From a virus, in IMG/VR virus record IMGVR_UViG_3300048835_000978, positions 1 through 64,000 of that record: a stretch of 64,000 bases of DNA; one strand, given 5' to 3'. Both the position numbers and the translations under genes were made by a program. Positions 1 to 64,000 of the stretch are shown piece by piece. Within the stretch, counting starts at the first letter, position 1. Each line of letters opens with the position of its first letter. The notes beneath the pieces were generated by a model. The model saw only the letters and a program-made list of their open reading frames with translations. It made no database searches and was not told the origin of the DNA.

Positions 1-615
1 CGGCAGCAACAGTTCCGTGATTGCCGCCAAGCGATCAAGTCTGGCGTGACCCCAGGTGCAATGCAGTGTTACCACCAGCGGGCATTGAGTGTCGCACCAC
101 AGCGGAACTTCTTCAGTCAACGGCTCGGTGTGATCATAGAGCGGCCGGAACGCCGGCAGGTGAACGACATGCCCATCTACGGCAACTGGATAGTTTCCAT
201 GCTGGTGATGCTCGTGATCGAAACCGCCGAAGAAGTAGCCTTCGTGATCGGCGGCAGTCGCCAAGTTCCAGTCTCGCACAGTGGCGGGAGTGTACTTATT
301 GAAGGGGGCGATATACGACCGGCATTTTGCCGCCGTGCGGAAGCGATGGATTGCATCGGCCATTTGCTGGCGAGTGACGTTCGCGCCTCGCGCATGATCG
401 CAGCCATGGACCGATAGCTCCTCGCGGCCAGCGAGATTCTCTTGGAGCCATTTCAACTCGCGATCCCCAATGCAGCTTGGGATGGCCCCGTAATAGACCG
501 GCAAGCCCGACAGGCCGGCAGCCTTGCGCCAGGCGGCGAAGTATTCCAGGCCGTAGTCGGGGCTGTGATCCGGGAGCCAGCCTACGTCATCGACACGCAA
601 GATAAAGCGGGCCAT
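1..615 (-). CDS. Polysaccharide deacetylase-like protein (3' end beyond window)
   Basis: An open frame of 205 codons starts with ATG at 615 and runs off the left edge. The N-terminus reads FILRVDDVG, with the Asp-Asp pair (residues 9-10) expected of the first NodB-type motif, followed by HGCDH (residues 70-74), matching the metal-binding H-x3-H motif, an APFNKYTP segment (103-110) like the third motif, and VVTLHCTWGH (181-190) near the last motif. These are the marks of the carbohydrate esterase 4/DUF2334 fold, which removes N- or O-acetyl groups from glycans. It starts just after the stop of the upstream glycosyltransferase gene, so it probably belongs to the same glycan-modification operon. 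The substrate is unknown and the C-terminus is not seen. Confidence 0.72.
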   Translation of the reverse strand, partial: MARFILRVDDVGWLPDHSPDYGLEYFAAWRKAAGLSGLPVYYGAIPSCIGDRELKWLQENLAGREELSVHGCDHARGANVTRQQMADAIHRFRTAAKCRSYIAPFNKYTPATVRDWNLATAADHEGYFFGGFDHEHHQHGNYPVAVDGHVVHLPAFRPLYDHTEPLTEEVPLWCDTQCPLVVTLHCTWGHARLDRLAAITELLLP

Positions 616-617
616 GC

Positions 618-1382
618 CTACCTCGAAACGAGTGATTGCCAGCCGATTTGATCGGCCCAGTGAATGAATTCGCTGCGCACTTGCTTGAATAAAGGCATGC
701 TCGACAAAGCGTCGTTGTCGGGAAGCTCCATGCCGTTGATCCAGGTCGACCGATCCAGGTTTTCAGGCAAGATGTACGTCGGCAGATTGAGGGCGCGCTG
801 CAACCCCAGGCAAAGAGACAGGTCGTCGTGGCGAGCGACTTCGATGCGAGCCTGCTCGCCGTATGCGTCGATCAAGTCCCAGTTGAACTGAATGACGTGA
901 TGCAAGTCGCGCGTGCGGAAAAAGTGCGCGCGGCAGCCCATGTCGACCCGAATGGGCTCTCGCTGGAGCGGCACGTTACGGGCCTTGTAATGCCAGGGCG
1001 GGACACGATGACCGTGATACTCAAAGATGCGGCCGATCTGGCAGAGCGTGGAGAATTGCCCTCGCAGCTTTTTGGCGGTGTCCTGGAAAGTTTCGAGCAT
1101 CCGCCAGCCGGGTGACAGGTCGTCATCCAGAAACAGGCAATACTCCGCATAACTGGCCAGCGCGGGGATAAACCGGCAGGGCGGCCCGTAGTTCGGCCGC
1201 TCGACGCGAAAGTAAGCATCGAACCGGCAAGCGTCACAGGCCGGCAGCTCGTATCCACTCTCGGCGTTGTCGATGCAAGCGACTGCGATCGGTGCCACTG
1301 ACTGCCGCTTGATCGCGTACAAAATCTGCGCGATGTTTTGCGGCCTGCGCCAGTTCGTGAGGACGATCATGCAGTCACTCAT
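618..1382 (-). CDS. Glycosyltransferase, GT-A fold (family 2-like)
   Basis: A 254-residue protein whose N-terminus (CMIVLTNWRRPQNI) and acidic motif LFLDDDLSPG (Asp 86-88) are typical of nucleotide-sugar-dependent GT-A glycosyltransferases; the triple Asp would bind the metal and the sugar nucleotide. No membrane segment is seen, so it should act in the cytoplasm. Its start overlaps the stop of the preceding gene by four bases and its stop lies two bases before the next start, indicating translational coupling within the glycan cassette. Donor and acceptor cannot be told from sequence. Confidence 0.78.
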   Translation of the reverse strand: MSDCMIVLTNWRRPQNIAQILYAIKRQSVAPIAVACIDNAESGYELPACDACRFDAYFRVERPNYGPPCRFIPALASYAEYCLFLDDDLSPGWRMLETFQDTAKKLRGQFSTLCQIGRIFEYHGHRVPPWHYKARNVPLQREPIRVDMGCRAHFFRTRDLHHVIQFNWDLIDAYGEQARIEVARHDDLSLCLGLQRALNLPTYILPENLDRSTWINGMELPDNDALSSMPLFKQVRSEFIHWADQIGWQSLVSR

Positions 1383-2014
1383 TGATTCAGCTCCTGAACG
1401 CCGTAGAACATGGCGCTGTCATCGGACGTGCGCCAGCGAGCGCCGTCCTCGACGCGCCAGACACGCTCCATCGTCTTGTAGTCCGGCGGCTGCTCGAATG
1501 GCGTAACGCAAGAGGGCTCGAACAGGCAGATGCGGTTGTTCGGTTGCGCGGCAAACGTGCCGTCATCCAGCGCGATCAGGTGATGACACTTCCAGCCAGC
1601 ATTCCCAGCGGATTCAGCGGCGGGCGAACCCCAGTAGTCAACCGTAAACATGTAGACGCCGCCGATCACTTTGCGATCGGCCAGGCTGACGCGGCAGCGC
1701 ATGCCAGACAGATAGGCGTACTCGACCACAGCGACATTCGCCGAGAAGCAATCCCAGAGCTGCCGGCGCCAAGGGTCATCATGCGGCACGCTGGCCACAC
1801 GGTCGCGGCGGTGCGCCAGCGCGTGAATCGGCAGTCGGCCGATATGGGCTCCGTTGTTCAATAGGACGTTGAAGCCCAGCGCTCGGCCTGGAATGGACGT
1901 GATCGAGTGACAGATGCCGGGCGCGTACTCGCCCATGCCCTTCTGGAAGTTGTAAAGGAACTCACTTCGCACCAGCACTTCGAACCGCGGGCAGTCGGCG
2001 TTTAGCTCCGGCAT
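1379..2014 (-). CDS. Hypothetical protein in glycan cassette
   Basis: A 211-residue protein with no motif I recognise. It is rich in aromatic residues and Cys, has no signal peptide or membrane segment, and carries two patches that look enzymatic (LNNGAHIGRLPIHAL and a HHLIALDDGTF stretch). It overlaps the glycosyltransferase genes on both sides, so it is certainly transcribed with them. A role in sugar or virion modification is inference from position only. Confidence 0.6.
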   Translation of the reverse strand: MPELNADCPRFEVLVRSEFLYNFQKGMGEYAPGICHSITSIPGRALGFNVLLNNGAHIGRLPIHALAHRRDRVASVPHDDPWRRQLWDCFSANVAVVEYAYLSGMRCRVSLADRKVIGGVYMFTVDYWGSPAAESAGNAGWKCHHLIALDDGTFAAQPNNRICLFEPSCVTPFEQPPDYKTMERVWRVEDGARWRTSDDSAMFYGVQELNQ

Positions 2015-2739
2015 GTCAACGCCTCCTGTGCGGCTCGCTCCAGCTTGAATGGCGGAACGTGCTCCCAGCCGTTTCCGCGAGCGCTGATCGGCATGAAGTG
2101 CGCTCCAGTGCGGACGGCACAGAACCAGAGAAACGTGTCGTGCGAATAGATGGGCGGCGGGTGCTTGGCGGCGATCGCAGCCATGCTACGAGTCCAGTTG
2201 GTCTGCCCGAAGAACATCCAGGACGTGATTCGCTTGTGCATGACGCGATCGCCATGGCGAGCAAACCCCGGATCAACCAACTCTTCACCCAATTTGATGC
2301 GGTTAGCCCAGGCTTCAAGCTGCTCGATGGCGTTGGCAGGCTTGGTGTATCCCCAGCGCGGCGCGATGAAAGAATAGTTCCGCTTGAACCACCAGTCGGA
2401 GTACCACTGCGACGGCTCGCGGGCGATGACATCCGTGTCGAGCTTGAGATAGTACGGAGTCTGGATGTAGTCGGCCGCCGCCACGAATGACCACAGCATC
2501 TTGGCTCGCTGGTTTGGAAACGAACCAAACCTGCGCGGCGGCCAGCTCGCAAACGTCACATGCGGATGATCGATGCCGATGATGTCGAGCGTGCTGGGTC
2601 CACAACTTGACGTATCAAGCATGACCAGCAGCGGATGCTCCATAATCTCCGGCCGGTGCGCTCGCCACGTCGGCCAGGACAATTGAAGTTCGCGCGCGTG
2701 TTCGGCGTCCACTGCCAGAATGAGAGTCCAGTCCTGCAT
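2002..2739 (-). CDS. Glycosyltransferase with DxD motif
   Basis: A 245-residue protein. The segment YYLKLDTDV (DTD at 101-103) is a classic metal/nucleotide-sugar DxD motif preceded by hydrophobic beta strands, and a later DTFLWF stretch could supply the base. This fits a small GT-A glycosyltransferase. It overlaps the next gene by 13 bases. A promoter-like element about 110-130 bases upstream (2843-2882, inside the preceding gene) could give it an extra transcript. Specificity unknown. Confidence 0.72.
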   Translation of the reverse strand: MQDWTLILAVDAEHARELQLSWPTWRAHRPEIMEHPLLVMLDTSSCGPSTLDIIGIDHPHVTFASWPPRRFGSFPNQRAKMLWSFVAAADYIQTPYYLKLDTDVIAREPSQWYSDWWFKRNYSFIAPRWGYTKPANAIEQLEAWANRIKLGEELVDPGFARHGDRVMHKRITSWMFFGQTNWTRSMAAIAAKHPPPIYSHDTFLWFCAVRTGAHFMPISARGNGWEHVPPFKLERAAQEALTCRS

Positions 2740-2764
2740 GGGCTCCGTGCCCCTCGATCGACTG

Positions 2765-3577
2765 CTAGTCGTTTAGTTCGTACCAGCCCCTGGCGTCCAG
2801 CAACCCTTGCTGAATACCCCCGGAAGCCGCACCGATGGCGGCGTTGTAAGAGCATGATTCAAAAACCGTCAACCCAGATTTTTGGTTGCAATTGAAAATT
2901 TTCAGCCCGGCGGAATCGAAGTGAGGTTTCAGGTCGGCCAGCATTTGGGCCATCTTTTTGTAGATGCTGTTATTGGCGTGCTCGTACCACTCGGCGTGGT
3001 GCTGGCCCAGCGCCACGTCAAATGCGTAGGGCCGGTCAGCGCGCATGGAAAAGTCGCAGCCCAACAGGTAGATCGTGCGAAAGCCCAGCACGTACAACAC
3101 CTTGAGGGCCGCGAACAGTACGTCCTTACAATAGGGGTAAGTGCCCCCTCGCACGTCGTTGTGCCCCCAGTTGACCGACGCCTCCTCGATCCACACTGCC
3201 GGCCGAAAGTGATCATTGCGCGCGTAGCCAACGACCCCTGGCAGGGTGCCAGCGACGATCGGAGCGGCCGGATAAGCCGGCCCGTTTGGCGTCTGGCGGC
3301 GGATACCACAATCGAGCTGCGTTTGCGGCACGAACTTCATCGCTGCCGGATCGAGCCAGATCGCATCGTGAATCTTCCAGGCGCGATCGACGTAGATCAT
3401 CGAATTGCAGCGAACCAGGGCGGGCGAATTGTTCACGCCCATGACGTAGCAGCCTCGCCGCGTTAGCAGCGAAAGATCGAGCTGTTTTGCGCTAGGTCCA
3501 GACAGCAACAAAAATGCCTGGCCATTGCGATACAGATTGGCCAGCGATAGCGGCTGGCCCTGGCCGCTTACGAACAT
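2765..3577 (-). CDS. MptE/DUF115-like glycan enzyme
   Basis: About 270 residues from ATG 3577 (a TTG at 3595 would add six). A glycine-rich LLLSGPSAKQLD loop near the N-terminus, GVNNS shortly after, and YLLGCDFSM in the C-terminal third match the pattern of DUF115/6-hydroxymethylpterin pyrophosphokinase MptE-like and GT29/GT42 sialyltransferase-like proteins, families found in flagellin and surface glycosylation loci and in phages. No transmembrane segment. The surrounding kinase, adenylyltransferase and glycosyltransferases support a role in building or attaching a surface sugar. The family call is by pattern and not certain. Confidence 0.5.
   Translation of the reverse strand: MFVSGQGQPLSLANLYRNGQAFLLLSGPSAKQLDLSLLTRRGCYVMGVNNSPALVRCNSMIYVDRAWKIHDAIWLDPAAMKFVPQTQLDCGIRRQTPNGPAYPAAPIVAGTLPGVVGYARNDHFRPAVWIEEASVNWGHNDVRGGTYPYCKDVLFAALKVLYVLGFRTIYLLGCDFSMRADRPYAFDVALGQHHAEWYEHANNSIYKKMAQMLADLKPHFDSAGLKIFNCNQKSGLTVFESCSYNAAIGAASGGIQQGLLDARGWYELND
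2843..2882 (-). promoter_or_regulatory. Promoter-like element, copy a
   Basis: On the minus strand: AAAAATCTGGG, then TTGACGG, then TTTTTGAA; 18 bases after TTGACG (2867-2872) comes TACAAC (2843-2848) as a possible -10. It lies inside the 3' part of the MptE-like gene and could drive the glycosyltransferase starting at 2739. It belongs to a family of six similar sites in the window. The match may partly reflect coding sequence. Confidence 0.35.
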
Positions 3578-4509
3578 GCCACCGTGCTCGCCCAATCCCT
3601 GATTTCATGCGGATAGATCGGCTCCGTGCCAATCCGCTCGACGCTCATTGACGCCACCACACTCGCGAACTGACATGCTTCAAAAGTTGGGACGCCGGCC
3701 GCAGTGCAACACGCCAGCGCCGCCAGATAGCAGTCACCGGCGCCGGTCGTATCGGCGACCCGTGTTGAAATCGCTGGAATCCATACCGGCGACGCATGGC
3801 CTGTCCTCCAGAGCTGCGATCCTTGTTCCGCGTGGGTGATGATGCGAATTGGCGAGCAGGCGGATTGCCCGTAGTCCTCTGCGAAAAACAGATGACTTCC
3901 CTTCACGCAATGCGCCCCGTCGTACCGCGACCATTCGGTGCGCTTGTGCGGATCAACCAGCACCTGATTGCCGCTCTCGCAGAGTCGCCGAGCCTGCCGG
4001 TAATTCACGGCCCCTCGCCCATAATCGGCCAGAGCGATCGTCTTGACATCCATGCCTAAGACTTGATCGACGAGCTGTTCCGACAACAAGGCGGGAACCA
4101 GACCGTCCGGTTCGTAGCTGCCTTGCATCCGCACGTCGGAACCAATGACCGATCGCGTTTTGACCGGATTGCGCCAGTCTTTAGTGTAGATCAATCGCAG
4201 CGAAAGATTCTCGATGCTCTCCAGGTAGTCGACCGGCTCATGGGCAGCGGCGAAGAAGATCGAGTGAAACTCCACGCGAGCCCCCAGCGCGGCGGCGTAG
4301 CAGGCGACGTTGGCAGCCCCGCCGGGGATCGTTGCCTTGCGAATCAGATCGCAGGACACATGCTGCGCATTGCGCTTGGATGCACGCGGATTCGCCAGAT
4401 GCAGATACAGATCGACGAGCGTGTCGCCGCACACCTGAATCTGGACCCCGCGAATCGAGTCCAAGATGGCGTCCACATCACACTTGGCCGTAATACTTGG
4501 TGTCTTCAT
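3568..4509 (-). CDS. PfkB-family sugar kinase, HldE kinase-domain-like
   Basis: 313 residues from ATG 4509; an upstream TTG would only add a stretch read through the preceding gene. PfkB signatures are present: PGGAANVA (GGAAN 63-67), the glycine-rich sugar-binding site, and DTTGAGD (253-259), the ATP/anion-hole motif with the catalytic Asp. The overall pattern (VCGDTLVDLY at the N-terminus, ADYGRG in the middle) resembles the kinase half of HldE/RfaE, which makes D-glycero-D-manno-heptose 1,7-bisphosphate. The matching adenylyltransferase half is a separate gene at 5011-5403, with a sulfotransferase-like gene between them. The second phosphatase step (GmhB) is not in the window and would come from the host. 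Confidence 0.82.
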   Translation of the reverse strand: MKTPSITAKCDVDAILDSIRGVQIQVCGDTLVDLYLHLANPRASKRNAQHVSCDLIRKATIPGGAANVACYAAALGARVEFHSIFFAAAHEPVDYLESIENLSLRLIYTKDWRNPVKTRSVIGSDVRMQGSYEPDGLVPALLSEQLVDQVLGMDVKTIALADYGRGAVNYRQARRLCESGNQVLVDPHKRTEWSRYDGAHCVKGSHLFFAEDYGQSACSPIRIITHAEQGSQLWRTGHASPVWIPAISTRVADTTGAGDCYLAALACCTAAGVPTFEACQFASVVASMSVERIGTEPIYPHEIRDWASTVACS

Positions 4510-5014
4510 TCGTCCACTCAATCGTTGGTGCTTTAGGAAGTCGCAGTGTCTCGGTGATCCATTGGCGGTATTCCGGCACTCCCAGCCGCGCGTAGGACAC
4601 GATGACAAACGGCAGCCGGAGGCGAGTCACGCCAAAGAAAATCTCTTTGTATGCCCGTGTAGTGTTTTGTCGCGCGTGATTCAGGTCGCTGACATGGCCA
4701 GCGCGAACCTGACTGCGCTCAATGGCGTATTGATCGCGGACCATGACCAGGACAGTGGTGTCCCGATAACCCCAGGCCCGCAAGTTACTGACGATCTGCA
4801 TGAAATTCGGCCAATGTCCCCCATGCGGAAAAGAGCGATAAAACGCCAGGCGATCCGGCTGCGGCTCAGGTTTGACGATCGGGTAATCTGGCAGCGACCC
4901 GTCGATGGGTTGATCGATTTTCCCCCGGCCCCAACAGCCGGCATCGACCAGCATGGAAACCATGAGGCGATTGCCGCTCGATTCAGGTCCGCAAACAAAA
5001 AACGCACGCCTCAT
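4478..5014 (-). CDS. Sulfotransferase-like P-loop protein
   Basis: A 178-residue protein starting MRRAFFVCGPESSGNRLM: a hydrophobic strand followed by a GPESSG loop, the pattern of the PAPS 5'-phosphosulfate-binding loop of sulfotransferase-like proteins often seen in phage and bacterial glycan loci. Downstream a TVLVMVRDQY segment resembles the 3'-phosphate-binding RDP-type motif. It is shorter than full sulfotransferases (usually 250 or more residues), so it may be a minimal or diverged member. It overlaps the genes on both sides, which are the two halves of an HldE-type enzyme. Confidence 0.55.
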   Translation of the reverse strand: MRRAFFVCGPESSGNRLMVSMLVDAGCWGRGKIDQPIDGSLPDYPIVKPEPQPDRLAFYRSFPHGGHWPNFMQIVSNLRAWGYRDTTVLVMVRDQYAIERSQVRAGHVSDLNHARQNTTRAYKEIFFGVTRLRLPFVIVSYARLGVPEYRQWITETLRLPKAPTIEWTNEDTKYYGQV

Positions 5015-5403
5015 CGCAGCCTCGCGATCGTCTGACTGGTTGAATGCCCTGGCACGAGCGGCAACAGGACCAGTCGCCGAGCATGCCCTGCCCCGGTTAC
5101 GTCGCGACCGGCGTAGTCACCCCCCTTGACCAATACGTCAGGTTGAATCCGCTTCACCAACTCCGACAACTCCTCTTCGGTGTCAAACACATGAACTTCG
5201 CTTACATAACGCAAAGCGGAAACGATGCAAATACGTTCGTGCTGACTGTAGATCGGCCGCCCCGACCCTTTGAGTCTTTGCACCGATTGGTCGCTGTTGA
5301 TCGCCACGACAAGGTGATCGCCCAGCAGTCGGCAGCGGCGCAGGAAGTCGACGTGGCCGGCGTGCAATAGGTCAAAACAGCCATTGGTCATCACGGTGAG
5401 CAT
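5011..5403 (-). CDS. Heptose-1-phosphate adenylyltransferase-like (HldE C-terminal domain)
   Basis: A 130-residue cytidylyltransferase-fold protein with the nucleotide-binding HxGH-type motif GCFDLLHAGH (8-17), the KGGDY strand (93-97) and GHSTS (119-123), each characteristic of the adenylyltransferase domain of HldE/RfaE. It would couple heptose 1-phosphate to AMP from ATP, giving ADP-heptose. It is a stand-alone domain here, whereas most proteobacteria fuse it to the kinase found at 3568-4509. It overlaps the GT9-containing gene upstream by 13 bases, so donor synthesis and transfer appear co-translated. Confidence 0.87.
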   Translation of the reverse strand: MLTVMTNGCFDLLHAGHVDFLRRCRLLGDHLVVAINSDQSVQRLKGSGRPIYSQHERICIVSALRYVSEVHVFDTEEELSELVKRIQPDVLVKGGDYAGRDVTGAGHARRLVLLPLVPGHSTSQTIARLR

Positions 5404-7484
5404 GGTCGGTCCAAGCGAAACAGTCCGATTTCATGGTCGCGGTAGATCGTTAATTTCCAGTCTGGGAGCTTCCGGCGAACCAGCTTGATGAACCGGTTGC
5501 GATCGTGCCATTCGCCGACGATCGTGCGGATGCGGTGCATCTGCTGACAGTGCTCGATGATCGAGAACTCGCCGCCTTCACAATCCAACTTCAATAGGAT
5601 GTCATGGCAATCGGTTTTCGACAGAATCTCATCCATGGTCACACGCGGAACAACTCTGCCAAGCTGACTGACGCGACAGCCGCCGGTGTGTTCCTTTGTC
5701 CCTAGCGAGACCTCCAAGTGGATTGGCTCAGGGTCATAGGTGCAGGCAGCCTGGATGATGCTGGCTCGCGGGCAATTGCGATGCGCTACGGCGACGTTCT
5801 CTTCGGCAGGCTCGACGGCGATCAGCGCCGCGGACGGCCAGAGCTGCGAAGCCAGCTGCGTGAAGAAGCCGCAATGCGCCCCGATGTCGATGACGCACTG
5901 CGGGCGCCAGCCAAGCTGGCGGACGCGGTAGTCGTCCTGCTCGAAAATCTCCCGCCAGATATACAAGTCTTCGGCTTTCCACCGACGGCGCAGCCACGAT
6001 CCGTCGACGCGCACCAGCTCGCCATCGGGCGATGGCCCGCCGGCGGACAGCAGCCTCTCGGCCGTCGATGCCAGGTCGCCGCCCAGGTCGTCGTATATCC
6101 GGTATCGATAGTGGTCATCGAAGACCCGGCCGCCGAAAGTTCGGTTCTTGCGCGGTAGGAATTGAACGTGGTTTCTCGGAACCAGGTGGGTGACGTTATC
6201 GGCAATGTTATAGCTATGTGCAGGATGATGATTGAGCCACACTCCAATGGTCGGCGTCGCCGTGGCGCCGGCGACGTGCAACGGCCCAGAATCGACCCCG
6301 ACAAACAGCGTGCAGCGACTAATAAGGGCTGCCAGGCTCGTTCCATGTTGTGGCTGATGGTAATTGCCGGCACTTAGGCTGACAGCGCCATGCAACTCGG
6401 CATTTCCGTCGAAATTGACGACGACGGGCGTGTAGCCCATGTCGCGGACTTTCTGCGTCAACTGTCCCCATGTAGATCCGGGCGGATTCTTGGCGGTCGG
6501 AAAGCTGCGGCCCCGCTGATGAATCAGCACCACATTTCCATATGGAGCCAGCCATCGATCGGCATACTCGACCTCTTGGTCACTGGGCGACAACTGCCCG
6601 TAGGTGCTCAACTCGGCAGACGGAGTTACGCCGAGAATGCTTAGCAGGAACAATTGGGTCGTATTGCATGGCACCTTCACGTAACATTGCCTGGGCCTCA
6701 TAAATCCAGGCTGGTGCAATACGTCGTATTGAGAATGGTCTGGCGGTTGCTCTAAGACGCGTTCACAGAGTCCTTGGAAGAGCGATCGATGATAAACGTG
6801 TGTCAACACGTCAACCTTCCATCGCGGACGAAAGCGAGCCAGGTGCATGAGCGCCGAGCGAAAGCACATCGAATCGCCCAGCCCCTTAAGGATCGTTAGG
6901 CACACCGTTCTCTCGGTGAGGTCTACGGCTGTCTCCGATGGCGCTGACTCAAATGGCGCTGGCTCGCGCGTTACCAGCTTGATCCGGCAATCCTCCAGCG
7001 GCTCCGACTGGTCTTCGTCGCCTGCGCTTTCTGCCGCCAGTTCAATCGCTGGCCAGTGTCCTAGCGGGCAGTCGCTCTTGCCGTCGTTCTGCACGAGTCC
7101 TGCTTTGAGCGCGACGACGCACTTGCACTTGCCGCACCGCTCGACCATCCCCAACGTGACCACCAGCTGTCCGCTGGGGCACTTTCCATGCGGGCCGGAG
7201 CGACAGATCGCCCGCCGCTCCTCGTACTGCTCTTGCGTCGTGGTCTTAAAGCCGCGTGCGGTCCAATAGGCGATTGATTTAGCGAAACCCCATGCCGTCT
7301 CAAACAATTTGACGACGCGATTATCGCACGGCTCGCCGCACGGCTTTTTTTTGTCCGTCGTGGTCTCGGGGAGAGATGGGGTACTGCCGCAGCGACAACG
7401 AATACTCGATAGATCGACCGGAGAGCGGCGGCGCGACCCGCATGTGTCGCACTGATACCAGTCGTCCTGTAGGTGTCTATACAT
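5391..7484 (-). CDS. Zinc-ribbon / GT9 heptosyltransferase-like / FkbM methyltransferase fusion
   Basis: A 697-residue three-part protein. Residues ~1-150 hold Cys clusters (CDTCGS, CRCGS, then an IC..C..C..CKC..CPLGHW array) of a zinc-binding module common in phage glycan proteins. Residues ~190-480 form a GT-B glycosyltransferase of the GT9/heptosyltransferase type: LTILKGLGDSMCFRSAL near its start and FVGVDSGPLHVAGA near its end, the donor-binding signature. Residues ~545-697 are an FkbM-type SAM methyltransferase (VIDIGAHCGFFTQL, then LLKLDCEGGEF). It probably adds a heptose-like sugar and O-methylates it. It starts 16 bases after the preceding structural gene and overlaps the adenylyltransferase gene. 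Confidence 0.82.
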   Translation of the reverse strand: MYRHLQDDWYQCDTCGSRRRSPVDLSSIRCRCGSTPSLPETTTDKKKPCGEPCDNRVVKLFETAWGFAKSIAYWTARGFKTTTQEQYEERRAICRSGPHGKCPSGQLVVTLGMVERCGKCKCVVALKAGLVQNDGKSDCPLGHWPAIELAAESAGDEDQSEPLEDCRIKLVTREPAPFESAPSETAVDLTERTVCLTILKGLGDSMCFRSALMHLARFRPRWKVDVLTHVYHRSLFQGLCERVLEQPPDHSQYDVLHQPGFMRPRQCYVKVPCNTTQLFLLSILGVTPSAELSTYGQLSPSDQEVEYADRWLAPYGNVVLIHQRGRSFPTAKNPPGSTWGQLTQKVRDMGYTPVVVNFDGNAELHGAVSLSAGNYHQPQHGTSLAALISRCTLFVGVDSGPLHVAGATATPTIGVWLNHHPAHSYNIADNVTHLVPRNHVQFLPRKNRTFGGRVFDDHYRYRIYDDLGGDLASTAERLLSAGGPSPDGELVRVDGSWLRRRWKAEDLYIWREIFEQDDYRVRQLGWRPQCVIDIGAHCGFFTQLASQLWPSAALIAVEPAEENVAVAHRNCPRASIIQAACTYDPEPIHLEVSLGTKEHTGGCRVSQLGRVVPRVTMDEILSKTDCHDILLKLDCEGGEFSIIEHCQQMHRIRTIVGEWHDRNRFIKLVRRKLPDWKLTIYRDHEIGLFRLDRPCSP

Positions 7485-7499
7485 GTCACAATTACTGTC

Positions 7500-8417
7500 T
7501 CAGGCGTTTTGAAAGCTGATCTCGTCAGGAAACGTGCAATCAAAGGTGTCTGAGACACTCTCGGACACCTTGGCGAGCGTCAGTGTCGCCGTGCCAGCGC
7601 ATTGTTGCTGGGTGATATTGTCAAGCTCATAAACCACCCATGTCCGCGGGCAGTCCGCCACGCCGACGAGTGACGCCCGAACCAGGCACGTTCCGGGGTT
7701 CGTGCCCGCCAGTTGTTCAACGACCCAGCTCATCAGGCCCACTACTTCTAGAAAGCTATCGCACGTATTACAGATGTCGCATACCTCGCAATCCCGATTA
7801 GGCCCGATGACGTAAAACGACGCCGACTCCAAGTGGCAGGTGCCCAGCAGTAAAAAATCATCCCATAGAATGGCCGTCAGAGGCACCGTGCCGTCTGGGT
7901 CAGCCAGACTAGCGCAGCATTGGCCGCCCGGATTGACGACCAGCATAGATCGCGCACAGCAGCAGGAAGTGCAGAGTTGGCCGGGGTCTGTGATAGTCCA
8001 GGTGCCGTGCATCTCGTCGGTATCCCAGCAATCGGGGTGCAGGGACGGCACGTCAAACACGGCGCTAAACTCGCCGGTAGTACAATCGACCGTCGCCTGG
8101 AAGTCTGTCGGACGATTCTGGAAAGCATCGCGACAGTAGATGCGGAGCGTCCAGGTCGAAACCTGCAAGTCGCCCACGCAATTCGGGCCGAACTCGACGC
8201 GCGAGACTCTCCCCAGTGGATGACCAGAGTCACTGACGTAGAGGACGTAGCCGATCCAGGCGCCGTACTCGCCCCAAGATCGATCGTAGCGCAGGATGTG
8301 CCGCTTGCCGTTGGGTGCGGTGGCAATCAGGTATTGACTAAGCGGGATATAACAACAGGGTAGCTCAATCATCTCGCATGGGTTGCAGCAACAACCATAG
8401 CTTTGCAGTCCGCTCAT
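7500..8417 (-). CDS. Cysteine-rich putative tail/virion protein
   Basis: A 305-residue protein with about 25 cysteines by my count, many in pairs or triplets (GCCCNPC near the N-terminus, CTSCCC in the middle, CEVCDICNTC later), yet with beta-rich sequence and no catalytic motif. The arrangement suggests metal binding or a disulfide-stabilised particle protein. It lies three bases downstream of a probable tail-tip protein gene and before the glycan cassette, so it is most likely the last virion gene of the tail operon. I do not recognise a family. Confidence 0.6.
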   Translation of the reverse strand: MSGLQSYGCCCNPCEMIELPCCYIPLSQYLIATAPNGKRHILRYDRSWGEYGAWIGYVLYVSDSGHPLGRVSRVEFGPNCVGDLQVSTWTLRIYCRDAFQNRPTDFQATVDCTTGEFSAVFDVPSLHPDCWDTDEMHGTWTITDPGQLCTSCCCARSMLVVNPGGQCCASLADPDGTVPLTAILWDDFLLLGTCHLESASFYVIGPNRDCEVCDICNTCDSFLEVVGLMSWVVEQLAGTNPGTCLVRASLVGVADCPRTWVVYELDNITQQQCAGTATLTLAKVSESVSDTFDCTFPDEISFQNA

Positions 8418-8420
8418 CGG

Positions 8421-9374
8421 CTACTCCGGGCAGCACGCCGACCACACTTCGTAGTGGCGATTAGTGGCGTTGAAGATAGCTCGAAACTCGACGCCGTAAG
8501 CGGCCTCCAGGCAGCCCAGGGGATAGAGCGTGATCTTTCCTGTGTTGGTCCCCATGTCCGATCGTGGCCACTCGCCGTCGTGGCCGGTGACGTTCTCGGC
8601 TTCGACCTCCCATTGGTCGCCCAGTAGCGTGCCGGTGATGTACCGATACCATGTCCCCACGGAAATGACCGTATAAACTTGCAGCTCACTGAATATGTCG
8701 CCCGATCCGACTTGCCCGTCGTCGGTAAGATTGGCTTTTAGTGCAAACCCAAAACAAGCGTTCCCCTTGGGGTCGCCGCCGTCATCTCCAGAGGGAGCTG
8801 TTTCGCCGCGCGCGAACCATTTTCGCTCATCGTCCTGCACGATGATCTGCGGGCCGGGCTTGGTGAGCAATGTCGCCGGATCCACGATCCGGGCGTTGGC
8901 AGCCATGCCTCGGAATAATTCTTCTTCCGGGCGAAACATGACGACTGTAGTGCCCTGGCCGCCAGTGATAATCTCCCAGCGACTAGACTGATAGTTGAAT
9001 TTGGCGTGTACGCGATCCAGTCTGCCCGGACTGGCATCATTGTTCTCTTTGTCTTGAGGGTGATAGAGGCGATATTCCGTCTGGTCGCTCTGGTCAACGT
9101 TATATGTATTCGAGTCGGGATCGAGGACGAGTCGCTTCGCCAGTGCGCTACGCACGTCGTCGCTGCCGTCGATCGCCAAGTCTTCAGTCAGCTCGAACAG
9201 CAAGACTTTTTCGCGATAGCCATCCAGGATGCGCTTGCCGGCGCCATTGTGAAGCATGCCGAGCTTTGGACTGACCGTGGCGTCGTCCACGATGCCCAGC
9301 GCGCGGTTGTAGGCATTCAGCCGATCGGCCGTTATCGAATCGCCTTTAACCCACTTTTTGATGTCTTCAATCAT
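8421..9374 (-). CDS. Putative tail-tip/fibre protein
   Basis: A 317-residue protein opening MIEDIKKWVKGDSITADRLN, a pattern common at the N-terminus of phage fibre-type and planctomycete phage tail proteins (the 'attach to tail' segment followed by polar, aspartate-rich beta sequence). No membrane segment or enzyme motif. It overlaps the upstream gene by four bases. Order after the tape measure and distal tail-like gene supports a tail-tip or receptor-binding role; the exact role is inferred. Confidence 0.5.
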   Translation of the reverse strand: MIEDIKKWVKGDSITADRLNAYNRALGIVDDATVSPKLGMLHNGAGKRILDGYREKVLLFELTEDLAIDGSDDVRSALAKRLVLDPDSNTYNVDQSDQTEYRLYHPQDKENNDASPGRLDRVHAKFNYQSSRWEIITGGQGTTVVMFRPEEELFRGMAANARIVDPATLLTKPGPQIIVQDDERKWFARGETAPSGDDGGDPKGNACFGFALKANLTDDGQVGSGDIFSELQVYTVISVGTWYRYITGTLLGDQWEVEAENVTGHDGEWPRSDMGTNTGKITLYPLGCLEAAYGVEFRAIFNATNRHYEVWSACCPE

Positions 9375-10159
9375 GCGACCATCGCGCTGAACGCTCCGGA
9401 GTTATAGATAGGGTCGCCGTTGACCAGTTGCAGTCGCTCCCACGTTCCAGTGTTGGGCCTCAAAAAGTAGTTCCAATTCAACGCTGTGTTGCCGTTGATA
9501 AACCGCTCCTGGAATTTCATGCTAACCGTCCACGGCATACTGCCACCGGCAGTGACCTCCTGATTCAGCTCGGCGCCAATGAATAACAGCGTCTCGATCG
9601 CAGCGCCTTCGAACGCAACGCTGTTCACCTTGCCGATCAAGCTCCTGATCGCCGAATACCTGGGCGTCGGAACGCGATGGGCGGTGATGGAGTGCTCCAG
9701 CGAAGTGAGAACCTTGCCGGCAGATAAATCCTCGCCAGTCACCAGATTGTCTGAACCGCCACCGGCCCATCGCAGAGCACGCGCTGGCAGAGTCATAAAC
9801 TCGCCACTAATCGAAATCTGTCGCGTCAGAATGTTCGATCCGTTGTGCTCATACGTCTTCGTCTTGTAGTCGACTGTCGCTAGTGCGTTTTGGTAGACGG
9901 ATGGGTAGGCTGATCCGTCGAACTCACCGCCTGTGGTGCCACACAGAGGCTCGAAAAACACGCTGTCGGCATAAAGAACCGAACTGCCGGTCAGTAGCTC
10001 CGGAAGCTGCGGGACGCCTGCGATCGCCAAGGGAAACAGCTCGATATACAGCGGATCGATGTCATCCCAATCGATAATAAACTTCGTGGTGGCCGTCAGC
10101 TCGGCCATGGAGCCACGATACTGCGGCCAGCCTGGAACTTGATCGCGGACGACAGCCAT
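9371..10159 (-). CDS. Putative distal tail/baseplate hub-type protein
   Basis: 262 residues, beginning with ATG 10159 inside TAATG, so that its start shares bases with the stop codon of the tape measure gene. Sequence is beta-rich, with no enzyme motif. The gene directly after the tape measure usually encodes the distal tail (Dit) or a tip component in siphoviruses; the length and the terminal WNYFLRPNTGTWERL segment are compatible, but I see no diagnostic motif, so the call is positional. Confidence 0.5.
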   Translation of the reverse strand: MAVVRDQVPGWPQYRGSMAELTATTKFIIDWDDIDPLYIELFPLAIAGVPQLPELLTGSSVLYADSVFFEPLCGTTGGEFDGSAYPSVYQNALATVDYKTKTYEHNGSNILTRQISISGEFMTLPARALRWAGGGSDNLVTGEDLSAGKVLTSLEHSITAHRVPTPRYSAIRSLIGKVNSVAFEGAAIETLLFIGAELNQEVTAGGSMPWTVSMKFQERFINGNTALNWNYFLRPNTGTWERLQLVNGDPIYNSGAFSAMVA

Positions 10160-12579
10160 TACGCCACCCTCGCACCCATGTTCATTACGTTGTCTGCCGT
10201 CTTCTGTGTGTTGGCCGCGATGCCACCGAGCCTGTCGAGCTGCTGTTTGCCAACATTCTCGATCGACTTCATGGCTCGCACTTCCGGGCTCGCCTTACTG
10301 GCGGCAAACAGAGATTGCTGGATCGACTTTGATCGCTGCACTAGCCCTTCGTAGCCGACCTTGCCCTTCGGCTTGCGTGACAGCGCGCTAGGCGGCGGGA
10401 TGCCTGCCCGCGGCCGCGACCGCAACGGCTCGTCGGGGATGTCCTCGCCACGAATGTTTTGCAGTTTCGCATCCAGGCCGCCATCCGATTCGCCGGCTGC
10501 CTTGGCTGCTGCGCTGGCCTTCTTCGCCCATTCGGTGGCTGGATCGGTTAGCGGCGTGCGCACAAACGGCAAGCCAGCGGTCGCGGGTGTGCCGCCCGTT
10601 GGTGCATTTCCTTCGAGCGTCATATTGGCGTCACGCTCTTTACGCATCTGCTCCTGCACTTTGGCAATCTGCTGCTCGATCGTCGCCGCCTCACGATCGG
10701 AGTCGATCTTGGCTTGCTGGCCAAAGCTCTTGGTCGCCTGAGAGCCGCTTTCCAGCAAGCCGGCGATGCCTTGGGTAATCATTCCCTCTTCGACTTTGGT
10801 GGTAAGGCCAAAACCCTTGTCCATAATCTCATTGTCGCTCATGCTGTTAATTTTTTCACGTTCAGCCTTGAGCTTCTTCATGCGCCGGCTCGACTCGTTG
10901 ATTGCGTTATCCAGCTCCTCTGTTGTGTACTCGTGCCCCTTTTCATCAGTCACTTTGCCGCCCTGTTTTCTGGCGGTTTCAGCCAGTCCGATGTATCGAT
11001 TGCGCAGCCGCTCCTGCTGCTCGGTTTGCTGGCGATTCAGACCGAGCATCCGCGACCGTCTGGCATTCGGATTCTCTTCGTCCTTCCCGCTGATTGCATC
11101 CGCCGCGGCATTCCAGGCTTTCTCCATCAGAACCGGCACTTCCGCCACGAACGCGCCGAGCATGCCCTTCATCTTCTCGATCGCCAGCTTGACGTGCAGG
11201 ACCATCAACTCCCACGTCAACTGCCAGTTGGTGCTAAGCAGGCTAAACTGGTTGAGCAGGCCGGTGACGCCCTTGAATGCGGCATCAACAGCGGTGTTCA
11301 CCGGATCCATCGAGAAGCCGTCCACGATCTTGCTGATCACGGTCGCCACAGACTCGAATACCTGACTGGCCGTGCGCTTCAGGTTGTTCCAGATGTTCAC
11401 GACGTAGACCCACCAAGTCGACCACTCCTCCCGGTTGCGAGCGATCAATTGAGTGATCCACTCCCAGGTCGATGCAGCGGTTTCGGCGATGTAGTTCCAG
11501 GCGCCTGCCGCGACATTCTGAATCTCTTCGTAGGTCGGAATGTACTCGGTGACGAAAGCGATGCCTTGCGCCAGAATCGGGTACATGGCATTCCAGGCCG
11601 CCAAAGCGGCGTTCTTCGACCGCTCCCAAGCGGCGGCAACCCACTGCTGAATCGCCTGTCCGTACTGGGCGACAAACTGGGTGCCACGGTGGATCATCGT
11701 TTCCGCGTAAGTGAAAAAGCTGACCAGGGCCGCCCTGATTGTCTTAACGGCGCTGACAACGGCATCGGAGTTGATGAAATCGAGGAAGTCCTTCGCGCGA
11801 TTCTTGGCGAAGCCGAAGATCGGCCCGCCCAGCTCGCGCTTGATCTGGGACATGCGGTCCTGGATGTTCGACTGAATGCCGGCGAACGTCTTCGACTGCT
11901 CGCTCATCATGCCGCCGTACTTTTTGCGCAGGCCAGCGAAGAAAGTCTCCAGGATGGCGTCGATCTGCATCGTGCCGCCTTGGACTTGCTTCTTCACCTC
12001 CGGCACGCTCTTGCCCATCTGCTCGGCCATGATCGCCCAGAACGGGATGCCAGCATTAGAGAGCTGGAGCACTTCTTGCCCCATGACCTTGCCAGCGTCC
12101 TTCATCTGCTTGACGGCGTAGATGATGCGTTCCATGGCCACGTTAGGACCAAGCGAACTGGACGAGGCCGCCCCGCCCAAGGCTTCCATGATCGAGTTTT
12201 CGCCGACCATCTTCGCCGGGTCGAAGCCGGCCTGGATGAGCTGCTGCACGCCTGGAAACAGGGTTTCCAGCGTGAACGGCGTTTTGATCGCGTACTTCTC
12301 GATTTCGCGCATCATCGCGCGGGCCTGGCCGGCGCTGCCCATCACGACTTTCATGCTGGCCGCGAAGCCCTCGAACTGAGCATTCGTGCGAATCAGCTCA
12401 TTACCCAGCGAACGAATGTCCGTGACCAGCCCGCTAAAGCTGGTCGGCAAGTTGACCGCGGCCAGCATGGAGCCCATCGTGGACTCGACCGCATTGCGAA
12501 TGCGGCCCATGTCACGCTTGATGTTCTCCTGGATGCTCACCAGGATCGATGCTTCGCCGAGCCTTGTGTCGTATCCCAC
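10159..12579 (-). CDS. Tape measure protein
   Basis: An 806-residue protein starting at GTG 12579, with an AAAGG ribosome site eight bases upstream inside the tail chaperone gene. Residues ~60-240 carry the conserved tape-measure N-terminal domain (GQARAMMREIEKYAIKTPF, LQLSNAGIPFWAIMAEQMG, then VQGGTMQIDAI), the middle has long Trp- and Ala-rich helices with hydrophobic stretches (~275-420), and the C-terminal third is charged coiled coil with RNRYIG and KLKAEREKI repeats. It sets tail length and is ejected into the host envelope. At about 0.15 nm per residue its length would fit a tail of roughly 120 nm, shorter than lambda's. Position after the G/GT chaperone pair is canonical. Confidence 0.92.
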   Translation of the reverse strand: MGYDTRLGEASILVSIQENIKRDMGRIRNAVESTMGSMLAAVNLPTSFSGLVTDIRSLGNELIRTNAQFEGFAASMKVVMGSAGQARAMMREIEKYAIKTPFTLETLFPGVQQLIQAGFDPAKMVGENSIMEALGGAASSSSLGPNVAMERIIYAVKQMKDAGKVMGQEVLQLSNAGIPFWAIMAEQMGKSVPEVKKQVQGGTMQIDAILETFFAGLRKKYGGMMSEQSKTFAGIQSNIQDRMSQIKRELGGPIFGFAKNRAKDFLDFINSDAVVSAVKTIRAALVSFFTYAETMIHRGTQFVAQYGQAIQQWVAAAWERSKNAALAAWNAMYPILAQGIAFVTEYIPTYEEIQNVAAGAWNYIAETAASTWEWITQLIARNREEWSTWWVYVVNIWNNLKRTASQVFESVATVISKIVDGFSMDPVNTAVDAAFKGVTGLLNQFSLLSTNWQLTWELMVLHVKLAIEKMKGMLGAFVAEVPVLMEKAWNAAADAISGKDEENPNARRSRMLGLNRQQTEQQERLRNRYIGLAETARKQGGKVTDEKGHEYTTEELDNAINESSRRMKKLKAEREKINSMSDNEIMDKGFGLTTKVEEGMITQGIAGLLESGSQATKSFGQQAKIDSDREAATIEQQIAKVQEQMRKERDANMTLEGNAPTGGTPATAGLPFVRTPLTDPATEWAKKASAAAKAAGESDGGLDAKLQNIRGEDIPDEPLRSRPRAGIPPPSALSRKPKGKVGYEGLVQRSKSIQQSLFAASKASPEVRAMKSIENVGKQQLDRLGGIAANTQKTADNVMNMGARVA

Positions 12580-12954
12580 TTAATGAGCCTTTCGCGACTG
12601 CTGGGACCGCTGATAACGCTGGGTGACAGTAGACGGCCTCCGCGTCGGCGGCGGCTTATTGCCTTGCTTTTTCTGCTGAAAATCAGCGGCTTCTGCGCGG
12701 CTCATTTTCTGGGTGCGACTACTCCCCTTGATCGGCTTGCCAGGGAACATGGGAACGTTGATCTTGTCCGGCTCCATCGTGAAGATGATGAGCTGGTAGG
12801 GCGTCCAAAGTCTGACTTCCTGGATCGTCTTGCCGTGGCCGCCAAAGTCCGGCGCCATGCAAGCGATCGCGACTAGGTGTGGCCAGTTCACCCGGCTGCC
12901 GGAACCGCCTCGATCGGCTGATTCGTCGGCGGCGTCGGTGACTGGCCAGAGGAG
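12580..12954 (-). CDS. Tail assembly chaperone, frameshifted (T-like) part
   Basis: This frame is open from the slippery site at 12954 to TAA at 12580 and is in -1 register to the upstream chaperone frame. A GTG at 12891 overlaps the upstream stop (GTGA), but the frame is open well above it, so the natural product is most likely the fusion of 149 residues of the upstream protein plus 124 from this frame (273 residues). The T part is basic at its C-terminus (KKQGNKPPPTRRP, QRSQQSRKAH), as is usual for the tape-measure-binding extension of such chaperones. Confidence 0.82.
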   Translation of the reverse strand, partial: LLWPVTDAADESADRGGSGSRVNWPHLVAIACMAPDFGGHGKTIQEVRLWTPYQLIIFTMEPDKINVPMFPGKPIKGSSRTQKMSRAEAADFQQKKQGNKPPPTRRPSTVTQRYQRSQQSRKAH

Positions 12955-13400
12955 TTTCCCACCGCATCCAGTCCGTTGATCTGTTGCTGCTTGTCGCGCA
13001 GGTCGCGAAACTCGGCAGTGTTTTTCGATCCCTCTTCGACGATGTATTCCTTCACGGCGGCGAACGTGAACCGTCCGGGATACACCCGCTCCAGCGGCGT
13101 CCAGACGCTCATGGCCATTCCCTCGATGTCATGCTCGATAAAGCGAAGCACGACATCCGGGTCGATCGCAAACGCCTCGGCGGCCGACTTGACGGCCTGT
13201 TCCCAGCGACGATCTTGTTCGGCGGGCGGGAAGTAATGCAGTGACTTGGCGGCCAATTCCAGCGGATTCGCCCGCCGGCTGTTCATCCAGTGGCCAATCG
13301 TCGCAATGTCATCCATGACCATTGGCGGCATTACGACTGTCTGTCCAGCAATGGTGACGGGCACTCCCGCGCCGAGTGCCAAACCTAAAGCAGTGCTCAC
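12888..13400 (-). CDS. Tail assembly chaperone, G-like
   Basis: A 170-residue protein with an alanine-rich helical core (ELAAKSLHYFPPAEQDRRWEQ, then a WTPLERVYPGRFTFAAVKEY segment) and a low-complexity polar C-terminus, located between the tail tube gene and the tape measure gene. This is the place and size of lambda gpG. Ribosomes that slip at 12954-12960 produce the longer G-T fusion. The protein helps wrap the tape measure during tail assembly and is not expected in the finished virion. Confidence 0.82.
   Translation of the reverse strand: MSTALGLALGAGVPVTIAGQTVVMPPMVMDDIATIGHWMNSRRANPLELAAKSLHYFPPAEQDRRWEQAVKSAAEAFAIDPDVVLRFIEHDIEGMAMSVWTPLERVYPGRFTFAAVKEYIVEEGSKNTAEFRDLRDKQQQINGLDAVGNSSGQSPTPPTNQPIEAVPAAG
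12954..12960 (-). promoter_or_regulatory. -1 ribosomal frameshift site GGGAAAC
   Basis: The minus strand reads GGGAAAC with zero-frame codons GGA AAC beginning at 12959 (13400 minus 441, an exact codon boundary), i.e. the X XXY YYZ arrangement. Slipping by -1 enters a frame that is open through 12891 to 12580. Lambda uses GGGAAAG at the same point of its G and T genes. The site is codon 148-149 of the upstream gene, 66 bases before its stop. Confidence 0.9.
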
Positions 13401-13451
13401 TAAGCCCTCCAGGTGAGTTGTGGACTCACTTCACGCCAAACGAGACGGCGA

Positions 13452-13835
13452 TCAGGTGTCGGTCCAGGCCAGATGCGAAGTCCAGGTGGCTTCCCAACCA
13501 ACGATATCTCCGGTGTCGATGTCAACCTCGAAGCTGAGGCCGTCGATCTTGCAGGGGTAGCTGGTGGATTTACTGGCGGTCAGGTACTTGGACAGCGTGA
13601 CCGCATCGCCGTCATCCATGTGATCCGTGATCGGATCAAGGGGGTCGTATTTGCCGCGGACGGTTCCACTGGCTCGCTTGGTTCCCACGACCGCAGCCTG
13701 GAAGCCGTCCGTCGTGTTCGCCGCGTAGGTGTGGACTTCGGGTTTTCGATCCACGTCGAAGCCAGTGACTTCGACGATTTCAGACGAACCAATTTTGACT
13801 GTCGAACCAGTTGAGGAAACGGCTCCAGATGACAT
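13452..13835 (-). CDS. Major tail tube protein
   Basis: A 127-residue, beta-rich, acidic protein starting MSSGAVSSTGSTVKIG with EIVEVTGFDVDRKPE, a form typical of small siphovirus tail tube proteins, and ending with a WEATWTSHLAWTDT strand. It lies between the tail terminator-like gene and the chaperone pair, the canonical place. Flanking gaps of ~50 and ~75 bases leave room for its own ribosome site, as expected for an abundant protein. Confidence 0.72.
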   Translation of the reverse strand: MSSGAVSSTGSTVKIGSSEIVEVTGFDVDRKPEVHTYAANTTDGFQAAVVGTKRASGTVRGKYDPLDPITDHMDDGDAVTLSKYLTASKSTSYPCKIDGLSFEVDIDTGDIVGWEATWTSHLAWTDT

Positions 13836-13909
13836 GCCGCGAACTCCTTTGTTTCAAGAGGAAATTCGCGAGCGTGAAACGGCCCCCACGTCGTTGGTTG
13901 TTCGAGTTG

Positions 13910-14338
13910 TTATCGCCCGGTCAGCGCCTTGCGCCGGACGACGAGGTATTCAATGGCTGCTCGCCCTACCTTTTTGTCGTCGATCGTCATTTCTTCGGCT
14001 TGCCTACGCTTGCTGGTCATCGAGCCGTTGGCGATCGTCAAGACCGCCGCGTCAATGACGCTGGCGGCCTCGGCCATGGCAGCGCCAGCCTGCTCGATTG
14101 TCTCGTGGTAAAAGTGGACCTTGAATTCATGCCGCCAGTATTCCGACGACGTAGTTGTCAGTGTTCGCCGGTTGTCGATGCTCTCGAACACGGCGTAAGG
14201 GAAGGTTACTTCCGAGCCATCGGTGTTCTGTTTGGGGCGCTCCCCAAAAAACGGCCCGTCGATGTCCGACAGTCCGCTCACGTCGTCCCAAGCTACTTTG
14301 ACGGCTGCAAAAACGTCAAGGGATGATGTATCGGGCAT
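13910..14338 (-). CDS. Tail terminator/completion-like protein
   Basis: A 142-residue protein resembling the DUF3168/minor tail U type: N-terminal helix (DVFAAVKVAWDDV), a FPYAVFESIDN strand and a long central helix (ETIEQAGAAMAEAASVI). Such proteins cap the tail tube and join the head. It starts one base before the end of the HK97 gp10-like gene. The call rests on length, position and this pattern. Confidence 0.62.
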   Translation of the reverse strand: MPDTSSLDVFAAVKVAWDDVSGLSDIDGPFFGERPKQNTDGSEVTFPYAVFESIDNRRTLTTTSSEYWRHEFKVHFYHETIEQAGAAMAEAASVIDAAVLTIANGSMTSKRRQAEEMTIDDKKVGRAAIEYLVVRRKALTGR

Positions 14339-14734
14339 TTAGCGTCGCCTCCGGCCAAAGCAGCCCATAATCTGGCCAGCGGCCATGAACAGCGAGCGGG
14401 TCAGGAATGGCCGCGTTTTCTCGACAAACGGCGCGTGCTTGGCGTCGGCGTACAGCGACAACGTGAGCTTGGAGCGGTTGACGGTGTATCGCGTGCGGCG
14501 TTGCAGCTCGCCGGTACGGCGGTGCGGAAACTCGCCGGGCATGCTGGCGGGCGGGAACGGCGTCGACAGATTCTTGCGAAGCTGGCGTAAGGCGACCTTC
14601 CCCGCGTCGTCAAGCCGATTGGCAATCTCACGGCGAATCAGGTATTCCGCCGGACGGAGCTTCCAGTAAAACTTGGCCGCGAAGGATAAAAGGGTAAGTC
14701 CAGTTGAATTGACCCCGATCTGCGATTTAGCCAT
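14339..14734 (-). CDS. HK97 gp10-like head-tail/tail completion protein
   Basis: 131 residues from ATG 14734, eight bases inside the end of the upstream gene. It is basic with helices NRLDDAGKVALRQLRKNL and the turn-rich PHRRTGELQRR strand (HRRTGEL being typical of gp10-like proteins, in which a conserved 'TG.L..S' segment follows the first helix), and AKHAPFVEKTRPFL, where 'YA..VE.GT' is usual. This fits the tail-completion family of siphoviruses. Upstream reading in the same frame is Arg/Ser-rich and not coding in style. Confidence 0.68.
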   Translation of the reverse strand: MAKSQIGVNSTGLTLLSFAAKFYWKLRPAEYLIRREIANRLDDAGKVALRQLRKNLSTPFPPASMPGEFPHRRTGELQRRTRYTVNRSKLTLSLYADAKHAPFVEKTRPFLTRSLFMAAGQIMGCFGRRRR

Positions 14735-15101
14735 TAGCCGCCTCCAGCCGTCCCTTGTCCTCTTCGAATTCCGCGATCCACAACATCGGGGTCGCCACGC
14801 CGGGCCGGCCTTCGTCGTAAGCCCCCAGCAATCGCAAAACGTGGACGGTGCCCGCGGCATCGGTCCAAGTGAAGTGTGAATCGTACTCCAGCGATGGATT
14901 CGAAGAAAAGAATGCCATGTGCGTCGCGCGCTGGTCGCGAGCCTTGAAGCCCAGCGATTCGGACGCCGAGACAGTCTGCATGAGACAGGTTTTGTTGCTG
15001 GCGGTCCCTGGCGTGTACGCCACGCCCATCGCCGAGCCGACCGAGACGGCGATCGGCTTTTCAACGAGCGTGTGACCAGTGCAGAGTGATGCGATGCTCA
15101 T
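14727..15101 (-). CDS. Putative head closure/stopper protein
   Basis: About 124 residues from ATG 15101 (a TTG at 15128 would extend into the previous gene). Beta-rich with a HFTWTDAAGTVHVLRLLG strand. Position between the connector-like gene and the gp10-like gene is that of a head-tail stopper. No diagnostic motif. Confidence 0.55.
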   Translation of the reverse strand: MSIASLCTGHTLVEKPIAVSVGSAMGVAYTPGTASNKTCLMQTVSASESLGFKARDQRATHMAFFSSNPSLEYDSHFTWTDAAGTVHVLRLLGAYDEGRPGVATPMLWIAEFEEDKGRLEAANG

Positions 15102-15106
15102 GTCGG

Positions 15107-15883
15107 TTAGCCGAACAATCGGCCCCAATCCCGGTAGTGTTCTAGAATGTGTTGTGATTCAGGGCAGATCAGTTGCGGAGCGCCTAGCGAGGAAAGGTTC
15201 GTGGCATACGAGCCCGACCATTTGCCGATCGACTCCGAAGTCAGCGGCCCGGCTCCCTGGTTCTGTGCTCCATGCTTGACCTTCCAGAACTCGGTGGCGA
15301 TCGACTTGATTACAGCCAGCCGAATGTCTTCGGCCCACTCCATGAGCTGATCCGCATCCCAACCGCCGTAATAGAGCACTTTCACGCTGCGCGGTTCGCG
15401 CGGCCAGTAGCCGCTGCGAAACAGCACGCCGGAGTGGCAGATTTTCGTGCCAACATCGCCTGACACGTCATACTCGCTGTCGGTGTCTGGCCAGTAGTCA
15501 CTGCCAAACGTCAGCAGGCTCGATGCCGGAAAGGCACTGCTGGGGTGGTGGCCGGCGTTGGCGCCAGTGTCCTCGTAGACTTCCATGCCCGTTGAAATGA
15601 CGGGCGCATGCGTGAGCTGCAAACGGTCGCTGCCGGCGACGCCCATACTGGCGACCGCGCGGCCGTTCTCGTACTCGAAATCAGCCAGGCGGTTGTCGAG
15701 TTTCAGGTCATCGCCAACTGGCAGATATTCGACATGCCGGCGACGGCCAAGCTCTTTTTGGATGTAGTTTTGCAGCGCACGCTCTACTGGGCGGTGGATC
15801 AGTGAAATCAGCTCACGCTCTGCTTCCGTGACAGACGTGCTCTTGCCAATATAAATCAGAATTTCGTCGATCGTGACGAGCAT
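15107..15883 (-). CDS. Head-tail connector/adaptor-like protein
   Basis: A 258-residue protein whose N-terminus (MLVTIDEILIYIGKS, then ELISLIHRPVERALQNYIQ) resembles the helical start of HK97 gp6-like head-tail adaptors (a run of helices beginning 'T..ev...l'), and whose C-terminal part (WAEDIRLAVIKSIATEFWKV) matches the long last helix. It is longer than most adaptors owing to a central Tyr/Ser-rich insertion. Gene order supports the call. Confidence 0.6.
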   Translation of the reverse strand: MLVTIDEILIYIGKSTSVTEAERELISLIHRPVERALQNYIQKELGRRRHVEYLPVGDDLKLDNRLADFEYENGRAVASMGVAGSDRLQLTHAPVISTGMEVYEDTGANAGHHPSSAFPASSLLTFGSDYWPDTDSEYDVSGDVGTKICHSGVLFRSGYWPREPRSVKVLYYGGWDADQLMEWAEDIRLAVIKSIATEFWKVKHGAQNQGAGPLTSESIGKWSGSYATNLSSLGAPQLICPESQHILEHYRDWGRLFG

Positions 15884-15894
15884 GAATTCACCGC

Positions 15895-16791
15895 TTAACT
15901 GATTGATCGAGTGACATCCGCTGAGACGATGAATTTGCCAGACGTTAGAGTACCTACACTGCCGCCAGACCGCAGAACCTGGATGTCGTAAATGTATTGC
16001 CCCGGATCAAGCTCTGCGGTAGCCGCCTCGTCGATTGCGATCGTGACATCGCCACTGGCTGCGCTGTCGACTGTAATTGAACCATTGCCGCTGGTTGTCG
16101 TACTCCCGTTCAGCCGCAGCAACCCGCCAGATTCGGTGATCTGAATCGTCGCCCTGGTATCGGCCTCTCGCTCTTGCTTTTTGACGGTAAACCAGAGTGT
16201 AGAACGGTCAGCAATCGACCCCAGCCCGGTGATCGAAATGCTGGCCGTGTCGCCGCGCGTGATCGTAATGTTATCGCCCTCGACCGTCGCGGCCGTCGCG
16301 GCGGCCGAGCTGGTGAGCGTGCGGGTGGCGTAGGCCCATACCGCGGCGGCGATGGCGGCGGCGGAAGACAGAGCGGCGATGGCCGTGTTGATCGTTTGTA
16401 ACAGCAAGCCAAACGTGCCGGCGGTGGTGTGATCGGTGGTTGCAGCATCCCAAACGGCATCTTCAATTTGCGTGTCCGTCAACAGCGTCCTTTCCGCGCT
16501 CCCGCTCCAATCCAGCGTGCCCACCCCTACCTGCTCGTCGGTGGTCGCTGGCGATCCCCCGGCCCGCTGGAAAATAGGAACGTCGGCCAAGCCTTCTGGC
16601 AGGTCCGGTACGTCGGCGCTAAACAGTCCGAATCCGTCGTGCTCCGTGAGCGTAATGGCATAGGTGGCGATATTGGCAGCAACGACAGCCTCGTAGGCTG
16701 TGCCGTTCCAGATTTCGGCCGACGTGTTAGTGATGTGCGCGTAAAGATTGGTGCCGGTCAACTGCCGCGCCCAAAATCGTAGTTTGGCCAT
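15895..16791 (-). CDS. Putative virion protein with Ig-like/BppU-type domain
   Basis: A 298-residue acidic protein. After an N-terminal beta domain there is a DAVWDAATTDHTTAGTFG segment, a phrase frequent in phage fibre-like proteins, an Ala-rich helix, and a C-terminal domain beginning NITITRGDTASISITG and STLWFTVKKQE, which resembles the BppU-type baseplate upper-protein N-terminal fold. It likely belongs to a head or tail decoration. Four small genes follow it. Confidence 0.5.
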   Translation of the reverse strand: MAKLRFWARQLTGTNLYAHITNTSAEIWNGTAYEAVVAANIATYAITLTEHDGFGLFSADVPDLPEGLADVPIFQRAGGSPATTDEQVGVGTLDWSGSAERTLLTDTQIEDAVWDAATTDHTTAGTFGLLLQTINTAIAALSSAAAIAAAVWAYATRTLTSSAAATAATVEGDNITITRGDTASISITGLGSIADRSTLWFTVKKQEREADTRATIQITESGGLLRLNGSTTTSGNGSITVDSAASGDVTIAIDEAATAELDPGQYIYDIQVLRSGGSVGTLTSGKFIVSADVTRSIS

Positions 16792-16792
16792 G

Positions 16793-17011
16793 TCAGTCCT
16801 TCACGGTCCACTCGACCAGCGTTGATTTCAGTTCTTCGATTCTCGCCGCGATGGTTTGCAACTCCTGCTGCTGCTGCACTAGCGTCACTTCGCGGTGATG
16901 CTGCTGCTTCGTCAATAACTCAATCTCCCGCTCGATGGCGGCGCGCTGCTCGTCCACCAGCTTCTTGCGGCGTTCGTCGGGAGTGGGTTGGGGGGTTGGT
17001 TCGTCGGTCAT
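16793..17011 (-). CDS. Small coiled-coil protein
   Basis: 72 residues: a proline/threonine start, then a continuous charged coiled coil (REIELLTKQQHHREV, then QQQELQTIAARIEELKSTL). No known family. It ends two bases before the stop-adjacent neighbour downstream, so it is cotranscribed with the 17012-17329 gene. Confidence 0.55.
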   Translation of the reverse strand: MTDEPTPQPTPDERRKKLVDEQRAAIEREIELLTKQQHHREVTLVQQQQELQTIAARIEELKSTLVEWTVKD

Positions 17012-17329
17012 TTAGTAGTCGCCGCCTTCCTCCAACTTCGCTTCCAGTGCTGCAACCCGACGTTTCAGTTGGTCGATTTCGTCCTGTTGCTTTTGCAGCA
17101 TCTTCGCTGCCTCGAATTGCACTGGCTCCTGCTGTGTAATACTGGACTGAAAAGGCGCGGTCGTTGAGCGGATAACAATGCTCGGCACGTCGTTCGTGAA
17201 CGATGGGTCGGACAACGGCAAGTCACCAGCTGGCATCAGATTGGCGGTCTGTGGCGTGCTGCAAAGTTTCAAACCACCAGACGACGGCGAAAGATTCAGC
17301 ATCACGGAATTGCCTTCGATTTTTAACAT
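17012..17329 (-). CDS. Small protein with C-terminal coiled coil
   Basis: 105 residues: beta-type N-terminal half and a C-terminal coiled coil (QKQQDEIDQLKRRVAALEAKLEE with a clear heptad pattern). Probably an oligomeric virion or assembly protein; function unknown. Confidence 0.55.
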   Translation of the reverse strand: MLKIEGNSVMLNLSPSSGGLKLCSTPQTANLMPAGDLPLSDPSFTNDVPSIVIRSTTAPFQSSITQQEPVQFEAAKMLQKQQDEIDQLKRRVAALEAKLEEGGDY

Positions 17330-17366
17330 GTGTTCTCTCCTGGTTGTCTGCCCCAGGTAAAAGTTC

Positions 17367-17657
17367 CTACTTCGCCACCCGCAACAGCGCCTGCTTTACG
17401 GTCAGCGGCTCGAAGCCAATAACCGGCCTGTCCAGCACGCTCAACAACTGCTTCGCCGCCGCCACGGCTGCCAGCGTTTCGTCTAGCTTGGCCTGTGCGT
17501 CCTCGCCGTCGCCAAAGTCGTCCAGTTGGACACCGCTCCAGAGTTCCAGCTTGCCCAGCGCGATTTGCGCGTTGGCTGCCAGTTCCACTTGCTGCTGCGC
17601 AAATTTCGCCAGTTGTGGCAAGATGGCTTGGCGGTCTGCTTGTCGATGTGCGCTCAT
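17367..17657 (-). CDS. Small alpha-helical protein
   Basis: 96 residues, mostly helical, alanine-rich (VELAANAQIALGKLELW, AQAKLDETLAAVAAAKQLL). No motif recognised. Lies in the same group of small genes downstream of a fibre-like gene. Confidence 0.5.
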   Translation of the reverse strand: MSAHRQADRQAILPQLAKFAQQQVELAANAQIALGKLELWSGVQLDDFGDGEDAQAKLDETLAAVAAAKQLLSVLDRPVIGFEPLTVKQALLRVAK

Positions 17658-17725
17658 TTTCGTTCTCCTGTTGGTTGTTGGTTACGTTACTGTCGTGATC
17701 GACTCTGTGCCGTGCGGTCGGTTTA

Positions 17726-17751
17726 GCGGGTCGTGTTCACGCACGGCCCGC
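17726..17751 (-). terminator. Hairpin after fibre-like gene (weak terminator)
   Basis: Arms 17726-17735 (GCGGGTCGTG) and 17742-17751 (CACGGCCCGC) pair over ten positions with one G-U, loop TTCACG-type. It follows the stop of the fibre-like gene at 17762, but no run of T follows it on the minus strand, so it may be an RNA-stabilising hairpin and not a true terminator. Confidence 0.35.
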
Positions 17752-17761
17752 GACTGTTTTG

Positions 17762-18940
17762 TTACCAAGATGCGATTGGCACCCGCTTCCATGTGTCCGT
17801 TGCCGTGCAGACGTAGATGAATCCGCTGTCCCAGCAAATGTCACCGGCGTTGCCAGTTGCCGATGCACTGGCTGGCGTCTTGGCGGTTCGCAGCCGCAGC
17901 ACGTCGCTGTTGATGTCTAGTAGTGCCGTACCGCTTGTGTCGCCGATAATAACCCGTCCGTCGTGGTCGATGTTCAGGCGGTCTGCGCCGGCCGTGATGT
18001 CAAAGACGCGGAACTTGCCGCTGTCGCCAGCGCCGCCCGTGCCTGCTCCGAAAAACCATTCGCGGTCACTGCCCCGCGTCGTTTTCAGATAGACGACGGC
18101 GTCGCTTTCGCCAGATACTGGTTCAATAATGACTTGTGCAAAGTACGGAGAGCCGACCGCATCCATCTTGAGATGCAGTGGCGACAGTGGTGTCACGCTG
18201 CCGATGGCAACGCGCCCGTTCTGCACCGTCAATATGTCGATTAGCGTCTGCGCCGTTGACCCGCTCGCACCCGCAACCGTCGATTGCAAGATCACGCTGG
18301 CAGGCGTGGCGTTGCCGGTGGACTGGCCAGGGGCTAGGACGAGATTCGAGCCTGCCGCGTTGCTGCCGGAGCCCGGCTTGCCGAGTAGGGACCGCAGCAT
18401 CAGGTCGCGGACGCTGCCGGCCGTGCCGTTGTTGATTTCGACCACACCAGCGGCGTTGCGGGCAATGGCAGTGTCAGGGAAAGTGGCTCCGATGATGCCT
18501 CCCCAAGCAAACATCCCGCTCTCTGGTCCGCGAATCCAACCTGACCCATTCACTTCCCATATACCAGTCACCACCCCATCTCTTGTAGAAGCGGACCCAA
18601 TAACAAGATCAGCACCACCGCCCCCGATATTCGTTACAAGCCTAATGCCTGTGGCTGCAATGTTTAAATAACCGGACTCGCTAGTGACTAGCCCTCTAGT
18701 TCCATCGTGGCTGATCTGCACTTCATCCGTGCCGGCTACCCCGCCAATCTGCCGCGCGATGAACGTCCCCAGCGAAATCACATCGCCTGCTGTGGCGTGA
18801 GACGTGCCGCGTAGCGTCAGATCCTCGCCACTCGCCGTGCCGCCAATCAGCGTCTGCCCGCCAGCGCGGCCCGCCAACAGCGCTACCGTGGAGTAGTCGC
18901 TGAATTGCGACAGCCTGCTAGGAATGAAGGTAATTGCCAT
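17762..18940 (-). CDS. Tail fibre/spike-like protein
   Basis: A 392-residue Gly/Ser/Thr-rich beta protein (AITFIPSRLSQFSDYSTV start; repeats such as GRVAIGSVTPLSPLHLKMDAV and GRVIIGDTSGTALLDI, which are typical of fibre 'structural repeat' regions) ending with GDICWDSGFIYVCTATDTW, the usual C-terminus of phage tail-fibre or head-decoration proteins in this style. No enzymatic motif. It probably forms a trimeric fibre used in adsorption. Confidence 0.65.
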   Translation of the reverse strand: MAITFIPSRLSQFSDYSTVALLAGRAGGQTLIGGTASGEDLTLRGTSHATAGDVISLGTFIARQIGGVAGTDEVQISHDGTRGLVTSESGYLNIAATGIRLVTNIGGGGADLVIGSASTRDGVVTGIWEVNGSGWIRGPESGMFAWGGIIGATFPDTAIARNAAGVVEINNGTAGSVRDLMLRSLLGKPGSGSNAAGSNLVLAPGQSTGNATPASVILQSTVAGASGSTAQTLIDILTVQNGRVAIGSVTPLSPLHLKMDAVGSPYFAQVIIEPVSGESDAVVYLKTTRGSDREWFFGAGTGGAGDSGKFRVFDITAGADRLNIDHDGRVIIGDTSGTALLDINSDVLRLRTAKTPASASATGNAGDICWDSGFIYVCTATDTWKRVPIASW

Positions 18941-18949
18941 TGGTGCCCC

Positions 18950-19189
18950 CTACATCTGCATTCCAGAGGTCGCAGAAGTCGTTTCGAGGTACAGCGAATT
19001 GCCTGCGCCGGATGCTGGGATAGCGGATGAAATTGGATCTGCGGCGACAATCTTCCCCGGCGTGCCTGTCGGATTGCTTGCCATGACCATGTTGCCGCCC
19101 GCTGCCGGCGACCCGTAGATCGTCTGCCCATCGGCGAACGGACGAATGCCATCGGCGGTCTGATACCAAACTGCGGGGGAACCAGGCAT
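18950..19189 (-). CDS. Small Gly/Ala-rich virion-like protein
   Basis: 79 residues starting MPGSPAVWYQTADGIRPF and rich in Gly, Ala, Ser and Pro; beta-type. Placed nine bases upstream of the fibre-like gene. No family recognised; probably a small structural or fibre-associated protein. Confidence 0.5.
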   Translation of the reverse strand: MPGSPAVWYQTADGIRPFADGQTIYGSPAAGGNMVMASNPTGTPGKIVAADPISSAIPASGAGNSLYLETTSATSGMQM

Positions 19190-19258
19190 GGGTTATGTCT
19201 CACGAAAGGCAGGGAAACTTGATATTCTGCAAAGTGGTGAGGGGGTGAGCATGGGCTG

Positions 19259-19573
19259 TTAGTTGGTGCCGGACGACCTGTTGCGAGCCAGTTGCTGAAC
19301 GTCGTGCTCAATGCGCTCGATGCGGCTTTCGAGGGCACTCTGCCGCTCGATCATGCCGGCTTGCTGAACTTCAATCCGAGCCAAAATATCCGTTTTCGTT
19401 TCCAGCTTGGTGAGCACAACCGCCATCTGAGACATCGTGTTCTCAGTAACGGCGATGCGCGTTTGCATATTGAGCCCCCACCAGGCGAACCCACCAGCGG
19501 GAGTCATTGCCAGCGAGGCCAGCGTAATCCACTCCGCAGCGCCAAGTTTTAATTTGCCGTTGCTGGAAGTCAC
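19259..19573 (-). CDS. Small membrane protein with coiled coil (lysis candidate)
   Basis: 104 residues. One hydrophobic segment (WITLASLAMTPAGGFAWWGL, ~15-35) followed by a long polar coiled coil (LETKTDILARIEVQQ, ALESRIERIEHDVQQLAR). This one-span plus coiled-coil layout is common for phage holin-associated or spanin-like proteins. The neighbouring lipoproteins and hydrolases agree. Function unproven. Confidence 0.5.
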   Translation of the reverse strand: MTSSNGKLKLGAAEWITLASLAMTPAGGFAWWGLNMQTRIAVTENTMSQMAVVLTKLETKTDILARIEVQQAGMIERQSALESRIERIEHDVQQLARNRSSGTN

Positions 19574-19701
19574 TTCGCTGCCCTCCTGGCAAAGAGCCGA
19601 TCGAACTTGACCAGGCGTCCCCTCCCCGCCGCGAGGCGTGCCAAACCGGAATCCCTGGCTGGCTGGTCAAGCTGATCGGCAATGTCAAGCAAACTCTGGC
19701 G

Positions 19702-20154
19702 CTACTTGGTTGCCGGCGCAGGCGTTACGGCCGCAACTGGCTCTGCCAATGGCGGCTCCGGCGCGGGCACAAAGCCGTTGTCTTTGAGCTGGGTCAACAG
19801 CCAGGGCCGCAGCTCGTTATCCTTCGCCAGATAGGCCAGCATTTTCTTGAAGACGCCTTGCAGCTCGCGGACGACGTTTTCCTTATTGGCGAACGCTTTC
19901 ACGGCCGAGCGAAGCTCGTGCAGCATGCCGCTGTAATCGCCAACAACATAGTTGCGGACGAATTCGGGCGTGCGAACGAACCCCCAGTTGGTGAGCACTT
20001 CGAACAGGTCCATGCCGGCCTTGCGGCGCTCCTCGATCTTGTCATCGACGCGGAACAGCATCTTGACGACCAGGAACGTACAGGCGACCGCCAGGGCAAC
20101 CATCACGCCGTCTTGCGGAGTGACCGCAATGTCAGCAAGCAGAAAAGGATTCAT
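19702..20154 (-). CDS. Single-span membrane protein in lysis region
   Basis: 150 residues. A hydrophobic segment at ~14-33 (GVMVALAVACTFLVVKMLF) then a charged, helical cytoplasmic-type domain and a Pro/Ala-rich tail. Could be a holin-like or host-takeover membrane protein; no family recognised. It starts about 50 bases downstream of the next envelope gene. Confidence 0.5.
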   Translation of the reverse strand: MNPFLLADIAVTPQDGVMVALAVACTFLVVKMLFRVDDKIEERRKAGMDLFEVLTNWGFVRTPEFVRNYVVGDYSGMLHELRSAVKAFANKENVVRELQGVFKKMLAYLAKDNELRPWLLTQLKDNGFVPAPEPPLAEPVAAVTPAPATK

Positions 20155-20209
20155 GTGATTTCTCTCCAGTGGTGTCAGGTGTATCTGCCGCGATCAACCG
20201 CCAGAGCGG

Positions 20210-20950
20210 TTACATCTTCACGCGGTTTTTGGTTTCCAGATAGGCGGCAATAGCTGCCGTGATCAGCGAGGCAATCGCCGCCAAGCCGAGCACGTTGGTT
20301 GGCTCTTCGGCCGGCGGCGTCGGTGCCAGCGGCTGTGGTCCGATGTCCGGGATGACTGGAATAGGATTCGGATTTGGATTCGGCTCCGGCGTCGGCGTTG
20401 GCGCCGGGTCAGGCCGCGGGCAGGGTCGGCCGAGCGCGTTGCGAATCATGGCCACCAGGGCTTGCGGCGAATCAGGGATATTGTGCGACGCGCACTTGAA
20501 AACCACCTTGCCATGGTTGCCGTACTGGTCCGGGCCTTGCAGCATGATGGCTGGAAACTGATTTTCAGGGACCGCAGAGGCAAACCGCGTGCGGTACATG
20601 GCCAGTGCCGGAGTGTAGTGGTTCCAATGCGTCTGCGCTTTAAGACTGGCCAGCGACGTATCGCTTTGGAACCAGCTCAGCATCACACGCTCTTGCGGCG
20701 TCGGATTGGTGTTGGTGAAGACAGTCAGGTAGTACGACTGGCCGTCTTCGGGCAGTTCGATGACGCGATCGGAAATCAGGCTATTGGCGGGCAGATCGAG
20801 CGCAGGCAATTGCAATTGCTGCCGCGGCTGCTGCTGTTGAATCTGGCTGGCTGCTTGGGCGTCGTTGTTCTGCTGGTAGTCGCGGACCAAGAACAGCGAT
20901 ACGGTCACGCATAGCGTGGCGATCGCCGCGTGAGTGAACGATACTTTCAT
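20210..20950 (-). CDS. Envelope protein with two terminal membrane segments
   Basis: 246 residues from ATG 20950. A signal-like N-terminus (MKVSFTHAAIATLCVTVSLFL), a Gln-rich linker, a ~130-residue soluble domain, a Pro/Asn repeat linker (PDPAPTPTPEPNPNPNP, ~185-205), and a C-terminal hydrophobic span (NVLGLAAIASLITAAIAAYL). The proline-rich linker suggests it stretches across the periplasm and wall. No enzyme motif; possible spanin-like role is inference. Confidence 0.55.
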   Translation of the reverse strand: MKVSFTHAAIATLCVTVSLFLVRDYQQNNDAQAASQIQQQQPRQQLQLPALDLPANSLISDRVIELPEDGQSYYLTVFTNTNPTPQERVMLSWFQSDTSLASLKAQTHWNHYTPALAMYRTRFASAVPENQFPAIMLQGPDQYGNHGKVVFKCASHNIPDSPQALVAMIRNALGRPCPRPDPAPTPTPEPNPNPNPIPVIPDIGPQPLAPTPPAEEPTNVLGLAAIASLITAAIAAYLETKNRVKM

Positions 20951-20994
20951 GTGATTCCCTCCACAGTTGAAGATGGACATTGCCGGCCTGGCGT

Positions 20995-21600
20995 CTACAG
21001 CCATGGCCTGGGCGGTGCGGGAGAGTAAACGGGTGTCAGCGCGAAGCCCCCGAATCCTTTCCATTTACTGATGAACGTCTCGCGGTCGACGTACTCGTGC
21101 TCCTTAATGTGATTGTTGTCCAGCAAAATCGCTTGGCGTCCGTCTTCGGTCCAACCGAAGAAGCAGATCGAATGACTTGGCTTGTAGAAAATCGTCGCCC
21201 CGCGTTTAGTCCTGCTGCACCAATCGAGAAAACCAACGTCGCCCTCAGTCGTGTAGGCGAATCGCAACCCCGCTTTCTCGCACTTATTGATCAGTCCGCC
21301 AGATGACTCGCCGCCGTGATACGTCTCGCGCCACCAGGCGGCCAAGTCTTCCATGCCCTGCCAGCGCATGATCATTTCAGTGCTGGCGTGGACACACGAG
21401 CCGCCGGAATAGTTCTTCATCCGCAGCTCGTAGGGCAGATCGACCGGCGGCACGCCAGTCCACGGATAGTCGCCGTAGCAGGTGCCAGGCGAATTGACGT
21501 AGGCGGCGTCGCTATAGGCCAGCGGACCAGAGCCGGTGCGAATCGTGCAGCCGGCAGCGAAAACGATCGCAATGATCGCCAGCGTGGCGAGTGGCTTCAT
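20995..21600 (-). CDS. Lipoprotein, C39/papain-like peptidase fold
   Basis: 201 residues from ATG 21600. Signal peptide with lipobox ending AAGC (Cys 18), followed by TIRTGSGPLA. The mature part contains NYSGGSCVHAST with a candidate catalytic Cys (69), PSHSICFFGW with His (~143), and LLDNN (~161) giving an Asp/Asn: the order C, H, N/D of the C39/papain-like family. It should act in the periplasm, perhaps cutting peptide crosslinks or processing a protein. Start overlaps the upstream stop as ATGA, so it is translationally coupled to the small lipoprotein gene. Confidence 0.68.
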   Translation of the reverse strand: MKPLATLAIIAIVFAAGCTIRTGSGPLAYSDAAYVNSPGTCYGDYPWTGVPPVDLPYELRMKNYSGGSCVHASTEMIMRWQGMEDLAAWWRETYHGGESSGGLINKCEKAGLRFAYTTEGDVGFLDWCSRTKRGATIFYKPSHSICFFGWTEDGRQAILLDNNHIKEHEYVDRETFISKWKGFGGFALTPVYSPAPPRPWL

Positions 21601-21803
21601 GGACAATCCTCCTTGATTGGACCCGGCACCGGCGTCGTATCCGGTGAAAAGGGCGGTTGCGGTCGCTGGTAATTGATGGCTGGCGCTGGGCACTGGCCGT
21701 CCGGGCAACAGCCGTCAGGGCCGCATTGCTGGGCTCCAGGAGTGCGAACCGTGCAGCCACCAACGGCAAGCAAGACCATCATCGCAGCGATCATTTGTTT
21801 CAT
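21597..21803 (-). CDS. Small lipoprotein
   Basis: 68 residues from ATG 21803, the ATG lying in an ATGA overlap with the preceding gene. Signal MKQMIAAMMVLLAVGGC with Cys 17 as lipid-attachment site, then TVRTPGAQQCGPDGCCPDGQC: a Cys-rich, Pro-rich short mature part. Small lipoproteins in this place of a phage genome often are outer-membrane spanin partners; the Cys cluster is unusual. Confidence 0.6.
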   Translation of the reverse strand: MKQMIAAMMVLLAVGGCTVRTPGAQQCGPDGCCPDGQCPAPAINYQRPQPPFSPDTTPVPGPIKEDCP

Positions 21804-21991
21804 TTGTCGCGATCCTTTTTCCACGGCACTTGAAAGTGGATGTAGTGATCGTGCCGCTGGGCGTCGTAGTGGTGGTGGTGGTCGTGGCCGTGCTGGTGCG
21901 TGGCCTTGCAGCCGCGACCCTGACAAACAAACAGACAGGCGACAGCCGCCAGGACCAGTACGATCATCAGGTTGCTTGTGTCTCGTTCCAT
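21800..21991 (-). CDS. Histidine-rich small membrane protein
   Basis: 63 residues. One N-terminal membrane segment (LMIVLVLAAVACLFVC, ~8-23) followed by a short, histidine-loaded tail (HQHGHDHHHHYDAQRHDHY). Such a tail could bind Zn, Ni or Cu. It is translationally coupled to the downstream lipoprotein gene (ATGA). The gene name and role are unknown. Confidence 0.55.
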   Translation of the reverse strand: MERDTSNLMIVLVLAAVACLFVCQGRGCKATHQHGHDHHHHYDAQRHDHYIHFQVPWKKDRDK

Positions 21992-22030
21992 CGCGCTCTA
22001 TCGCCGAACTGGCGACTCACATCCTCGGTT

Positions 22031-22684
22031 TCAAGGGCTTGGTTCTGGGCGGTTCGCTGGCCTCGCGAGCACTACAACCCAACATTTTCGGCCACGAGTA
22101 TCCTCTGCCATCGCACAGCCGAATTGAGTGAACTCAGGGTCGAGGATAGTCGCCTTATGGCCAGGTGATTGCAGCCAGCCATTGATAACGCTGATTGGTG
22201 TCTCGAAATCGCCGGCTACGACTTCACCAACCTTGCTTGCCGGATAGCCAGCGGCGCGCACGCGATCGGCAGGCCAACTTCCGCCTTGGCCTTGGTGTCC
22301 GAGCCTGCCAGTGCTGGCCATCCATTTGGCAAACTGGTCGGCGGCGGCCGTGAGCTTCTGGTCGCTAAACAGATAAAGGCAGTTGTTTCGGCTGCGCAAT
22401 CGAATGCCGAGCCGGATTTCCAGCTCTGTCACTGGATCGTCGACATGGATGTCGAGCGGGTCGTTCCAGTTGGGCAGTTGGTTTGGGAGTGGGGCTGGCG
22501 GCGGCGCCACGCTGGGCGGCGTGAGATTGACGCCTGGCCTGCGAGTCATCGCCAGGGGCTCTCCCGTCTTGATGGTACAGCCAGCGACAACGAGCACGAA
22601 AAGCAGGCGACCGACAAAGCGGCACGTCTCGTAGGCAATCGCGCTCCAGTGAAGGCCGTTGATGATGCTGGTAAGTCGATCCAT
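22031..22684 (-). CDS. CAP/SCP-domain lipoprotein
   Basis: 217 residues from ATG 22684. Lipobox VVAGC (Cys ~36) followed by TIKTGEPLA, then a Pro-rich linker and a CAP (SCP/PR-1-like) domain: LYLFSDQKLTAAADQFAKWM, GRLGHQ, ESPGHK-like 'NGWLQSPGHKATILDP' and 'FTQFGCAMAEDTRG'. CAP proteins are secreted and often act on walls or bind lipids. The lipobox sequence is strikingly similar to those of the two lipoproteins downstream. Earlier Met (22720) would add 12 residues. Confidence 0.75.
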   Translation of the reverse strand: MDRLTSIINGLHWSAIAYETCRFVGRLLFVLVVAGCTIKTGEPLAMTRRPGVNLTPPSVAPPPAPLPNQLPNWNDPLDIHVDDPVTELEIRLGIRLRSRNNCLYLFSDQKLTAAADQFAKWMASTGRLGHQGQGGSWPADRVRAAGYPASKVGEVVAGDFETPISVINGWLQSPGHKATILDPEFTQFGCAMAEDTRGRKCWVVVLARPANRPEPSP

Positions 22685-22727
22685 GTCGAAAACTCGCTGA
22701 AAAGTCCTGTTGCCCGCCAAAAAGCCG

Positions 22728-23153
22728 CTAGTTTTGTAGTTCGACTACGCTTTTTTCGCCTAGCTTTTGGCCAGTGGTTTTTCGCTCGGTGCAGCGACAT
22801 GGCTTCTGACAGTCGCATGACACGACGCAAAGGCAGGCCCCGCCGCCGCCGTCCTGGTGAATTCGCGGCTCGGCCTCCAGGGTGATTGGTTCGGTCGAGT
22901 GAACGGTCAGCTCAGTATTGGACTTGCCCAGATAGGTGTACCGCAGTTCTCCGCGGCTGTTGTATTCCCAGCGATACATGTTGCCAGTGCGGAACGCCGC
23001 ACCCGGCCAGGCCGGAGAGAGCGGCGCGATCGTGAACCCGGTGACGGGCTGCCACTTGACTTCGTTGGAAGCCTGGATCGAAGCGGCAATCATCAATCCA
23101 ATCCAGATGCCGGCGAAAACAAAGTACATCGCTCCAGCGATATAACGAGCCAT
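22728..23153 (-). CDS. Membrane-anchored Cys-rich protein
   Basis: About 141 residues from ATG 23153, with GGAG nine bases upstream (an ATG at 23168 is possible). An N-terminal membrane span (YIAGAMYFVFAGIWIGLMIAA) leads to a beta domain and a Cys-rich C-terminus (GGACLCVVSCDCQKPCRC). No known family; envelope location expected. Confidence 0.55.
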   Translation of the reverse strand: MARYIAGAMYFVFAGIWIGLMIAASIQASNEVKWQPVTGFTIAPLSPAWPGAAFRTGNMYRWEYNSRGELRYTYLGKSNTELTVHSTEPITLEAEPRIHQDGGGGACLCVVSCDCQKPCRCTERKTTGQKLGEKSVVELQN

Positions 23154-23154
23154 T

Positions 23155-23754
23155 TCAGTCAACTCCATCGAGGGTGAACGCATATCTCCAGAGCATGCTG
23201 TGGGACAGGTCGCCCGGCTCTGTAATGCGGTCGGAAATGTTGGGAACGGGGTCGATTTTGCCGCCCAGTCGGGCGGACGTGCTGACGGCGAATGAGCAGA
23301 ATTTCGGCAGCCACGAGGGGTCGCCGATGTCATCCATTTCCGGCTTGATGAACAGCCGGACAAACGGCAGATGCAGCAGCGCGGCTGAGTAGATTGCGGT
23401 CCATCCGTAGGGCTCGCCAACGGAGTGAGTGAACATGTGCCGCACTGCGCCCGCGCGGTCGTATTGGTCTTCGAATTCCTGTCGGACGCGATACACGTCC
23501 CAGCGGCCAGGGTGATCTTTGACTTGGCTCCGCAAGCTGACGCAGCGGCCGCCAACGCCTTCGCACATTTCCATCACCGCGGGGATGCCGTTCCAGACGC
23601 AATACATGGCCGCGTGGCTGTAGATCGAGCGGCTGGCTGTGCGAATCAGCTTGGAGAACGAGAAGACTCCGTAGCCACGAAACAGCAGCAAGTCGCCGTC
23701 GGCCATGTGATCGACGGCTTTCGCGAGCGACATGCTGTTGGTTTCAGGTGACAC
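23155..23754 (-). CDS. YiiX/NlpC-P60-like papain-fold hydrolase
   Basis: About 199 residues from GTG 23754, chosen because AGGAC lies seven bases upstream; ATG 23733 would give 192. The start DGDLLLFRGYGVFSFSKLI and YSHAAMYC (His ~47, Ala-rich strand) are the DUF830/YiiX pattern of permuted NlpC/P60 proteins, and KFCSFAVS near the C-terminus supplies the Cys. This fold includes amidases, peptidases and lipid hydrolases. With the CAP and C39-like lipoproteins around it, it is a lysin candidate. Confidence 0.66.
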   Translation of the reverse strand: MSPETNSMSLAKAVDHMADGDLLLFRGYGVFSFSKLIRTASRSIYSHAAMYCVWNGIPAVMEMCEGVGGRCVSLRSQVKDHPGRWDVYRVRQEFEDQYDRAGAVRHMFTHSVGEPYGWTAIYSAALLHLPFVRLFIKPEMDDIGDPSWLPKFCSFAVSTSARLGGKIDPVPNISDRITEPGDLSHSMLWRYAFTLDGVD

Positions 23755-23761
23755 GGCAGTC

Positions 23762-23911
23762 CTATTTGCAGATGAGTGATTGCCTCCCGGTCCCACTGCA
23801 CGCCGGGCAGGTCGCCTCGACCTTTTTGCTTGGATCGACTTGCGACTTGTAAATCAGCTTCCCCTTGCCGCCACAGGACTCGCAAGGTCGCCTGGGTTGC
23901 TGATTCTCCAT
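23762..23911 (-). CDS. DnaJ-type zinc-finger protein
   Basis: 49 residues from ATG 23911 (GGAG eight bases upstream; a GTG at 24016 would extend it to 84). CESCGGKG and CPACSGTG form the paired CxxCxGxG motif of DnaJ zinc fingers, binding one or two zinc ions. Very small DnaJ-zinc proteins occur in many phages; function unknown, chaperone or protein-protein contact likely. Confidence 0.65.
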   Translation of the reverse strand: MENQQPRRPCESCGGKGKLIYKSQVDPSKKVEATCPACSGTGRQSLICK

Positions 23912-24012
23912 GACGATCACTCCATCGACTGTTAGCTGCCCGCACGTCTTCCAGGCGCGGTCGACGTGCGGGCTGCGAGTGGGGGCTTCACACACTCGCG
24001 ACTGCTCTTGAA

Positions 24013-24594
24013 TCACTTTCCGCCGCCAGAACCGGCCGGCTCTTTCCTGGTGGTCGTGGCAGGAACTTCAACGCGGTCGGTCCAGCGCTGATCTTCAGGC
24101 TTGTGCAGCTTTCCCAGCGCGCCCTTGCGTCGCTTGCCAGGCAGCTTGCGGGCCTCCTCCGATGACATCAGTTCGCCGCTAACGACGCGGGCATAGCCAG
24201 CCTCGACCGTGCGCGCCATCTCGTACAGCCAGGTCTTGATTTCGTCCTGGCTCATGTTTTCCTTGACCGACTGCGGCCAGGGCTTGGTGGGCGAAAAGAA
24301 CGACGGATACTGAGACATGATCGGCTTGATCTTCTCCCAGATCGCGTGCCCCTCCGGCGTGCCGCCGTCCTTGGGCTCGGCCAGCGGGTCAAAGACCACG
24401 CCTGTTTTCTTGTCGACATCCAGGCTGATATGAATGCCTGGAATGAAATGGACTGTCGAAATCGCCTTGAGTGATTCCGCCTTGTCCTTTTGCGCCACGT
24501 TGGCGGTGTCCCAGCGGCCACGCAACCGCCGCATGAGCGGCTTGAACGTGTGGCTTTCATTGCGAGGACCGGCAATCTCGATCACAACTTTCAT
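24013..24594 (-). CDS. Hypothetical protein, basic C-terminus
   Basis: 193 residues. Mixed alpha/beta N-terminal half (VVIEIAGPRNESHTFKPL, then a FIPGIHISLDVDKKTG strand) and a Lys/Arg-rich tail (LPGKRRKGALGKLHK). No known domain. Located just left of the capsid operon; may bind nucleic acid. Confidence 0.5.
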   Translation of the reverse strand: MKVVIEIAGPRNESHTFKPLMRRLRGRWDTANVAQKDKAESLKAISTVHFIPGIHISLDVDKKTGVVFDPLAEPKDGGTPEGHAIWEKIKPIMSQYPSFFSPTKPWPQSVKENMSQDEIKTWLYEMARTVEAGYARVVSGELMSSEEARKLPGKRRKGALGKLHKPEDQRWTDRVEVPATTTRKEPAGSGGGK

Positions 24595-24636
24595 GCGTGA
24601 AACCCCCAGATGGAAAACAGAAGCAAAATAGGTGGA

Positions 24637-24975
24637 TCAGAAGCTCCTGGCCCGAAGCGTCGCCAAGCACTTCGCCAGGATGTCGACGTTTTTTTGCCGC
24701 AGCTTATTCAGTCGACGCTCGCGGTCGCCTTGTTTGGTCGTGTCGCCTTCGGGCACCGGAACCGGCAATTCGATGGCCCAGACCCAATCGATCAAGCCAC
24801 GCTCATTGACGTTGACGTTGCCCGGATCGTTGTCGCGCGCTCGCCACGGCTCGGCGGCTGGGACGATACCAAGTTCGATGGCGCGAGCATTCGCAGCCTC
24901 GGAGAACTTCTTGATGCTGATGGCCGACGCCCCCAGCAGCCAGATTCGGATCAGATTCTCGTTTGCTTGATTCAT
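24637..24975 (-). CDS. Hypothetical protein after the capsid gene
   Basis: 112 residues from ATG 24975. A helical N-terminus (LIRIWLLGASAISIKKF) and a charged C-terminus (GDRERRLNKLRQKNVDILAKC). No motif. It lies just after the terminator that follows the major capsid gene, so it needs read-through or its own promoter. Confidence 0.5.
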   Translation of the reverse strand: MNQANENLIRIWLLGASAISIKKFSEAANARAIELGIVPAAEPWRARDNDPGNVNVNERGLIDWVWAIELPVPVPEGDTTKQGDRERRLNKLRQKNVDILAKCLATLRARSF

Positions 24976-24987
24976 GGTCGAGTGAGT

Positions 24988-25031
24988 TGAAAAACGGCTG
25001 GCGCCGGCCGATGGAAAAACCGGCGCCAGCC
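24988..25031 (-). terminator. Intrinsic terminator after major capsid gene
   Basis: Arms GGCTGGCGCCGG (24996-25007) and CCGGCGCCAGCC (25020-25031) form a perfect 12-bp GC stem with a 12-base loop; on the minus strand the stem is followed at once by GTTTTT (24990-24995). It stands 45 bases after the capsid stop at 25076, as expected for a strong capsid transcript end. Confidence 0.85.
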
Positions 25032-25075
25032 TGTGCAGCGACTTCCAGACCCCGCAGCCGGAAGTGGCAGGTGAA

Positions 25076-26716
25076 TTAGGACTGCATATCGGTGATGCGG
25101 TAGCCCGCGCCACCCAGTTCCAGTTGACCGCCGAAGCGCGCCCGCAAGATGATCATGCGGGTGTTGCGACGAGCCAGATCGGCATCCTCGGTGACGACGC
25201 GAATGCCGAAACCGCTGCGCCGATACATGCGATAACGGTTCATGCAGAAGAAACCGGCGTCCGCATTGTCGATCGATTCGTTGATCTTGTGCGGATGGCC
25301 CAGCAGCTCGTAGCTCTCGTGGTCCATGCCGAACACGCGGCGAGCGTCCGAAGCGCCAACCGGAATGCCACGAGCGCGACTGTAGGTCGTCTCGTTGGTG
25401 ATATATACCGAACGAGCACGGCCTGCCTCGGTGCGGAACTCCTTCTTGACGCCAAACAGCAGCGCCTCGTAATCGTCGATTTCCGGCGGGCCAACAGCGC
25501 CGTTTTCGCTGGTCGTGGTGGTGACGGCGCTCGACACAAACAAGCCTTCCGGCCGATCGGTGCCGTTGCCACTCGTGACTACGTTGTCCAGCTCCTGTTG
25601 GAAGCGAACACCATAGCGATCGACCAAGGCATCGCCAATTGCGACCGGGCTGTCGGCCTCGAAGTCCAGGCCGGACTCGATCGCGCCGGTGATCGGATGG
25701 ATGTTCGTATCGAACGCGGCAATAAAGGCGTCGGTGTCGAACAGGCCGATCGACGTGCCTTCCGAAACGCCCCAGGAGAGCGTCGGGTTGCCGATCGACA
25801 CACCTTCGATGCGACGCCGGGTGACGTTTCGCACCGTGACCAGCGGGTAGATTTCGCCAGTCAGCAGCGGCGTGAAGATAACCAGATCGTCGAACTCGAT
25901 CGGCACAGCTTCCAGACCGCCGGAGAGCGTGTCATCGAGCAGCGTCTTGCGATGCAGCTCGTTGTGAATGCGATTGCCCTTCGACCAGAACTGCGCTTCC
26001 TCGCCTTTGTCGTCCGCGCCGACCGGACCCACGAACTTGCATTCGTGGACCGCGTACTGGCAGAGCTGCCAGTCCTCTTCGGTCATCCGCATGGCGGGCG
26101 GAATGGCCTGACGGTGAGCGTTGCAGCTCTTGTTGACCATCAGCTTGAACCAGGCGCCGGCGATGGCCTTCTGGCGATCGCTGGGCACGTCCAGGCGGCG
26201 CGGCGCGATATCGCAGTTCTCGTCGATGCCCACGCCGGTCATCACCGGGCGACCGGAGAATTCCTTACGGAACATCTGGTCGCGGCCGCGGTACATGTCC
26301 CAGGTCGCCCCGGTGCGAGAATCGTCGAAGCGCTCGACGATCGACTTGACGCGCACGCGAGCCTCGTCGTTGTACTCGCCCAGCGCGCTGCCGGCCATGG
26401 CGTAAGCCTTGCGGCCCAGCCCGGTCGAAGCATCGGCCCCGTCGCCGCCGGCCGGCTGCGCCTTGGTGATCGTGGTCAGCATCTTCTCCTCGAACTTGCT
26501 GAATCGATCCTCCATCCGCTTGTCCAGGTCCGAGAAAAATTCCTCGCGGGCCTGCGCGTTCGGGGTGACGGTCAATTCCTTGACCTTTTTCGGCTCCAGC
26601 TTCTCATCGAGAATCGCCGTCTGGACCGCCTCGCGCACGGCAGCGTCGTCCGCGTCGGCAGCCAGACCGAAGTTGGCGACCATGTGCTGTTTCAGTTGCG
26701 GTGTGACCTTTAACAC
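25076..26716 (-). CDS. Major capsid protein (HK97 fold)
   Basis: 546 residues from GTG 26716, picked because an excellent AAGGAGG (26724-26730) lies seven bases upstream. The first ~110 residues are charged helix (DKRMEDRFSKFEEKM), the scaffold-like delta region normally cut off by the prohead protease. The rest has the HK97-fold features: an E-loop-like segment, a P-domain with the spine helix, and the A-domain strands near LVTVRNVTRRRIEGVSIGNP and SVYITNETTYSRARG. It is preceded by protease and followed by a strong terminator. Length (546) is larger than average for the fold, chiefly due to the delta domain. Confidence 0.88.
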   Translation of the reverse strand: MLKVTPQLKQHMVANFGLAADADDAAVREAVQTAILDEKLEPKKVKELTVTPNAQAREEFFSDLDKRMEDRFSKFEEKMLTTITKAQPAGGDGADASTGLGRKAYAMAGSALGEYNDEARVRVKSIVERFDDSRTGATWDMYRGRDQMFRKEFSGRPVMTGVGIDENCDIAPRRLDVPSDRQKAIAGAWFKLMVNKSCNAHRQAIPPAMRMTEEDWQLCQYAVHECKFVGPVGADDKGEEAQFWSKGNRIHNELHRKTLLDDTLSGGLEAVPIEFDDLVIFTPLLTGEIYPLVTVRNVTRRRIEGVSIGNPTLSWGVSEGTSIGLFDTDAFIAAFDTNIHPITGAIESGLDFEADSPVAIGDALVDRYGVRFQQELDNVVTSGNGTDRPEGLFVSSAVTTTTSENGAVGPPEIDDYEALLFGVKKEFRTEAGRARSVYITNETTYSRARGIPVGASDARRVFGMDHESYELLGHPHKINESIDNADAGFFCMNRYRMYRRSGFGIRVVTEDADLARRNTRMIILRARFGGQLELGGAGYRITDMQS

Positions 26717-26723
26717 GTTCAAA

Positions 26724-26730
26724 CCTCCTT
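26724..26730 (-). promoter_or_regulatory. Strong ribosome binding site of the capsid gene
   Basis: AAGGAGG, seven bases before the GTG start at 26716. Directly upstream (26739-26759) is a six-pair hairpin CGCGAC...GTCGCG with an A/G-rich loop, which may stop or process the transcript from the protease gene. Together they explain high expression of capsid protein from a rare start codon. Confidence 0.7.
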
Positions 26731-26781
26731 GAAAGAACCGCGACTTTCACAGGGTCGCGAGCTGTTGGCAAAAAACGCTCT

Positions 26782-28395
26782 TTAATTCAGCAGCGGCTCC
26801 AGCGGTTCAAGCTGCTGTTCAACGGTTTTAATCGCATCGAGCAGAGCGCTGCCGGCCAGGGCGGCAGCCTCTTCGTCGGCCATGAACAGGGCCGCGCAAG
26901 TTTTGCGAGTCAGTTGCTCCAGGCTGTCCGAAGCGATCGGCGCGAGCGGTGCGCCCAAGCTGGCCAGGGCCTTCGTGACAACCTGGGGCTTGATTTCGAC
27001 CGCTTCGGGTGTTCCCGTCCATGCCGGCAGACCGGCATCGTTCATCGCCCACGACGAGCGATAGCAGGCGTGCTTGCCGCCGTGGTAGATGCAGAAGATC
27101 GCCGAGTCAGCAAACGTGGCGACCATGCTGGCCCCATCGTCGTAGCTCGGCAGATCGGTTGCGCCGCTAGCGCATAAGTGAGACACCGCCGTCCGGCGCA
27201 GTTTGTGGGCGACCCACTCGAAGGAACCTTCGAGATAGTCATCCATGATGCCGTACATGCCTTTGGTCGACAGCTCGCCGGACGACTTGGCGACCAGCGC
27301 GTCGAGCGACTTGCGGTAAACAGGCACTTCGGACGGATCGAAGTTGGCCAGATCGATCAACGACTGGCCCACTGCCCGTAGCTTCCCCTTGGTTTCCAGC
27401 GAGATTTCGCTGCTCTTGTTTTTATTGCAATCGCAGGTGCCGTCTGGCTTCATGCCGGGACAGCCGCCGGGCCTCTTTTTCTTGCGGCGCTTTTTGGCGG
27501 TTGCGGTCGTTTCCGGCGGCGTGGCCTCCGTGCCACCGGACGTGTCGTCATCGGCCAGCATCTTGCCAGCCAGGTCCGCGCCGGAAACTTGTGTCGGTCG
27601 CTGGTCGAAGATGTTCTTCGCCCAGGCTTTGACCATTTCGTGTTGCAGCATGCCGCGGCTGTGAGCCGTGGCCAGGCCGTCGAATTCCTTCGTGGCCCAA
27701 ACGCTGCCTTCACCCGCGTAAACATCGAGCACCCGGCCATCAGAGTTGGCCGGGATCGAGCACAGCGTTCCCTCGTACACGTTGGCCTTTTTGACGTGCC
27801 AGCCGATGGGAATCTGCTGGCCGTTCAAGCCTTTCTTGAAACCGCGCGGCTCGAAGTCGCTGGGGATAAATCCATGGCTCATCCGCAGCGCCTTCATCCG
27901 CGTGAGCACGGCGGCATCGCGGCCCAACTCGGTGTCGGCAATGGCAAACTGACACTTGACCCACTTGTCGTTCTGGTCGAGCAGTTTGACGTGCCGGCCG
28001 ATCGGCTGGAGCTTGATGTGGTGCCATAACAGCGGCATATCCACGTCAATCGCCAGACCCTTCGACTCCAGGACATCGCCGTCCCGGTCCAGATTGGACG
28101 AGGACAGGATGCCGTCGAACATGAGGATCGCGCCATCCGGCAAGTCGCTGCCGTCGCGCAGCGACTTGATCCGCATGTCCTCATCGCCCCAAGTGAGGCG
28201 CGAGGCAGCTTCGGCAATTTCCTTTTGCCACAGATCGCCCGACGCCAGATTAAAAATCTTGGTCGGGCACAGCGCGCTCTCGCCCTGGCCGAAGCATGGC
28301 AACAGGCCGCCGATGTCGCGAGCGGCCGTGCCGATGCCCCAGAGCGCGTCGCGCTCGCCGAGCGATTTCAGGATGGCTTCAATGTCGAGCTTCAT
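26782..28395 (-). CDS. Prohead protease with long C-terminal extension
   Basis: 537 residues. Residues ~75-270 are an HK97-type (U35/S14-like fold) prohead protease: GAILMFDGILSSSNLDRDGD start, DMPLLWHH with the catalytic His, and ALRMSHGFIPSDF with the catalytic Ser in the M-S-x-G-F context, then GTLCSIPANSDG near its end. A Lys-rich linker (KKRRKKKRP) and a short Cys cluster (CPGMKPDGTCDC) lead to a further ~180-residue domain of unknown fold. The family is usually 180-250 residues, so this is a protease-scaffold or protease-plus-unknown fusion. It processes the delta domain of the capsid protein encoded next. Confidence 0.82.
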   Translation of the reverse strand: MKLDIEAILKSLGERDALWGIGTAARDIGGLLPCFGQGESALCPTKIFNLASGDLWQKEIAEAASRLTWGDEDMRIKSLRDGSDLPDGAILMFDGILSSSNLDRDGDVLESKGLAIDVDMPLLWHHIKLQPIGRHVKLLDQNDKWVKCQFAIADTELGRDAAVLTRMKALRMSHGFIPSDFEPRGFKKGLNGQQIPIGWHVKKANVYEGTLCSIPANSDGRVLDVYAGEGSVWATKEFDGLATAHSRGMLQHEMVKAWAKNIFDQRPTQVSGADLAGKMLADDDTSGGTEATPPETTATAKKRRKKKRPGGCPGMKPDGTCDCNKNKSSEISLETKGKLRAVGQSLIDLANFDPSEVPVYRKSLDALVAKSSGELSTKGMYGIMDDYLEGSFEWVAHKLRRTAVSHLCASGATDLPSYDDGASMVATFADSAIFCIYHGGKHACYRSSWAMNDAGLPAWTGTPEAVEIKPQVVTKALASLGAPLAPIASDSLEQLTRKTCAALFMADEEAAALAGSALLDAIKTVEQQLEPLEPLLN

Positions 28396-28453
28396 TTGTG
28401 CGACTCACCTACTGGCCAGCGTTCAGTCCAATCGCTCCCGGCGGCCAACTCGG

Positions 28454-28915
28454 TTAGTTGACCTTAACCATCGACAACTGGGCCTCCTTGACCGTCACGT
28501 CGTTGCCCGAAGCATCGACAGCGATGACCATCAGTTCGACGTAATCGTCGATGGCCAGTTCCAGCGGCCAGTTGCAGATCGACAGGCTCTGCGGCAAGTC
28601 GACCGCCGTGTGGTTCATCAGTGCCTTGGTGCCAGTGACGATCGTGCCGTTCTTGGCCAGCGCGATGCCCACCTGGCCCGCGGCGTCGCCCGACGTGCCC
28701 GACAGGTCGTCCAGCTCGCCAGTGAGCTGCGCGGAAACGATGTACTGACCGGGAGTGTTGGCGGTGAGCCGGCTGTTGGCCGTATCGATTTCCACGTCAT
28801 TGCGACCATGACGGCTGACGGCATTGGCGGACCAGCCAGTCACCTTGCGGCCGGTGGCGCGAGCGTTGAAGTTCGTCGAGCCGCCAGTGATGTACATCGA
28901 GCCATGAGCGTTCAT
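28454..28915 (-). CDS. Head decoration-type jelly-roll protein
   Basis: 153 residues with a C1q/TNF-like pattern: strands such as TGWSANAVSRHGRNDVEID and the turn NTPGQYIVSAQLTG, followed by GIALAKNGTIVTGT and DYVELMVIAVDASGNDVTV. Such beta-jelly-roll proteins decorate capsids or tail tips. Position between protease and head genes favours the head. It comes just after a strong hairpin terminator, so it may have its own promoter. Confidence 0.6.
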   Translation of the reverse strand: MNAHGSMYITGGSTNFNARATGRKVTGWSANAVSRHGRNDVEIDTANSRLTANTPGQYIVSAQLTGELDDLSGTSGDAAGQVGIALAKNGTIVTGTKALMNHTAVDLPQSLSICNWPLELAIDDYVELMVIAVDASGNDVTVKEAQLSMVKVN

Positions 28916-28926
28916 GTGTTTTCTCC

Positions 28927-28979
28927 GACAGTTAAAACGAAAAGCCCCGTATCGAACGCGAATGTTCGACCGGGGCTTA
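28927..28979 (-). terminator. Intrinsic terminator between 29004 and 28915
   Basis: Arms AAGCCCCG (28942-28949) and CGGGGCTT (28971-28978) with an inner TCGAAC/GTTCGA helix form a long hairpin; on the minus strand TTTTCGTTTTAAC follows. It would end the transcript coming from the head genes at 29004 and separate it from the decoration gene. Confidence 0.8.
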
Positions 28980-29003
28980 GTGGTGGTGATCGCCGCGGCT
29001 GAA

Positions 29004-29186
29004 TCAGGTTATTTGCAGATCGTCTTCAACTTGCGCCTTGCACAGTTCGCCGCGCGAGTTGTAGTGAAAGGTCGCCCGGACTTGGCCGGCTACAGCCAGC
29101 TTGCGTTGCGGAGTGGCGAGGACTTTAATCAGGTCCATCGCTGCCCGCAAGCGGTCTTCGGGCGACATTTCCTTTTCTTTTGCCAT
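29004..29186 (-). CDS. Small charged protein
   Basis: 60 residues, MAKEKEMSPEDRLRAAMDL start, helical and charged, with a beta C-terminus (VRATFHYNSRGELC). No family. Lies between a head gene and a terminator; coding style fits its neighbours. Confidence 0.5.
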   Translation of the reverse strand: MAKEKEMSPEDRLRAAMDLIKVLATPQRKLAVAGQVRATFHYNSRGELCKAQVEDDLQIT

Positions 29187-29241
29187 GATGATGCTAGGTG
29201 TGGTGTCGAAGATCGGTCAACGGTTCGCGCACGGGAATTTT

Positions 29242-29829
29242 TCACAGCCACTGCACGAAACAATCGCAGCGGGGATGCAGGGGCGGCCCCCGGCCCTTAA
29301 AAGGCTTGGCATTTCGCTCCAGGCACTCGCTGCACGACTTCCCGGTCGCCCGCCAGATCGCCTTCAGCCCCAGCGGGATCGCCAGCGACGTTTCGGCATC
29401 GGTCCAGGCTTGCGTGACTTCGGTAATCGCGATCGTCTGCGCCCGCCCGCGGCCGAAAGCCTGCTGGAATAGCGAGCGGACTTGCAGATCGTTTTCGGTC
29501 GGCTTGGCCAGCAGATTGCTGGTGTGAACCGTCAGTAACCCGGCCAGGTTTTTCGAGTAGTTGGTAGCCCAGACTTGCGCGGCGGCTTGCGAGTCGCCGG
29601 CCAGATCGAACTGCGAGCGGAAACTGCGGTGCGCTCGCTGGTAGGTGCTGGCCAGCGCGGATTGCAATCGCGAGGCGAGCTTGATTTCTTGCTCGGCCCA
29701 GAACGCACTAGTTAGCCCGGCGCCACTGGCGAGCTGCGCGTTGACGGCGCGGCGCTGCACCGAGAGGGCCTTGTAAGCTGCGGCTTCCATAGCCGCTTCG
29801 AGTGTGGTCCGACCGTGAACCGCGGGCAT
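29242..29829 (-). CDS. Head morphogenesis protein (Mu F/SPP1 gp7-like)
   Basis: 195 residues from ATG 29829, just after the stop of the upstream gene. The C-terminal half has AITEVTQAWTDAE, WRATGKSCSECLERNAK and LHPRCDCFVQW, the Cys-Cys/His-Arg-Cys pattern of the Mu F-like minor head domain that sits near the portal. The N-terminal half is alpha-helical. Typical family members are longer (250-400); this is the minimal version. It helps assemble the portal vertex. Confidence 0.8.
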   Translation of the reverse strand: MPAVHGRTTLEAAMEAAAYKALSVQRRAVNAQLASGAGLTSAFWAEQEIKLASRLQSALASTYQRAHRSFRSQFDLAGDSQAAAQVWATNYSKNLAGLLTVHTSNLLAKPTENDLQVRSLFQQAFGRGRAQTIAITEVTQAWTDAETSLAIPLGLKAIWRATGKSCSECLERNAKPFKGRGPPLHPRCDCFVQWL

Positions 29830-29830
29830 G

Positions 29831-30184
29831 TCAGTATTGCGACCAATCATCCTTTGGGGTGTCATCGCCAGGCAGTTCGCCGTCTGCGCCGTCGGAAATG
29901 ACGAGTACACTGTCGGCGGTCGGCTTGGCATCGCGGATCGTCTTGAGCAGCCCGCGCGCCGTCGTGAGAACCGAGTTGTTCGTTGGCGGCGCGTCGCGCA
30001 GCGCCTTGCCAAGCTGCTGAATGAGCGACATGACTTGCTGCGACCAGCCATGCTCGCGGACATGGATCAGCTCGCCGTGGTCTTCGACGGAGAGCGTGTC
30101 GATCCACTTTCCCAGGTCGCTATAGCCGCGCGTCGTGGCGATCTTGTCGGCCACCCGGTCGTCGATGATTGCGTAGTAACTCAT
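29831..30184 (-). CDS. Hypothetical head-region protein
   Basis: 117 residues, beginning MSYYAIIDDRVADKIATTRGY, acidic C-terminus. Overlaps the upstream gene by four bases. In many phages a small protein of this style precedes the Mu F-like gene, but no domain is known to me. Confidence 0.52.
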   Translation of the reverse strand: MSYYAIIDDRVADKIATTRGYSDLGKWIDTLSVEDHGELIHVREHGWSQQVMSLIQQLGKALRDAPPTNNSVLTTARGLLKTIRDAKPTADSVLVISDGADGELPGDDTPKDDWSQY

Positions 30185-30990
30185 TTGCCGCGCTGCTTTC
30201 GCTTAAGTGCTTCAAATTCGGAATCGCTCAGGGCCATGAGCTTTTTGATTTCGGCTACGCTCTTGGCTTTGTATTGGGCCTTCGCGCGAAACGCACCCGT
30301 CCCCCGGCAGTAATACAGATTGTGCCCAGTATACTGATGCGCGTTCTTGCCGCCGGAGAATTCTTTTTGCCCATCATAGATGATCAGGTGCGTTGGCCTC
30401 TTGCCGCCAGCCCATTCTTTTTTGCGCTGGTTGCTCTCCGGGTGGACTGTCACTTTGCCGTTCTTATTGTCGACCATCGCTTTGACTTCAACGCCGTGCA
30501 GCTTCCCGTTGATCTTGATCGTATTGTCCATCGGCTTGTTGTCATCGGTGCGCTTCGCGCCGAGCTTGCGAGCGATCATGGCTTCCACTTTGTCGGCGAA
30601 CGCCTGCTTCTCTTTTGTCGACGGCTTGTACGTCGCCTTCGCCCGCTCGGCCTTCGACGTGAGCGGCTTTTGTTCGGGAACTCGCGAGGCCCCTGATTTC
30701 GCAGCGGTCTTTGGTTTGGCGGCCGGCTTCGCCTTGGCGGCCGGCTTCGCCTTGGCGGCAGGTTTCGCAGCGGCAGTCCCACGCTTGCCACCACTGCCAC
30801 GGCCGGAGCAGAACTGCCCGCCGCGCGGGCCTGCGGGCAAGTGACAGGCGTTGGCTTTGGTGAGTAGGTCTGTGGCTTCATTGAGCAGCGATTCCAGCGA
30901 TTTCTTTCTGGATCGCTTTCGCTGAATCCACGCATCCCCGAACTTGCCGTCCTTGGTTACAGGCACGTTGAATAATTCAGTGAGAATCAT
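30181..30990 (-). CDS. PAG-module protein with probable PD-(D/E)XK nuclease domain
   Basis: 269 residues from ATG 30990, which sits in an ATGA overlap with the (read-through) end of the metallopeptidase gene. Layout: helical N-terminus; PAGPRGGQF (52-60) in the context ACHLPAGPRGGQFCSG; an Ala/Lys/Pro repeat linker (72-100); then a C-terminal domain with Asp 155, INGKLHGVEVK (Glu 168, Lys 170) and HPESNQRKKEW, the arrangement of a PD-(D/E)XK nuclease active site. It shares the PAG module with the neighbouring metallopeptidase, which suggests a packaged or head-associated effector. Nuclease activity is a prediction from this pattern. Confidence 0.62.
   Translation of the reverse strand: MILTELFNVPVTKDGKFGDAWIQRKRSRKKSLESLLNEATDLLTKANACHLPAGPRGGQFCSGRGSGGKRGTAAAKPAAKAKPAAKAKPAAKPKTAAKSGASRVPEQKPLTSKAERAKATYKPSTKEKQAFADKVEAMIARKLGAKRTDDNKPMDNTIKINGKLHGVEVKAMVDNKNGKVTVHPESNQRKKEWAGGKRPTHLIIYDGQKEFSGGKNAHQYTGHNLYYCRGTGAFRAKAQYKAKSVAEIKKLMALSDSEFEALKRKQRGK
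30716..30775 (-). repeat. 18-bp tandem repeat coding the Ala/Lys linker
   Basis: Within the nuclease-like gene the plus strand reads two full and one partial copies of a unit close to TTGGCGGCCGGCTTCGCC. On the protein side it gives repeated AKPA units. Such low-complexity linkers vary in copy number easily. Confidence 0.6.
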
Positions 30991-31139
30991 AGTAGACCGA
31001 ATTTTTCCCAAGCGGCATAAGACAACGGGAATGTTTTTTTGTCGACAAGACCCAAAATCACCGCTCGTCCAAATTCAGCGAATCCTTCGGCTGGGTTTGT
31101 TTTTGCATACTTAGACAGCCTTTCGCCTTCCTTTTTCTA
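30987..31139 (-). pseudogene. Read-through C-terminus of the metallopeptidase (after in-frame amber)
   Basis: Directly after the TAG at 31139-31137 the same frame stays open for 49 codons to TGA at 30989-30987. Its start (KKEGERLSKY) leads into AKTNPAEGFAEFG, the segment that in lethal-factor-like and related zincins supplies the third zinc ligand (Glu). The final TGA overlaps the ATG of the next gene as ATGA, the same overlap used all over this operon. So this is the genuine 3' end of the gene, and TAG interrupts it. Either an amber mutation, a sequencing variant, or programmed read-through. Confidence 0.82.
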
Positions 31140-31703
31140 CGCCGCCTTCCAGTCGCTACTGTCGCTACGCATCTGCACTCCGCTTCTCATCCCGGCTTTT
31201 ATAACGTCTGCTGCATGCGACAGTTCGTGCGCTAGGGTCGATTCAATCTGATCGCGTCTATCAAAAAATTTAGATGGCCCCTGTGTTGTTATATGCACCC
31301 GACCCATATACGAATCGTAAGCAGCACGTGCGCCTTTCAGGCCGACCGCCTTGCTCATGTCCTCTGATGTTTCATGCACAACGATCGAAACCAACTGGCT
31401 GCTGATCGCACTGGCCATCTTCTCCGGCATATCAGCAACAATTTGAGAGTACGCTTGTTCGACATAAGAAAAGCCCTCTTTGTCCGGGAATGGCTGCGAC
31501 TTTTCTCCTGGACCGGCCCATGAATAGTGGCTAATTGGTACATTGTTCAATAGTTCGCGTTTACTGCCAGTTGCTGGCGGTGCGCCGCCGATGCCGCATG
31601 ATGTAAATTGGCCGCCACCAGTTCGCCCAGCCGGCTTGCGACATAGGTTTCCCCTGATCTTGGCGGCAGCTTTACCAAGCAGCTGGTCGAGCGTCATGCT
31701 CAT
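31137..31703 (-). CDS. PAG-module zinc metallopeptidase, truncated at an amber codon
   Basis: 188 residues before TAG. The N-terminal module KPAGRTGGGQFTS (23-35) matches that of the next gene; the C-terminal part has STLAHELSHAADV with the zinc-binding HExxH (His 159, Glu 160, His 163). The third ligand expected ~45 residues on is present only in the read-through extension (30987-31139). The start ATG overlaps the portal stop as ATGA, so it is coupled to the portal gene. Without read-through the enzyme lacks its third ligand and is probably inactive. It could be a capsid-borne effector or a head maturation enzyme. Confidence 0.75.
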   Translation of the reverse strand: MSMTLDQLLGKAAAKIRGNLCRKPAGRTGGGQFTSCGIGGAPPATGSKRELLNNVPISHYSWAGPGEKSQPFPDKEGFSYVEQAYSQIVADMPEKMASAISSQLVSIVVHETSEDMSKAVGLKGARAAYDSYMGRVHITTQGPSKFFDRRDQIESTLAHELSHAADVIKAGMRSGVQMRSDSSDWKAA

Positions 31704-33265
31704 GTCGCCTTGCCCCCCTTGCCCTTCGGTACCCGCTTCTTCACGGGCGGTTTCTTGGCGGCGGCCTTAGCCTGCTGTTCCTTTGCCCCAATGACAAGCT
31801 CGGTACGTTCCATGTTGAAGCCATGGGCCTGCTCAGCCTGTGCGGCTTGCTGCTCGGCCTGGACATCGCGCATCGGCTGCTTGGCCCGCTCGTCGGTCGA
31901 CGGCTCCATGTTCAGGAATTCGCGGATGTCGTTCTCGCTGGTGATGCCGAGCTGTGCAGCCCATTGCATCTTGGCGAAGTGCATTTCGGCATCGTGCGGC
32001 TCGCACTCTTCGATCCAGGCATAAAGGTCGCCGCCGTCGCTGGGAAACTTGGTGCGGAAGCGGCGAGTCATCACCTGGCTCATCATCACGATCTGCGGAT
32101 TGACCACGTTGGCGCAGAGCGTGTTGTCAGCCAGTGCCGACGAGGCGTAGCTGCTGGCCTCCATTTCGCCGGACGAAATCGGCGATACGCCGTAGCCGCG
32201 ATCGATCCGCTTGCCCAGGTGTGTGTCGGTGTTGATGTAGTCCATTTCGGCTGGCGAGTTGGTCCAGGGATAGATGTCCTCGATCAACCCGTCGATGATG
32301 GCCGGCTCGCCGTGGTGCTCGACGCCAGCGTAAGCGTACTTGACGGCATCGATCAGTTGCCGCCGCTGCTTCGGATTGAGAATGCGGCGCTGGTCCATTG
32401 GGCGGCCATCGGGACCAGGCAAGCGGCCAGCCTTGATGACCACGCCGGGTTTGGGGCCATTGCGATAGCTGGCTAGTTGTGATCGCTGGACGTGCTCGCC
32501 AAGCACGGCGGAAAACGCATTGGCTTGCAGCGGCGACAGAGCGCCGGTCGGGTCTTCCGGGTCCGGCAGATAGAAATAGCACATGTCATCGGCGGGAATC
32601 GGAATCGGCTTTGTCTGCCCGGTCGGCGTGACATCCCATCGCTCGATCGTGGTGCGCCTGCCGAAGACTGGAGTAACCCAGTGGGCAGGGAACGGCCAGA
32701 TCGACATTTCGCCATTTTCGTCCGGGCCATCGAGATACCAGTAACTCTTGCCGGTGAGCTGCACGCTGGCGGCGGTGAAGTATGACAGGTGCCATCGCTC
32801 CATCAGATCGTTCGGCGTCTCGAACGCCCGCAGCATGGGATGGTTGTGATTAACTTCCATTCCTTCGGCCAGTTGCTTGCGGATGAAGTCTGGCGCCCGC
32901 TGGAATGTCTTGCGCAGAATCGGATCGGCCTGGATGCAATACATGCGCTCGCGGAACATCTTCGTGCGTTCCGGGCCGGCAGTCTGCCGCGACAGGCTGG
33001 TCGGCATCGTGCCAGCGCGGAATTCCTGGCGGGCGATGCGTGTGGCGATCGGACGAATGGCGGTGTAGACGTAGCCGCGGAAGTGCCTGTACTGCTCGCG
33101 GTGATGCTCGGTTTCGCGGTGGCGGCCAAACTCGTTTGAGTGCTGCTGCGAATAGAACGTGCCGCCGGATCGAGCGGACGCGCTGGCGCTGGCGGCCTTA
33201 AGAGACAGCGTGCGGTACTCGTCAGTGCGCCGCCGCGCGTCCGAGAGGATCATGTCGAGCTTCAT
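31700..33265 (-). CDS. Portal protein
   Basis: 521 residues from ATG 33265 with a GGAAG ribosome site (an earlier ATG would extend into a neighbour). Segments typical of HK97-like portals: RGYVYTAIRPIATRIARQEF near the N-terminus, the wing region NPKQRRQLIDAVKYAY, IIDGLIEDIYPW, and DRGYGVSPISSGEM in the crown area. The C-terminus is very Lys/Ala-rich (KKPPVKKRVPKGKGG) and probably flexible. It forms the dodecameric DNA gate and follows the terminase gene by about 3 kb of small genes. Confidence 0.9.
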   Translation of the reverse strand: MKLDMILSDARRRTDEYRTLSLKAASASASARSGGTFYSQQHSNEFGRHRETEHHREQYRHFRGYVYTAIRPIATRIARQEFRAGTMPTSLSRQTAGPERTKMFRERMYCIQADPILRKTFQRAPDFIRKQLAEGMEVNHNHPMLRAFETPNDLMERWHLSYFTAASVQLTGKSYWYLDGPDENGEMSIWPFPAHWVTPVFGRRTTIERWDVTPTGQTKPIPIPADDMCYFYLPDPEDPTGALSPLQANAFSAVLGEHVQRSQLASYRNGPKPGVVIKAGRLPGPDGRPMDQRRILNPKQRRQLIDAVKYAYAGVEHHGEPAIIDGLIEDIYPWTNSPAEMDYINTDTHLGKRIDRGYGVSPISSGEMEASSYASSALADNTLCANVVNPQIVMMSQVMTRRFRTKFPSDGGDLYAWIEECEPHDAEMHFAKMQWAAQLGITSENDIREFLNMEPSTDERAKQPMRDVQAEQQAAQAEQAHGFNMERTELVIGAKEQQAKAAAKKPPVKKRVPKGKGGKAT

Positions 33266-33296
33266 CGGCGAGCTTCCATTCTCCGCTGTGGCGATC

Positions 33297-33482
33297 TCAG
33301 CTATCGAGCCACTTAGTTCGCTTCTTTCGTAGTCGGCTTTTTCGCTGCAACCGCCCGCCGACATTGCGAGGGGATTCGAGCCCAATCGCAATTCGGTCGG
33401 CGCGACTTAACTCCCACACGCAAGGGCGGTATTGGCCGTCCCTGGTCCAGGTCCAAGCGATTGGCTTGCCGATGGACATCAC
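33297..33482 (-). CDS. Small basic protein upstream of portal
   Basis: 61 residues (MSIGKPIAWTWTRDGQYRP start; Arg/Lys-rich end RLQRKSRLRKKR), start overlapping the previous stop by four bases. Shape like a nucleic-acid binder. The overlap supports it as real; no family. Confidence 0.48.
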   Translation of the reverse strand: MMSIGKPIAWTWTRDGQYRPCVWELSRADRIAIGLESPRNVGGRLQRKSRLRKKRTKWLDS

Positions 33483-33736
33483 TTGCCTTCCGGCCGCTTG
33501 TCGAGACCCTTTTCGGCGATCATCGCCGCCACGTCATCCATGTGCAGGCAGTCGCACAGACACGCGCCAGTGATGGCCTGCTGAATCGGCGCGATGTTGC
33601 CGTTGCAGTGGTCGCTGCCGGGAGTGGCGTCATAAAGCACACCTGCGGCCACAATCTGAACTGGACCGCTGCCGTACCCGCCAAGCTGGATGATCTTGTC
33701 GCCGTTCTTCGCTTCACGCCCGTTTCTGTAATGCAC
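33479..33736 (-). CDS. Small Cys-containing protein
   Basis: 85 residues from GTG 33736, chosen because GGAGG stands seven bases upstream. Sequence GYGSGPVQIVAAGVLYDATPGSDHC leads into CLCDCLHMDD, a possible metal or disulfide site. No known family. Confidence 0.55.
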   Translation of the reverse strand: MHYRNGREAKNGDKIIQLGGYGSGPVQIVAAGVLYDATPGSDHCNGNIAPIQQAITGACLCDCLHMDDVAAMIAEKGLDKRPEGK

Positions 33737-33753
33737 GACGAACCTCCATAGAG

Positions 33754-33900
33754 TTACCACGGTCGTTTTCCGACGCGGAGACAATCTACTGGGCAATAGC
33801 GCTTTCTGCCTAGGTTTTCGTACCAGATGGCGGCTTTGGCTTCCTGCCGAAACCGCTTGGCGCGGCGGGATTTGATGCGACGAATACGGCGATCGGTCAC
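33754..33900 (-). CDS. Very small basic protein (48 aa)
   Basis: 48 codons from GTG 33900 (overlapping the preceding TGA as GTGA) to TAA 33754. Sequence begins VTDRRIRRIKSRRAKRF and is extremely basic with a Cys pair near the end. The stop/start coupling and the neighbouring genes make it likely real. Confidence 0.52.
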   Translation of the reverse strand: MTDRRIRRIKSRRAKRFRQEAKAAIWYENLGRKRYCPVDCLRVGKRPW

Positions 33901-34199
33901 TTGATTTTCAGGCTCTCTTCGAGTGTCGCCAAAAATTGCTCAGACTCTCGCCGCAACATCTTGCGGAAGAATTGCTTCTCGTACAGTTCTTTGACGGCAT
34001 CGATCGCGCGGTTGTAAGCCTCTTTTTCCAGGTCGCCCGCGTCGACGTGCTGCGTCGTCTCGACACCAATGAGCTGCCCCAGGTCGTTCATCGCCTCGAT
34101 CGCTTCCGGGCAGGCTCCTGAGAGGCCAAAGAATCGAACGAAGGGCCAGAGGCGGCGGCCGACGCCCTCAAATGCGGCGATGCGTTCTGTGTCGGTCAT
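33897..34199 (-). CDS. Hypothetical helical protein
   Basis: 100 residues, all helical (ERIAAFEGVGRRLWPFVRFF; NRAIDAVKELYEKQFFRKM). No family recognised. Coupled to the next gene by a four-base overlap. Confidence 0.55.
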   Translation of the reverse strand: MTDTERIAAFEGVGRRLWPFVRFFGLSGACPEAIEAMNDLGQLIGVETTQHVDAGDLEKEAYNRAIDAVKELYEKQFFRKMLRRESEQFLATLEESLKIK

Positions 34200-34432
34200 T
34201 GCGAAAAACCGATCTTCTGTTGCTGAGTTTCAGGCATGCGCTCGACTTCAATTGATTCGAGCCACAATTCCTTGCGGTCACGACCTTGCCACCAGATGCA
34301 TTTATAGGTGACATGCCGATTTTCCTCGATCATTACGGCGATGACAGTTGCCGGAATTGATTCCGACTTTTCGCGATGATTCCTGTGGCCACCAATTAAG
34401 ACTGGCGACCCTGGCTGAATAATTTCGATCAT
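34196..34432 (-). CDS. Small phage protein
   Basis: 78 residues from ATG 34432, which overlaps the preceding stop as ATGA. N-terminus IIQPGSPVLIGGHRNHRE and a central beta stretch; no known domain. Confidence 0.52.
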   Translation of the reverse strand: MIEIIQPGSPVLIGGHRNHREKSESIPATVIAVMIEENRHVTYKCIWWQGRDRKELWLESIEVERMPETQQQKIGFSQ

Positions 34433-34689
34433 GCTTGCGGCTGCTCCATGCGGGATATGCCTTGCGTCAGCTCGGCTGACTGCCGAGAGAACCAAGCTCG
34501 ATTGGCTTCAATGAACTCCATGTTCATTTCATGCAGCGCAGCGAATCGTTTGAGCGACAATTCATGCATGCTGATTTCGTGCTCTAGCCGGCCTACTTCT
34601 TGCGACAGACGGCGATTCTCGAACACCAGCGACTGATCGCCGAGCCGGCGCAGTGGTAACAGGAAAATGCGGTTAAGCCAGTAGAGCAT
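34429..34689 (-). CDS. Small coiled-coil protein
   Basis: 86 residues from ATG 34689 (a GTG at 34716 is possible). Hydrophobic N-terminus (LYWLNRIFLLPLRRL) then coiled coil (NRRLSQEVGRLEHEISMHEL). May be a small membrane-bound protein. Function unknown. Confidence 0.5.
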   Translation of the reverse strand: MLYWLNRIFLLPLRRLGDQSLVFENRRLSQEVGRLEHEISMHELSLKRFAALHEMNMEFIEANRAWFSRQSAELTQGISRMEQPQA

Positions 34690-34694
34690 GGAAC

Positions 34695-35096
34695 TCACTT
34701 GAGGAATCGTTTGCACATGCCGAGAGCGGACTGGATATACATTCCCAAATCGCTATAGGGCTCCTCGTCGATGGCAAACAACAGGTCTTCCAGGATGTCA
34801 CTGATGCCAAGCACTTCGCCGGCCGCAATCGGGTCTTTGCACGACAGTTCACCTGTATGACAGATACAAAGTGCCATGATCGGGCAGACTCGCAGTGTAT
34901 TGCGCGGCGGATTGCCGGCAGGCTTGCCGCGAATCATGCCAGCAGGCGAGCGTTGATCGGAGTAGATAAACCACTCGAAGCGCTGGCGAGGGCCGTCGTG
35001 CAGTGCTGTGGCGAACGAACAGAGTACCGCGTTGCGATGGTGATCGTAGAACCGATCCATTGAGCCCAGGTTGTACTTGGATGTCATGCGTGACAT
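34695..35096 (-). CDS. Hypothetical protein
   Basis: 133 residues, Cys-containing (CPIMALCICHTGELSC), with acidic helical C-terminus (DILEDLLFAIDEEPYSDL). No motif known. A single Met option at 35087 would shorten it by three residues. Confidence 0.52.
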   Translation of the reverse strand: MSRMTSKYNLGSMDRFYDHHRNAVLCSFATALHDGPRQRFEWFIYSDQRSPAGMIRGKPAGNPPRNTLRVCPIMALCICHTGELSCKDPIAAGEVLGISDILEDLLFAIDEEPYSDLGMYIQSALGMCKRFLK

Positions 35097-35101
35097 GCCT
35101 T

Positions 35102-35653
35102 TTAGCCCCCGGTGTCACTGCGATCCACTGAAATGACTTCCCATTTTCCAGCAGCACTGTTCCATTGATGCGTCTCCGGCGCGATGATTTCCCATTTGTC
35201 AATTGTCGACTTTCGGTCGATCATCTTTCGCCATGTTCGCTCGCAAGTCGCTCCATTCAAGTTACAAAGAAGATTGTGCATTGGCGAAACGGAAATTGAC
35301 GCAATCTGGCGGTCGCCAACCTGATCGTGAATCTTCGGAACATACTCTTTTGCTATCGCTTCCTCTGGGGTTTTGGCCCAGACCACCCAGCGATAACCGT
35401 ACTGCTTGCCGTTTTCCAGCGTGCATAAGATTTCCCATGGCAACCGGCCGCCACTAAGGATAATCGGATCGCTGTGAAGCTTGCCACCTCGATAGTTGTC
35501 TTCGATCGCGTTCATCAGTTTTTCTCGCTGAGCGGCTCTTAGTAGGCTACGACGTGGCGTCTGGCATATAGCACTGCACGCCGCCGGCAATCCAAATAGG
35601 GCGGCGATCGCACCAATAATCTGACCAAAAAAAGATCGGCGAACGTTGTTCAT
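35102..35653 (-). CDS. Exported protein with Tat-like signal
   Basis: 183 residues. N-terminus RRSFFGQIIGAIAALFGLPAA is a twin-arginine plus hydrophobic segment ending near a Cys, so a Tat signal or lipoprotein signal is likely. The mature part contains WVVWAKTPEEAI and IDKWEIIAPETHQW. No domain recognised. Unusual among the packaging genes. Confidence 0.52.
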   Translation of the reverse strand: MNNVRRSFFGQIIGAIAALFGLPAACSAICQTPRRSLLRAAQREKLMNAIEDNYRGGKLHSDPIILSGGRLPWEILCTLENGKQYGYRWVVWAKTPEEAIAKEYVPKIHDQVGDRQIASISVSPMHNLLCNLNGATCERTWRKMIDRKSTIDKWEIIAPETHQWNSAAGKWEVISVDRSDTGG

Positions 35654-35949
35654 CTCTGCTCCGAACTGATAATACTGAAATCGAACGTCGGGTCCGCGAT
35701 CACAAATCGAATGTCATCGCCCCATGCAGTGCGAAGTTGATCAGTAATCGCCTGGCGGTGCTCTTTCGTCAACATCGAGCTGACGCGAACTAGCACTCGA
35801 TCGCCGGGCTGTAAGTTCATGCGGCACACTTGGGCGTTCACCAGCTCGATACGCATTACTTCGGAAGTACGAAGCGAGGGCGGCGGCGGCGAAAACGGCG
35901 GCTCCGGTTTCGTGCCTGGTGGCGGCGGTTCTGGTTGCTTTGCGCCCAT
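35650..35949 (-). CDS. Hypothetical protein with proline-rich N-terminus
   Basis: 99 residues: proline-rich first 25 (PEPPPPGTKPEPPFSPPPP), then a VRMNLQPGDRVLVRVSSML-type beta/alpha unit. Position next to the terminase; function not known. Confidence 0.52.
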   Translation of the reverse strand: MGAKQPEPPPPGTKPEPPFSPPPPSLRTSEVMRIELVNAQVCRMNLQPGDRVLVRVSSMLTKEHRQAITDQLRTAWGDDIRFVIADPTFDFSIISSEQR

Positions 35950-35951
35950 GG

Positions 35952-36242
35952 CTATTGCTTTAGTTCGGTGACTGAGAAGCCATGCCGTTCGTACTTTGAA
36001 TCATGCGCAATCGTGGTTGCTGTGCCTCGCTTTCCAGCCAACCAGCCTTGCTTGGCCGCCGACGCGAGCAATCGCCAGAATTCATTCTCTGTGATCTTGC
36101 GATTCGGAAAGCGGCGGCGGAAGTGGCCAAGCAGCTCATCGAACTCCGGCGTGTACGGCAACCGATCGCGCGGCGTCGGGCAGGCCAAAAGCAAGCTGCG
36201 GCAGTAGTCGCGTTCCTGTCGTTCTTCCGGGGTCATGTCCAT
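35952..36242 (-). CDS. Small helical protein
   Basis: 96 residues: SLLLACPTPRDRLPYTPEFDEL and a helix-turn-like segment ITENEFWRLLASAAKQGW LAGKR (spaced here for reading), which looks like a winged-helix or small DNA-binding domain. Overlaps the next gene by ten bases. Confidence 0.52.
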   Translation of the reverse strand: MDMTPEERQERDYCRSLLLACPTPRDRLPYTPEFDELLGHFRRRFPNRKITENEFWRLLASAAKQGWLAGKRGTATTIAHDSKYERHGFSVTELKQ

Positions 36243-36421
36243 TTGCCAAAGATGGTAGGGTATTCTCTCTCGGCACTTCGCGCCATGACATGTCTTTGCA
36301 GGTCATGTATCTTTGTTGCGAACTCACTACACTCATCTGGATGGTGGTCGCCAAGACTGACAAAACAAGAGTAGGCGTCGCCGAGCATCTGGATCAGGTG
36401 GATTTCATTCTCCGTCAACAT
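36233..36421 (-). CDS. Small acidic protein beside terminase
   Basis: 62 residues with a strong start (MLTENEIHLIQMLGDAY) four bases after the terminase stop. Acidic, with His/Cys. No known family. Confidence 0.5.
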   Translation of the reverse strand: MLTENEIHLIQMLGDAYSCFVSLGDHHPDECSEFATKIHDLQRHVMARSAEREYPTIFGKWT

Positions 36422-36424
36422 AGA

Positions 36425-38290
36425 TCACCAACTCTCGTCGCTAATGATTGACCTTACATCGCTGCCTCCACTGGAACGGCGGCCGTAGTTTCGCTCCAGG
36501 TACGCTACAAGGTCATTTTCGTTTTCGTCAAGCTGTCCTTCGCGCTCGCGCTGTCGCTGGATGTGCTCCGGCGCTGGCGGCCACGACACGAGCGGGCCAG
36601 AGTACATGGCGAACTGGCTATTGAGCGAATGCAGCTCGCGGACGGCATGGAACAGCATGACCGTGGCGTCGCCCTTGTCAGGCGAGCGACCGAGCTTTTC
36701 GCGGACAGTCGGCGCGTCCTCGGCCATACCAGGATGACGGTCCTTTGGCGTCAGCAGGAATCGCAGGCTGTCGCCGCTACTGGAATAGACCTTTTCCGGG
36801 GCACATAATTCCTGGGCCAGCTCATCGTCATCGGGCAGCATCCAGGCGGTATCGCCCCACTGGTCATCCGGGTTGAGCCGGCGGCCGAGCGTGCCATAGG
36901 ACTCGGCTCGCAGGTTGCCGTAATAGGCCCGCAGCTCCATGCTTGGTGCCGCGCCGCCCATGAACTCGATCACCCAGACGCCCATGTCCTTGAGCTTGTC
37001 GGCGGTGCCGGCGCCCAGCCCGACTGTATCAACCACGACGGGATGGCAGTGCTTAGTCAGGTCGATGCCATACGTCTCGCTGACCAGATGGACGATGTAC
37101 GCAGCATGCTCCGTGGTGCTCGTCTTCTGCCAGGTGTGCAGCGCCTTGAGCCCCAGTAAACCGCCAACGGCCAGGACGGTGTTGTCGCCGGAGAGCGAGC
37201 GGGCCACGTCGACCGCGAAACATTCGATCTCGATCGCCTCGTAGTTCCACGCTTGCTGGTGCCGCCGCAGCCACGAGGCCAGGATGACTTGCTTCTCGAT
37301 GTCTTCGGTTGGAAACTTGCCATGAGCGAAGATGTCAACGTGTCGCTGATCCAGATGGCGACTGATGCCCTGGAAGCGAGCCAGATCGCATTGGTTGGGG
37401 ATCAGCGGCCGGACGTGAACATAGTATTCATCCGGGATGCGTTCATTTGGCTGAAATACGCGGTCTTTGATCGTGATGCCGTTCGGTGGCGCAACAGGCG
37501 TTTCGAGTCGCGATCGCTTGACATTGGAGCAGTCGAGGCCGCCGACAGTGACGCATCGCCTCAGACCGAACGCACCCTCGACTGTCTGCGTGACATCCCG
37601 GTCGACACATGGATCGTACCCCTTGTAAAACCAGCCAGAGAGCGTGCGAGGATTAGACAGCGCCACAATCTTGCGGAACTGCTTCTGGGCGTTCTCGTAG
37701 AGCAGCCCGCGGCAGTTCGAGGACTCGTCGAACACGAATAGAGTACGCGGCCCATGTTGCCCTGAAAAGCCTTCGCCGCTCGACGGGTTGCGGACGACAA
37801 GGTAGCGAGTTTCGTGGCACTTGATTTCATCAGTGAGGGCGTCGCCTGGCAAGTCGACGGCTGCGGTGTTGCGCCACATCAGCACTTCGCCGTAGAGGTT
37901 TTTCTGGCAGTGCTCGTAGCTGGTCGACGTGAGGATGATCTTGCATTCATCCCAAACATAGAGCCACAGATTGATGGCGATCGAGACGGCCGTGCCCTTG
38001 CCGGCCTTCGTGTTTCCTTTGATGAAAATCTCGCGGATCGTGTCGTCGAAGAAAGATCGGATGATGTCGCGCTGCCAGTTGTCGATGCACAGGCAAGGGT
38101 CGAGCGGCTTGCCGGGCTCGCCTTCGAAGAATCCTGTTTCGGCTGGATCGGTGACGATCAGCGACGGCCAGATATGGGCGATCAGCGGGAACGGGTCGCC
38201 AGCGCGGCACTTGCGTTTCAGAAACTCGATCGCTGCCGCTTCCAGGGCTATTGGGTTGATCTCAGCGGGTGGCGAGTTGACGGTGCTCAT
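36425..38290 (-). CDS. Terminase large subunit
   Basis: 621 residues with both terminase parts. ATPase: GNTKAGKGT (92-100) as a diverged Walker A, LFVFDE (184-189) as Walker B with catalytic Glu. Nuclease: Asp 361 in FAVDVA, Asp 421 in PVVVDTVG, and RSPDKGDATVM (~535-545), the three acidic RNase-H-type sites. It packages DNA into the prohead and cuts the concatemer. Walker A has GKG instead of GKT/S, which is unusual. It overlaps the SPFH gene upstream by four bases. Confidence 0.9.
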   Translation of the reverse strand: MSTVNSPPAEINPIALEAAAIEFLKRKCRAGDPFPLIAHIWPSLIVTDPAETGFFEGEPGKPLDPCLCIDNWQRDIIRSFFDDTIREIFIKGNTKAGKGTAVSIAINLWLYVWDECKIILTSTSYEHCQKNLYGEVLMWRNTAAVDLPGDALTDEIKCHETRYLVVRNPSSGEGFSGQHGPRTLFVFDESSNCRGLLYENAQKQFRKIVALSNPRTLSGWFYKGYDPCVDRDVTQTVEGAFGLRRCVTVGGLDCSNVKRSRLETPVAPPNGITIKDRVFQPNERIPDEYYVHVRPLIPNQCDLARFQGISRHLDQRHVDIFAHGKFPTEDIEKQVILASWLRRHQQAWNYEAIEIECFAVDVARSLSGDNTVLAVGGLLGLKALHTWQKTSTTEHAAYIVHLVSETYGIDLTKHCHPVVVDTVGLGAGTADKLKDMGVWVIEFMGGAAPSMELRAYYGNLRAESYGTLGRRLNPDDQWGDTAWMLPDDDELAQELCAPEKVYSSSGDSLRFLLTPKDRHPGMAEDAPTVREKLGRSPDKGDATVMLFHAVRELHSLNSQFAMYSGPLVSWPPAPEHIQRQREREGQLDENENDLVAYLERNYGRRSSGGSDVRSIISDESW

Positions 38291-38847
38291 TTCAGGCCAG
38301 TGTTCTCGCGTTCAAGATCGAGGCCCGACAGATTCATGTAGTCGTTAGAGAGCAGTCGGTACGTCCTCACGAAAGCAAATCCGGTGACAAACGCCTGGAG
38401 TTGATTCAGCCCCCATGCGTTTAGCTCGCTAATTTCCTTGTTGATGGACTCCTCGATGTCGCCCGGCCTCAAGTCGGTCGACGCATGAGCTGAGATATAC
38501 TTGGCCGACTTCGCCAGCACAAAATTCAACAGCGTATGCTCAGGGTTCGCCACTTCGTGGTAGAGCTTTACGAGATCGCTGATCGCAAACTGGACCGCAA
38601 ACGATACGGTAACGACCTTGCCGTCCGACGTGGCCATCGTCTGGTTGGTCGTCGTCATTATTCGCAGTCGAACGCTCTGTGAATAAACGCGGTCGAGAAA
38701 CGGGATGCGGAAGTGGATTCCGGGCGATAGTAGCTTCGTGGTTTTGCCGAGACGAACGAGCAGTCCAGCCTCCCATGCGGCGATAACAACCCACCATTGA
38801 AATGGCTTGCCGATCGATCCGAGTAACTGTGTGAGCCAGGTGGACAT
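38287..38847 (-). CDS. SPFH/band-7 domain protein
   Basis: 186 residues from ATG 38847. A hydrophobic N-terminus (QWWVVIAAWEAGLLVRLG), then TKLLSPGIHFRIPFLDRVY and the strand series QSVRLRIMTTTNQTMATSDGKVV TVSFAVQF, with a C-terminal helix (REENTG-like end). This is the stomatin/prohibitin pattern: 'PG.hf..P..d.v......R...' followed by 'T.D...v.v...v'. SPFH proteins form membrane rings and scaffolds. Location directly upstream of the large terminase is odd; role in packaging or in host membrane takeover is open. Confidence 0.72.
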   Translation of the reverse strand: MSTWLTQLLGSIGKPFQWWVVIAAWEAGLLVRLGKTTKLLSPGIHFRIPFLDRVYSQSVRLRIMTTTNQTMATSDGKVVTVSFAVQFAISDLVKLYHEVANPEHTLLNFVLAKSAKYISAHASTDLRPGDIEESINKEISELNAWGLNQLQAFVTGFAFVRTYRLLSNDYMNLSGLDLERENTGLK

Positions 38848-38848
38848 G

Positions 38849-39277
38849 TTATCTCGGCTTGCTGGACTTCGCTGAGAACCCAATCTCTTCGAGTCGCTTG
38901 AACACGTTGGCTATCGTCTTCTCGCCCACGTTCGACAGCGACATGAGTTGCCCGCGAGTGAGCTTAAGAAGATCCTTTAGGTATAGCACTCCGGCCTCTT
39001 CCATGCGGTTCACGAACCGCAGCTCGATGTCGCCGAAGATTTCGGCCAGGCTGGTTTCCAGCCACAGCTCGCGAGTCATTTCTTCGGAGCACGCCTGGCC
39101 CACCGACTTCAATTCTTTCTCTAATTCCATGATCCGCTCATTGTGAAAGTCGATCTGCATCTGAATGCAGCGGGCTCGCGTCAGTGGCGTCGATCCAGTG
39201 ATGCCATCCACGCCGAGAATAACCTGAGACTCATTCCCCTTGACGAAGCGACGGCGGCCTTCGATTTGCTTGATCAT
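38849..39277 (-). CDS. Protein with RNA polymerase alpha-CTD-like HhH domain
   Basis: 142 residues. N-terminal part is charged (~1-80). Residues ~85-135 (LRFVNRMEEAGVLYLKDLL, KLTRGQLMSLSNVGEKT, FKRLEEIGF) closely match the RNAP alpha C-terminal domain: 'l..R..N.L..agI.tv.dL...t..dLl.i.N.G.ksl.ev...L...G'. It could bind DNA (UP elements) or host RNA polymerase and redirect transcription. It starts in the gap after the winged-helix-like gene and ends two bases before the SPFH gene. Confidence 0.72.
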   Translation of the reverse strand: MIKQIEGRRRFVKGNESQVILGVDGITGSTPLTRARCIQMQIDFHNERIMELEKELKSVGQACSEEMTRELWLETSLAEIFGDIELRFVNRMEEAGVLYLKDLLKLTRGQLMSLSNVGEKTIANVFKRLEEIGFSAKSSKPR

Positions 39278-39280
39278 TGG

Positions 39281-39586
39281 CTACCACCCACGCAACTTAC
39301 GCTGCCGCTCGGTGTATCGGTCGACTCTTAGTTCTGCGGATTGCAGGGCCTGAATGCCACTGGGAGTTAGCTTAAACAGCAGGGTATCACCCTTCCGCTT
39401 GCACTCGACGTAACGCTGACGCAGCAGCCAGCGGGTGACTTCGCCCAGCGCTGGCCTGCCAAGCTCCGGGTGCTTGACCGGGACCGGCAGGCCATCGGAC
39501 ACGGCTGACATGTAGGCGATCTTGCGGAGCACGGTCAGCGTGCCAGCCGGCGTGACGTTCGGGTTGTGCGGCTTCCTTTGTGGCAT
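39281..39586 (-). CDS. Winged-helix-like DNA-binding protein
   Basis: 101 residues from ATG 39586 (TTG 39592 also possible). GTLTVLRKIAYM, a helix and then ALGEVTRWLLRQRYVECKRKGDTLLFKLT, ending GIQAL: the helix plus beta-wing layout of a transcription regulator or packaging adaptor. A promoter-like element with its -10 at 39593-39598 stands directly upstream, so the mRNA would begin near the A of ATG (leaderless). It opens the packaging operon. Confidence 0.62.
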   Translation of the reverse strand: MPQRKPHNPNVTPAGTLTVLRKIAYMSAVSDGLPVPVKHPELGRPALGEVTRWLLRQRYVECKRKGDTLLFKLTPSGIQALQSAELRVDRYTERQRKLRGW

Positions 39587-39592
39587 GGGCAA

Positions 39593-39632
39593 GATTTAGC
39601 GGCAGGGCTTCAAAACCGTCAAGCAGATTTTT
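39593..39632 (-). promoter_or_regulatory. Promoter-like element, copy b (packaging operon)
   Basis: AAAAATCTGC, TTGACGG, TTTTGAAGC on the minus strand; TTGACG at 39617-39622, 18-base spacer, TAAATC at 39593-39598. The next gene's ATG (39586) is six to seven bases beyond, where transcription would start. This is a candidate for a leaderless mRNA. Supported by the sequence family; the -10 is weak. Confidence 0.5.
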
Positions 39633-39709
39633 CTGGCTCCGGCTGAACTGGATCATCTTCACCGAAGTATCCAGGCGAAAAGAAGCCGCCGGCCGCGATT
39701 CAGGATTCT

Positions 39710-40015
39710 TTAAAGCTCCTCGTATTCCTTCTGTGCTGCGGCAATTCGACACTCCAACATTTCGATGAATAGCCGCAGTGCTTCCGGCACAAGGCTGGGC
39801 TCGCGGTTGGCCCAGCACACTTTCGCAAGATCCGATTTCTGCAGATCATTCGAGTCATTGCCATACCACACTTCGCCCTTCACTAGATCGAAGGCAACTA
39901 CACTTACACTGCCACCTAGTCTTACCAACGCATCATTCAGGAACTCGATGCGGCTTTCAATCTCCGTGGCTCTCTTGAGCCGGGCTTCGAGTAAATTCTT
40001 CTCATCTCTGTTCAT
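39710..40015 (-). CDS. Small helical protein
   Basis: 101 residues, helical at both ends (DEKNLLEARLKRATEIESRI; RLFIEMLECRIAAAQKEYEEL) with a beta centre. No domain recognised. It sits between a terminator (40028-40070) and the promoter b, so it may have its own regulation. Confidence 0.52.
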   Translation of the reverse strand: MNRDEKNLLEARLKRATEIESRIEFLNDALVRLGGSVSVVAFDLVKGEVWYGNDSNDLQKSDLAKVCWANREPSLVPEALRLFIEMLECRIAAAQKEYEEL

Positions 40016-40027
40016 GCGTCACCCGTT

Positions 40028-40070
40028 AAAAACACCGTTGCGGCCGACTCAGGCGAACCGACCGCAACGG
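40028..40070 (-). terminator. Intrinsic terminator before 40015
   Basis: Arms CCGTTGCGG (40035-40043) and CCGCAACGG (40062-40070), perfect nine-base stem, followed on the minus strand by TGTTTTTAACG. It closes the transcript coming from the region 40,070-41,900. Confidence 0.72.
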
Positions 40071-40211
40071 CCTCGAAAGGACAAGCAGGCCCGCGTTACA
40101 ACGCCACAGCGGGCTCTGGGCTACTCCTGCGGCTGGACTTTGCTTTGCTTACAAGGCAGGTACGCAACGCAACCAGCTTGCCTCGATCCATCGGGCCGCT
40201 ATTGGCCGGAG

Positions 40212-40772
40212 TCAGCCGGCACCCTCCCGCGCAACATCGATCGTAGTGATCACTGTTGATAGTGCATCGGCGTCGCATGATGGCGCCGGTGCTTCAAATC
40301 CGTCAAGGGAATTTTTGGCGGCGGCGTCATTAAGGCGGCGATGCAAGGCCCACATGCCGCAACTGCACTCTTGCGGCTTTCCTCGTTTGATGACGCAATC
40401 GTCGTAATGGGCCAGATAAAGCTCTACGTAGCCGCACAAATTCCGTAGTTGCTGGATTTCGTGGTCGCGGATGCACAGTGAGCAACGGCAATCGGGGTCG
40501 CTCATTACTCGGCATGTTTCGCCAACAGCGCGATGCCTCCATTCGTCTCGCTCTTGCTCGGCCGCCAGCAACTTCGCCTGCATTTCATTGATCGCTTCCG
40601 CAATCGCCTCGCGGATGACCGACTCAACATCCGGCACGGCATGCACCCTCGGCTCGCCGCGAAAACCAAGCAGGCTTTGCACCATCCACTCGCCGCCGCT
40701 GGGCAGGTAGCCTCGCAATTCGCTGATGCGCTCGGCAGCCTGCCTGACGATCTCGTCCACGCTTCTGTTCAT
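40212..40772 (-). CDS. Hypothetical protein with Cys clusters
   Basis: 186 residues from ATG 40772 (40778 gives two more). Helical first half; middle has CRVMSDPDCRCSLCIRDHE and ECSCGMWALH, so a zinc site is likely. The C-terminus (from ~155) overlaps promoter-like copy c, hinting that the end of this gene was extended over a regulatory sequence. Function unknown. Confidence 0.55.
   Translation of the reverse strand: MNRSVDEIVRQAAERISELRGYLPSGGEWMVQSLLGFRGEPRVHAVPDVESVIREAIAEAINEMQAKLLAAEQERDEWRHRAVGETCRVMSDPDCRCSLCIRDHEIQQLRNLCGYVELYLAHYDDCVIKRGKPQECSCGMWALHRRLNDAAAKNSLDGFEAPAPSCDADALSTVITTIDVAREGAG
40277..40316 (-). promoter_or_regulatory. Promoter-like element, copy c
   Basis: AAAAATTCCC, TTGACGG, ATTTGAAGC on the minus strand; TTGACG at 40301-40306, 18-base spacer, CATCAT at 40277-40282 (four of six to TATAAT). 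A transcript from here would reach the terminator at 40028-40070 after ~240 nt, without a convincing gene in between. Confidence 0.45.
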
Positions 40773-41032
40773 TCGCACTTGCTCCGTTTCCTCGACAGCC
40801 TCTTGTCCACTTCGGCTAGCTTGGCCAGCGTAGCAAATGTCACCTTGCGTTTGCCATTCTCCATCGCGGAGAGATTCGGCCGGTTAATGCCGGTTAGCTT
40901 CTCCAGGTCGGCCAGCGATAGGCAGTGCTGCTTGCGGAAGCAGTGAATGATCTTCGGGCCGTCGCGCTCCAGCTCCTTGACGGCAGTGGCGATCAAACGA
41001 GCGCGAACCATACTAATTAGTTCAGTGGTCAT
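40769..41032 (-). CDS. XRE-type helix-turn-helix regulator
   Basis: 87 residues. CLSLADLEKLTGINRPNLSAMENG is a clear XRE/Cro HTH (~38-60) with typical spacing; the rest is short. It overlaps the AAA+ gene by four bases. A candidate for the phage repressor or a small transcription regulator. Confidence 0.75.
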   Translation of the reverse strand: MTTELISMVRARLIATAVKELERDGPKIIHCFRKQHCLSLADLEKLTGINRPNLSAMENGKRKVTFATLAKLAEVDKRLSRKRSKCE

Positions 41033-41925
41033 GCCGCGGCAATTAGCTCCCTGGCCTTGTTCTGTAGGATCGTTTCGATTTCTGCGAAGCTTGGGCGTGG
41101 CGTGCTTTCGTCAAAGCGAAGTGCCGACAAGCTGCCGCGGAGTATCGGGTGCCGCCTGCATAGCGTGTCGATGAAGATCGCGACTTGCCTATCGCTCGGC
41201 GGCGGGAATTCCAATTTGGTGTCGAAGCGGCGAAACAGCGCTGGATCGAGGCAATCAAGGCGATTGGTCGCCGCGATGAACGTGCATGTCGGCGGCATCG
41301 CGTCGAGCGACATCAATAGCTGCGTTACCATGCGATTAGCCTCTTTGTCGGCCCCACTGGTGCCAGCGGCCCGCGACTCGGCCAGGGCGTCGATTTCGTC
41401 GATGAACAGCACGCATGGTTGGCGTGCGGCGTCGCTGAACACCTTCACGAGATTCTTGGCCGACGTGCCGAAGTGGCTATCGGCAATCTGGCTGTGCTCG
41501 GCGTAGAGCAGCGGCACGCCAAGCAAGCTGGCCAGTGCTTCGGCCGCGGCGGTCTTGCCGTTGCCCGGCGGACCATGGAACAGCAGTTTGGTTCGCGGGC
41601 GAAGATTATTGGCCAGGAGCACTTCGCGGCGATCGTGCTCGCGCTTGAGCAATTCCAGCGACTGCCGCACATCATCGGGCAGCAGCAGTGTGCCAAGCGT
41701 GCGCGTGGGATTGATGGCACAGACTCCATCGGAGCAGTTCGGCAGGGCAACCAGGCTGCTGGTGGGGCCGGCGTGCTGCTCCAGCAGTTTGCGAATCCGA
41801 TCGGCCAGCGAGTGGCGGCGTGCGGCGCGCTCGCTGGCTTCCAAGCAGCGAATTGCGCTGATTAACTGATCGCGATTGCCGGAGAGGGCATAGCGAAATG
41901 CGTTGATGGCCTCGGTGGACTTCAT
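41029..41925 (-). CDS. AAA+ ATPase
   Basis: 298 residues. N-terminal helical region (1-105); ATPase with Walker A GPPGNGKT (118-125), Walker B VLFIDEID (172-179), sensor ATNR (~219-222) and FRRFD (Arg finger/sensor 2 region, 231-235). The fold is that of classic FtsH/spastin-type AAA+ remodelers. It is coupled to the downstream XRE gene. It may work in replication, packaging or host takeover; substrate unknown. Confidence 0.8.
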   Translation of the reverse strand: MKSTEAINAFRYALSGNRDQLISAIRCLEASERAARRHSLADRIRKLLEQHAGPTSSLVALPNCSDGVCAINPTRTLGTLLLPDDVRQSLELLKREHDRREVLLANNLRPRTKLLFHGPPGNGKTAAAEALASLLGVPLLYAEHSQIADSHFGTSAKNLVKVFSDAARQPCVLFIDEIDALAESRAAGTSGADKEANRMVTQLLMSLDAMPPTCTFIAATNRLDCLDPALFRRFDTKLEFPPPSDRQVAIFIDTLCRRHPILRGSLSALRFDESTPRPSFAEIETILQNKARELIAAA

Positions 41926-41939
41926 GCCTGTTGTTCCTG

Positions 41940-42368
41940 TTAGCGTCCGTTCGCAACGGAACTCGCTCGCGGTTCCGTTGCTTGCAAATCGTCAGGCACA
42001 TGCCGCTCCAGTACCGCCCGCTCATTCCCCAGGTCGCGATTCACTGCATCGTGCTCTGTGAACTTATTCGGATAACGAGCGCGGAGCTTGTTGATGTTGG
42101 CCACCATGCACTGCTCGAAGCTCACGCCGACGTGATCGCAGAGGATGGCCAGATACCAGAACGCATCGCCAATCTCTTCGGCGATGTTCGTGCGGTCGGC
42201 ATGCTTGCCATAAAAGATCGTGCGCTTGAACGAGTCGGTCAGTTCGCCGATTTCAGTCGCGAGTCCAAAGATCGCATGTACGGCGCGAGCATCGGTAATA
42301 AGGCGATTGGCTAGCTCCGGCGTGATAGGGGCCTCGGTGGTCAGTGCCTGCTCGATATAGTTTTTCAT
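41940..42368 (-). CDS. MazG-like nucleotide pyrophosphohydrolase
   Basis: 142 residues. ATEIGELTDSFKRTIFYGKH and NIAEEIGDAFWYLAIL give the EExxE plus ExxD arrangement of MazG-type all-alpha NTP pyrophosphatases, which hydrolyse (d)NTP to (d)NMP and PPi with Mg. Its start overlaps the stop of the upstream gene by four bases. It probably tunes the nucleotide pool during phage growth, perhaps together with the DUF5664-like enzyme (45354-45800) and ThyX. Confidence 0.78.
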   Translation of the reverse strand: MKNYIEQALTTEAPITPELANRLITDARAVHAIFGLATEIGELTDSFKRTIFYGKHADRTNIAEEIGDAFWYLAILCDHVGVSFEQCMVANINKLRARYPNKFTEHDAVNRDLGNERAVLERHVPDDLQATEPRASSVANGR

Positions 42369-42754
42369 TGCTTGTCTTTCTTGATTTCCTCAATAATCTT
42401 TTCGGGTTGTTTGATTCGCTCCCGCAGCGCGTCACGCAGCTCGTCACGTTCTTTTTTGACGCTCTCTAGTTGCTCTTGAAAACGTCGACCATCTCTAGCT
42501 GCCTCGACGACGATCCGGGCCATGTCGACGACGTGCGTTTTCGGTGGCGAGATTTCGCAAAGCACGCGAACAATGGCAGATTGAAAATGAAACACGCCCT
42601 CTTGAACTTCGCGCTTGATGCGGTCCCGCAGGAAGTTCTTGATGTGCGAGGCTGCCCACGGCAGATCACTCTCGGCAGCAAGCGGGAATATCTCCCGGAA
42701 CGCCTTGCGGATCTCGGCCTGCTCTTGCTTCGCTCGTTCGATGTCGTAATCCAC
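42365..42754 (-). CDS. Coiled-coil protein
   Basis: 129 residues from GTG 42754 with AGGAG eight bases upstream. Helical, C-terminal half a coiled coil (QEQLESVKKERDELRDALRERI). A second, partial copy of its 3' end lies at 42928-43041, beyond the next gene boundary. Function unknown. Confidence 0.6.
   Translation of the reverse strand: MDYDIERAKQEQAEIRKAFREIFPLAAESDLPWAASHIKNFLRDRIKREVQEGVFHFQSAIVRVLCEISPPKTHVVDMARIVVEAARDGRRFQEQLESVKKERDELRDALRERIKQPEKIIEEIKKDKQ
42411..42428 (-). repeat. Direct repeat, copy 1 (inside 42365-42754)
   Basis: TTGATTCGCTCCCGCAGC on the plus strand, with a second identical copy at 42956-42973. Both encode the end of a coiled coil on the minus strand. Confidence 0.75.
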
Positions 42755-42927
42755 TGGCTATCTCCTGGCGGAATAAATATGCCCGTCTCTCCGAGCTGTC
42801 ACGCGACTACTCGTCAGCAGTTTTTCCGACTCGCGTTTGGTCGTTGGCCAAGTCGATCAATCCGTCGCTACTTTCGAGCTATACCCGAAAGTCCCATCCC
42901 CCTGGCCAGAGGCGGTGCGAGATACGG

Positions 42928-43041
42928 TCATGTCTTCAAGGTGGATTCCAGTTGCTTGATTCGCTCCCGCAGCTCGTCACGATCCTTCGTCACTCTCTCT
43001 ACCCCACCCGCCGCAGCTCGAATCGCGGTGGCAACGAGAAA
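42928..43041 (-). pseudogene. Remnant copy of the coiled-coil gene end
   Basis: A frame of 37 codons ends with TGA at 42930-42928 and reads (last part) TKDRDELRERIKQLES, close to KERDELRDALRERIKQPEK in the gene at 42365-42754. There is no start with a good ribosome site except GTG 42993. It looks like a truncated paralogue left between the coiled-coil gene and the HNH-AP2 gene. The rest of this ~300-base gap (42755-43070) holds no recognisable gene. Confidence 0.45.
42956..42973 (-). repeat. Direct repeat, copy 2
   Basis: Identical 18 bases to 42411-42428, lying in the remnant copy of the coiled-coil gene. Confidence 0.75.
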
Positions 43042-43070
43042 CGAGCTGCGGACGGAGAGGGGAAACGGAG

Positions 43071-43610
43071 CTAAATGGTTGATGCTTTTGGTCGCCGCCC
43101 TATCTTTCCTCGTGACACTGCGACGATTGAATAGTCAATTACGTCTGGAAAGTTTAGTTTCGCAAATTCTCCAGCCAACTCTCTGGCTGCTTGGTCGTAG
43201 GCCAGTGCCGCAACCTCTTCGCTTACGAATGTCCCTAGGTGCTTGCGAACTTTATTGAACGTGATATGTGACACCCAGCAGTTATTTTGCGAATGTCTTC
43301 GCACTCCCTTGAATCGCGAACTCGTTCCAAGAACCGGCCCGCGATTGTGCTGATTTTGTGGCTGTGTAGCTAATCGAAGATTGTGGCGCTGATTATCAAG
43401 TCCATTGCGGTTGCGATGATCCACGAGGCAGTCTGGCTCACCCATGATCATGCGGTGCATGTAAACCCTGCGGCCTTTTCGTCCGACTTGCATTTGGGCG
43501 TAGGATGTCTTGTTGCGAACCGCAAGTCGCCAGGGAAGGCTGGCAAGCCAATCGTAATCAGCATCATCAACAAGCACTTCATGGCCAGATGGCAAGCGTA
43601 TGATTTTCAT
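43071..43610 (-). CDS. HNH endonuclease with AP2-type DNA-binding domain
   Basis: 179 residues. HNH part: HRMIMGEPDCLVDHRNRNGLD and NLRLATQPQNQHNRG with the expected DH, N and N-H residues. C-terminal AP2/ERF-like domain (SSRFKGVRRHSQNNCWVSHI, AALAYDQAARELAGEFAKLNF). This is a typical free-standing homing nuclease. It is coupled to ThyX upstream by a four-base overlap and is AT-richer than its neighbours. It could be mobile. Confidence 0.86.
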   Translation of the reverse strand: MKIIRLPSGHEVLVDDADYDWLASLPWRLAVRNKTSYAQMQVGRKGRRVYMHRMIMGEPDCLVDHRNRNGLDNQRHNLRLATQPQNQHNRGPVLGTSSRFKGVRRHSQNNCWVSHITFNKVRKHLGTFVSEEVAALAYDQAARELAGEFAKLNFPDVIDYSIVAVSRGKIGRRPKASTI

Positions 43611-45013
43611 TTCACGAACTCTGCCACTTGTCCGATGCCGTCCGGTGAGTCGATTAACCGGATGTCCTGAAATGAGTCTGCATACCTGCTTTTTTGCAAC
43701 TCACGAACCACCTGGACATAGACTTCCCGTATCTCTGCATCGGCGTGCCGGGAGCATCGCTGTTGAACCATCCTGCGCCACTGACTGACGGACGCGGAGA
43801 AGATCATTTCGGTTTGCAGTGCGTTGCCGAGATAGCCGCGTGCCGCGCCGCGGGCTTGCTTGCGGGCGGAAGTCTTGTCGACCTTGCGGTCGATCAGATA
43901 CGCCTCAAGCTCGTGAACGGTCAGACGGTAAGTGTTCTGTGCCGACTTCATCGTTTCATCCGCACAGCTCGGGATAGCTGTGTCTTCGGCATGCACATCG
44001 TTGATGTATGCCGTGATCAGTGGATGCTCGACCCACGGCGAACCATCTTCATCCACATACCGCGTACTCCGCTGGCTGATCGCGGTGAAGTCGCCATGTC
44101 GGACTTGCTCGTGTGAGAAGCCGCGGCTGCCGGAGAGGTAGAGGGAGATCCACTTTTCGTGGTCAGTTTCAGGCGGCATGATCATCGCCGAAGTCGACGA
44201 CGATTGCTCCGGTCGCTTAATGATGTGTGGCGCAACTTGATGGCCAAGCTCAGCGAGAAGACGACCAAGATCATTGTGAGCATCAATTCGATACTCGTCG
44301 TCAAGGTTACCGAACTCGTCGGCGAAGGATTGCCATTCGAGTATCGCGCGAAGATTGACGGTTATTCTGAAATCGGCATTGTGCCAGTGGCTGTGGAAGA
44401 TAATGCCGGGACGATTAATCAGCAGATAGGCAGCGTAATCGGCATCGAAGCCCTGAACGCCGATCGTGAAATTGAAATGCTCCAACACGCTGCCGTGGCC
44501 AACGGCGAGGATGTGGTCGTGGTAGCCCTCAACTCTGCTGCATGACACGCCGGCTTTTTGTGCGAAATGGGCGGCGACATCGCTCCATTTCCTGAACTTG
44601 CCTGCCTTCATTGCGAACTCGATCAGCGACAGATTGTCGCCGTTTGCTGCGTCGTGATAGCGGCCATCCTTTATGTTCACAAATGCCGATGGATTGGAAT
44701 CTGCTCGACCGAACGCATGGCACGTCATGCAGCCATTGTGCTCGACGCCAACAAACTGCACCCCCAGCTCCCGATACTCGGCAATCACGTCTAGTTTCGA
44801 TGCGATCTCCGCGCTATTGAACTCTCCTGATCGGCTAAAGCTCGGCCTGCCCTTGCCCAGAGAGTCGTAACATACTCGCCCTGCCAACTCGCTCAGCCGC
44901 TCAGCCGCCGTCCCCTGCATTTGATCGCTGCGCGGCACGCCCATCTCTGGCGGAATTCGCACTTCGTCGCCGCCGTCCCAAACAAGGCGGGCTTTCAGTA
45001 GATCGTTGGACAT
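43607..45013 (-). CDS. thyX: Flavin-dependent thymidylate synthase ThyX with inserted primase-like domain
   Basis: 468 residues. ThyX halves: ELAGRVCYDSLGKGR (~43-57), GHGSVLEHFNFTI (172-184), and the signature RHGDFTAISQRSTRYV (305-320), the local form of the RHRxxSxNExSxRY motif. Between GKGRPS and EGYHDHI, an extra ~100 residues (59-161) are inserted; their sequence (TCHAFGRADSNPSAFVN..GRYHDAANGDNLSLIEFA) matches DnaG-type CHC2 zinc-finger domains seen in primase-like proteins, but the later Cys ligands are gone. ThyX makes dTMP from dUMP with NADPH and FAD. The gene is followed by an HNH-AP2 gene. Confidence 0.85.
   Translation of the reverse strand: MSNDLLKARLVWDGGDEVRIPPEMGVPRSDQMQGTAAERLSELAGRVCYDSLGKGRPSFSRSGEFNSAEIASKLDVIAEYRELGVQFVGVEHNGCMTCHAFGRADSNPSAFVNIKDGRYHDAANGDNLSLIEFAMKAGKFRKWSDVAAHFAQKAGVSCSRVEGYHDHILAVGHGSVLEHFNFTIGVQGFDADYAAYLLINRPGIIFHSHWHNADFRITVNLRAILEWQSFADEFGNLDDEYRIDAHNDLGRLLAELGHQVAPHIIKRPEQSSSTSAMIMPPETDHEKWISLYLSGSRGFSHEQVRHGDFTAISQRSTRYVDEDGSPWVEHPLITAYINDVHAEDTAIPSCADETMKSAQNTYRLTVHELEAYLIDRKVDKTSARKQARGAARGYLGNALQTEMIFSASVSQWRRMVQQRCSRHADAEIREVYVQVVRELQKSRYADSFQDIRLIDSPDGIGQVAEFVK
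44531..44839 (-). other. Inserted CHC2/primase-like domain inside ThyX
   Basis: Residues ~59-161 of the protein. Motif pattern: YRELGVQFVGVE, C-x2-CH with NPSAFVNIKDGRYHDAANG, NLSLIEFAMKAGKF, AHFAQKAGV. The order and spacing match a primase zinc-binding domain; only the first Cys/His part is kept. The reading frame is intact on both sides of the insert. Confidence 0.72.
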
Positions 45014-45057
45014 GAGGGTGCTCCTAGAGTTTCAGGAAAGAGGAAAGGGGTTAAGGG

Positions 45058-45357
45058 TCAGGCCGCCGCCTGTTTCCGCCGGGCGAACTTCACTTGGTTG
45101 CGATAGATGCGATCACACTGCTCGTTCGCCTTGTCGGCCGAGCCGTATGGCCCGATGACACCGACTTTCATCGACTTGTCGAGCACGATCGCCAGCGGCG
45201 GCAAGGCCCAGTTCGTGCGATCGATCCAGACTTCTTTGCTCCGGCCGTCGAAGCAAACCCACCAGCGCGAGCAGAACAGCGCGAAGCCTGTTCGCTGAAT
45301 GGCCAGGCCGATCTGGATTCCGATGACGACGGCGATGAGGGCGATGAGGATGTTCAT
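45058..45357 (-). CDS. Small membrane protein
   Basis: 99 residues from ATG 45357, in an ATGA overlap with the previous stop. N-terminal membrane span (LIALIAVVIGIQIGLAI), then a basic, cytoplasm-type domain (KVGVIGPYGSADKANEQCDRIYRNQ), which looks like a periplasmic or inner-face peptide. No family recognised. Confidence 0.55.
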   Translation of the reverse strand: MNILIALIAVVIGIQIGLAIQRTGFALFCSRWWVCFDGRSKEVWIDRTNWALPPLAIVLDKSMKVGVIGPYGSADKANEQCDRIYRNQVKFARRKQAAA

Positions 45358-45800
45358 TGAGTCGACTGTGCTTTCAGGTAGTGCTCGTACTCCGGCCGCT
45401 CCGGGATGTCGATCAGGTGCGGCATTTTTTCCTCGAAGTGGCACAGCGTCATCAGGTTCCAAATCGCATGACCCAGATCGTCCTCTTCCGTCTTCCCTTC
45501 CAGATAGCTGGCGATATGCTCCAGCGCGTGGTTGATCAACACGCTGGCGGGCATGCCCTTTTTCCAGTTGTGCGGCGGGTACTTCACGGCCCCTTCCGCA
45601 CAGGCATTGCCGACGCGACGCAGGCCGACAGGGCTGATCAGATCGAGGCGAGCCTTGGGGCTGCTGCCGCGAACGGCTCCGGTGTCGAACTTCGTGACGG
45701 CTTGGTCGTCCATGATTTCCTCGAACCCTCCGTGATAGATGCCGCCGCACGGCCCGCGAACAGGAATGGCCATGAACGTGCGAATGTTGCTGTCAGCCAT
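45354..45800 (-). CDS. DUF5664-like dATP/dGTP diphosphohydrolase
   Basis: 148 residues from ATG 45800. RFDLISP-type segment: KARLDLISPVGLRRVGNACAEGAVKY, HNWKKGMPASVLINHALEH, EEDDLGHAIWNLMTLCHFE; this is the DUF5664/PF18909 family, annotated as dATP/dGTP diphosphohydrolase in phages. The two Glu-Asp/His-rich helices would bind metal. It may drain purine dNTPs or provide a balanced pool. It is not part of a Z-genome cluster here (no PurZ-like gene seen). Confidence 0.78.
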   Translation of the reverse strand: MADSNIRTFMAIPVRGPCGGIYHGGFEEIMDDQAVTKFDTGAVRGSSPKARLDLISPVGLRRVGNACAEGAVKYPPHNWKKGMPASVLINHALEHIASYLEGKTEEDDLGHAIWNLMTLCHFEEKMPHLIDIPERPEYEHYLKAQSTQ

Positions 45801-46209
45801 CGTGATTCCTGCGCGGCAGCGACCCTGGATAGGGATTGCGTGCTTCCGGCGGCGAGCTGAACTCGGTCGGAATGAAATCGCCAGTCTCGGCGGGCAGATT
45901 GGATTGCTCCGGCTCCGGCTCGGCCAGCCTGCGCTGGAGCGATTCGGGCAACTGGAGCACGAACTGCTCGGCGATCGCGGCGATCTGCTTGACGGCCGCC
46001 GGCTCATCGGTCAGCGATTCGTGCAGCAGCTCGCGGAGCGCGGCGAGCTTGGCGGCCAGGTCTTTTGAGAGCGACGGCTGATTCTGGAGCTTGGCGATTT
46101 CAACGCCAATGGCCTGTCGGAATTTACCGGAAATCGCGGCATGCCGAGTGTACTTCGGTGAGTTGGTCCAGGCCGTGTAGCGGCGGATAGCAAGGAGAAG
46201 ATCGACCAT
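45793..46209 (-). CDS. Hypothetical helical protein
   Basis: 138 residues, all helical with a Pro-rich acidic C-terminus (PESLQRRLAEPEPEQ). It has a good ribosome site (AGGGGG) and follows the divergent promoter region. No family recognised. First gene of a small leftward operon that includes the DUF5664-like enzyme. Confidence 0.58.
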   Translation of the reverse strand: MVDLLLAIRRYTAWTNSPKYTRHAAISGKFRQAIGVEIAKLQNQPSLSKDLAAKLAALRELLHESLTDEPAAVKQIAAIAEQFVLQLPESLQRRLAEPEPEQSNLPAETGDFIPTEFSSPPEARNPYPGSLPRRNHDG

Positions 46210-46238
46210 ATTACTGGCCCCCTAGGACGCGGAGGAAA

Positions 46239-46298
46239 GCGACGGCGGCGGGAAGCTTTGTCCTTGATCGCCCGAACGCGGCTGGTCGCCGCCGTCGC
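46239..46298 (-). promoter_or_regulatory. 5' UTR hairpin upstream of 46209
   Basis: Arms GCGACGGCGGCG (46239-46250) and CGCCGCCGTCGC (46287-46298) make a perfect 12-bp stem with a 36-base loop. It lies just downstream of promoter copy d on the minus strand and ahead of the ribosome site, so it would fold at the very 5' end of the mRNA. After it comes TTTCC, so attenuation is possible. Confidence 0.55.
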
Positions 46299-46306
46299 GA
46301 GGGCAG

Positions 46307-46347
46307 AATATGGCCGACTGTTATCAAAACTGTCAACAAGATTTTTT
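46307..46347 (-). promoter_or_regulatory. Promoter copy d (leftward), best -35
   Basis: AAAAAATCTTG, TTGACA (46331-46336), GTTTTGATAAC; 18 bases on is CATATT (46307-46312). TTGACA is the consensus -35. It faces leftward and shares the control region with the rightward gene at 46417. A genuine sigma70-type promoter in all likelihood. Confidence 0.72.
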
Positions 46348-46372
46348 AATCGTTGCTGATAACGGGGTTAGG

Positions 46373-46410
46373 TATAATCGATGCAGTGGCTCCGGCACTT
46401 AATGGAGGGG
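46373..46410 (+). promoter_or_regulatory. Rightward -10 and ribosome site
   Basis: A perfect TATAAT (46373-46378) with weak -35 upstream, and GGAGGGG (46404-46410) six bases before ATG 46417. These set the plus-strand gene. Together with copy d it makes a divergent regulatory region of about 200 bases (46210-46416). Confidence 0.62.
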
Positions 46411-46416
46411 AACGAA

Positions 46417-46725
46417 ATGGCACACCAACAGAAGCAGAGTTATTGCTATCGGTGTCAACAGGTGTCGCTGCACACCCGCGACACCTACGAAGTTCCGCAC
46501 GTACTACACCTAGGGCTGGCGCTCTTGATGTGCGGACTGTGGCTGCCGTTCTGGATTTTGCACGCAGCGCTGAATGCCTATTCAACGATGCCCTATCGCT
46601 GCTCGGTGTGCGGGCAAATTGCCGGCGAACGGATTGATTCGCCGTGGGCCAGGGCAATCGGTAGGTCCGTGAGAAAATCGCTCAAGCCTGGTGTCAGCGA
46701 CTCCACGGAGCAGGCGACTCGTTAG
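46417..46725 (+). CDS. LITAF-like zinc-ribbon membrane protein (only plus-strand gene)
   Basis: 102 residues from ATG 46417. CYRC near the N-terminus, a membrane-embedded hydrophobic segment (LGLALLMCGLWLPFWILHAAL), and CSVCG after it: the 'CxxC - hydrophobic - CxxC' arrangement of LITAF-type membrane zinc domains. It probably sits on the inner face of the host membrane. It is the only plus-strand gene in the window and has its own promoter and a strong ribosome site. Confidence 0.7.
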   Translation: MAHQQKQSYCYRCQQVSLHTRDTYEVPHVLHLGLALLMCGLWLPFWILHAALNAYSTMPYRCSVCGQIAGERIDSPWARAIGRSVRKSLKPGVSDSTEQATR

Positions 46726-46922
46726 CGGCATTGCTTGTGCTTGCGCTTGCTTAACTCCCTTGGCCCCAGCCGCTCGTAGCAATCCCCGCAGCGATTGTGC
46801 GGCGGATCGTGATGCGGAAACTCCGCGCAGCATGCCTCGCAGATGAATTCGAGGCAATCATCGCACTGCTTTAGTTCGTCGCGGCTGCACCTGGCGCCGC
46901 AGTTGGCACAACGCATAGTCAT
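46722..46922 (-). CDS. Small zinc-finger protein
   Basis: 66 residues with eight or more Cys: MRCANCGARC, CDDCLEFICEACC, RCGDCYERLG. A compact zinc-binding fold; possibly regulatory. The start overlaps the TerS-like stop as ATGA. Convergent with the plus-strand gene: the two stops overlap at 46722-46725. Confidence 0.65.
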   Translation of the reverse strand: MTMRCANCGARCSRDELKQCDDCLEFICEACCAEFPHHDPPHNRCGDCYERLGPRELSKRKHKQCR

Positions 46923-47452
46923 TCCGGCTTGTGTTCAATCTGCTGCGCCTTGTCGATCTGTTGCTTCAACAGGAACAGCGATTGGAGTTGTTCATCTGTG
47001 AGTGATTGCGCCACCCGCTCCGCGAGGGCGTACGGTTGACTTCCATCGGGCGTGGTCGGGGCGATCTTGACTGGCTTGTAGAGCCCGAACAGCTTGCAAA
47101 TCTCGGCGTTGGCGGCAATCACTTCCATACCAGAGTCGGATTGCCGGATCACGGTTCGCAGCGAGGCGAGCACGTTGGCGACAAGCTCACGCGGGCCTTC
47201 GTCGGCGAGGGATAGCAAATAATCTCTCGCGCGAGAAATGTACGTTTCGGCCTGACGACCACCCACGCCGTATTTCTGCTTCAGCATCGCCTTGATCTGA
47301 TGCTTATGAAAGTGCCTCGCCAGCATGTCCGCGCAAGCAGCCACCCGCTCGTTGACATCCTTCGCCGTGGACTTGGGGGTGCGTACCTTCCCGTCCTTCG
47401 TGGTGACATACTTGTGACCAGTCTGGGGGTCGGTGATCGGCTCGGTCATCAC
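46919..47452 (-). CDS. Small terminase-like HTH protein
   Basis: 177 residues. HKHQIKAMLKQKYGVGGRQAETYISRARDYLL is a helix-turn-helix like those of small terminases and phage HTH proteins, followed by helices and a C-terminal oligomerisation-type region. A small terminase should be near; none is obvious next to TerL, so this is the best candidate. Distance from TerL (~9 kb) is unusual, so the call is tentative. Confidence 0.52.
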   Translation of the reverse strand: MMTEPITDPQTGHKYVTTKDGKVRTPKSTAKDVNERVAACADMLARHFHKHQIKAMLKQKYGVGGRQAETYISRARDYLLSLADEGPRELVANVLASLRTVIRQSDSGMEVIAANAEICKLFGLYKPVKIAPTTPDGSQPYALAERVAQSLTDEQLQSLFLLKQQIDKAQQIEHKPE

Positions 47453-47664
47453 GCATTGCCCTGGTAAACCTTGATCGGCGGCGGCGGCGGCGAAGGAGTC
47501 GGCCGGAGTGACTTCATTGCCTCGCGATCAGGCCACCCAGGCGGCTTGGAGATTCCATCACCACCACATACCTTGCATGGCACGCGACGCCAGAACTGCC
47601 ACCAGCGGGCCGATGGGTCCGGCATGGTGCCGCTGCTCCGACATTGATCGCACCAGTTTTTCAC
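47449..47664 (-). CDS. Small zinc-binding protein
   Basis: 71 residues from GTG 47664 (GTGA overlap). WCDQCRSSG and PCKVCGGDG give a paired CxxC site, followed by Pro-rich tail. DnaJ-like zinc finger style. Function unknown. Confidence 0.55.
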   Translation of the reverse strand: MKNWCDQCRSSGTMPDPSARWWQFWRRVPCKVCGGDGISKPPGWPDREAMKSLRPTPSPPPPPIKVYQGNA

Positions 47665-47837
47665 GGCGACCTCGATTGCAAAATAAACATGCAGATCAAA
47701 AACGGCGACACGATGAACGTGCCAACCGCGATACCGACTGCAATTCCTAGTGCGTAGAAAAAACCACAGCGACCACGATCGGAATTCAGATCAAACACAC
47801 CGAGTCTTGTGTTGATCCGCAAAAGCAAGTCGATCAT
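47661..47837 (-). CDS. Small membrane protein (58 aa)
   Basis: 58 residues from ATG 47837 (overlapping the SET gene's stop as ATGA) to TGA 47661 (overlapping the next start as GTGA). The second half is one membrane segment (FYALGIAVGIAVGTFIVSPF). Double coupling makes it likely real. Confidence 0.58.
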   Translation of the reverse strand: MIDLLLRINTRLGVFDLNSDRGRCGFFYALGIAVGIAVGTFIVSPFLICMFILQSRSP

Positions 47838-48358
47838 CTTCGCTTCGCCTTTTTCCTTCGCTTGGCGGCCAGCAACTTCGGCAAGTCCTCTTCGGACACA
47901 ATGTAGCCCCGGCAGTTATACGAGCCACAGTGACATTTCGGGAACTCCCCTTGAAACGGCCAGCCGTAGTCGTAGCACAATTCCTGCCCGGTAGCGATGA
48001 AGCACAGAGCGCGCAACTCCCAACAGTGTGGGATGTTGGGATTGGTGTTCTGGATGCAGTTCGGCGAGCAGGAGTGGTTGACCAGGCCCCCCGGCATGTA
48101 GGGCTCCAGGATCATGCGATGATCGTCCAGTTCCATGCAGTAATGCGAGCCATAGGGCGATCGCTTGGTGTCTGGAATCAGCCGGCCGTAGATTCGCATG
48201 ACCAGCTCGTCCGGGAGAAAATCGCGCAGGGCGATCACAGAACGGCCAGCGTTGGGCGTGGTGATGATTTCAAAATTCGAGTAGAGATAGTCGTCCGTGC
48301 CGCGGCCATCGGGGTCGGTGAAGCGCGCGCGGGGGTTATTCTTCTTCGTCTTCGCCAT
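47834..48358 (-). CDS. SET-domain protein lysine methyltransferase
   Basis: 174 residues from ATG 48358. SET signatures: GGLVNHSCSPNC (90-101) with the NHSC knot, ELCYDYGW (126-133) with the Tyr, and a post-SET cysteine cluster CHCGSYNCRGY (142-152). These bind SAM and lysine. The C-terminus is basic (AKRRKKAKRR). A phage-encoded SET enzyme is rare; known viral example is the Chlorella virus vSET. A histone-H1-like gene lies 2.5 kb upstream at 50808-51164 and could be the substrate, by inference only. Confidence 0.85.
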   Translation of the reverse strand: MAKTKKNNPRARFTDPDGRGTDDYLYSNFEIITTPNAGRSVIALRDFLPDELVMRIYGRLIPDTKRSPYGSHYCMELDDHRMILEPYMPGGLVNHSCSPNCIQNTNPNIPHCWELRALCFIATGQELCYDYGWPFQGEFPKCHCGSYNCRGYIVSEEDLPKLLAAKRRKKAKRR

Positions 48359-49478
48359 CGTTTTCGTCTTCTGTTTCGTCGGGGTCAAAGTACAGGAACA
48401 CCGGGTCGCCCGTTTCCGGGCAGAGAGCCCAGAAATTGTGCGTGTCGGTCGGCACGGTCATTTCGCGAATCGGAATGTAACCATGGGCGCCGCCGCAGCG
48501 ATCGCAGCAAGGGATCGATGAATAGGGTTGCTCTTCGGCCTTTTTCGGGTCGGCCTGGATGACGCGCATGGCGCAGAGCGAATCGAACACGCCGCGGCCG
48601 TCGATGATCGTGCGGTCCTGCTCGGTCCCTTGGTCCAGCGCGCAGGCAAAGGCATCGCGTTGAATGCGATCTTTGAAAACGAGCACGGCATAGAAGCCTG
48701 GATCGTCGCGGTCCCCGGTGGAAGAGACTTGCTTCTGGGTGCGGTCGGTCGCCTCGCGGATTCTCTCGGCCAAGTCCTCTAAGTCAGGCGCGCGATCCTC
48801 GAATCCTTCGTCGCCAAAGAGGCGGTAGTATTCGCCCAGGTCAAAGCCCGCTTCCTCGATGCCGATCTTGTCATCGGCGAAGAGAGATTTCAGTTTGTCT
48901 TGATCGTACTCGCCTTGCATGAGCGCGTTGGAAAGTGCGGTCATGGTTTCCAGGTGAGTTTTTTCGTCCATGTCGACCACGGCGACGTGCAGCCGGTAGT
49001 TGGTCCCCTTGTGGTGCGAATCCATGATCGAGAGACGCTGGTGGCCGCCGACGAGATAGCCGTTGCGTTTGTTCCAGACGATCGGCTCGATCAGGCCGAC
49101 GCGCTTGATCGTCGATTGGAGCTTCTTGCGGGCCTTGGACGTGATGGTTTTCGGGTTTTTCGGGTGCGGCTTGAGATCGCGCCGGTGCTTGACCTCGAAC
49201 GTGAATTTCTCCAGCTCGGTCAGCGCGGCGGGCGCAGTGTCTTTAGCGCGCGAGGACTTCGCGGCGGCTGGAGAGGGTGTTTCAGAGGGAGAGGGGTCGC
49301 CGGCGGCTTCTGCGGGCTCGGCCTGTGGGCTGCCTGTGTGATCGTCGTGTGATGGCTGTGGGGCTTCTGCGGGCTCCCCGGTGCCAACGACTGGCTCTCC
49401 GGCCTCACTGGGCGGCTGAGGCGGCTGCTGCTTCGCCTTGCGGGGCTTCCTGGCCTTCGTCTCGTCAGTTAGTTCCAT
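48336..49478 (-). CDS. ParB/sulfiredoxin-like domain protein
   Basis: 380 residues. Long low-complexity N-terminus (~1-85), then a ParB/Srx domain (~98-180): LKPHPKNPKTITSKARKKL, SIKRVG-like, LVGGHQRLSIM with GHQR. C-terminal part has IPCCDRCGGAHGY (zinc) and an acidic end. ParB-like proteins of this type are common in phage genomes, often as nuclease-like or methylase partners; here beside an HNH gene and a PP-loop gene. Confidence 0.78.
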   Translation of the reverse strand: MELTDETKARKPRKAKQQPPQPPSEAGEPVVGTGEPAEAPQPSHDDHTGSPQAEPAEAAGDPSPSETPSPAAAKSSRAKDTAPAALTELEKFTFEVKHRRDLKPHPKNPKTITSKARKKLQSTIKRVGLIEPIVWNKRNGYLVGGHQRLSIMDSHHKGTNYRLHVAVVDMDEKTHLETMTALSNALMQGEYDQDKLKSLFADDKIGIEEAGFDLGEYYRLFGDEGFEDRAPDLEDLAERIREATDRTQKQVSSTGDRDDPGFYAVLVFKDRIQRDAFACALDQGTEQDRTIIDGRGVFDSLCAMRVIQADPKKAEEQPYSSIPCCDRCGGAHGYIPIREMTVPTDTHNFWALCPETGDPVFLYFDPDETEDENDGEDEEE

Positions 49479-50044
49479 GTTCTGCCTCTGATTACGTTGG
49501 CGATCGTTGCAGCACTGACACCAAACTCACGGCCGAGCATTGCGTAACTCATGTCGCCAACGGCATATTTGCGGCGAATCTCACTCGCCTTAGCTGTGGT
49601 CAGAATGGCGCTGCCGTTTAGTTCGCCCTTGTTGTGTCGAGTCTGAGTGTTATGCCTGATTCGATCTCGATAATTCTCCATTGGCGTGCCCCACTTGATT
49701 TCGCTTAACCGATTGTCGGACTTATCGCCATCCTTATGACGACACTCCTGACCCGGCGGACACGGACCAACGAATGCTTCGAGAATAAGGCGATGAACCA
49801 AACAAAGTATTTTCTTGCCATCGCGACACAGGCTGACTCGGTAGTACCCGCCTGATGTTTTAATTGGACGAAGCTGATGCCACGTATCACTTAAATAAGA
49901 TTCGCAGCCACCACCTTTTTTGCCCCTGACTTTCCGGCAGCTCCAAACAGAGCCATCATCGCCTGCCCTATAGCCAGGGAACCGCTTAATCGGCCTGTAC
50001 TGGACGGGCACGGTCTTTTGCTGCTGCATGCGTTCCAATTCCAT
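49469..50044 (-). CDS. HNH homing-type endonuclease
   Basis: 191 residues from ATG 50044 (50029 also possible). NUMOD4-like start (FPGYRAGDDGSVWS), HNH core (VHRLILEAFVGPCPPG, CRHKDGDKSDNRL, KWGTPMENYRD) and a C-terminal HTH (GREFGVSAATIANVIRGR). Free-standing nuclease, related to those at 54908 and 61922. It overlaps the PP-loop gene, consistent with late insertion. Confidence 0.86.
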   Translation of the reverse strand: MELERMQQQKTVPVQYRPIKRFPGYRAGDDGSVWSCRKVRGKKGGGCESYLSDTWHQLRPIKTSGGYYRVSLCRDGKKILCLVHRLILEAFVGPCPPGQECRHKDGDKSDNRLSEIKWGTPMENYRDRIRHNTQTRHNKGELNGSAILTTAKASEIRRKYAVGDMSYAMLGREFGVSAATIANVIRGRTWN

Positions 50045-50705
50045 ACCAATCACGACGCTTAACAATTGCTTCAACGAATGGATAGACAAGCCGGATTTTC
50101 TCGTAATCCTCCGGGAAGGAATCATATAGCCACAGTACGCTCGAAACCGTCAACCCCAGACCGCCAGAAGTTGCCCCGTCCGACGATGGGACGGGGATTT
50201 TCTTGGATTGCAAATAGGCGAGAACGTGCCACTTGTTCCATTTCTCGATCGGATAGATGCGTTCCTGGTGAGACTTCGAGAGCGCTTTCATCGTCCGGCG
50301 ACGCCAGAGCGAATCGGACATCTTGCCACCATGGGCCACGATCGAGCATTTGGCGTCAGAGAGGGCCAGCCGCTCGATGTCATGGACATTCAGGTCGGGC
50401 ATCGAGGCGAACGCGGGGTCCGGGAAGCGGTAGGTGCCGTGCTTGAGGCATTGCAGCATGCCCCAGTGCGGATACTGGCGGATGTCGATTTTCCATCGCT
50501 GGCGAGCGTACTCCAGGCGTTCTTCGACGTGGGCCAGGCCCGGCACGAAAAACATGTGAAACGCTTCAACGCGCGCGAAGAGAGAGCAGCACAGGTCCAT
50601 CACGCACAGCGAATCCTTGCCGCCGGAGTAGCTGACGAGGATCGAGTCGTGCTCTTTGGCGAGACGGACCAGACGCTTAATGGTCTGGTCGAATACGACA
50701 GCCAT
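49986..50705 (-). CDS. PP-loop PAPS reductase/adenine nucleotide hydrolase-like protein
   Basis: 239 residues from ATG 50705. SGGKDS (27-32) is the PP-loop motif for ATP binding, and HVEERLEYARQRWKID is a helix typical of PAPS reductase/DndC-like families. The exact substrate is not known; phage members are thought to alter sulfur or nucleotide metabolism or DNA modification. It ends within the HNH gene. Promoter-like copy e lies in its 3' part. Confidence 0.78.
   Translation of the reverse strand: MAVVFDQTIKRLVRLAKEHDSILVSYSGGKDSLCVMDLCCSLFARVEAFHMFFVPGLAHVEERLEYARQRWKIDIRQYPHWGMLQCLKHGTYRFPDPAFASMPDLNVHDIERLALSDAKCSIVAHGGKMSDSLWRRRTMKALSKSHQERIYPIEKWNKWHVLAYLQSKKIPVPSSDGATSGGLGLTVSSVLWLYDSFPEDYEKIRLVYPFVEAIVKRRDWYGIGTHAAAKDRARPVQAD
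50124..50163 (-). promoter_or_regulatory. Promoter-like element, copy e (weak)
   Basis: GGTCTGGGG, TTGACGG, TTTCGAGCG; TTGACG at 50148-50153; CTATAT (18-base spacer) or TATATG (19). It lies within the 3' part of the PP-loop gene and could drive the HNH and ParB-like genes. It may be coding only. Confidence 0.32.
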
Positions 50706-50727
50706 CGGTGAAGCCCCGAACGCGCAC

Positions 50728-50772
50728 AAAAAAAGAGCAGCCAGGATCGCATGAGTTAGATGCGATCCTGGC
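50728..50772 (-). terminator. Intrinsic terminator after histone-like gene
   Basis: Arms GCCAGGATCGCAT (50740-50752) and ATGCGATCCTGGC (50760-50772), perfect 13-bp stem; on the minus strand TGCTCTTTTTTT follows. It ends the transcript of the histone-like gene before the PP-loop gene. Confidence 0.88.
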
Positions 50773-50807
50773 GAAACAGTCGAGTTGAAGAGACGGACGC
50801 GAGAGGC

Positions 50808-51164
50808 TTACTGCCCGGCGCCGGTCTTGGCGTTGATGCGGCCAGACTTGATCAGCGAGGACAGCTTTCGCTTGCCGTGACGCTTGACGAGATTGGCCAT
50901 GCGGCCACCCTTGCCGCCGGACTTCTTGCCGCCGGACTTTTTCTTCGGCGCGGCCTTTTTCTTCGGCGCGGCCTTCTTCGGTGCGGCTGCCTTTTTCTTG
51001 GCGGCCTTCTTCTTCGGTGCGGCCGGCTTCTTTTTGGGAGCGGCCTTCGGCTTCGCTTTCTTCTTCGCCACGTTGACTCCTTTCACAGTGTCAATGACCT
51101 TGCGAACGGCGCGGCCGGCTTTGTAAGCCACGCTCGGTTCGCTCTTACGACGTTTCTTTGCCAT
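50808..51164 (-). CDS. Histone H1/Hc1-like DNA-binding protein
   Basis: 118 residues: about 30 N-terminal residues with basic helix (SVAYKAGRAVRKVIDTV), then Lys/Ala/Pro repeats (KPKAAPKKKPAAPKKKAAKKK), Gly/Lys turn (KKSGGKKSGGKGGR), and a basic C-terminus. This is the histone H1/Hc1-like, chromatin-condensing type found in chlamydiae and planctomycetes. It may compact or protect phage or host DNA. It has its own promoter (51205-51240) and a strong terminator, so it is a single-gene unit, probably early and highly expressed. A SET methyltransferase lies 2.5 kb downstream. Confidence 0.82.
   Translation of the reverse strand: MAKKRRKSEPSVAYKAGRAVRKVIDTVKGVNVAKKKAKPKAAPKKKPAAPKKKAAKKKAAAPKKAAPKKKAAPKKKSGGKKSGGKGGRMANLVKRHGKRKLSSLIKSGRINAKTGAGQ
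50935..51062 (-). repeat. Tandem repeat in the histone-like gene
   Basis: Repeated units close to TTCTTCGGCGCGGCC on the plus strand, coding KKxPAAP blocks on the minus strand. Such repeats are prone to copy-number change. Confidence 0.65.
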
Positions 51165-51204
51165 TGCTTGACTCGCAGCTTGGTATCTGCATTCAACGGC
51201 GATG

Positions 51205-51242
51205 ATTATCGATGCGGACTTGAAAATCCGTCAACGATCTGC
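51205..51242 (-). promoter_or_regulatory. Promoter copy f of the histone-like gene
   Basis: CAGATCG, TTGACG (51229-51234), GATTTTC; 18-base spacer; GATAAT (51205-51210), five of six to TATAAT. Transcription would begin near 51198 and the gene starts at 51164. This is the best -10 in the family and lies in a real intergenic space, so it anchors the interpretation of the other copies. Confidence 0.78.
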
Positions 51243-51254
51243 GCAAGGTGCGCG

Positions 51255-51656
51255 CTAGGTCCATTCGGTGAATGTCTCGCATTGCTCGCGCTCGAAGCCG
51301 TACTCCGGGATGATCAAGCCGTCGATGTTTTGCTCCAGCCACTCGGCGACGTAGCGACGATGGCAGTAGTCCAATGGCTCGCAGAAGCAGAGCATGGCGA
51401 TCGCTTCGCATCCTGGTGCCAGGCCCGCGGTCAGCTCGGTGAGGAATGCGTGCGGGTCGAGCGAATGGAAGATCGGAAAGTAAAGTGCATCGTACTCCTC
51501 GTGCGTTTTGGCTTTCATGGCCAGCGGCGGCGGCGCGACGGTGTAGATGCGTCTGCCGCGAAAGTTGCGGGCTGGCCAGCGGGCAATCGATACGGGCTCG
51601 ATCGAGGGCGGCAGCGTGCGGATGCGAGAAAAACAGGACGTGTAAAGTTCGATCAT
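51255..51656 (-). CDS. DUF488-family protein
   Basis: 133 residues. LYTSCFSRIRTL start and MLCFCEPLDYCHRRYVAEWL near the end: the DUF488 layout with the 'C.E....CHR..la.wl' motif. It may be an enzyme of unknown chemistry, often near DNA-modification genes. Adjacent to the histone-like gene on the right and a terminator. Confidence 0.76.
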   Translation of the reverse strand: MIELYTSCFSRIRTLPPSIEPVSIARWPARNFRGRRIYTVAPPPLAMKAKTHEEYDALYFPIFHSLDPHAFLTELTAGLAPGCEAIAMLCFCEPLDYCHRRYVAEWLEQNIDGLIIPEYGFEREQCETFTEWT

Positions 51657-51692
51657 GGGTTGGGCTCCGAACTAGGTTTTGGGAAAGCGCAT

Positions 51693-51716
51693 AAAAAAAC
51701 CCGCTCGATGGCGGGT
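51693..51716 (-). terminator. Intrinsic terminator before DUF488 gene
   Basis: ACCCGC (51699-51704) pairs with GCGGGT (51711-51716), six base pairs, followed on the minus strand by TTTTTTTATGC. It ends the transcript of the gene at 51734-52198. Confidence 0.78.
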
Positions 51717-51733
51717 GCCTCGATCGAGGATCG

Positions 51734-52198
51734 TTATTCGTTTGCCTCCTTGCCATCGACGATCCTGTCTACGATGGTCAGTGTGCCGAAGTAATGGACG
51801 TAGCCGCCGTCAAGCCATGGTTCACTCAGCTTGTCCGGCCGCTCATTGCGAAAGATGATCGCCCGGTCGCCGTCCCAGCCAGTTTCGCGAAGTCTGTTGA
51901 TCGCTTCGGGCACGCTGGAGTCAATGCCCCATCGCCCCGGACCCAGCGCCAGGTAGGTTGTCACAATCGTAACATCCCCTATGGTCTGGAACGTCAGTTC
52001 GTGCGGGTACAGCCTGCTCATGCCGGCTGGGTAGGTGACTTGCTGGACTTTCACGCCATCGAGCAGCTTTTCGCGTTCGATGTTGTAGTTCTCCGCTCGT
52101 TCCACGATCGCGTCCTGGAAGCCAAGAATGTAGGCTCCAGCCGCTGATGATGCGGCGACGGCCGCCCAAAGTAAGTGGATGCTGATGCTCTTTAACAT
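51734..52198 (-). CDS. Membrane-anchored protein, terminator-separated
   Basis: 154 residues. Start with GAGGCACC ribosome site; N-terminal membrane segment (IHLLWAAVAASSAAGAYILG), then a soluble domain (LTFQTIGDVTIVTTYLALG) with a C-terminal WLDGGYVHYFGTLT. No domain known. It likely faces the periplasm. Confidence 0.58.
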   Translation of the reverse strand: MLKSISIHLLWAAVAASSAAGAYILGFQDAIVERAENYNIEREKLLDGVKVQQVTYPAGMSRLYPHELTFQTIGDVTIVTTYLALGPGRWGIDSSVPEAINRLRETGWDGDRAIIFRNERPDKLSEPWLDGGYVHYFGTLTIVDRIVDGKEANE

Positions 52199-52274
52199 GG
52201 TGCCTCCTCAGTGTTGGTTGGTGCCACTGCCGTCGGTGTCCCTACTTCGATCGTAATTGATAGTGCAGGAAATT

Positions 52275-52523
52275 CTATACCGGCATGGAAAACAAATCAC
52301 CCAGGGCAGTGTGCTCGTCGAACGCCTGGAGCACGCCAACTTCCTGCATCCGCTCGAACATGTCCCGGTGGACGGCCCACCATGTTTCGCGCTGATGCTT
52401 GGTGCTGGCGTTGGGATTGCGCACCAAAATGATCGGTGCGTGTTTGCGGGTGCGGCCCCACTTGGCTTCGATCCCGGCGAGGCGGAACGTGCTGACGCGG
52501 TACTGGAGTGAGGGTGCGACCAT
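52275..52523 (-). CDS. Small hypothetical protein
   Basis: 82 residues from ATG 52523 with AAAGGAA five bases upstream. YRVSTFRLAGIEAKWGRTRKHAPIIL start; helical end. No family recognised. Lies between two terminators, so it may have its own start. Confidence 0.6.
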   Translation of the reverse strand: MVAPSLQYRVSTFRLAGIEAKWGRTRKHAPIILVRNPNASTKHQRETWWAVHRDMFERMQEVGVLQAFDEHTALGDLFSMPV

Positions 52524-52540
52524 TGGGTTCCTTTCGGATG

Positions 52541-52600
52541 CAGAAACAAAAACTCCCGCCGCCCAGCGCGCCCACAACTGACGCGCCAGGTCGACGGGAG
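52541..52600 (-). terminator. Intrinsic terminator after the helicase gene
   Basis: CTCCCG (52553-52558) and CGGGAG (52595-52600) with inner GC pairing; minus-strand TTTTTGTTTCTG follows. It closes the helicase transcript, ahead of the small gene at 52523. Confidence 0.68.
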
Positions 52601-52619
52601 CCCCTAGTGTTGGAATTGG

Positions 52620-54863
52620 TTAGTCAAACAAGAACTTCTCGCGGAACGTGATCTTCCGCTTGGGTGCCGCCGGCTTGGACTGCTCGACGACGGGTTGCGG
52701 CTGCGGCTGCTGCTTTCGCTGACGGCCAGCGGCTTTGTCAGGCTTGGCAGGCGGCAATGATGCGGCCACTGGTGCGGCTGGTGCCACTGCCGGCGGCTTG
52801 AAGTGAGCATTGCCTTGCACCTGACTGACTTTCGACCAGACGCGCTCGGCGTCCATGTCATCCATGCGGTTGACGAGCGAGCGAGCCAGAGCGATTTGCA
52901 TCGACTCGTCGTCTTCACCCGACATGGCCGCGAGCCCTTCGGACGAAAATTTACCCTCGATCGCTTCGGACGCCACGAGCTTGCGTCCCATGAGCGTCAT
53001 CGCGCGGGCCTGCATGGTGCCGGCATAGAACGAGTAGAACACCTTGCATGGCAGGTGCTGGCCAATCCGCCATGAACGGCGAGCGGCCTGCCGCAGCGTG
53101 AACAGGTCGTAGCCGGTTTCGTGAAAGAACAACGAGGGGAAGTTGTGTCGCCCTCGCTTGTCGAACAGATCGAGCCCAGTGCGGACCAGCCGGGGATGTG
53201 AAATGATCACGTCCAGCTTGGGCGCGTGCTCGTTAATCCAGTCCTCGCGAGCATCGGTGCTGACGGATGACCGCAGCACGCGAGCCTTGAGTTTGGCATC
53301 CCGTAGGGCACGCTCCACGCGGCCAGCGACATCGTGCTTGTTGGTGCAAGTGACGTACACCCAGCACTGCCGGCCGGCGCCATGCTCGGCCAGGATCGTT
53401 TCGACCAGGGCTTGCTCTTTCGCACGGATGGACTCACCCAAGTCCGGCGGTTGGACCACCGGAATGAAGTGATTCTGGATACCCTTGGGCGTCTCGACCT
53501 TTTGCCAATAGCCCACTTCGTCCCAGCCATACGGCATGTCCGGGTAAGTCAGCAGGCAATCAAGCATGGCGGACAGCAGGCGACGATCATTGCGAGCGAT
53601 CATCTGCTTGACGACGATGCGCAACGCCTCTTCGGTTTCCTGGTAGGCTTCCGCGAGCTTGCGGTCCATCTTGATCGGCATCACGATTTCCTCGAACGTG
53701 GGCAAGTTGTCAGACAACTCGTCCAGCGAGAGGAATACGCACTTGTCGATCAGGTGGCGGCCGAACAGCGTAGGCATGATGCCAGGGATGGCCTTTTGGA
53801 TCGTGCGCTGCGAGCCCTTCGATCGCTTGTTGTCAGCGCTCGCGGCGTCGCTCGTGGTGACGACCTTTGTTTCCATCCGGCCGTAGCGGCGATTGAAGTC
53901 CGTCACGTTGCCCCAATGCAAACCCTCGGCGGTGAGGGATTGTGGAGCGATGCGCAGGATCAGCGTGCGCAGGTGCCACGCATAACCGCCGACGAGCGTA
54001 CCAGTCAGGCCGATCACCTTGCGGCAAGCGGCGGCCAGCGTGCCCATGGCGTTGGCGCGGGCAGATGTCGGCGAATTCTCTTCATGGATTTCGTCGACCA
54101 CCAGATAGTCGAAGAATCCCCGCAGGTGCTTTTTGATGTAGTCCGCTGGCGCCCATTTCTTCGTGACGCCATTGTAGGTCCACAGCGGCGAGCCACAGCC
54201 TGGACTTTCTTCGGTGCCGACACAGAAGAGGCGACGCTTGGCCAGCTCGCTCGGCGGAATCGGCGACCCCTTTTTGTTGAGGATAAACCGCCCGCAATTC
54301 GGGCACTGCGGGCAAGTCGACTTGTCAACCTTTGAATAGCCCTTACGGGTTTTCCAGATCGTGTACGCCGGCTCCCAGGCCGCGCCGTCTTTGGCGGTCG
54401 TCTCTTTGACGATCCAGTATTCAGGACCAGTCGGGCGCGAGCGACGATCGAGGCGAGTGAGCTGCCGGAACGACCGGAGCTGTACAACTTGAGCGCCGGG
54501 GACAGTTTCTTCGATCTCGCGCTGCCATTTTTGCGTGAGTTGGGGCGGGCAGAAGATTAACACGCGCTGCGGCTTGCCTTTGCCGTACAACTTGATGGCG
54601 GCGTGAATTGCGGCCATCGCCATGATGGTTTTGCCGGTGCCACACTCGGCGACCATAAGAATCGCCGGGCTGTGCTCCAGCGCCTTGGCTGCTGCGGTGG
54701 CGGCGTGCAACTGCGGATCAAATGGCTTGCGATCGAAATCGAGTTCAATCGGCTTGTCGCGGCCAGGAACGTGCAGCGGCGTAAGTGTTTTAATGGATGA
54801 TCGGCCGAGTAATGGGCCGTACTGGGTCAAATAAGAATCGAGCGAATCGATGTTCGCGAGCAT
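52620..54863 (-). CDS. SNF2/DEAD-type helicase
   Basis: 747 residues from ATG 54863 with AAGGA eight bases upstream (an earlier ATG would overlap the HNH gene). Walker A AECGTGKT (72-79), DEIH box (257-260), zinc-like Cys group (CPQCPNC and CVGTEESPGC, ~184-223), and motif VI in the QAARRSWRIGQ segment. This is SF2, SNF2-like, with a zinc insert. It lies in the same block as a DNA methyltransferase (56235-57296). The pair may serve anti-restriction, replication or DNA-modification. Confidence 0.86.
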   Translation of the reverse strand: MLANIDSLDSYLTQYGPLLGRSSIKTLTPLHVPGRDKPIELDFDRKPFDPQLHAATAAAKALEHSPAILMVAECGTGKTIMAMAAIHAAIKLYGKGKPQRVLIFCPPQLTQKWQREIEETVPGAQVVQLRSFRQLTRLDRRSRPTGPEYWIVKETTAKDGAAWEPAYTIWKTRKGYSKVDKSTCPQCPNCGRFILNKKGSPIPPSELAKRRLFCVGTEESPGCGSPLWTYNGVTKKWAPADYIKKHLRGFFDYLVVDEIHEENSPTSARANAMGTLAAACRKVIGLTGTLVGGYAWHLRTLILRIAPQSLTAEGLHWGNVTDFNRRYGRMETKVVTTSDAASADNKRSKGSQRTIQKAIPGIMPTLFGRHLIDKCVFLSLDELSDNLPTFEEIVMPIKMDRKLAEAYQETEEALRIVVKQMIARNDRRLLSAMLDCLLTYPDMPYGWDEVGYWQKVETPKGIQNHFIPVVQPPDLGESIRAKEQALVETILAEHGAGRQCWVYVTCTNKHDVAGRVERALRDAKLKARVLRSSVSTDAREDWINEHAPKLDVIISHPRLVRTGLDLFDKRGRHNFPSLFFHETGYDLFTLRQAARRSWRIGQHLPCKVFYSFYAGTMQARAMTLMGRKLVASEAIEGKFSSEGLAAMSGEDDESMQIALARSLVNRMDDMDAERVWSKVSQVQGNAHFKPPAVAPAAPVAASLPPAKPDKAAGRQRKQQPQPQPVVEQSKPAAPKRKITFREKFLFD

Positions 54864-54907
54864 TGAGTTGATCCTTGCACTAGGGTTTTCAGGAGTGACG
54901 CAATGTT

Positions 54908-55645
54908 TCAGGACACTAAACCTAAATGCCTCCAAGCCTTTCCATTCAATATCCTGTATATAGTTGATTTATTCACGCACAATTTATTAGCTATATCGAT
55001 AGCAGACCGCCTGCCAGACGTGATGTCGTTAAAGGCGGTTCTGACTTGCATTTCCGTGAGCTTGTGCATCGGCTGATCTTCGCCGACAGCTCGCTTATAG
55101 CTTTGTGTTCCATGAACATACATATCTGCTGAATTCTCGTTCCGTGTCCCCCATTGAATATTGTTGAGTCTGTTGTTTGATCGATCGCGATCTGGAAAGT
55201 GACGGCACACCATCCCTGGCGGTCGCGGTCCCACGAAAGTTTCTAACACTAGGTCGTGAACGTACCTCATCTCCGGTGGAGACTGCAATGAAACGGCAAG
55301 GTATCCACTAATAGGATTTTTGGCTGGGCGTCTCTTTTTCCATTCGCCACAGATCATCGACCAAATCGATCCGTCCGTTCCAGCAGCATAGTTTTCCCTT
55401 CCAGGGACTAACTTGTACCTCACTCCCGGCTTGCTAGGCGGAAGTGGCGATAGTAATTCTGGAAATAACCTCCTCCACATCGTGTTTACGTAGATGTTGA
55501 TACGGACTCCATTGCGGTAAAAGCCGATCGCACCACTACCTGGAATCTTGAGCTTCTTCCACGAGCCGGATACGTCGGACCAGATGGATCTATCTGACCC
55601 AATGGCGTACTGGCTGGCATTAGGAATTCTTCGACGCTCTATCAT
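54908..55645 (-). CDS. HNH homing-type endonuclease
   Basis: 245 residues. Two NUMOD-like starts (SQYAIGSDRSIWSD and NYAAGTDGSIWSM), HNH core (VHDLVLETFVGPRPPG, CRHFPDRDRSNNRL, QWGTRNENSADM), HTH at the C-terminus (ANKLCVNKSTIYRILNGKAW). AT-richer than its neighbours. It stands directly upstream of the helicase start, where it could be a recent insert. Confidence 0.86.
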   Translation of the reverse strand: MIERRRIPNASQYAIGSDRSIWSDVSGSWKKLKIPGSGAIGFYRNGVRINIYVNTMWRRLFPELLSPLPPSKPGVRYKLVPGRENYAAGTDGSIWSMICGEWKKRRPAKNPISGYLAVSLQSPPEMRYVHDLVLETFVGPRPPGMVCRHFPDRDRSNNRLNNIQWGTRNENSADMYVHGTQSYKRAVGEDQPMHKLTEMQVRTAFNDITSGRRSAIDIANKLCVNKSTIYRILNGKAWRHLGLVS

Positions 55646-55654
55646 GCGTGATCC

Positions 55655-56263
55655 TTATTCCACAATCTTAAGATGTCCTTCACGAACGCCGCGACTTACT
55701 AAGTCGTCAAAATAGTCCGTCCCACCAACCACAACCACCGCGTTGCAGTTGAAGCACGACAGTTTCTCGATCGGACTGTTGCGGTAGCCGCGCTCATCGG
55801 CGAGCGCGGCTTGCATGATCCACGGCGTCCAGCTCCGCAGAACCGGCGTCGTGATATGCTCACTCCGCAAGAAATTCCAAAACGCCTGCTCGGTTAGGTC
55901 CGGGATCAGGCGTTTGTCTTTGGCGATGGCCAACATGTGCCATTGCCCTTCGGAGACGTAGTGCTTGTAGATGCGATAGCCGTTGTCATAGGGCTGGTAG
56001 TAGCCGTAGTAGATCGGGTCGCATCCAGTGAATCGCACCTGACCCACCTTGCTGTGCAGTAGGGCCGCCATCGCCTTGACGGACGTGGACGGCCCAACGG
56101 CTGACAGGATGGCCAGGTGCTCGCTGCGGTAGCCAGTCTTATCGATGGCCGCCGCGGCACAGCGAAGCGTGAAGTCCGAGCCCTTGGCGACCGTCTGGAC
56201 TGTTCCCAGCTTGCGTGGTGCCACTGCCGGCTCGCTACTCTTCGCTGTCGCTTCCCTGCTCAT
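55655..56263 (-). CDS. Hypothetical protein with Cys pair
   Basis: 202 residues from ATG 56263, with AGGA nine bases upstream (56299 would overlap more of the methyltransferase gene). TVQTVAKGSDFTLRC, a helix AALLHSKVGQVRF, then a beta centre YYGYYQPYDNGYRIYK and LSCFNCNAVVVV. No known domain. Overlaps the methyltransferase end by 29 bases. Confidence 0.6.
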   Translation of the reverse strand: MSREATAKSSEPAVAPRKLGTVQTVAKGSDFTLRCAAAAIDKTGYRSEHLAILSAVGPSTSVKAMAALLHSKVGQVRFTGCDPIYYGYYQPYDNGYRIYKHYVSEGQWHMLAIAKDKRLIPDLTEQAFWNFLRSEHITTPVLRSWTPWIMQAALADERGYRNSPIEKLSCFNCNAVVVVGGTDYFDDLVSRGVREGHLKIVE

Positions 56264-57296
56264 GGTCGTTTTCCTCGCTAGATTGCTCATCGGCTTCATC
56301 CTGGAAGGTCATAATGTTGCCAAGGTGATCCAGGGCGCGAACCACCAGACTGATTTTTTCCGAATACACTTGGGTCGTTTGCACGGCCCCGTCCTCTTTT
56401 TCCTCTTCATCGCGGGACACCAGATAGGTGATCTTTTTGGCGGTCCCGCGAACAACGTGTGGCGGCTCGTCTGGCGGCGACACGATGCCATCCAGGTGCC
56501 CAGCGGTAAGCAATAGGGCTCGATGCCCCTTGCCTAACGACATGGGCGGCCGAGCGATGCCGCGATCGACTTGCGGTTGCAAGTGCTGATTGAGCGGCGA
56601 ACGATCGACCATTTCCCAGGCTTCTTCGTCGGTCAGCATCGACTTGCGGAAGGTCGTGGGGCCTGGAGTCGCCGGAATGGCGTACAGTCCAGGGGAATCG
56701 CTCGCCTCAGTCGACCACTTGCGAAGCCATGAGGCTTCTGCTTTTTCGCGCTTCACGCCAAAGATGACCACTTCCTTGTACTGCCGGTGAGCAGCCAGGT
56801 AGGGCATCCAGGCGATCTGCCTGTATCGCCCCAGAAGCGTGTCGCAGATGTCCGATCGAGTCATCACGTCGGCCGGACAGGCGAGGCACATCACCCCGCC
56901 TGGCGCCAGTAGATCGGTGCAGCGGCGAAGGAATTGACCCTCGACGCGAACACCCCCGCCCAGCTCAAAGTCATAAGGCGGGTTGCACCAGATGAACCCG
57001 AACCGGCTGTGCGGGCTGACTGACACCGAGTTGAAGTCGGAGTAAAGAACCGTCGCCCCTTCGAGCAAGGCGGCGGCCTCGCGCGATCGGGTGCGGTCCA
57101 ACTCCACGGCATAGACCATCTCCGGCGGAACATGCAAGGCGTCGGCGAACTGCTTGGCGGCAGCACCAGCGCCACAGCATGGGTCCAGGAAAGCAAAACG
57201 GCCGCCAGTTGGCGGCCGAAGATGCTTGACGATGGAAGCGACGACTGGGGGCGGAACCGGGAAAAAACCACCGCGCTTTTGGCCTTCGAGCCTCAT
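56235..57296 (-). CDS. DUF6094-type DNA methyltransferase
   Basis: 353 residues. SAM-binding LDPCCGAGA (37-45) and catalytic CNPPYD (104-109), typical of N6-adenine or related DNA methylases; GGVMCLACPADV follows. C-terminal part is acidic (EEEKEDGAVQ, EENDHEQGSDSEE). This family often occurs with a helicase in phage and mobile elements. It could methylate phage DNA against host restriction. Target site unknown. Confidence 0.82.
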   Translation of the reverse strand: MRLEGQKRGGFFPVPPPVVASIVKHLRPPTGGRFAFLDPCCGAGAAAKQFADALHVPPEMVYAVELDRTRSREAAALLEGATVLYSDFNSVSVSPHSRFGFIWCNPPYDFELGGGVRVEGQFLRRCTDLLAPGGVMCLACPADVMTRSDICDTLLGRYRQIAWMPYLAAHRQYKEVVIFGVKREKAEASWLRKWSTEASDSPGLYAIPATPGPTTFRKSMLTDEEAWEMVDRSPLNQHLQPQVDRGIARPPMSLGKGHRALLLTAGHLDGIVSPPDEPPHVVRGTAKKITYLVSRDEEEKEDGAVQTTQVYSEKISLVVRALDHLGNIMTFQDEADEQSSEENDHEQGSDSEE

Positions 57297-57793
57297 CTTA
57301 AGGATTCCTTTCTGTTGCTGATCTGAATGAACTCAATGTTTGGACCCATGTAAGTTGCGATGCTGCCGTAAATTAAAACAGGCATGTCCAACTTATGCTC
57401 GCGGGCTTCGGCGATGATGTCTCGGAACGTCTCACGATCCAGGATACCGGGTCCAGATGTATTGAAAATCAAGAAGTGACCAACATTTTTGGCTACGGCA
57501 AAAAGATGTCGACCGTCAACACGAGTAATGCGCTTGGCGACCTTTTCATCCGGCCAGCACTGAACGAATTCGGCGTCAGCTCGCCGCTGCCACGCTTCTC
57601 GATCATTGATCCAATTGCGTGTTTCTGGCGTTAGGCAGTAGGCAGGAACAAGAACTTCAGAATGCGGGTTGCGAAATATGGCGTATCTAGCATTCAGTGG
57701 CCCTGTCGGTCCCGTCCAGCCGGAGAATTGACCACGAGTCCACTTCACCTTGCCAGTTACAAAATCCTTGTAGGTGTGCTTCGTAGCCTTCAT
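57293..57793 (-). CDS. Hypothetical protein
   Basis: 166 residues. GQFSGWTGPTGPLNARYAIF start, WINDREAWQRRADAEF middle, GRHLFAVAKNVGHFLIF and IYGSIATYMGP end. No domain recognised. Coupled to the methyltransferase gene by a four-base overlap. Confidence 0.55.
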   Translation of the reverse strand: MKATKHTYKDFVTGKVKWTRGQFSGWTGPTGPLNARYAIFRNPHSEVLVPAYCLTPETRNWINDREAWQRRADAEFVQCWPDEKVAKRITRVDGRHLFAVAKNVGHFLIFNTSGPGILDRETFRDIIAEAREHKLDMPVLIYGSIATYMGPNIEFIQISNRKESLR

Positions 57794-58069
57794 TCATACA
57801 CCGCCTTTCTTATGCCCGAATAAATGCCACACAAACGGCGTCTGCTGGAACGTGGCAATGAATTCCAGCGTCGCCAACTGGGCTTCGTCGATCTCATGCC
57901 CGGTGCCGAAGATATGAAACACGCGGCTAACTCGCTGTGCCTTTGGATCGACCAGAGCCCAGAGACATGGCTGACCATCCTGGCATTCGACATGTAGGAT
58001 GCGAGCATTGGCCGGCATTTCGATCACGACGGCATTGTTGATTGGGAATGTAAACTTCCAGATCGTCAT
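57794..58069 (-). CDS. DUF7352-like phage protein
   Basis: 91 residues: IWKFTFPINNAVVIEMPANA, ILHVECQDGQPCLWALVDP, IFGTGHEID: a pattern seen in many phage genomes (DUF7352). Function unknown. Starts in the gap before the next gene. Confidence 0.68.
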   Translation of the reverse strand: MTIWKFTFPINNAVVIEMPANARILHVECQDGQPCLWALVDPKAQRVSRVFHIFGTGHEIDEAQLATLEFIATFQQTPFVWHLFGHKKGGV

Positions 58070-58083
58070 TGTTACTGCCTCTC

Positions 58084-58314
58084 TTAAATGTAAGCCCCGA
58101 TGAACCGCTTCACTTCTGCGGACGGCTCTGGGGTGATGTCATAATGGAAACCACGGACGCCATAGCTCGGATGCGTCTCGCCGACTGGAATGTCGGCATC
58201 GCACGTCGCGATACATCCGACGCACAATCCGTAGCCAGCGTCGCGATTCCACCACTGCCTGCCGATCGCCTCGTCACCACAGCAGCAGCACGTTAGTCGC
58301 TTGGGTCGTGTCAT
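58084..58314 (-). CDS. Small zinc-finger protein
   Basis: 76 residues from ATG 58314 (TGATG overlap with the previous stop). RLTCCCCGDEAIGRQ and YGLCVGCIATC form a zinc site, followed by a polar tail. No family recognised. Confidence 0.58.
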   Translation of the reverse strand: MTRPKRLTCCCCGDEAIGRQWWNRDAGYGLCVGCIATCDADIPVGETHPSYGVRGFHYDITPEPSAEVKRFIGAYI

Positions 58315-58511
58315 CACTCGCCAGCCTTCCAATTCAGGTCGCGAATATGGCCGATAACCACAACGCATGGCAGGCCAATTACAAGGCCATGCGTCGTGCC
58401 GCAGTACGTTGGTCCGAATGACACGAACCAACGCCACCATGCCAGCGGACGGCGCTCGAATGAGAGCCAGCAGCGGGTGGTGGATATGTCGCCGAAGCTG
58501 ATGTACTTCAC
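58314..58511 (-). CDS. Small hypothetical protein
   Basis: 65 residues from ATG 58511 (ATGA overlap). Aromatic-rich (RRPLAWWRWFVSFG) with a hydrophobic GLVIGLPCVVVIG segment, possibly a membrane segment. No family. Confidence 0.5.
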   Translation of the reverse strand: MKYISFGDISTTRCWLSFERRPLAWWRWFVSFGPTYCGTTHGLVIGLPCVVVIGHIRDLNWKAGE

Positions 58512-58885
58512 GATGCACCGCTTTCCAGGATGGTAAGCTTGCTAGCCACGCGGCGAGCGGCATTAAGCGCTCGATGCAAGGTAGCCTGCTCACCTATGTT
58601 GTTGCTGATGTAATACGACACGTCGCTGTCGGCCAGCAGGTCGTGACACTGCCGAAGCGCCTCACGCAACTCGCCAATCATGTCTGCCTCAGCGCACTCT
58701 GTTGCTCGCTCGCCAAAGTGCTTGACGTAGCTGTTCCATGCGGCCACGACGAGACGGCCATCGTTGTCGCCGGTGAGCCCCACGACGCCGCTCTTGTCGT
58801 GGTCCGTGCGAATGAATCGAACGTCGGCGTTCCATTGCTGGCGTTCTGCCAAGTAAAGCTTGCCGCGTGTGAATTCCTGGCTCAT
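58508..58885 (-). CDS. Hypothetical protein
   Basis: 125 residues. GKLYLAERQQWNADVRFIRT and DNDGRLVVAAWNSYVKHFGE resemble small phage proteins with an SH3-like or RNA-binding fold; the rest is helical. Function unknown. Confidence 0.55.
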   Translation of the reverse strand: MSQEFTRGKLYLAERQQWNADVRFIRTDHDKSGVVGLTGDNDGRLVVAAWNSYVKHFGERATECAEADMIGELREALRQCHDLLADSDVSYYISNNIGEQATLHRALNAARRVASKLTILESGAS

Positions 58886-59115
58886 GTCAATCTCCGAATT
58901 TGAATCAGTTCCAGTTCATGGTCCCATAGCCACTGGTCCTGGCCCTGGTAGCCCGGCGGATTGCGGCCATGCACGATGACGTTTTCCAAGTCGACTTCGC
59001 GAACCAGCGTCGCGCGTCGCCCCTGGCGGTCGGGCAGCTTGTTACGCACGACGCGGCCGATGAAGCCGGTGGTTTCGTGACGCACAAGCTGCCCACGGCG
59101 TAGTGCTCGGATCAT
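58882..59115 (-). CDS. Small basic SH3-like protein
   Basis: 77 residues. RRGQLVRHETTGFIGRVVRN and VDLENVIVHGRNPPGY suggest a small beta barrel; ends LELIQIRRLT. No family. Coupled to its neighbours by four-base overlaps. Confidence 0.55.
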   Translation of the reverse strand: MIRALRRGQLVRHETTGFIGRVVRNKLPDRQGRRATLVREVDLENVIVHGRNPPGYQGQDQWLWDHELELIQIRRLT

Positions 59116-60131
59116 TTGCGGCCTTTGCCTTTCGGTTGGAGCAGTGCCGCGGCGGCCTCGGCCTGGTTGTCGACTGCCACGGCATGCGGGGTCATGCCAT
59201 CGGTATCCTTGATCTGCTTGGCTCCGTGCTCCAGCAGCAGTTGGATGTTGTCGACGGCGTTGAAGTAGGCGGCGTAATGCAACGCGGTCCAGGGGTCATC
59301 TTCGGCCCGTAGATTCACGTCTGCGTCGGCGTTGAGCAGTTCGCTCAAGATCAGCAGATGCTCCGGCTTCTTGTAGCAGCACACCTTGCAGATGGCCTGG
59401 AAGCCTTCGTGCTCGCAGTTGGGCGACAATCCACGAGCGAGCAAATCCTGAACGCGGTTCACGTCGCCGCGGTGAATGGCGGCAAACAGGGCCTTCGGAG
59501 TCGGCGTATCGTCGCGCGGCTTGCGAGGCGCGTTACTTCGCTTTCCTGACGACTTGAATTCGCTCGACTGGATGCCGGTGCCATTGGCCCACGAGGCAAC
59601 GGCGTCGCGAATCGTGTTGCCTGCATCCTCTTCCGGCACGAGCGTTGACAGGGCGCCAACGATTGCAGTGTCGCCATGCGGCAGCACAAAGCCGAGCGTG
59701 CCCCGCGAGATGCCGATACCATTGTCTGGCTGGATGTCGAGCAGCAGGGCAATTTCTGGCAGCTCGGCTTGCTTGGCATATTCGAGCAGCTTGCCGAGCG
59801 TTTCCGTCGAGAGGACTGTCACGGAGTTGTAAGTGACGGACTCGATGACCTTAGCGACCGGCGGGAGCTTGCCGGGGTCTTTTAGGGCGATCACTTTTTC
59901 GAGAGCCAGCGATTTAGTTGCTCGCTTTGCCGTCAATTGCTCCAGGTGGCAAGCCTCGAAAACCTTGTCGGGCTCATTGGCTGCATTGTCAACCGACACG
60001 GCGATCGCGATCCGGCTATCGGTGGCCAGTAGTCGCTGGCTCTTGCTGTCGAACATCGCGACGTGCAGTGCGTATCGCCCTGGTTCGCCGCAGATCGGGG
60101 CTACGTTGTGAATGCGGGTTAGGGTTGGCAT
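59112..60131 (-). CDS. Sliding clamp-like N-terminus with ankyrin repeats
   Basis: 339 residues from ATG 60131, with GGAG nine bases upstream. First ~180 residues have LLATDSRIAIAVSVD and TLGKLLEYAKQAELPEIALLL, GFVLPHG, resembling the 'LATDGHRLA ... GVIMP' segments of DnaN-type clamps. The C-terminal ~120 residues are ankyrin repeats (ALFAAIHRGDVNRVQDLL, DPWTALHYAAYFNAVDNIQLLL, DGMTPHAVAVDNQAEAAAAL). A linker rich in Arg/Lys joins them. The fusion is unusual. Ankyrin part is clear; clamp part is a weak match. Confidence 0.6.
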   Translation of the reverse strand: MPTLTRIHNVAPICGEPGRYALHVAMFDSKSQRLLATDSRIAIAVSVDNAANEPDKVFEACHLEQLTAKRATKSLALEKVIALKDPGKLPPVAKVIESVTYNSVTVLSTETLGKLLEYAKQAELPEIALLLDIQPDNGIGISRGTLGFVLPHGDTAIVGALSTLVPEEDAGNTIRDAVASWANGTGIQSSEFKSSGKRSNAPRKPRDDTPTPKALFAAIHRGDVNRVQDLLARGLSPNCEHEGFQAICKVCCYKKPEHLLILSELLNADADVNLRAEDDPWTALHYAAYFNAVDNIQLLLEHGAKQIKDTDGMTPHAVAVDNQAEAAAALLQPKGKGRK

Positions 60132-60147
60132 GGTTGATTGCTCCAAA

Positions 60148-60185
60148 AGAAAACCGCCGGGCGCGACTGATGCCACGCCCGGCGG
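60148..60185 (-). terminator. Intrinsic terminator before clamp-ankyrin gene
   Basis: CCGCCGGGCG (60154-60163) and CGCCCGGCGG (60176-60185), perfect ten-base stem with a 12-base loop; minus-strand TTTTCTTTTGG follows. It ends the transcript of 60206-60760. Confidence 0.85.
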
Positions 60186-60205
60186 CGGTGATGGGAAGAT
60201 GGTTA

Positions 60206-60760
60206 TTAAATGCTAGCGGCAGCGACCGGCAGCTTAAAACTGCGCTCAAATCGCAGGCCGAGGCGATTCGCTTCCGCTTGCGATCGCTCCAGTTCGGACT
60301 TGATTGCGGTAAGCGACTCCTGCTCTTGAGTCAGTTCCTTTTCGAGCGATTCAACCTTGCTTTCCCGCATGCGGACCTGACCCTCGATTTGAAAGACGCG
60401 GCCACGAGCAAATGCGAGCGGATGAACGGCCAGCAGAACCGCCTTGGCGATGTCCCTGACTGTCTTGCGAGCGACATCAGTCGGGTTGTCGTCGCATCCA
60501 CCCGGCTTGTATTGCGTCCGACGTGTGTAGTCACGAGCACGGAAGAATTTTCCATCGCTGTGGCGAATCGCGTCGTGATAATGATTGCGATCGACCTTTT
60601 CTAAGTCGACGTTACCACGATACTCGACGCCGTTAATCGTGAGCGAATCGAACCTCATGTAAACCTGTTCTTCGGACCTTACGTCGTACTCAACTTCGCC
60701 GTACTTCGTCTTAACGGTGCCCTCGCGATCTTTCAGGACGCTGGGGGTGATAACGATCAT
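60206..60760 (-). CDS. Hypothetical protein with C-terminal coiled coil
   Basis: 184 residues. Beta-type N-terminal part (VKTKYGEVEYDVRSEEQVYM) and a coiled coil (ESKVESLEKELTQEQESLTAI). No family recognised. Followed by a strong terminator. Confidence 0.6.
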   Translation of the reverse strand: MIVITPSVLKDREGTVKTKYGEVEYDVRSEEQVYMRFDSLTINGVEYRGNVDLEKVDRNHYHDAIRHSDGKFFRARDYTRRTQYKPGGCDDNPTDVARKTVRDIAKAVLLAVHPLAFARGRVFQIEGQVRMRESKVESLEKELTQEQESLTAIKSELERSQAEANRLGLRFERSFKLPVAAASI

Positions 60761-60824
60761 GGTTATGCTCCAGAACTAAGGTTTAATGAAAAGCAATCTG
60801 CCCAACAGTCAGCCGCCCGGTAGA

Positions 60825-61400
60825 TCAGGCGTACCACGAGCAATAATGAGCCTCGTTGTCGCCAGTCGGTGTGGCGTAGCCGTGACTCATGCGGATGCCG
60901 CCCTCGCCAATCGTCTTTCGCATCGGCGGGCCAATAAACTTGTCACGAGCCGGCATGCGACGATCGGCCATGCCGTTGTAGTCACCTTGGCTTCCAGGAA
61001 CGGTGCGGCTGCCGATCTCCCGCATGGTGATCGTGCAGCCCTTTTTCTCGGTGACTTGATAGAAGTCGCAGTTTGTTTGCTCGTAGCCCCACGAGCAATG
61101 CAATAGTGTGCCGACGTTGATAATCTCGACCATCTTAGCGATGTCGGCGGCGCGGCGACCCTTGCGAGCAGACTTGTGAGTCTCGCGAGAATCAGCCGAC
61201 CCCTTTTCCTTGCGTATGAAGGCGGCGGCCTTTTCAGCGTTGTCGAAGTAGTAATGAGCAGTCGGCTTTCGAGCCCGGCCCACCCACAACTTGACGCCGA
61301 CTCTGCCAGTGGCAGAGTACGAGTAAGTGACCCAGCGAATGTCTTTGTAGGACTCGGCGTCAGCCGGCGGCAGGTCGGTAAGGAAGGAACGTCGTGCCAT
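60825..61400 (-). CDS. Conserved phage protein (LPD-like)
   Basis: 191 residues from ATG 61400. WGYEQTNCDFYQVTEKKGC and ITMREIGSRTV match a module common in phage polyvalent proteins: 'sWGYDQTNIDfYqVv...g..v.ire'. Function unknown. Other parts: VKLWVGRARKPTAHYYF. Confidence 0.68.
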   Translation of the reverse strand: MARRSFLTDLPPADAESYKDIRWVTYSYSATGRVGVKLWVGRARKPTAHYYFDNAEKAAAFIRKEKGSADSRETHKSARKGRRAADIAKMVEIINVGTLLHCSWGYEQTNCDFYQVTEKKGCTITMREIGSRTVPGSQGDYNGMADRRMPARDKFIGPPMRKTIGEGGIRMSHGYATPTGDNEAHYCSWYA

Positions 61401-61457
61401 GATGAAATTCTCCACTAGGGTTTAAGGAAACGTGAATGCCGCCAGGCGGCAGCTGGT

Positions 61458-61664
61458 CTACTCCATTTCGATCACACAGGCGTTGGATGTTATGGGTTCG
61501 TCCATGTCATCGTCGATGCCGTGCTCGTTAAAATCTTCCTTGTCGGCATCTTCCTCGAAATGCCGAGCATTAGTTGCCCGTAGGTATCGATCGCCATAAT
61601 TAACGACGACCTTGGCCTTTGGGTGCATACGTTTCAGGTAAAGCAATAAATCTTCGACCAACAT
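61458..61664 (-). CDS. Small acidic protein
   Basis: 68 residues from ATG 61664 with GGAGAG eight bases upstream. DLLLYLKRMHPKAKVVVNYGD then an acidic tail (HFEEDADKEDFNEHGIDDDM). No family. Confidence 0.58.
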   Translation of the reverse strand: MLVEDLLLYLKRMHPKAKVVVNYGDRYLRATNARHFEEDADKEDFNEHGIDDDMDEPITSNACVIEME

Positions 61665-61710
61665 GACTTGCTCTCCAGCTTTTGAAGTTGGCTGCCCGGT
61701 GCCACAGCGG

Positions 61711-61929
61711 CTACTCGGCGATGCGAACGAAGTGCGGAATGCCATCCGCGTCGTCAACTAGAACGTGAACGGCTTGCGGCTTCATGCGAAACCTCTCGTA
61801 AACTGCCCGATCGGCGTCCGGCCGTCGCATGGCAATCTGCATGAGGCGCTGAGCCTCGTCGAAGTCGCCAGCGTTGCGGGCCTTGAAAGATGCTTCGAGT
61901 AAATCAGCCGTGGTTGCTTCGTTATCCAT
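61711..61929 (-). CDS. Small hypothetical protein
   Basis: 72 residues. LLEASFKARNAGDFDEAQRL helix, then basic and beta end (AVHVLVDDADGIPHFVRI). No family recognised. Overlaps the HNH gene by eight bases. Confidence 0.55.
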   Translation of the reverse strand: MDNEATTADLLEASFKARNAGDFDEAQRLMQIAMRRPDADRAVYERFRMKPQAVHVLVDDADGIPHFVRIAE

Positions 61930-62578
61930 ATTGTCTCCTTTCTCCTGACTTAATCCGCCTTACATGGCGAACTGTTATACCGAAAGTCTTGGCTATTACC
62001 GACAAGCTAATGCCTCTTTCGATCTTGTTGTGTATCCGCTTAATATCTTCATTGCTCAATCGGGCCATTCCATGCCTTTCCCCACGGTTTGATGTCCCAT
62101 GATTAACACGATCCATTTGGTTTGAGCTAACTGTGCCCCACCGAAGGTTGTCTAGTCGGCAGTCAAGCGGATTGCCGTTTCTGTGACACCCCTCATAGCC
62201 TTGTGGCCTGGGACCAATAAAAGTTTCCAAGACAAGAATATGAACTTTCGTAAGTCGCGTTTGCGACCCATTACATAGCTTGACGGTCAAGTATTCTCCA
62301 GATACTCCGGGACTGAGAAGTTGGCCGGCGTACCCACCTTTATATCCAACATCTCTCCTTAGTCGTCCAAGATTGGATACTGAATACACTTGCTCAAACC
62401 CGACAACTGGGCGCCACAACTCGCCTTTAATGAAGTTCCTCCTCCCCATGTCCTTAATAATTAATTCCTTGGCGACAGCTCTCGCCGCTGCTCGCGTCAC
62501 ATACGGCCCTAGATTGCAACTGCCACCAGTAACCCACCAGGACTTGTCGGCACGACGCTGAATTCTCAGTTGAGCCAT
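61922..62578 (-). CDS. HNH homing-type endonuclease
   Basis: 218 residues from ATG 62578. NUMOD4-like GFEQVYSVSNLGRLRRD, HNH core (VHILVLETFIGPRPQG, CHRNGNPLDCRLDNL, RWGTVSSNQMD) and HTH end (IAKTFGITVRHVRRIKSGERR). The bases are AT-richer than its neighbours. Likely a recent insertion. Confidence 0.86.
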   Translation of the reverse strand: MAQLRIQRRADKSWWVTGGSCNLGPYVTRAAARAVAKELIIKDMGRRNFIKGELWRPVVGFEQVYSVSNLGRLRRDVGYKGGYAGQLLSPGVSGEYLTVKLCNGSQTRLTKVHILVLETFIGPRPQGYEGCHRNGNPLDCRLDNLRWGTVSSNQMDRVNHGTSNRGERHGMARLSNEDIKRIHNKIERGISLSVIAKTFGITVRHVRRIKSGERRQYG

Positions 62579-62859
62579 GCCGCCTCCAGTCTGGCAATCT
62601 CTGAACCCCAGTCGGTTCCGTCTACTGCAAGCGTGAAGTATACACGTTGCCCGCACCTGAGCCTTTTGAGAACAATTGGCTTGTCAGCCAGTGACTCAAC
62701 AGCCATGGCAAGCAGCCAGTGCGTTAATTCGTCGACACTCTGTTCGCAATCAACCGGCTTGCTTTTCTCGATAGCTTCACTGAGTAACTTGAAATCCATT
62801 CGAGAAACGCCGGGCATGCCAACTGCAAACTGAATAGGAATGTGAAGGTACGCCATCAT
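62566..62859 (-). CDS. Hypothetical phage protein
   Basis: 97 residues. DELTHWLLAMAVESLADKP and YFTLAVDGTDWGSEIARLEAAW; a helical protein with no known domain. Overlaps the HNH gene by 13 bases. Confidence 0.55.
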   Translation of the reverse strand: MMAYLHIPIQFAVGMPGVSRMDFKLLSEAIEKSKPVDCEQSVDELTHWLLAMAVESLADKPIVLKRLRCGQRVYFTLAVDGTDWGSEIARLEAAWLN

Positions 62860-63464
62860 GGGTACTCCGTTACGATGTGCCCGAATCGCTCACATGCCTC
62901 TTTGGTTTCCAAGGTATGCACAGCGACACGGCTAGTTAGATGGCCACGAATCCGCCGCGAGTCCCGGTAGGCCGATTGCTGCCATTCCGGGAAGCACTTG
63001 CGAAAGTCCGGCTCGTGGTCGGCTTTGAGATTGATTCGCCGATTGAGCGCCTGCATAAACTCACGACGGAACCCAGCCAGGCCGAGCCCCTCTGACATCC
63101 GATTCATGCGGATGCGGTTCGAGTCGGACTCTTTCAGCAGAGAAAATGCTCGCTTATACGCCGACGACATTTCCCGGACGTGCCTGTATCGCCACAGCGG
63201 CAGGGAGTTTCGATGCTCGACGAGAGCGTCGAAGATACATTGCTTGTCAGCGGCCGATGGCTCATGCCAATTGCCGCGATAATACTGGTCGACAACAAAG
63301 GCTTGTCGACCGCGATATGGTGCGGTGTGCAGCTTGTTGTGGTGCCACCGCAGCGGACGGCCAGCGTCACGACTAATCAGGTACGCGATCACTGAGCTAA
63401 CGCCCGCCAGCGTGACGAATCCGCCACTATCAGCACGACCGACATGCCATACTGGTAGTTTCAT
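62856..63464 (-). CDS. Hypothetical protein
   Basis: 202 residues from ATG 63464, in an ATGA overlap with the preceding small gene. LPVWHVGRADSGGFVTLAG start and Arg-rich, helical rest. No family recognised. Confidence 0.55.
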   Translation of the reverse strand: MKLPVWHVGRADSGGFVTLAGVSSVIAYLISRDAGRPLRWHHNKLHTAPYRGRQAFVVDQYYRGNWHEPSAADKQCIFDALVEHRNSLPLWRYRHVREMSSAYKRAFSLLKESDSNRIRMNRMSEGLGLAGFRREFMQALNRRINLKADHEPDFRKCFPEWQQSAYRDSRRIRGHLTSRVAVHTLETKEACERFGHIVTEYP

Positions 63465-63637
63465 TTGCGATTCCTCCGAAGTTGTTGCAGCTCTCGCCGA
63501 ACTATTTCGCGGGCGCCATGGGCTAAGTAGCTTCGCCACTGGCGGCCGCTGGGGCTCGACTTAGAGAGCTTTGTGTGGTCGTTGATCCACGCTTGCCCAC
63601 GAGTGAGCAAGCGGATCTTGTGGATGACTGGGTGCAT
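63461..63637 (-). CDS. Small basic protein (58 aa)
   Basis: 58 residues from ATG 63637 to TGA 63461, coupled to the next gene (ATGA). Starts MHPVIHKIRLLTRGQAWIN; Arg-rich end (LQQLRRNRK). Function unknown. Confidence 0.55.
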   Translation of the reverse strand: MHPVIHKIRLLTRGQAWINDHTKLSKSSPSGRQWRSYLAHGAREIVRRELQQLRRNRK

Positions 63638-63655
63638 TAAGTCGCTCCCGTTTGA

Positions 63656-64000
63656 TTAGCCGGCCAGCTTGAGCTGCGCGGCTTGATACAAGTGATACAT
63701 TCCGTTCGGCAGCCCCCTGCCGCGAATCCTGGCTTGATCGGCCTTGATCTCGACGACGCGCTTGCGAAGCGTGCCGACCGTGCGCGGATGGATGTCGATT
63801 TCCAGATGCCGCAGCAAGTCGACCAGATCGTCGCCGGAGACGTACTCGCCCTGCTTGACTTTGGCGGCGATGGCATCGATCCGCTTCTGTCGCTCGGCGG
63901 CTTTGTCGGCGAGTCGTTGCTGCTCCTTCGCCTCGCGCTCATCCCGGCGGCCTTGCAAGAACGCTTCATAGCGTTCGTGGCCAATGTACTTGCGGAACGC
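63656..64000 (-). CDS. Hypothetical protein, N-terminus outside the window
   Basis: At least 114 residues visible, open to the right edge (frame AFRKYIGHERYEAF continues upstream of the first start codon). A charged coiled coil (REAKEQQRLADKAAERQKRID) leads to a wHTH-like C-terminus (DLVDLLRHLEIDIHPRTVGTL RKRV). It may bind DNA. The start lies beyond the window. Confidence 0.6.
   Translation of the reverse strand, partial: AFRKYIGHERYEAFLQGRRDEREAKEQQRLADKAAERQKRIDAIAAKVKQGEYVSGDDLVDLLRHLEIDIHPRTVGTLRKRVVEIKADQARIRGRGLPNGMYHLYQAAQLKLAG

Follow-up and report, generated by a model that had tools for sequence, protein, structure and literature searches.

A phage-borne, probable glycan-modification cassette with a divergent HldE-type kinase, an HldE-type adenylyltransferase and a GT9-FkbM fusion next to tail genes

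The window analysed here, a stretch of 64,000 nucleotides, corresponds to the first part (positions 1-64,000) of a virus contig that is 86,345 bp long and was classified as linear; nearly all of its genes lie on the minus strand. The phage identity of the contig is clear from its hallmark genes, which include those for a tape-measure protein (PF20155), a prohead protease, a portal, a head-tail adaptor and tail proteins. Immediately downstream of the tail and tape-measure genes, positions 1-7484 hold nine co-directional minus-strand ORFs, mostly overlapping or abutting, which are the final genes in the reading direction and form the operon at the end of the tail region that the initial annotation had described. 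Position 1 of the window is an end of the contig, which thus stops inside the cassette, and the left flank of the cassette is unreadable because the window starts at the first base of the contig. The features of this region are the following:

1-615, minus strand: polysaccharide-deacetylase-like ORF, cut by the contig end (motifs only: DDVG, SVHGCDHA)
618-1382, minus strand: putative GT-A transferase (DDD motif only)
1379-2014, minus strand: virus-type phrog_3704 protein within the cassette (phrog_3704, 9e-51)
2002-2739, minus strand: putative GT-A transferase (DTD motif only)
2765-3595, minus strand: glycosyltransferase-like protein (phrog_4603, annotated alpha-2,3-sialyltransferase, 4.1e-10)
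3568-4509, minus strand: divergent PfkB kinase of the HldE N-domain type, 313 aa (TIGR02198, AlphaFold model)
4478-5014, minus strand: 178-aa ORF, sulfotransferase-like by a P-loop-like motif only (GPESSGNR)
5011-5403, minus strand: stand-alone adenylyltransferase of the HldE C-domain type, 130 aa (TIGR02199, PF01467, phrog_7878)
5391-7484, minus strand: three-part fusion, 697 aa, with a Cys-rich N-terminus, GT9 and FkbM (PF01075, PF05050, fkbM_fam)
7500-12579, minus strand: upstream neighbours of the cassette, namely the tape-measure gene (PF20155) and three ORFs of the tail region

A scan of IMG/VR with the tape-measure protein gave a single match, record 3300048592_000429, which is 100% identical to positions 10643-22579 of the window over 11,937 bp and is therefore the same phage assembled twice. 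This second assembly does not extend the left end because it terminates within the tape-measure gene. Single-sequence scans of IMG/VR returned no relatives of the GT9-FkbM, kinase or tail3 proteins.

Several other genes of this phage deserve mention. The tail-region ORF at 7500-8417 (minus strand) has a Cys-rich N-terminus (GCCCNPC...CC), and proteins resembling it by eye occur in the IMG/VR contigs L005, L009 and L010. These three contigs and L006 also carry, at about 8000-10400, a full-length fused HldE after a gene that looks by eye like ThyX. Elsewhere on the minus strand of the window, the phage encodes a ParB-like protein adjoining a PAPS-reductase-domain protein (48336-50729), an ankyrin-repeat protein (59112-60176) and an SPFH/Band-7 protein (38287-38883).

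The first question raised by such a cassette is that of its ownership. The unseen left flank, with the contig ending within the cassette, and the bacterial origin of the top relatives of the adenylyltransferase by identity (up to 54%) would fit a host LPS locus lying beside an integrated prophage. This explanation is nevertheless very improbable. The GT9-FkbM gene, the first of the cassette, begins only 15 bp after a tail-region ORF, and the phrog_3704 gene sits among the glycan genes. Codon usage in the cassette is like that of the core phage genes (RSCU correlation of 0.956; GC3 of 0.71 vs 0.73), and no match to an integrase was found. Moreover, 80 bacterial HldE loci contained homologues only of the kinase and the adenylyltransferase, plus weak GT9 matches; the other cassette proteins had no homologues across these loci, and there was no synteny. 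A flanking host locus, which the initial annotation had named as the finding that would overturn its phage-borne reading, was rejected on the embedded phrog_3704 gene, the codon usage, the missing integrase match and a gene order not shared with bacterial HldE loci. The cassette genes are real and phage-owned.

The phrog_3704 protein encoded at 1379-2014 is not a known glycan gene product. Its family comprises 114 phage records and at least 595 IMG/VR stretches, and no member was found in 14 control cellular genomes. In more than 100 records from cyanophages, pelagiphages and other phages, the family is labelled PurM or, later, 'ferredoxin', and under the PurM label it has been counted among purine-synthesis auxiliary genes. 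However, six members gave no significant Pfam match, neither to AIRS nor to ferredoxin. The AlphaFold model is beta-rich, with weak Foldseek matches to tandem Tudor/SH3-like domains. The PurM label of this family looks wrong.

The product of the GT9-FkbM gene combines a Cys-rich region (residues about 1-145), a heptosyltransferase-type GT-B domain of the GT9 family (about 190-440) and an FkbM-family methyltransferase domain (about 530-665). The GT9 domain matches PF01075 far above chance, at 6.2e-11 (42.5 bits vs a cut-off of 22 bits), with both GT-B halves aligned and with the GLGD and DSGPLHVA motifs, and the FkbM domain matches PF05050 (7e-7) and fkbM_fam (1.5e-13). The initial annotation had recognized a GT9-type transferase here but had missed both the fused methyltransferase and the Cys-rich N-terminus. 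Its adenylyltransferase is borne out: the ORF at 5011-5403 matches TIGR02199 (1.5e-40, far above chance), PF01467 (4.4e-20) and phrog_7878 (8.9e-37) in NCBIfam, Pfam and PHROG, respectively. TIGR02199 (RfaE domain II) is by far the best family, although its score of 138.3 bits lies under the curated cut-off of 181.5 bits. The protein keeps 36 of 40 near-invariant HldE columns, including HxGH and KGGDY, and also has the C-terminal STS motifs. Its closest cellular relatives are mostly fused HldE proteins, nearly all of the best 80 bacterial loci having an ORF long enough, and its identity to the relatives in these loci does not exceed 54%. As judged from its sequence, homology to the HldE C-domain is secure.

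The kinase is a more ambiguous member of its family. It matches TIGR02198 (RfaE domain I) at 4.3e-30, likewise far above chance, but with 104.9 bits against a curated cut-off of 345 bits, and its AlphaFold model (pLDDT of 90.7) predicts a PfkB/HldA fold, the top PDB match being HldA (4e84, E-value of 3.4e-25), ahead of other PfkB kinases. Its active site was compared with those of 62 bacterial HldE kinases and with a set of 58 distinct virus-contig kinases in which it was itself included. In E. coli numbering, the catalytic Asp of GAGD and the K106 and R108 positions are retained, whereas the NxxE motif, R118 and D120 are lost, with S..F and Q/S found instead. N195 and E198 of NxxE are present in 57 of the 58 phage kinases, the window kinase being the only one without them, and R118 and D120 are present in 56. 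The window kinase is thereby the most divergent of the compared set at otherwise invariant active-site positions. A frameshift was considered as the reason for the loss of NxxE and rejected, as no alternative reading frame restores the motif. The HldE kinase-like gene of the initial annotation therefore holds at the level of family and predicted fold, but heptose-kinase activity is doubtful because NxxE and Arg118/Asp120 are lost.

These losses imply that the kinase either has a changed substrate or activity or is being lost, and they weaken the reading in which the phage makes ADP-heptose by itself. One explanation, which we regard as unlikely, is that the kinase has been repurposed for another sugar phosphate, the final product then being an ADP-sugar other than heptose. 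The loss of near-invariant residues in a protein that has kept its catalytic Asp and its fold would fit such a change, as would a second kinase that departs at positions 118 and 120 as well (L209, 5147-5932). On the other hand, the neighbouring adenylyltransferase retains nearly all HldE-invariant residues, and the fold of the kinase is closest to that of HldA. The L209 contig carries two adenylyltransferase/kinase pairs, at 4308-5932 and 7989-9117. Equally unlikely is that the kinase is a decaying remnant, leaving only the adenylyltransferase and the transferases to work on host heptose-1-phosphate: NxxE is gone and the stretch that follows it is shorter than in E. coli HldE, but the 313-aa ORF is intact and overlaps its neighbours, the PfkB fold is confidently predicted, and codon usage is that of the phage core.

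The remaining ORFs are less easily placed. The product of the ORF at 2765-3595 shows, besides its phrog_4603 match, a weak and sub-threshold similarity to WaaZ (0.0069). The ORF at 2002-2739 gave a sub-threshold Pfam match to DUF6492 (0.099) and no significant match to a family, a PDB entry or a phage protein, and the same searches (Pfam, PHROG and NCBIfam for families) were negative for the ORF at 618-1382. No Pfam, PHROG, NCBIfam, significant PDB or phage match was obtained for the sulfotransferase-like ORF at 4478-5014, and the truncated deacetylase-like gene at 1-615 matched no curated family, NodB included, and had no significant PDB or phage match. The motifs that had led to a sulfotransferase-like gene, a deacetylase-like gene and two further glycosyltransferases being proposed are indeed present, GT-A-like in the case of the latter two; since no significant match accompanies them, these four names are motif-based.

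Taken together, the genes are probably best explained as a phage-owned glycan-modification cassette, in which host-made heptose-1-phosphate would be converted to an ADP-sugar, transferred by the GT9 domain and methylated by the FkbM domain. This best explanation starts from the homologies, the operon layout, the phage linkage and the pattern of conserved and lost residues, and reaches substrates, acceptor and benefit by inference. The adenylyltransferase would turn a sugar-1-phosphate, most likely heptose-1-phosphate made by the host, into the ADP-sugar; the GT9 domain would move the sugar onto an acceptor, the fused FkbM domain would methylate the transferred product, and the adjoining transferase-like genes may extend or decorate the glycan. 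The kinase would act at an upstream step, phosphorylating a sugar phosphate in the manner of HldA but with altered activity or substrate. GmhA, GmhB and, if needed, HldD would be supplied by the host. The earlier suggestion that the cassette could make ADP-heptose and attach it thus holds for phage-borne sugar activation and transfer, whereas ADP-heptose itself is not established as the product, given the divergence of the kinase, the greatest in the compared set, at otherwise invariant active-site positions. A further variant, in which a phage-specific pathway derived from HldE provides a non-heptose ADP-sugar that GT9-FkbM installs and methylates on the virion or on the host, seems rather improbable to us.

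As for the acceptor, we lean towards a glycan of the host envelope; the benefit would then be superinfection exclusion or masking of the receptor. The tail-linked position of the cassette nevertheless makes decoration of the virion a real alternative, if a less probable one: the same chemistry would then modify a tail or head protein, and the sugar would serve for shielding or adhesion of the particle. Tail genes immediately precede the cassette and share its strand, so that late co-expression is likely, and in the contigs L004 (3300002231_000932), L198 (3300008516_001273) and L215 cassettes of a similar kind lie within the module of head and connector genes. Against this alternative, neither an acceptor protein nor a glycosylation site could be identified, and comparable cyanophage clusters have been read as host LPS modification (PMC3037559, PMC7824862).

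The gene content of the cassette can be set against that of other viruses. Neither GmhA, GmhB, HldD nor a cupin is encoded in the 86-kb contig, which may be incomplete, and a complete ADP-heptose pathway with GmhA, GmhB and HldD is accordingly not seen in it. That the host would supply the GmhA and GmhB steps, as initially proposed, agrees with their absence from the contig, but HldD is absent too and would also have to come from the host. Our survey covered 95 virus entries with an adenylyltransferase (the 80 best loci of one IMG/VR scan, 12 loci of a second one, the window contig, P-SSM2 and S-SSM7), a few contigs being counted twice. A kinase match was found in 75 of the 95, a strong HldD match (E-value below 1e-50) in 16 and a GT9 match, in some cases weak, in 16; a cupin is present in 46 virus loci. 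The description of the gene set as unusually complete for a phage was wrong, as P-SSM2, S-SSM7 and several IMG/VR contigs add a heptose-epimerase homologue. Among the latter, L189, L195 and L197 resemble the window in having GT9, adenylyltransferase and kinase genes in one operon, but are more complete, with a strong HldD homologue (E-values of about 1e-92 to 1e-95), a HAD-like gene recognized by motif and, in L189 and L197, a cupin.

The cassettes of L004, L198 and L215 likewise have GT9 and adenylyltransferase genes in a structural gene block, placed however after head and connector genes instead of tail genes. In L004 and L198, the kinase gene adjoins the adenylyltransferase gene, and GT2 and GT4-GT9 genes are also found beside genes of the portal/capsid region; no kinase was matched in the short L215 contig. 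The GT9 domain of L004 is fused to a GT4 domain and not to FkbM, and both L004 and L198 have a cupin beside the adenylyltransferase, unlike the window contig. With the location of these two in the portal-capsid-connector region, the cassette is seen next to structural genes in a different phage as well. If functional, HldE-derived sugar activation with GT9 transfer would thus recur, next to structural genes, in phages that differ from the cyanophages of the original description, and would amount to a general strategy for surface glycans. The NxxE-less kinase, for its part, is a natural variant for probing the role of NxxE in heptose kinases.

A small conserved cupin near the phage adenylyltransferase/kinase pair is encoded in L004 (9633-10004), L198 (7648-8004), L189 (5910-6245), L197 (4918-5262) and P-SSM2 (13423-13779), and might be a sugar isomerase replacing GmhA. 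The P-SSM2 protein annotated as phosphoheptose isomerase (YP_214542.1, 13098-13442) instead matches TIGR01689, a family of HAD-type phosphatases of capsule biosynthesis (1e-8, under the curated cut-off); it has no SIS domain, and GmhA (PF13580) is absent from P-SSM2.

None of the papers searched treats a phage ADP-heptose pathway as such; related clusters have been described. LPS genes are mentioned for deep-sea viruses (PMC9529941), and in jumbo phages the combination of PfkB kinases, HIGH nucleotidyltransferases and glycosyltransferases has been interpreted as surface modification against superinfection (PMC7824862, section 3.4.10). The kinase and nucleotidyltransferase families seen in the window (T4-GC 304/305; cluster 304/305/307/308) are also part of cyanophage LPS clusters (PMC3037559). 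In the LPS cluster of P-SSM2, S-SSM7 and S-SM2, a stand-alone HldE-C-type nucleotidyltransferase likewise adjoins an HldE-N-type kinase, and the glycan cluster of P-SSM2 also lies after tail-fibre genes. By contrast with the window, P-SSM2 encodes a HAD phosphatase (the TIGR01689 match above), a cupin and a heptose-6-epimerase homologue (TIGR02197, 209.9 bits), and S-SSM7 has a similar gene set; P-SSM2 has only a weak GT9-like match, whereas GT9 is above the cut-off in the window. The window shares homologues of the kinase, the adenylyltransferase and GT9 with the bacterial heptose pathway of the LPS core (HldE, HldD, WaaC/WaaF), but differs from it in its split genes, its divergent kinase, its lack of GmhA, GmhB and HldD, and its additional FkbM domain and unclassified transferase-like genes. 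All components of the phage LPS/capsule-modification clusters delineated in PMC7824862 (PfkB kinase, HIGH nucleotidyltransferase and glycosyltransferases) are present in the window. The cassette therefore belongs to a known type of phage surface-glycan cluster, but with an unusual kinase: those of the P-SSM2, S-SSM7 and S-SM2 clusters keep the NxxE motif.
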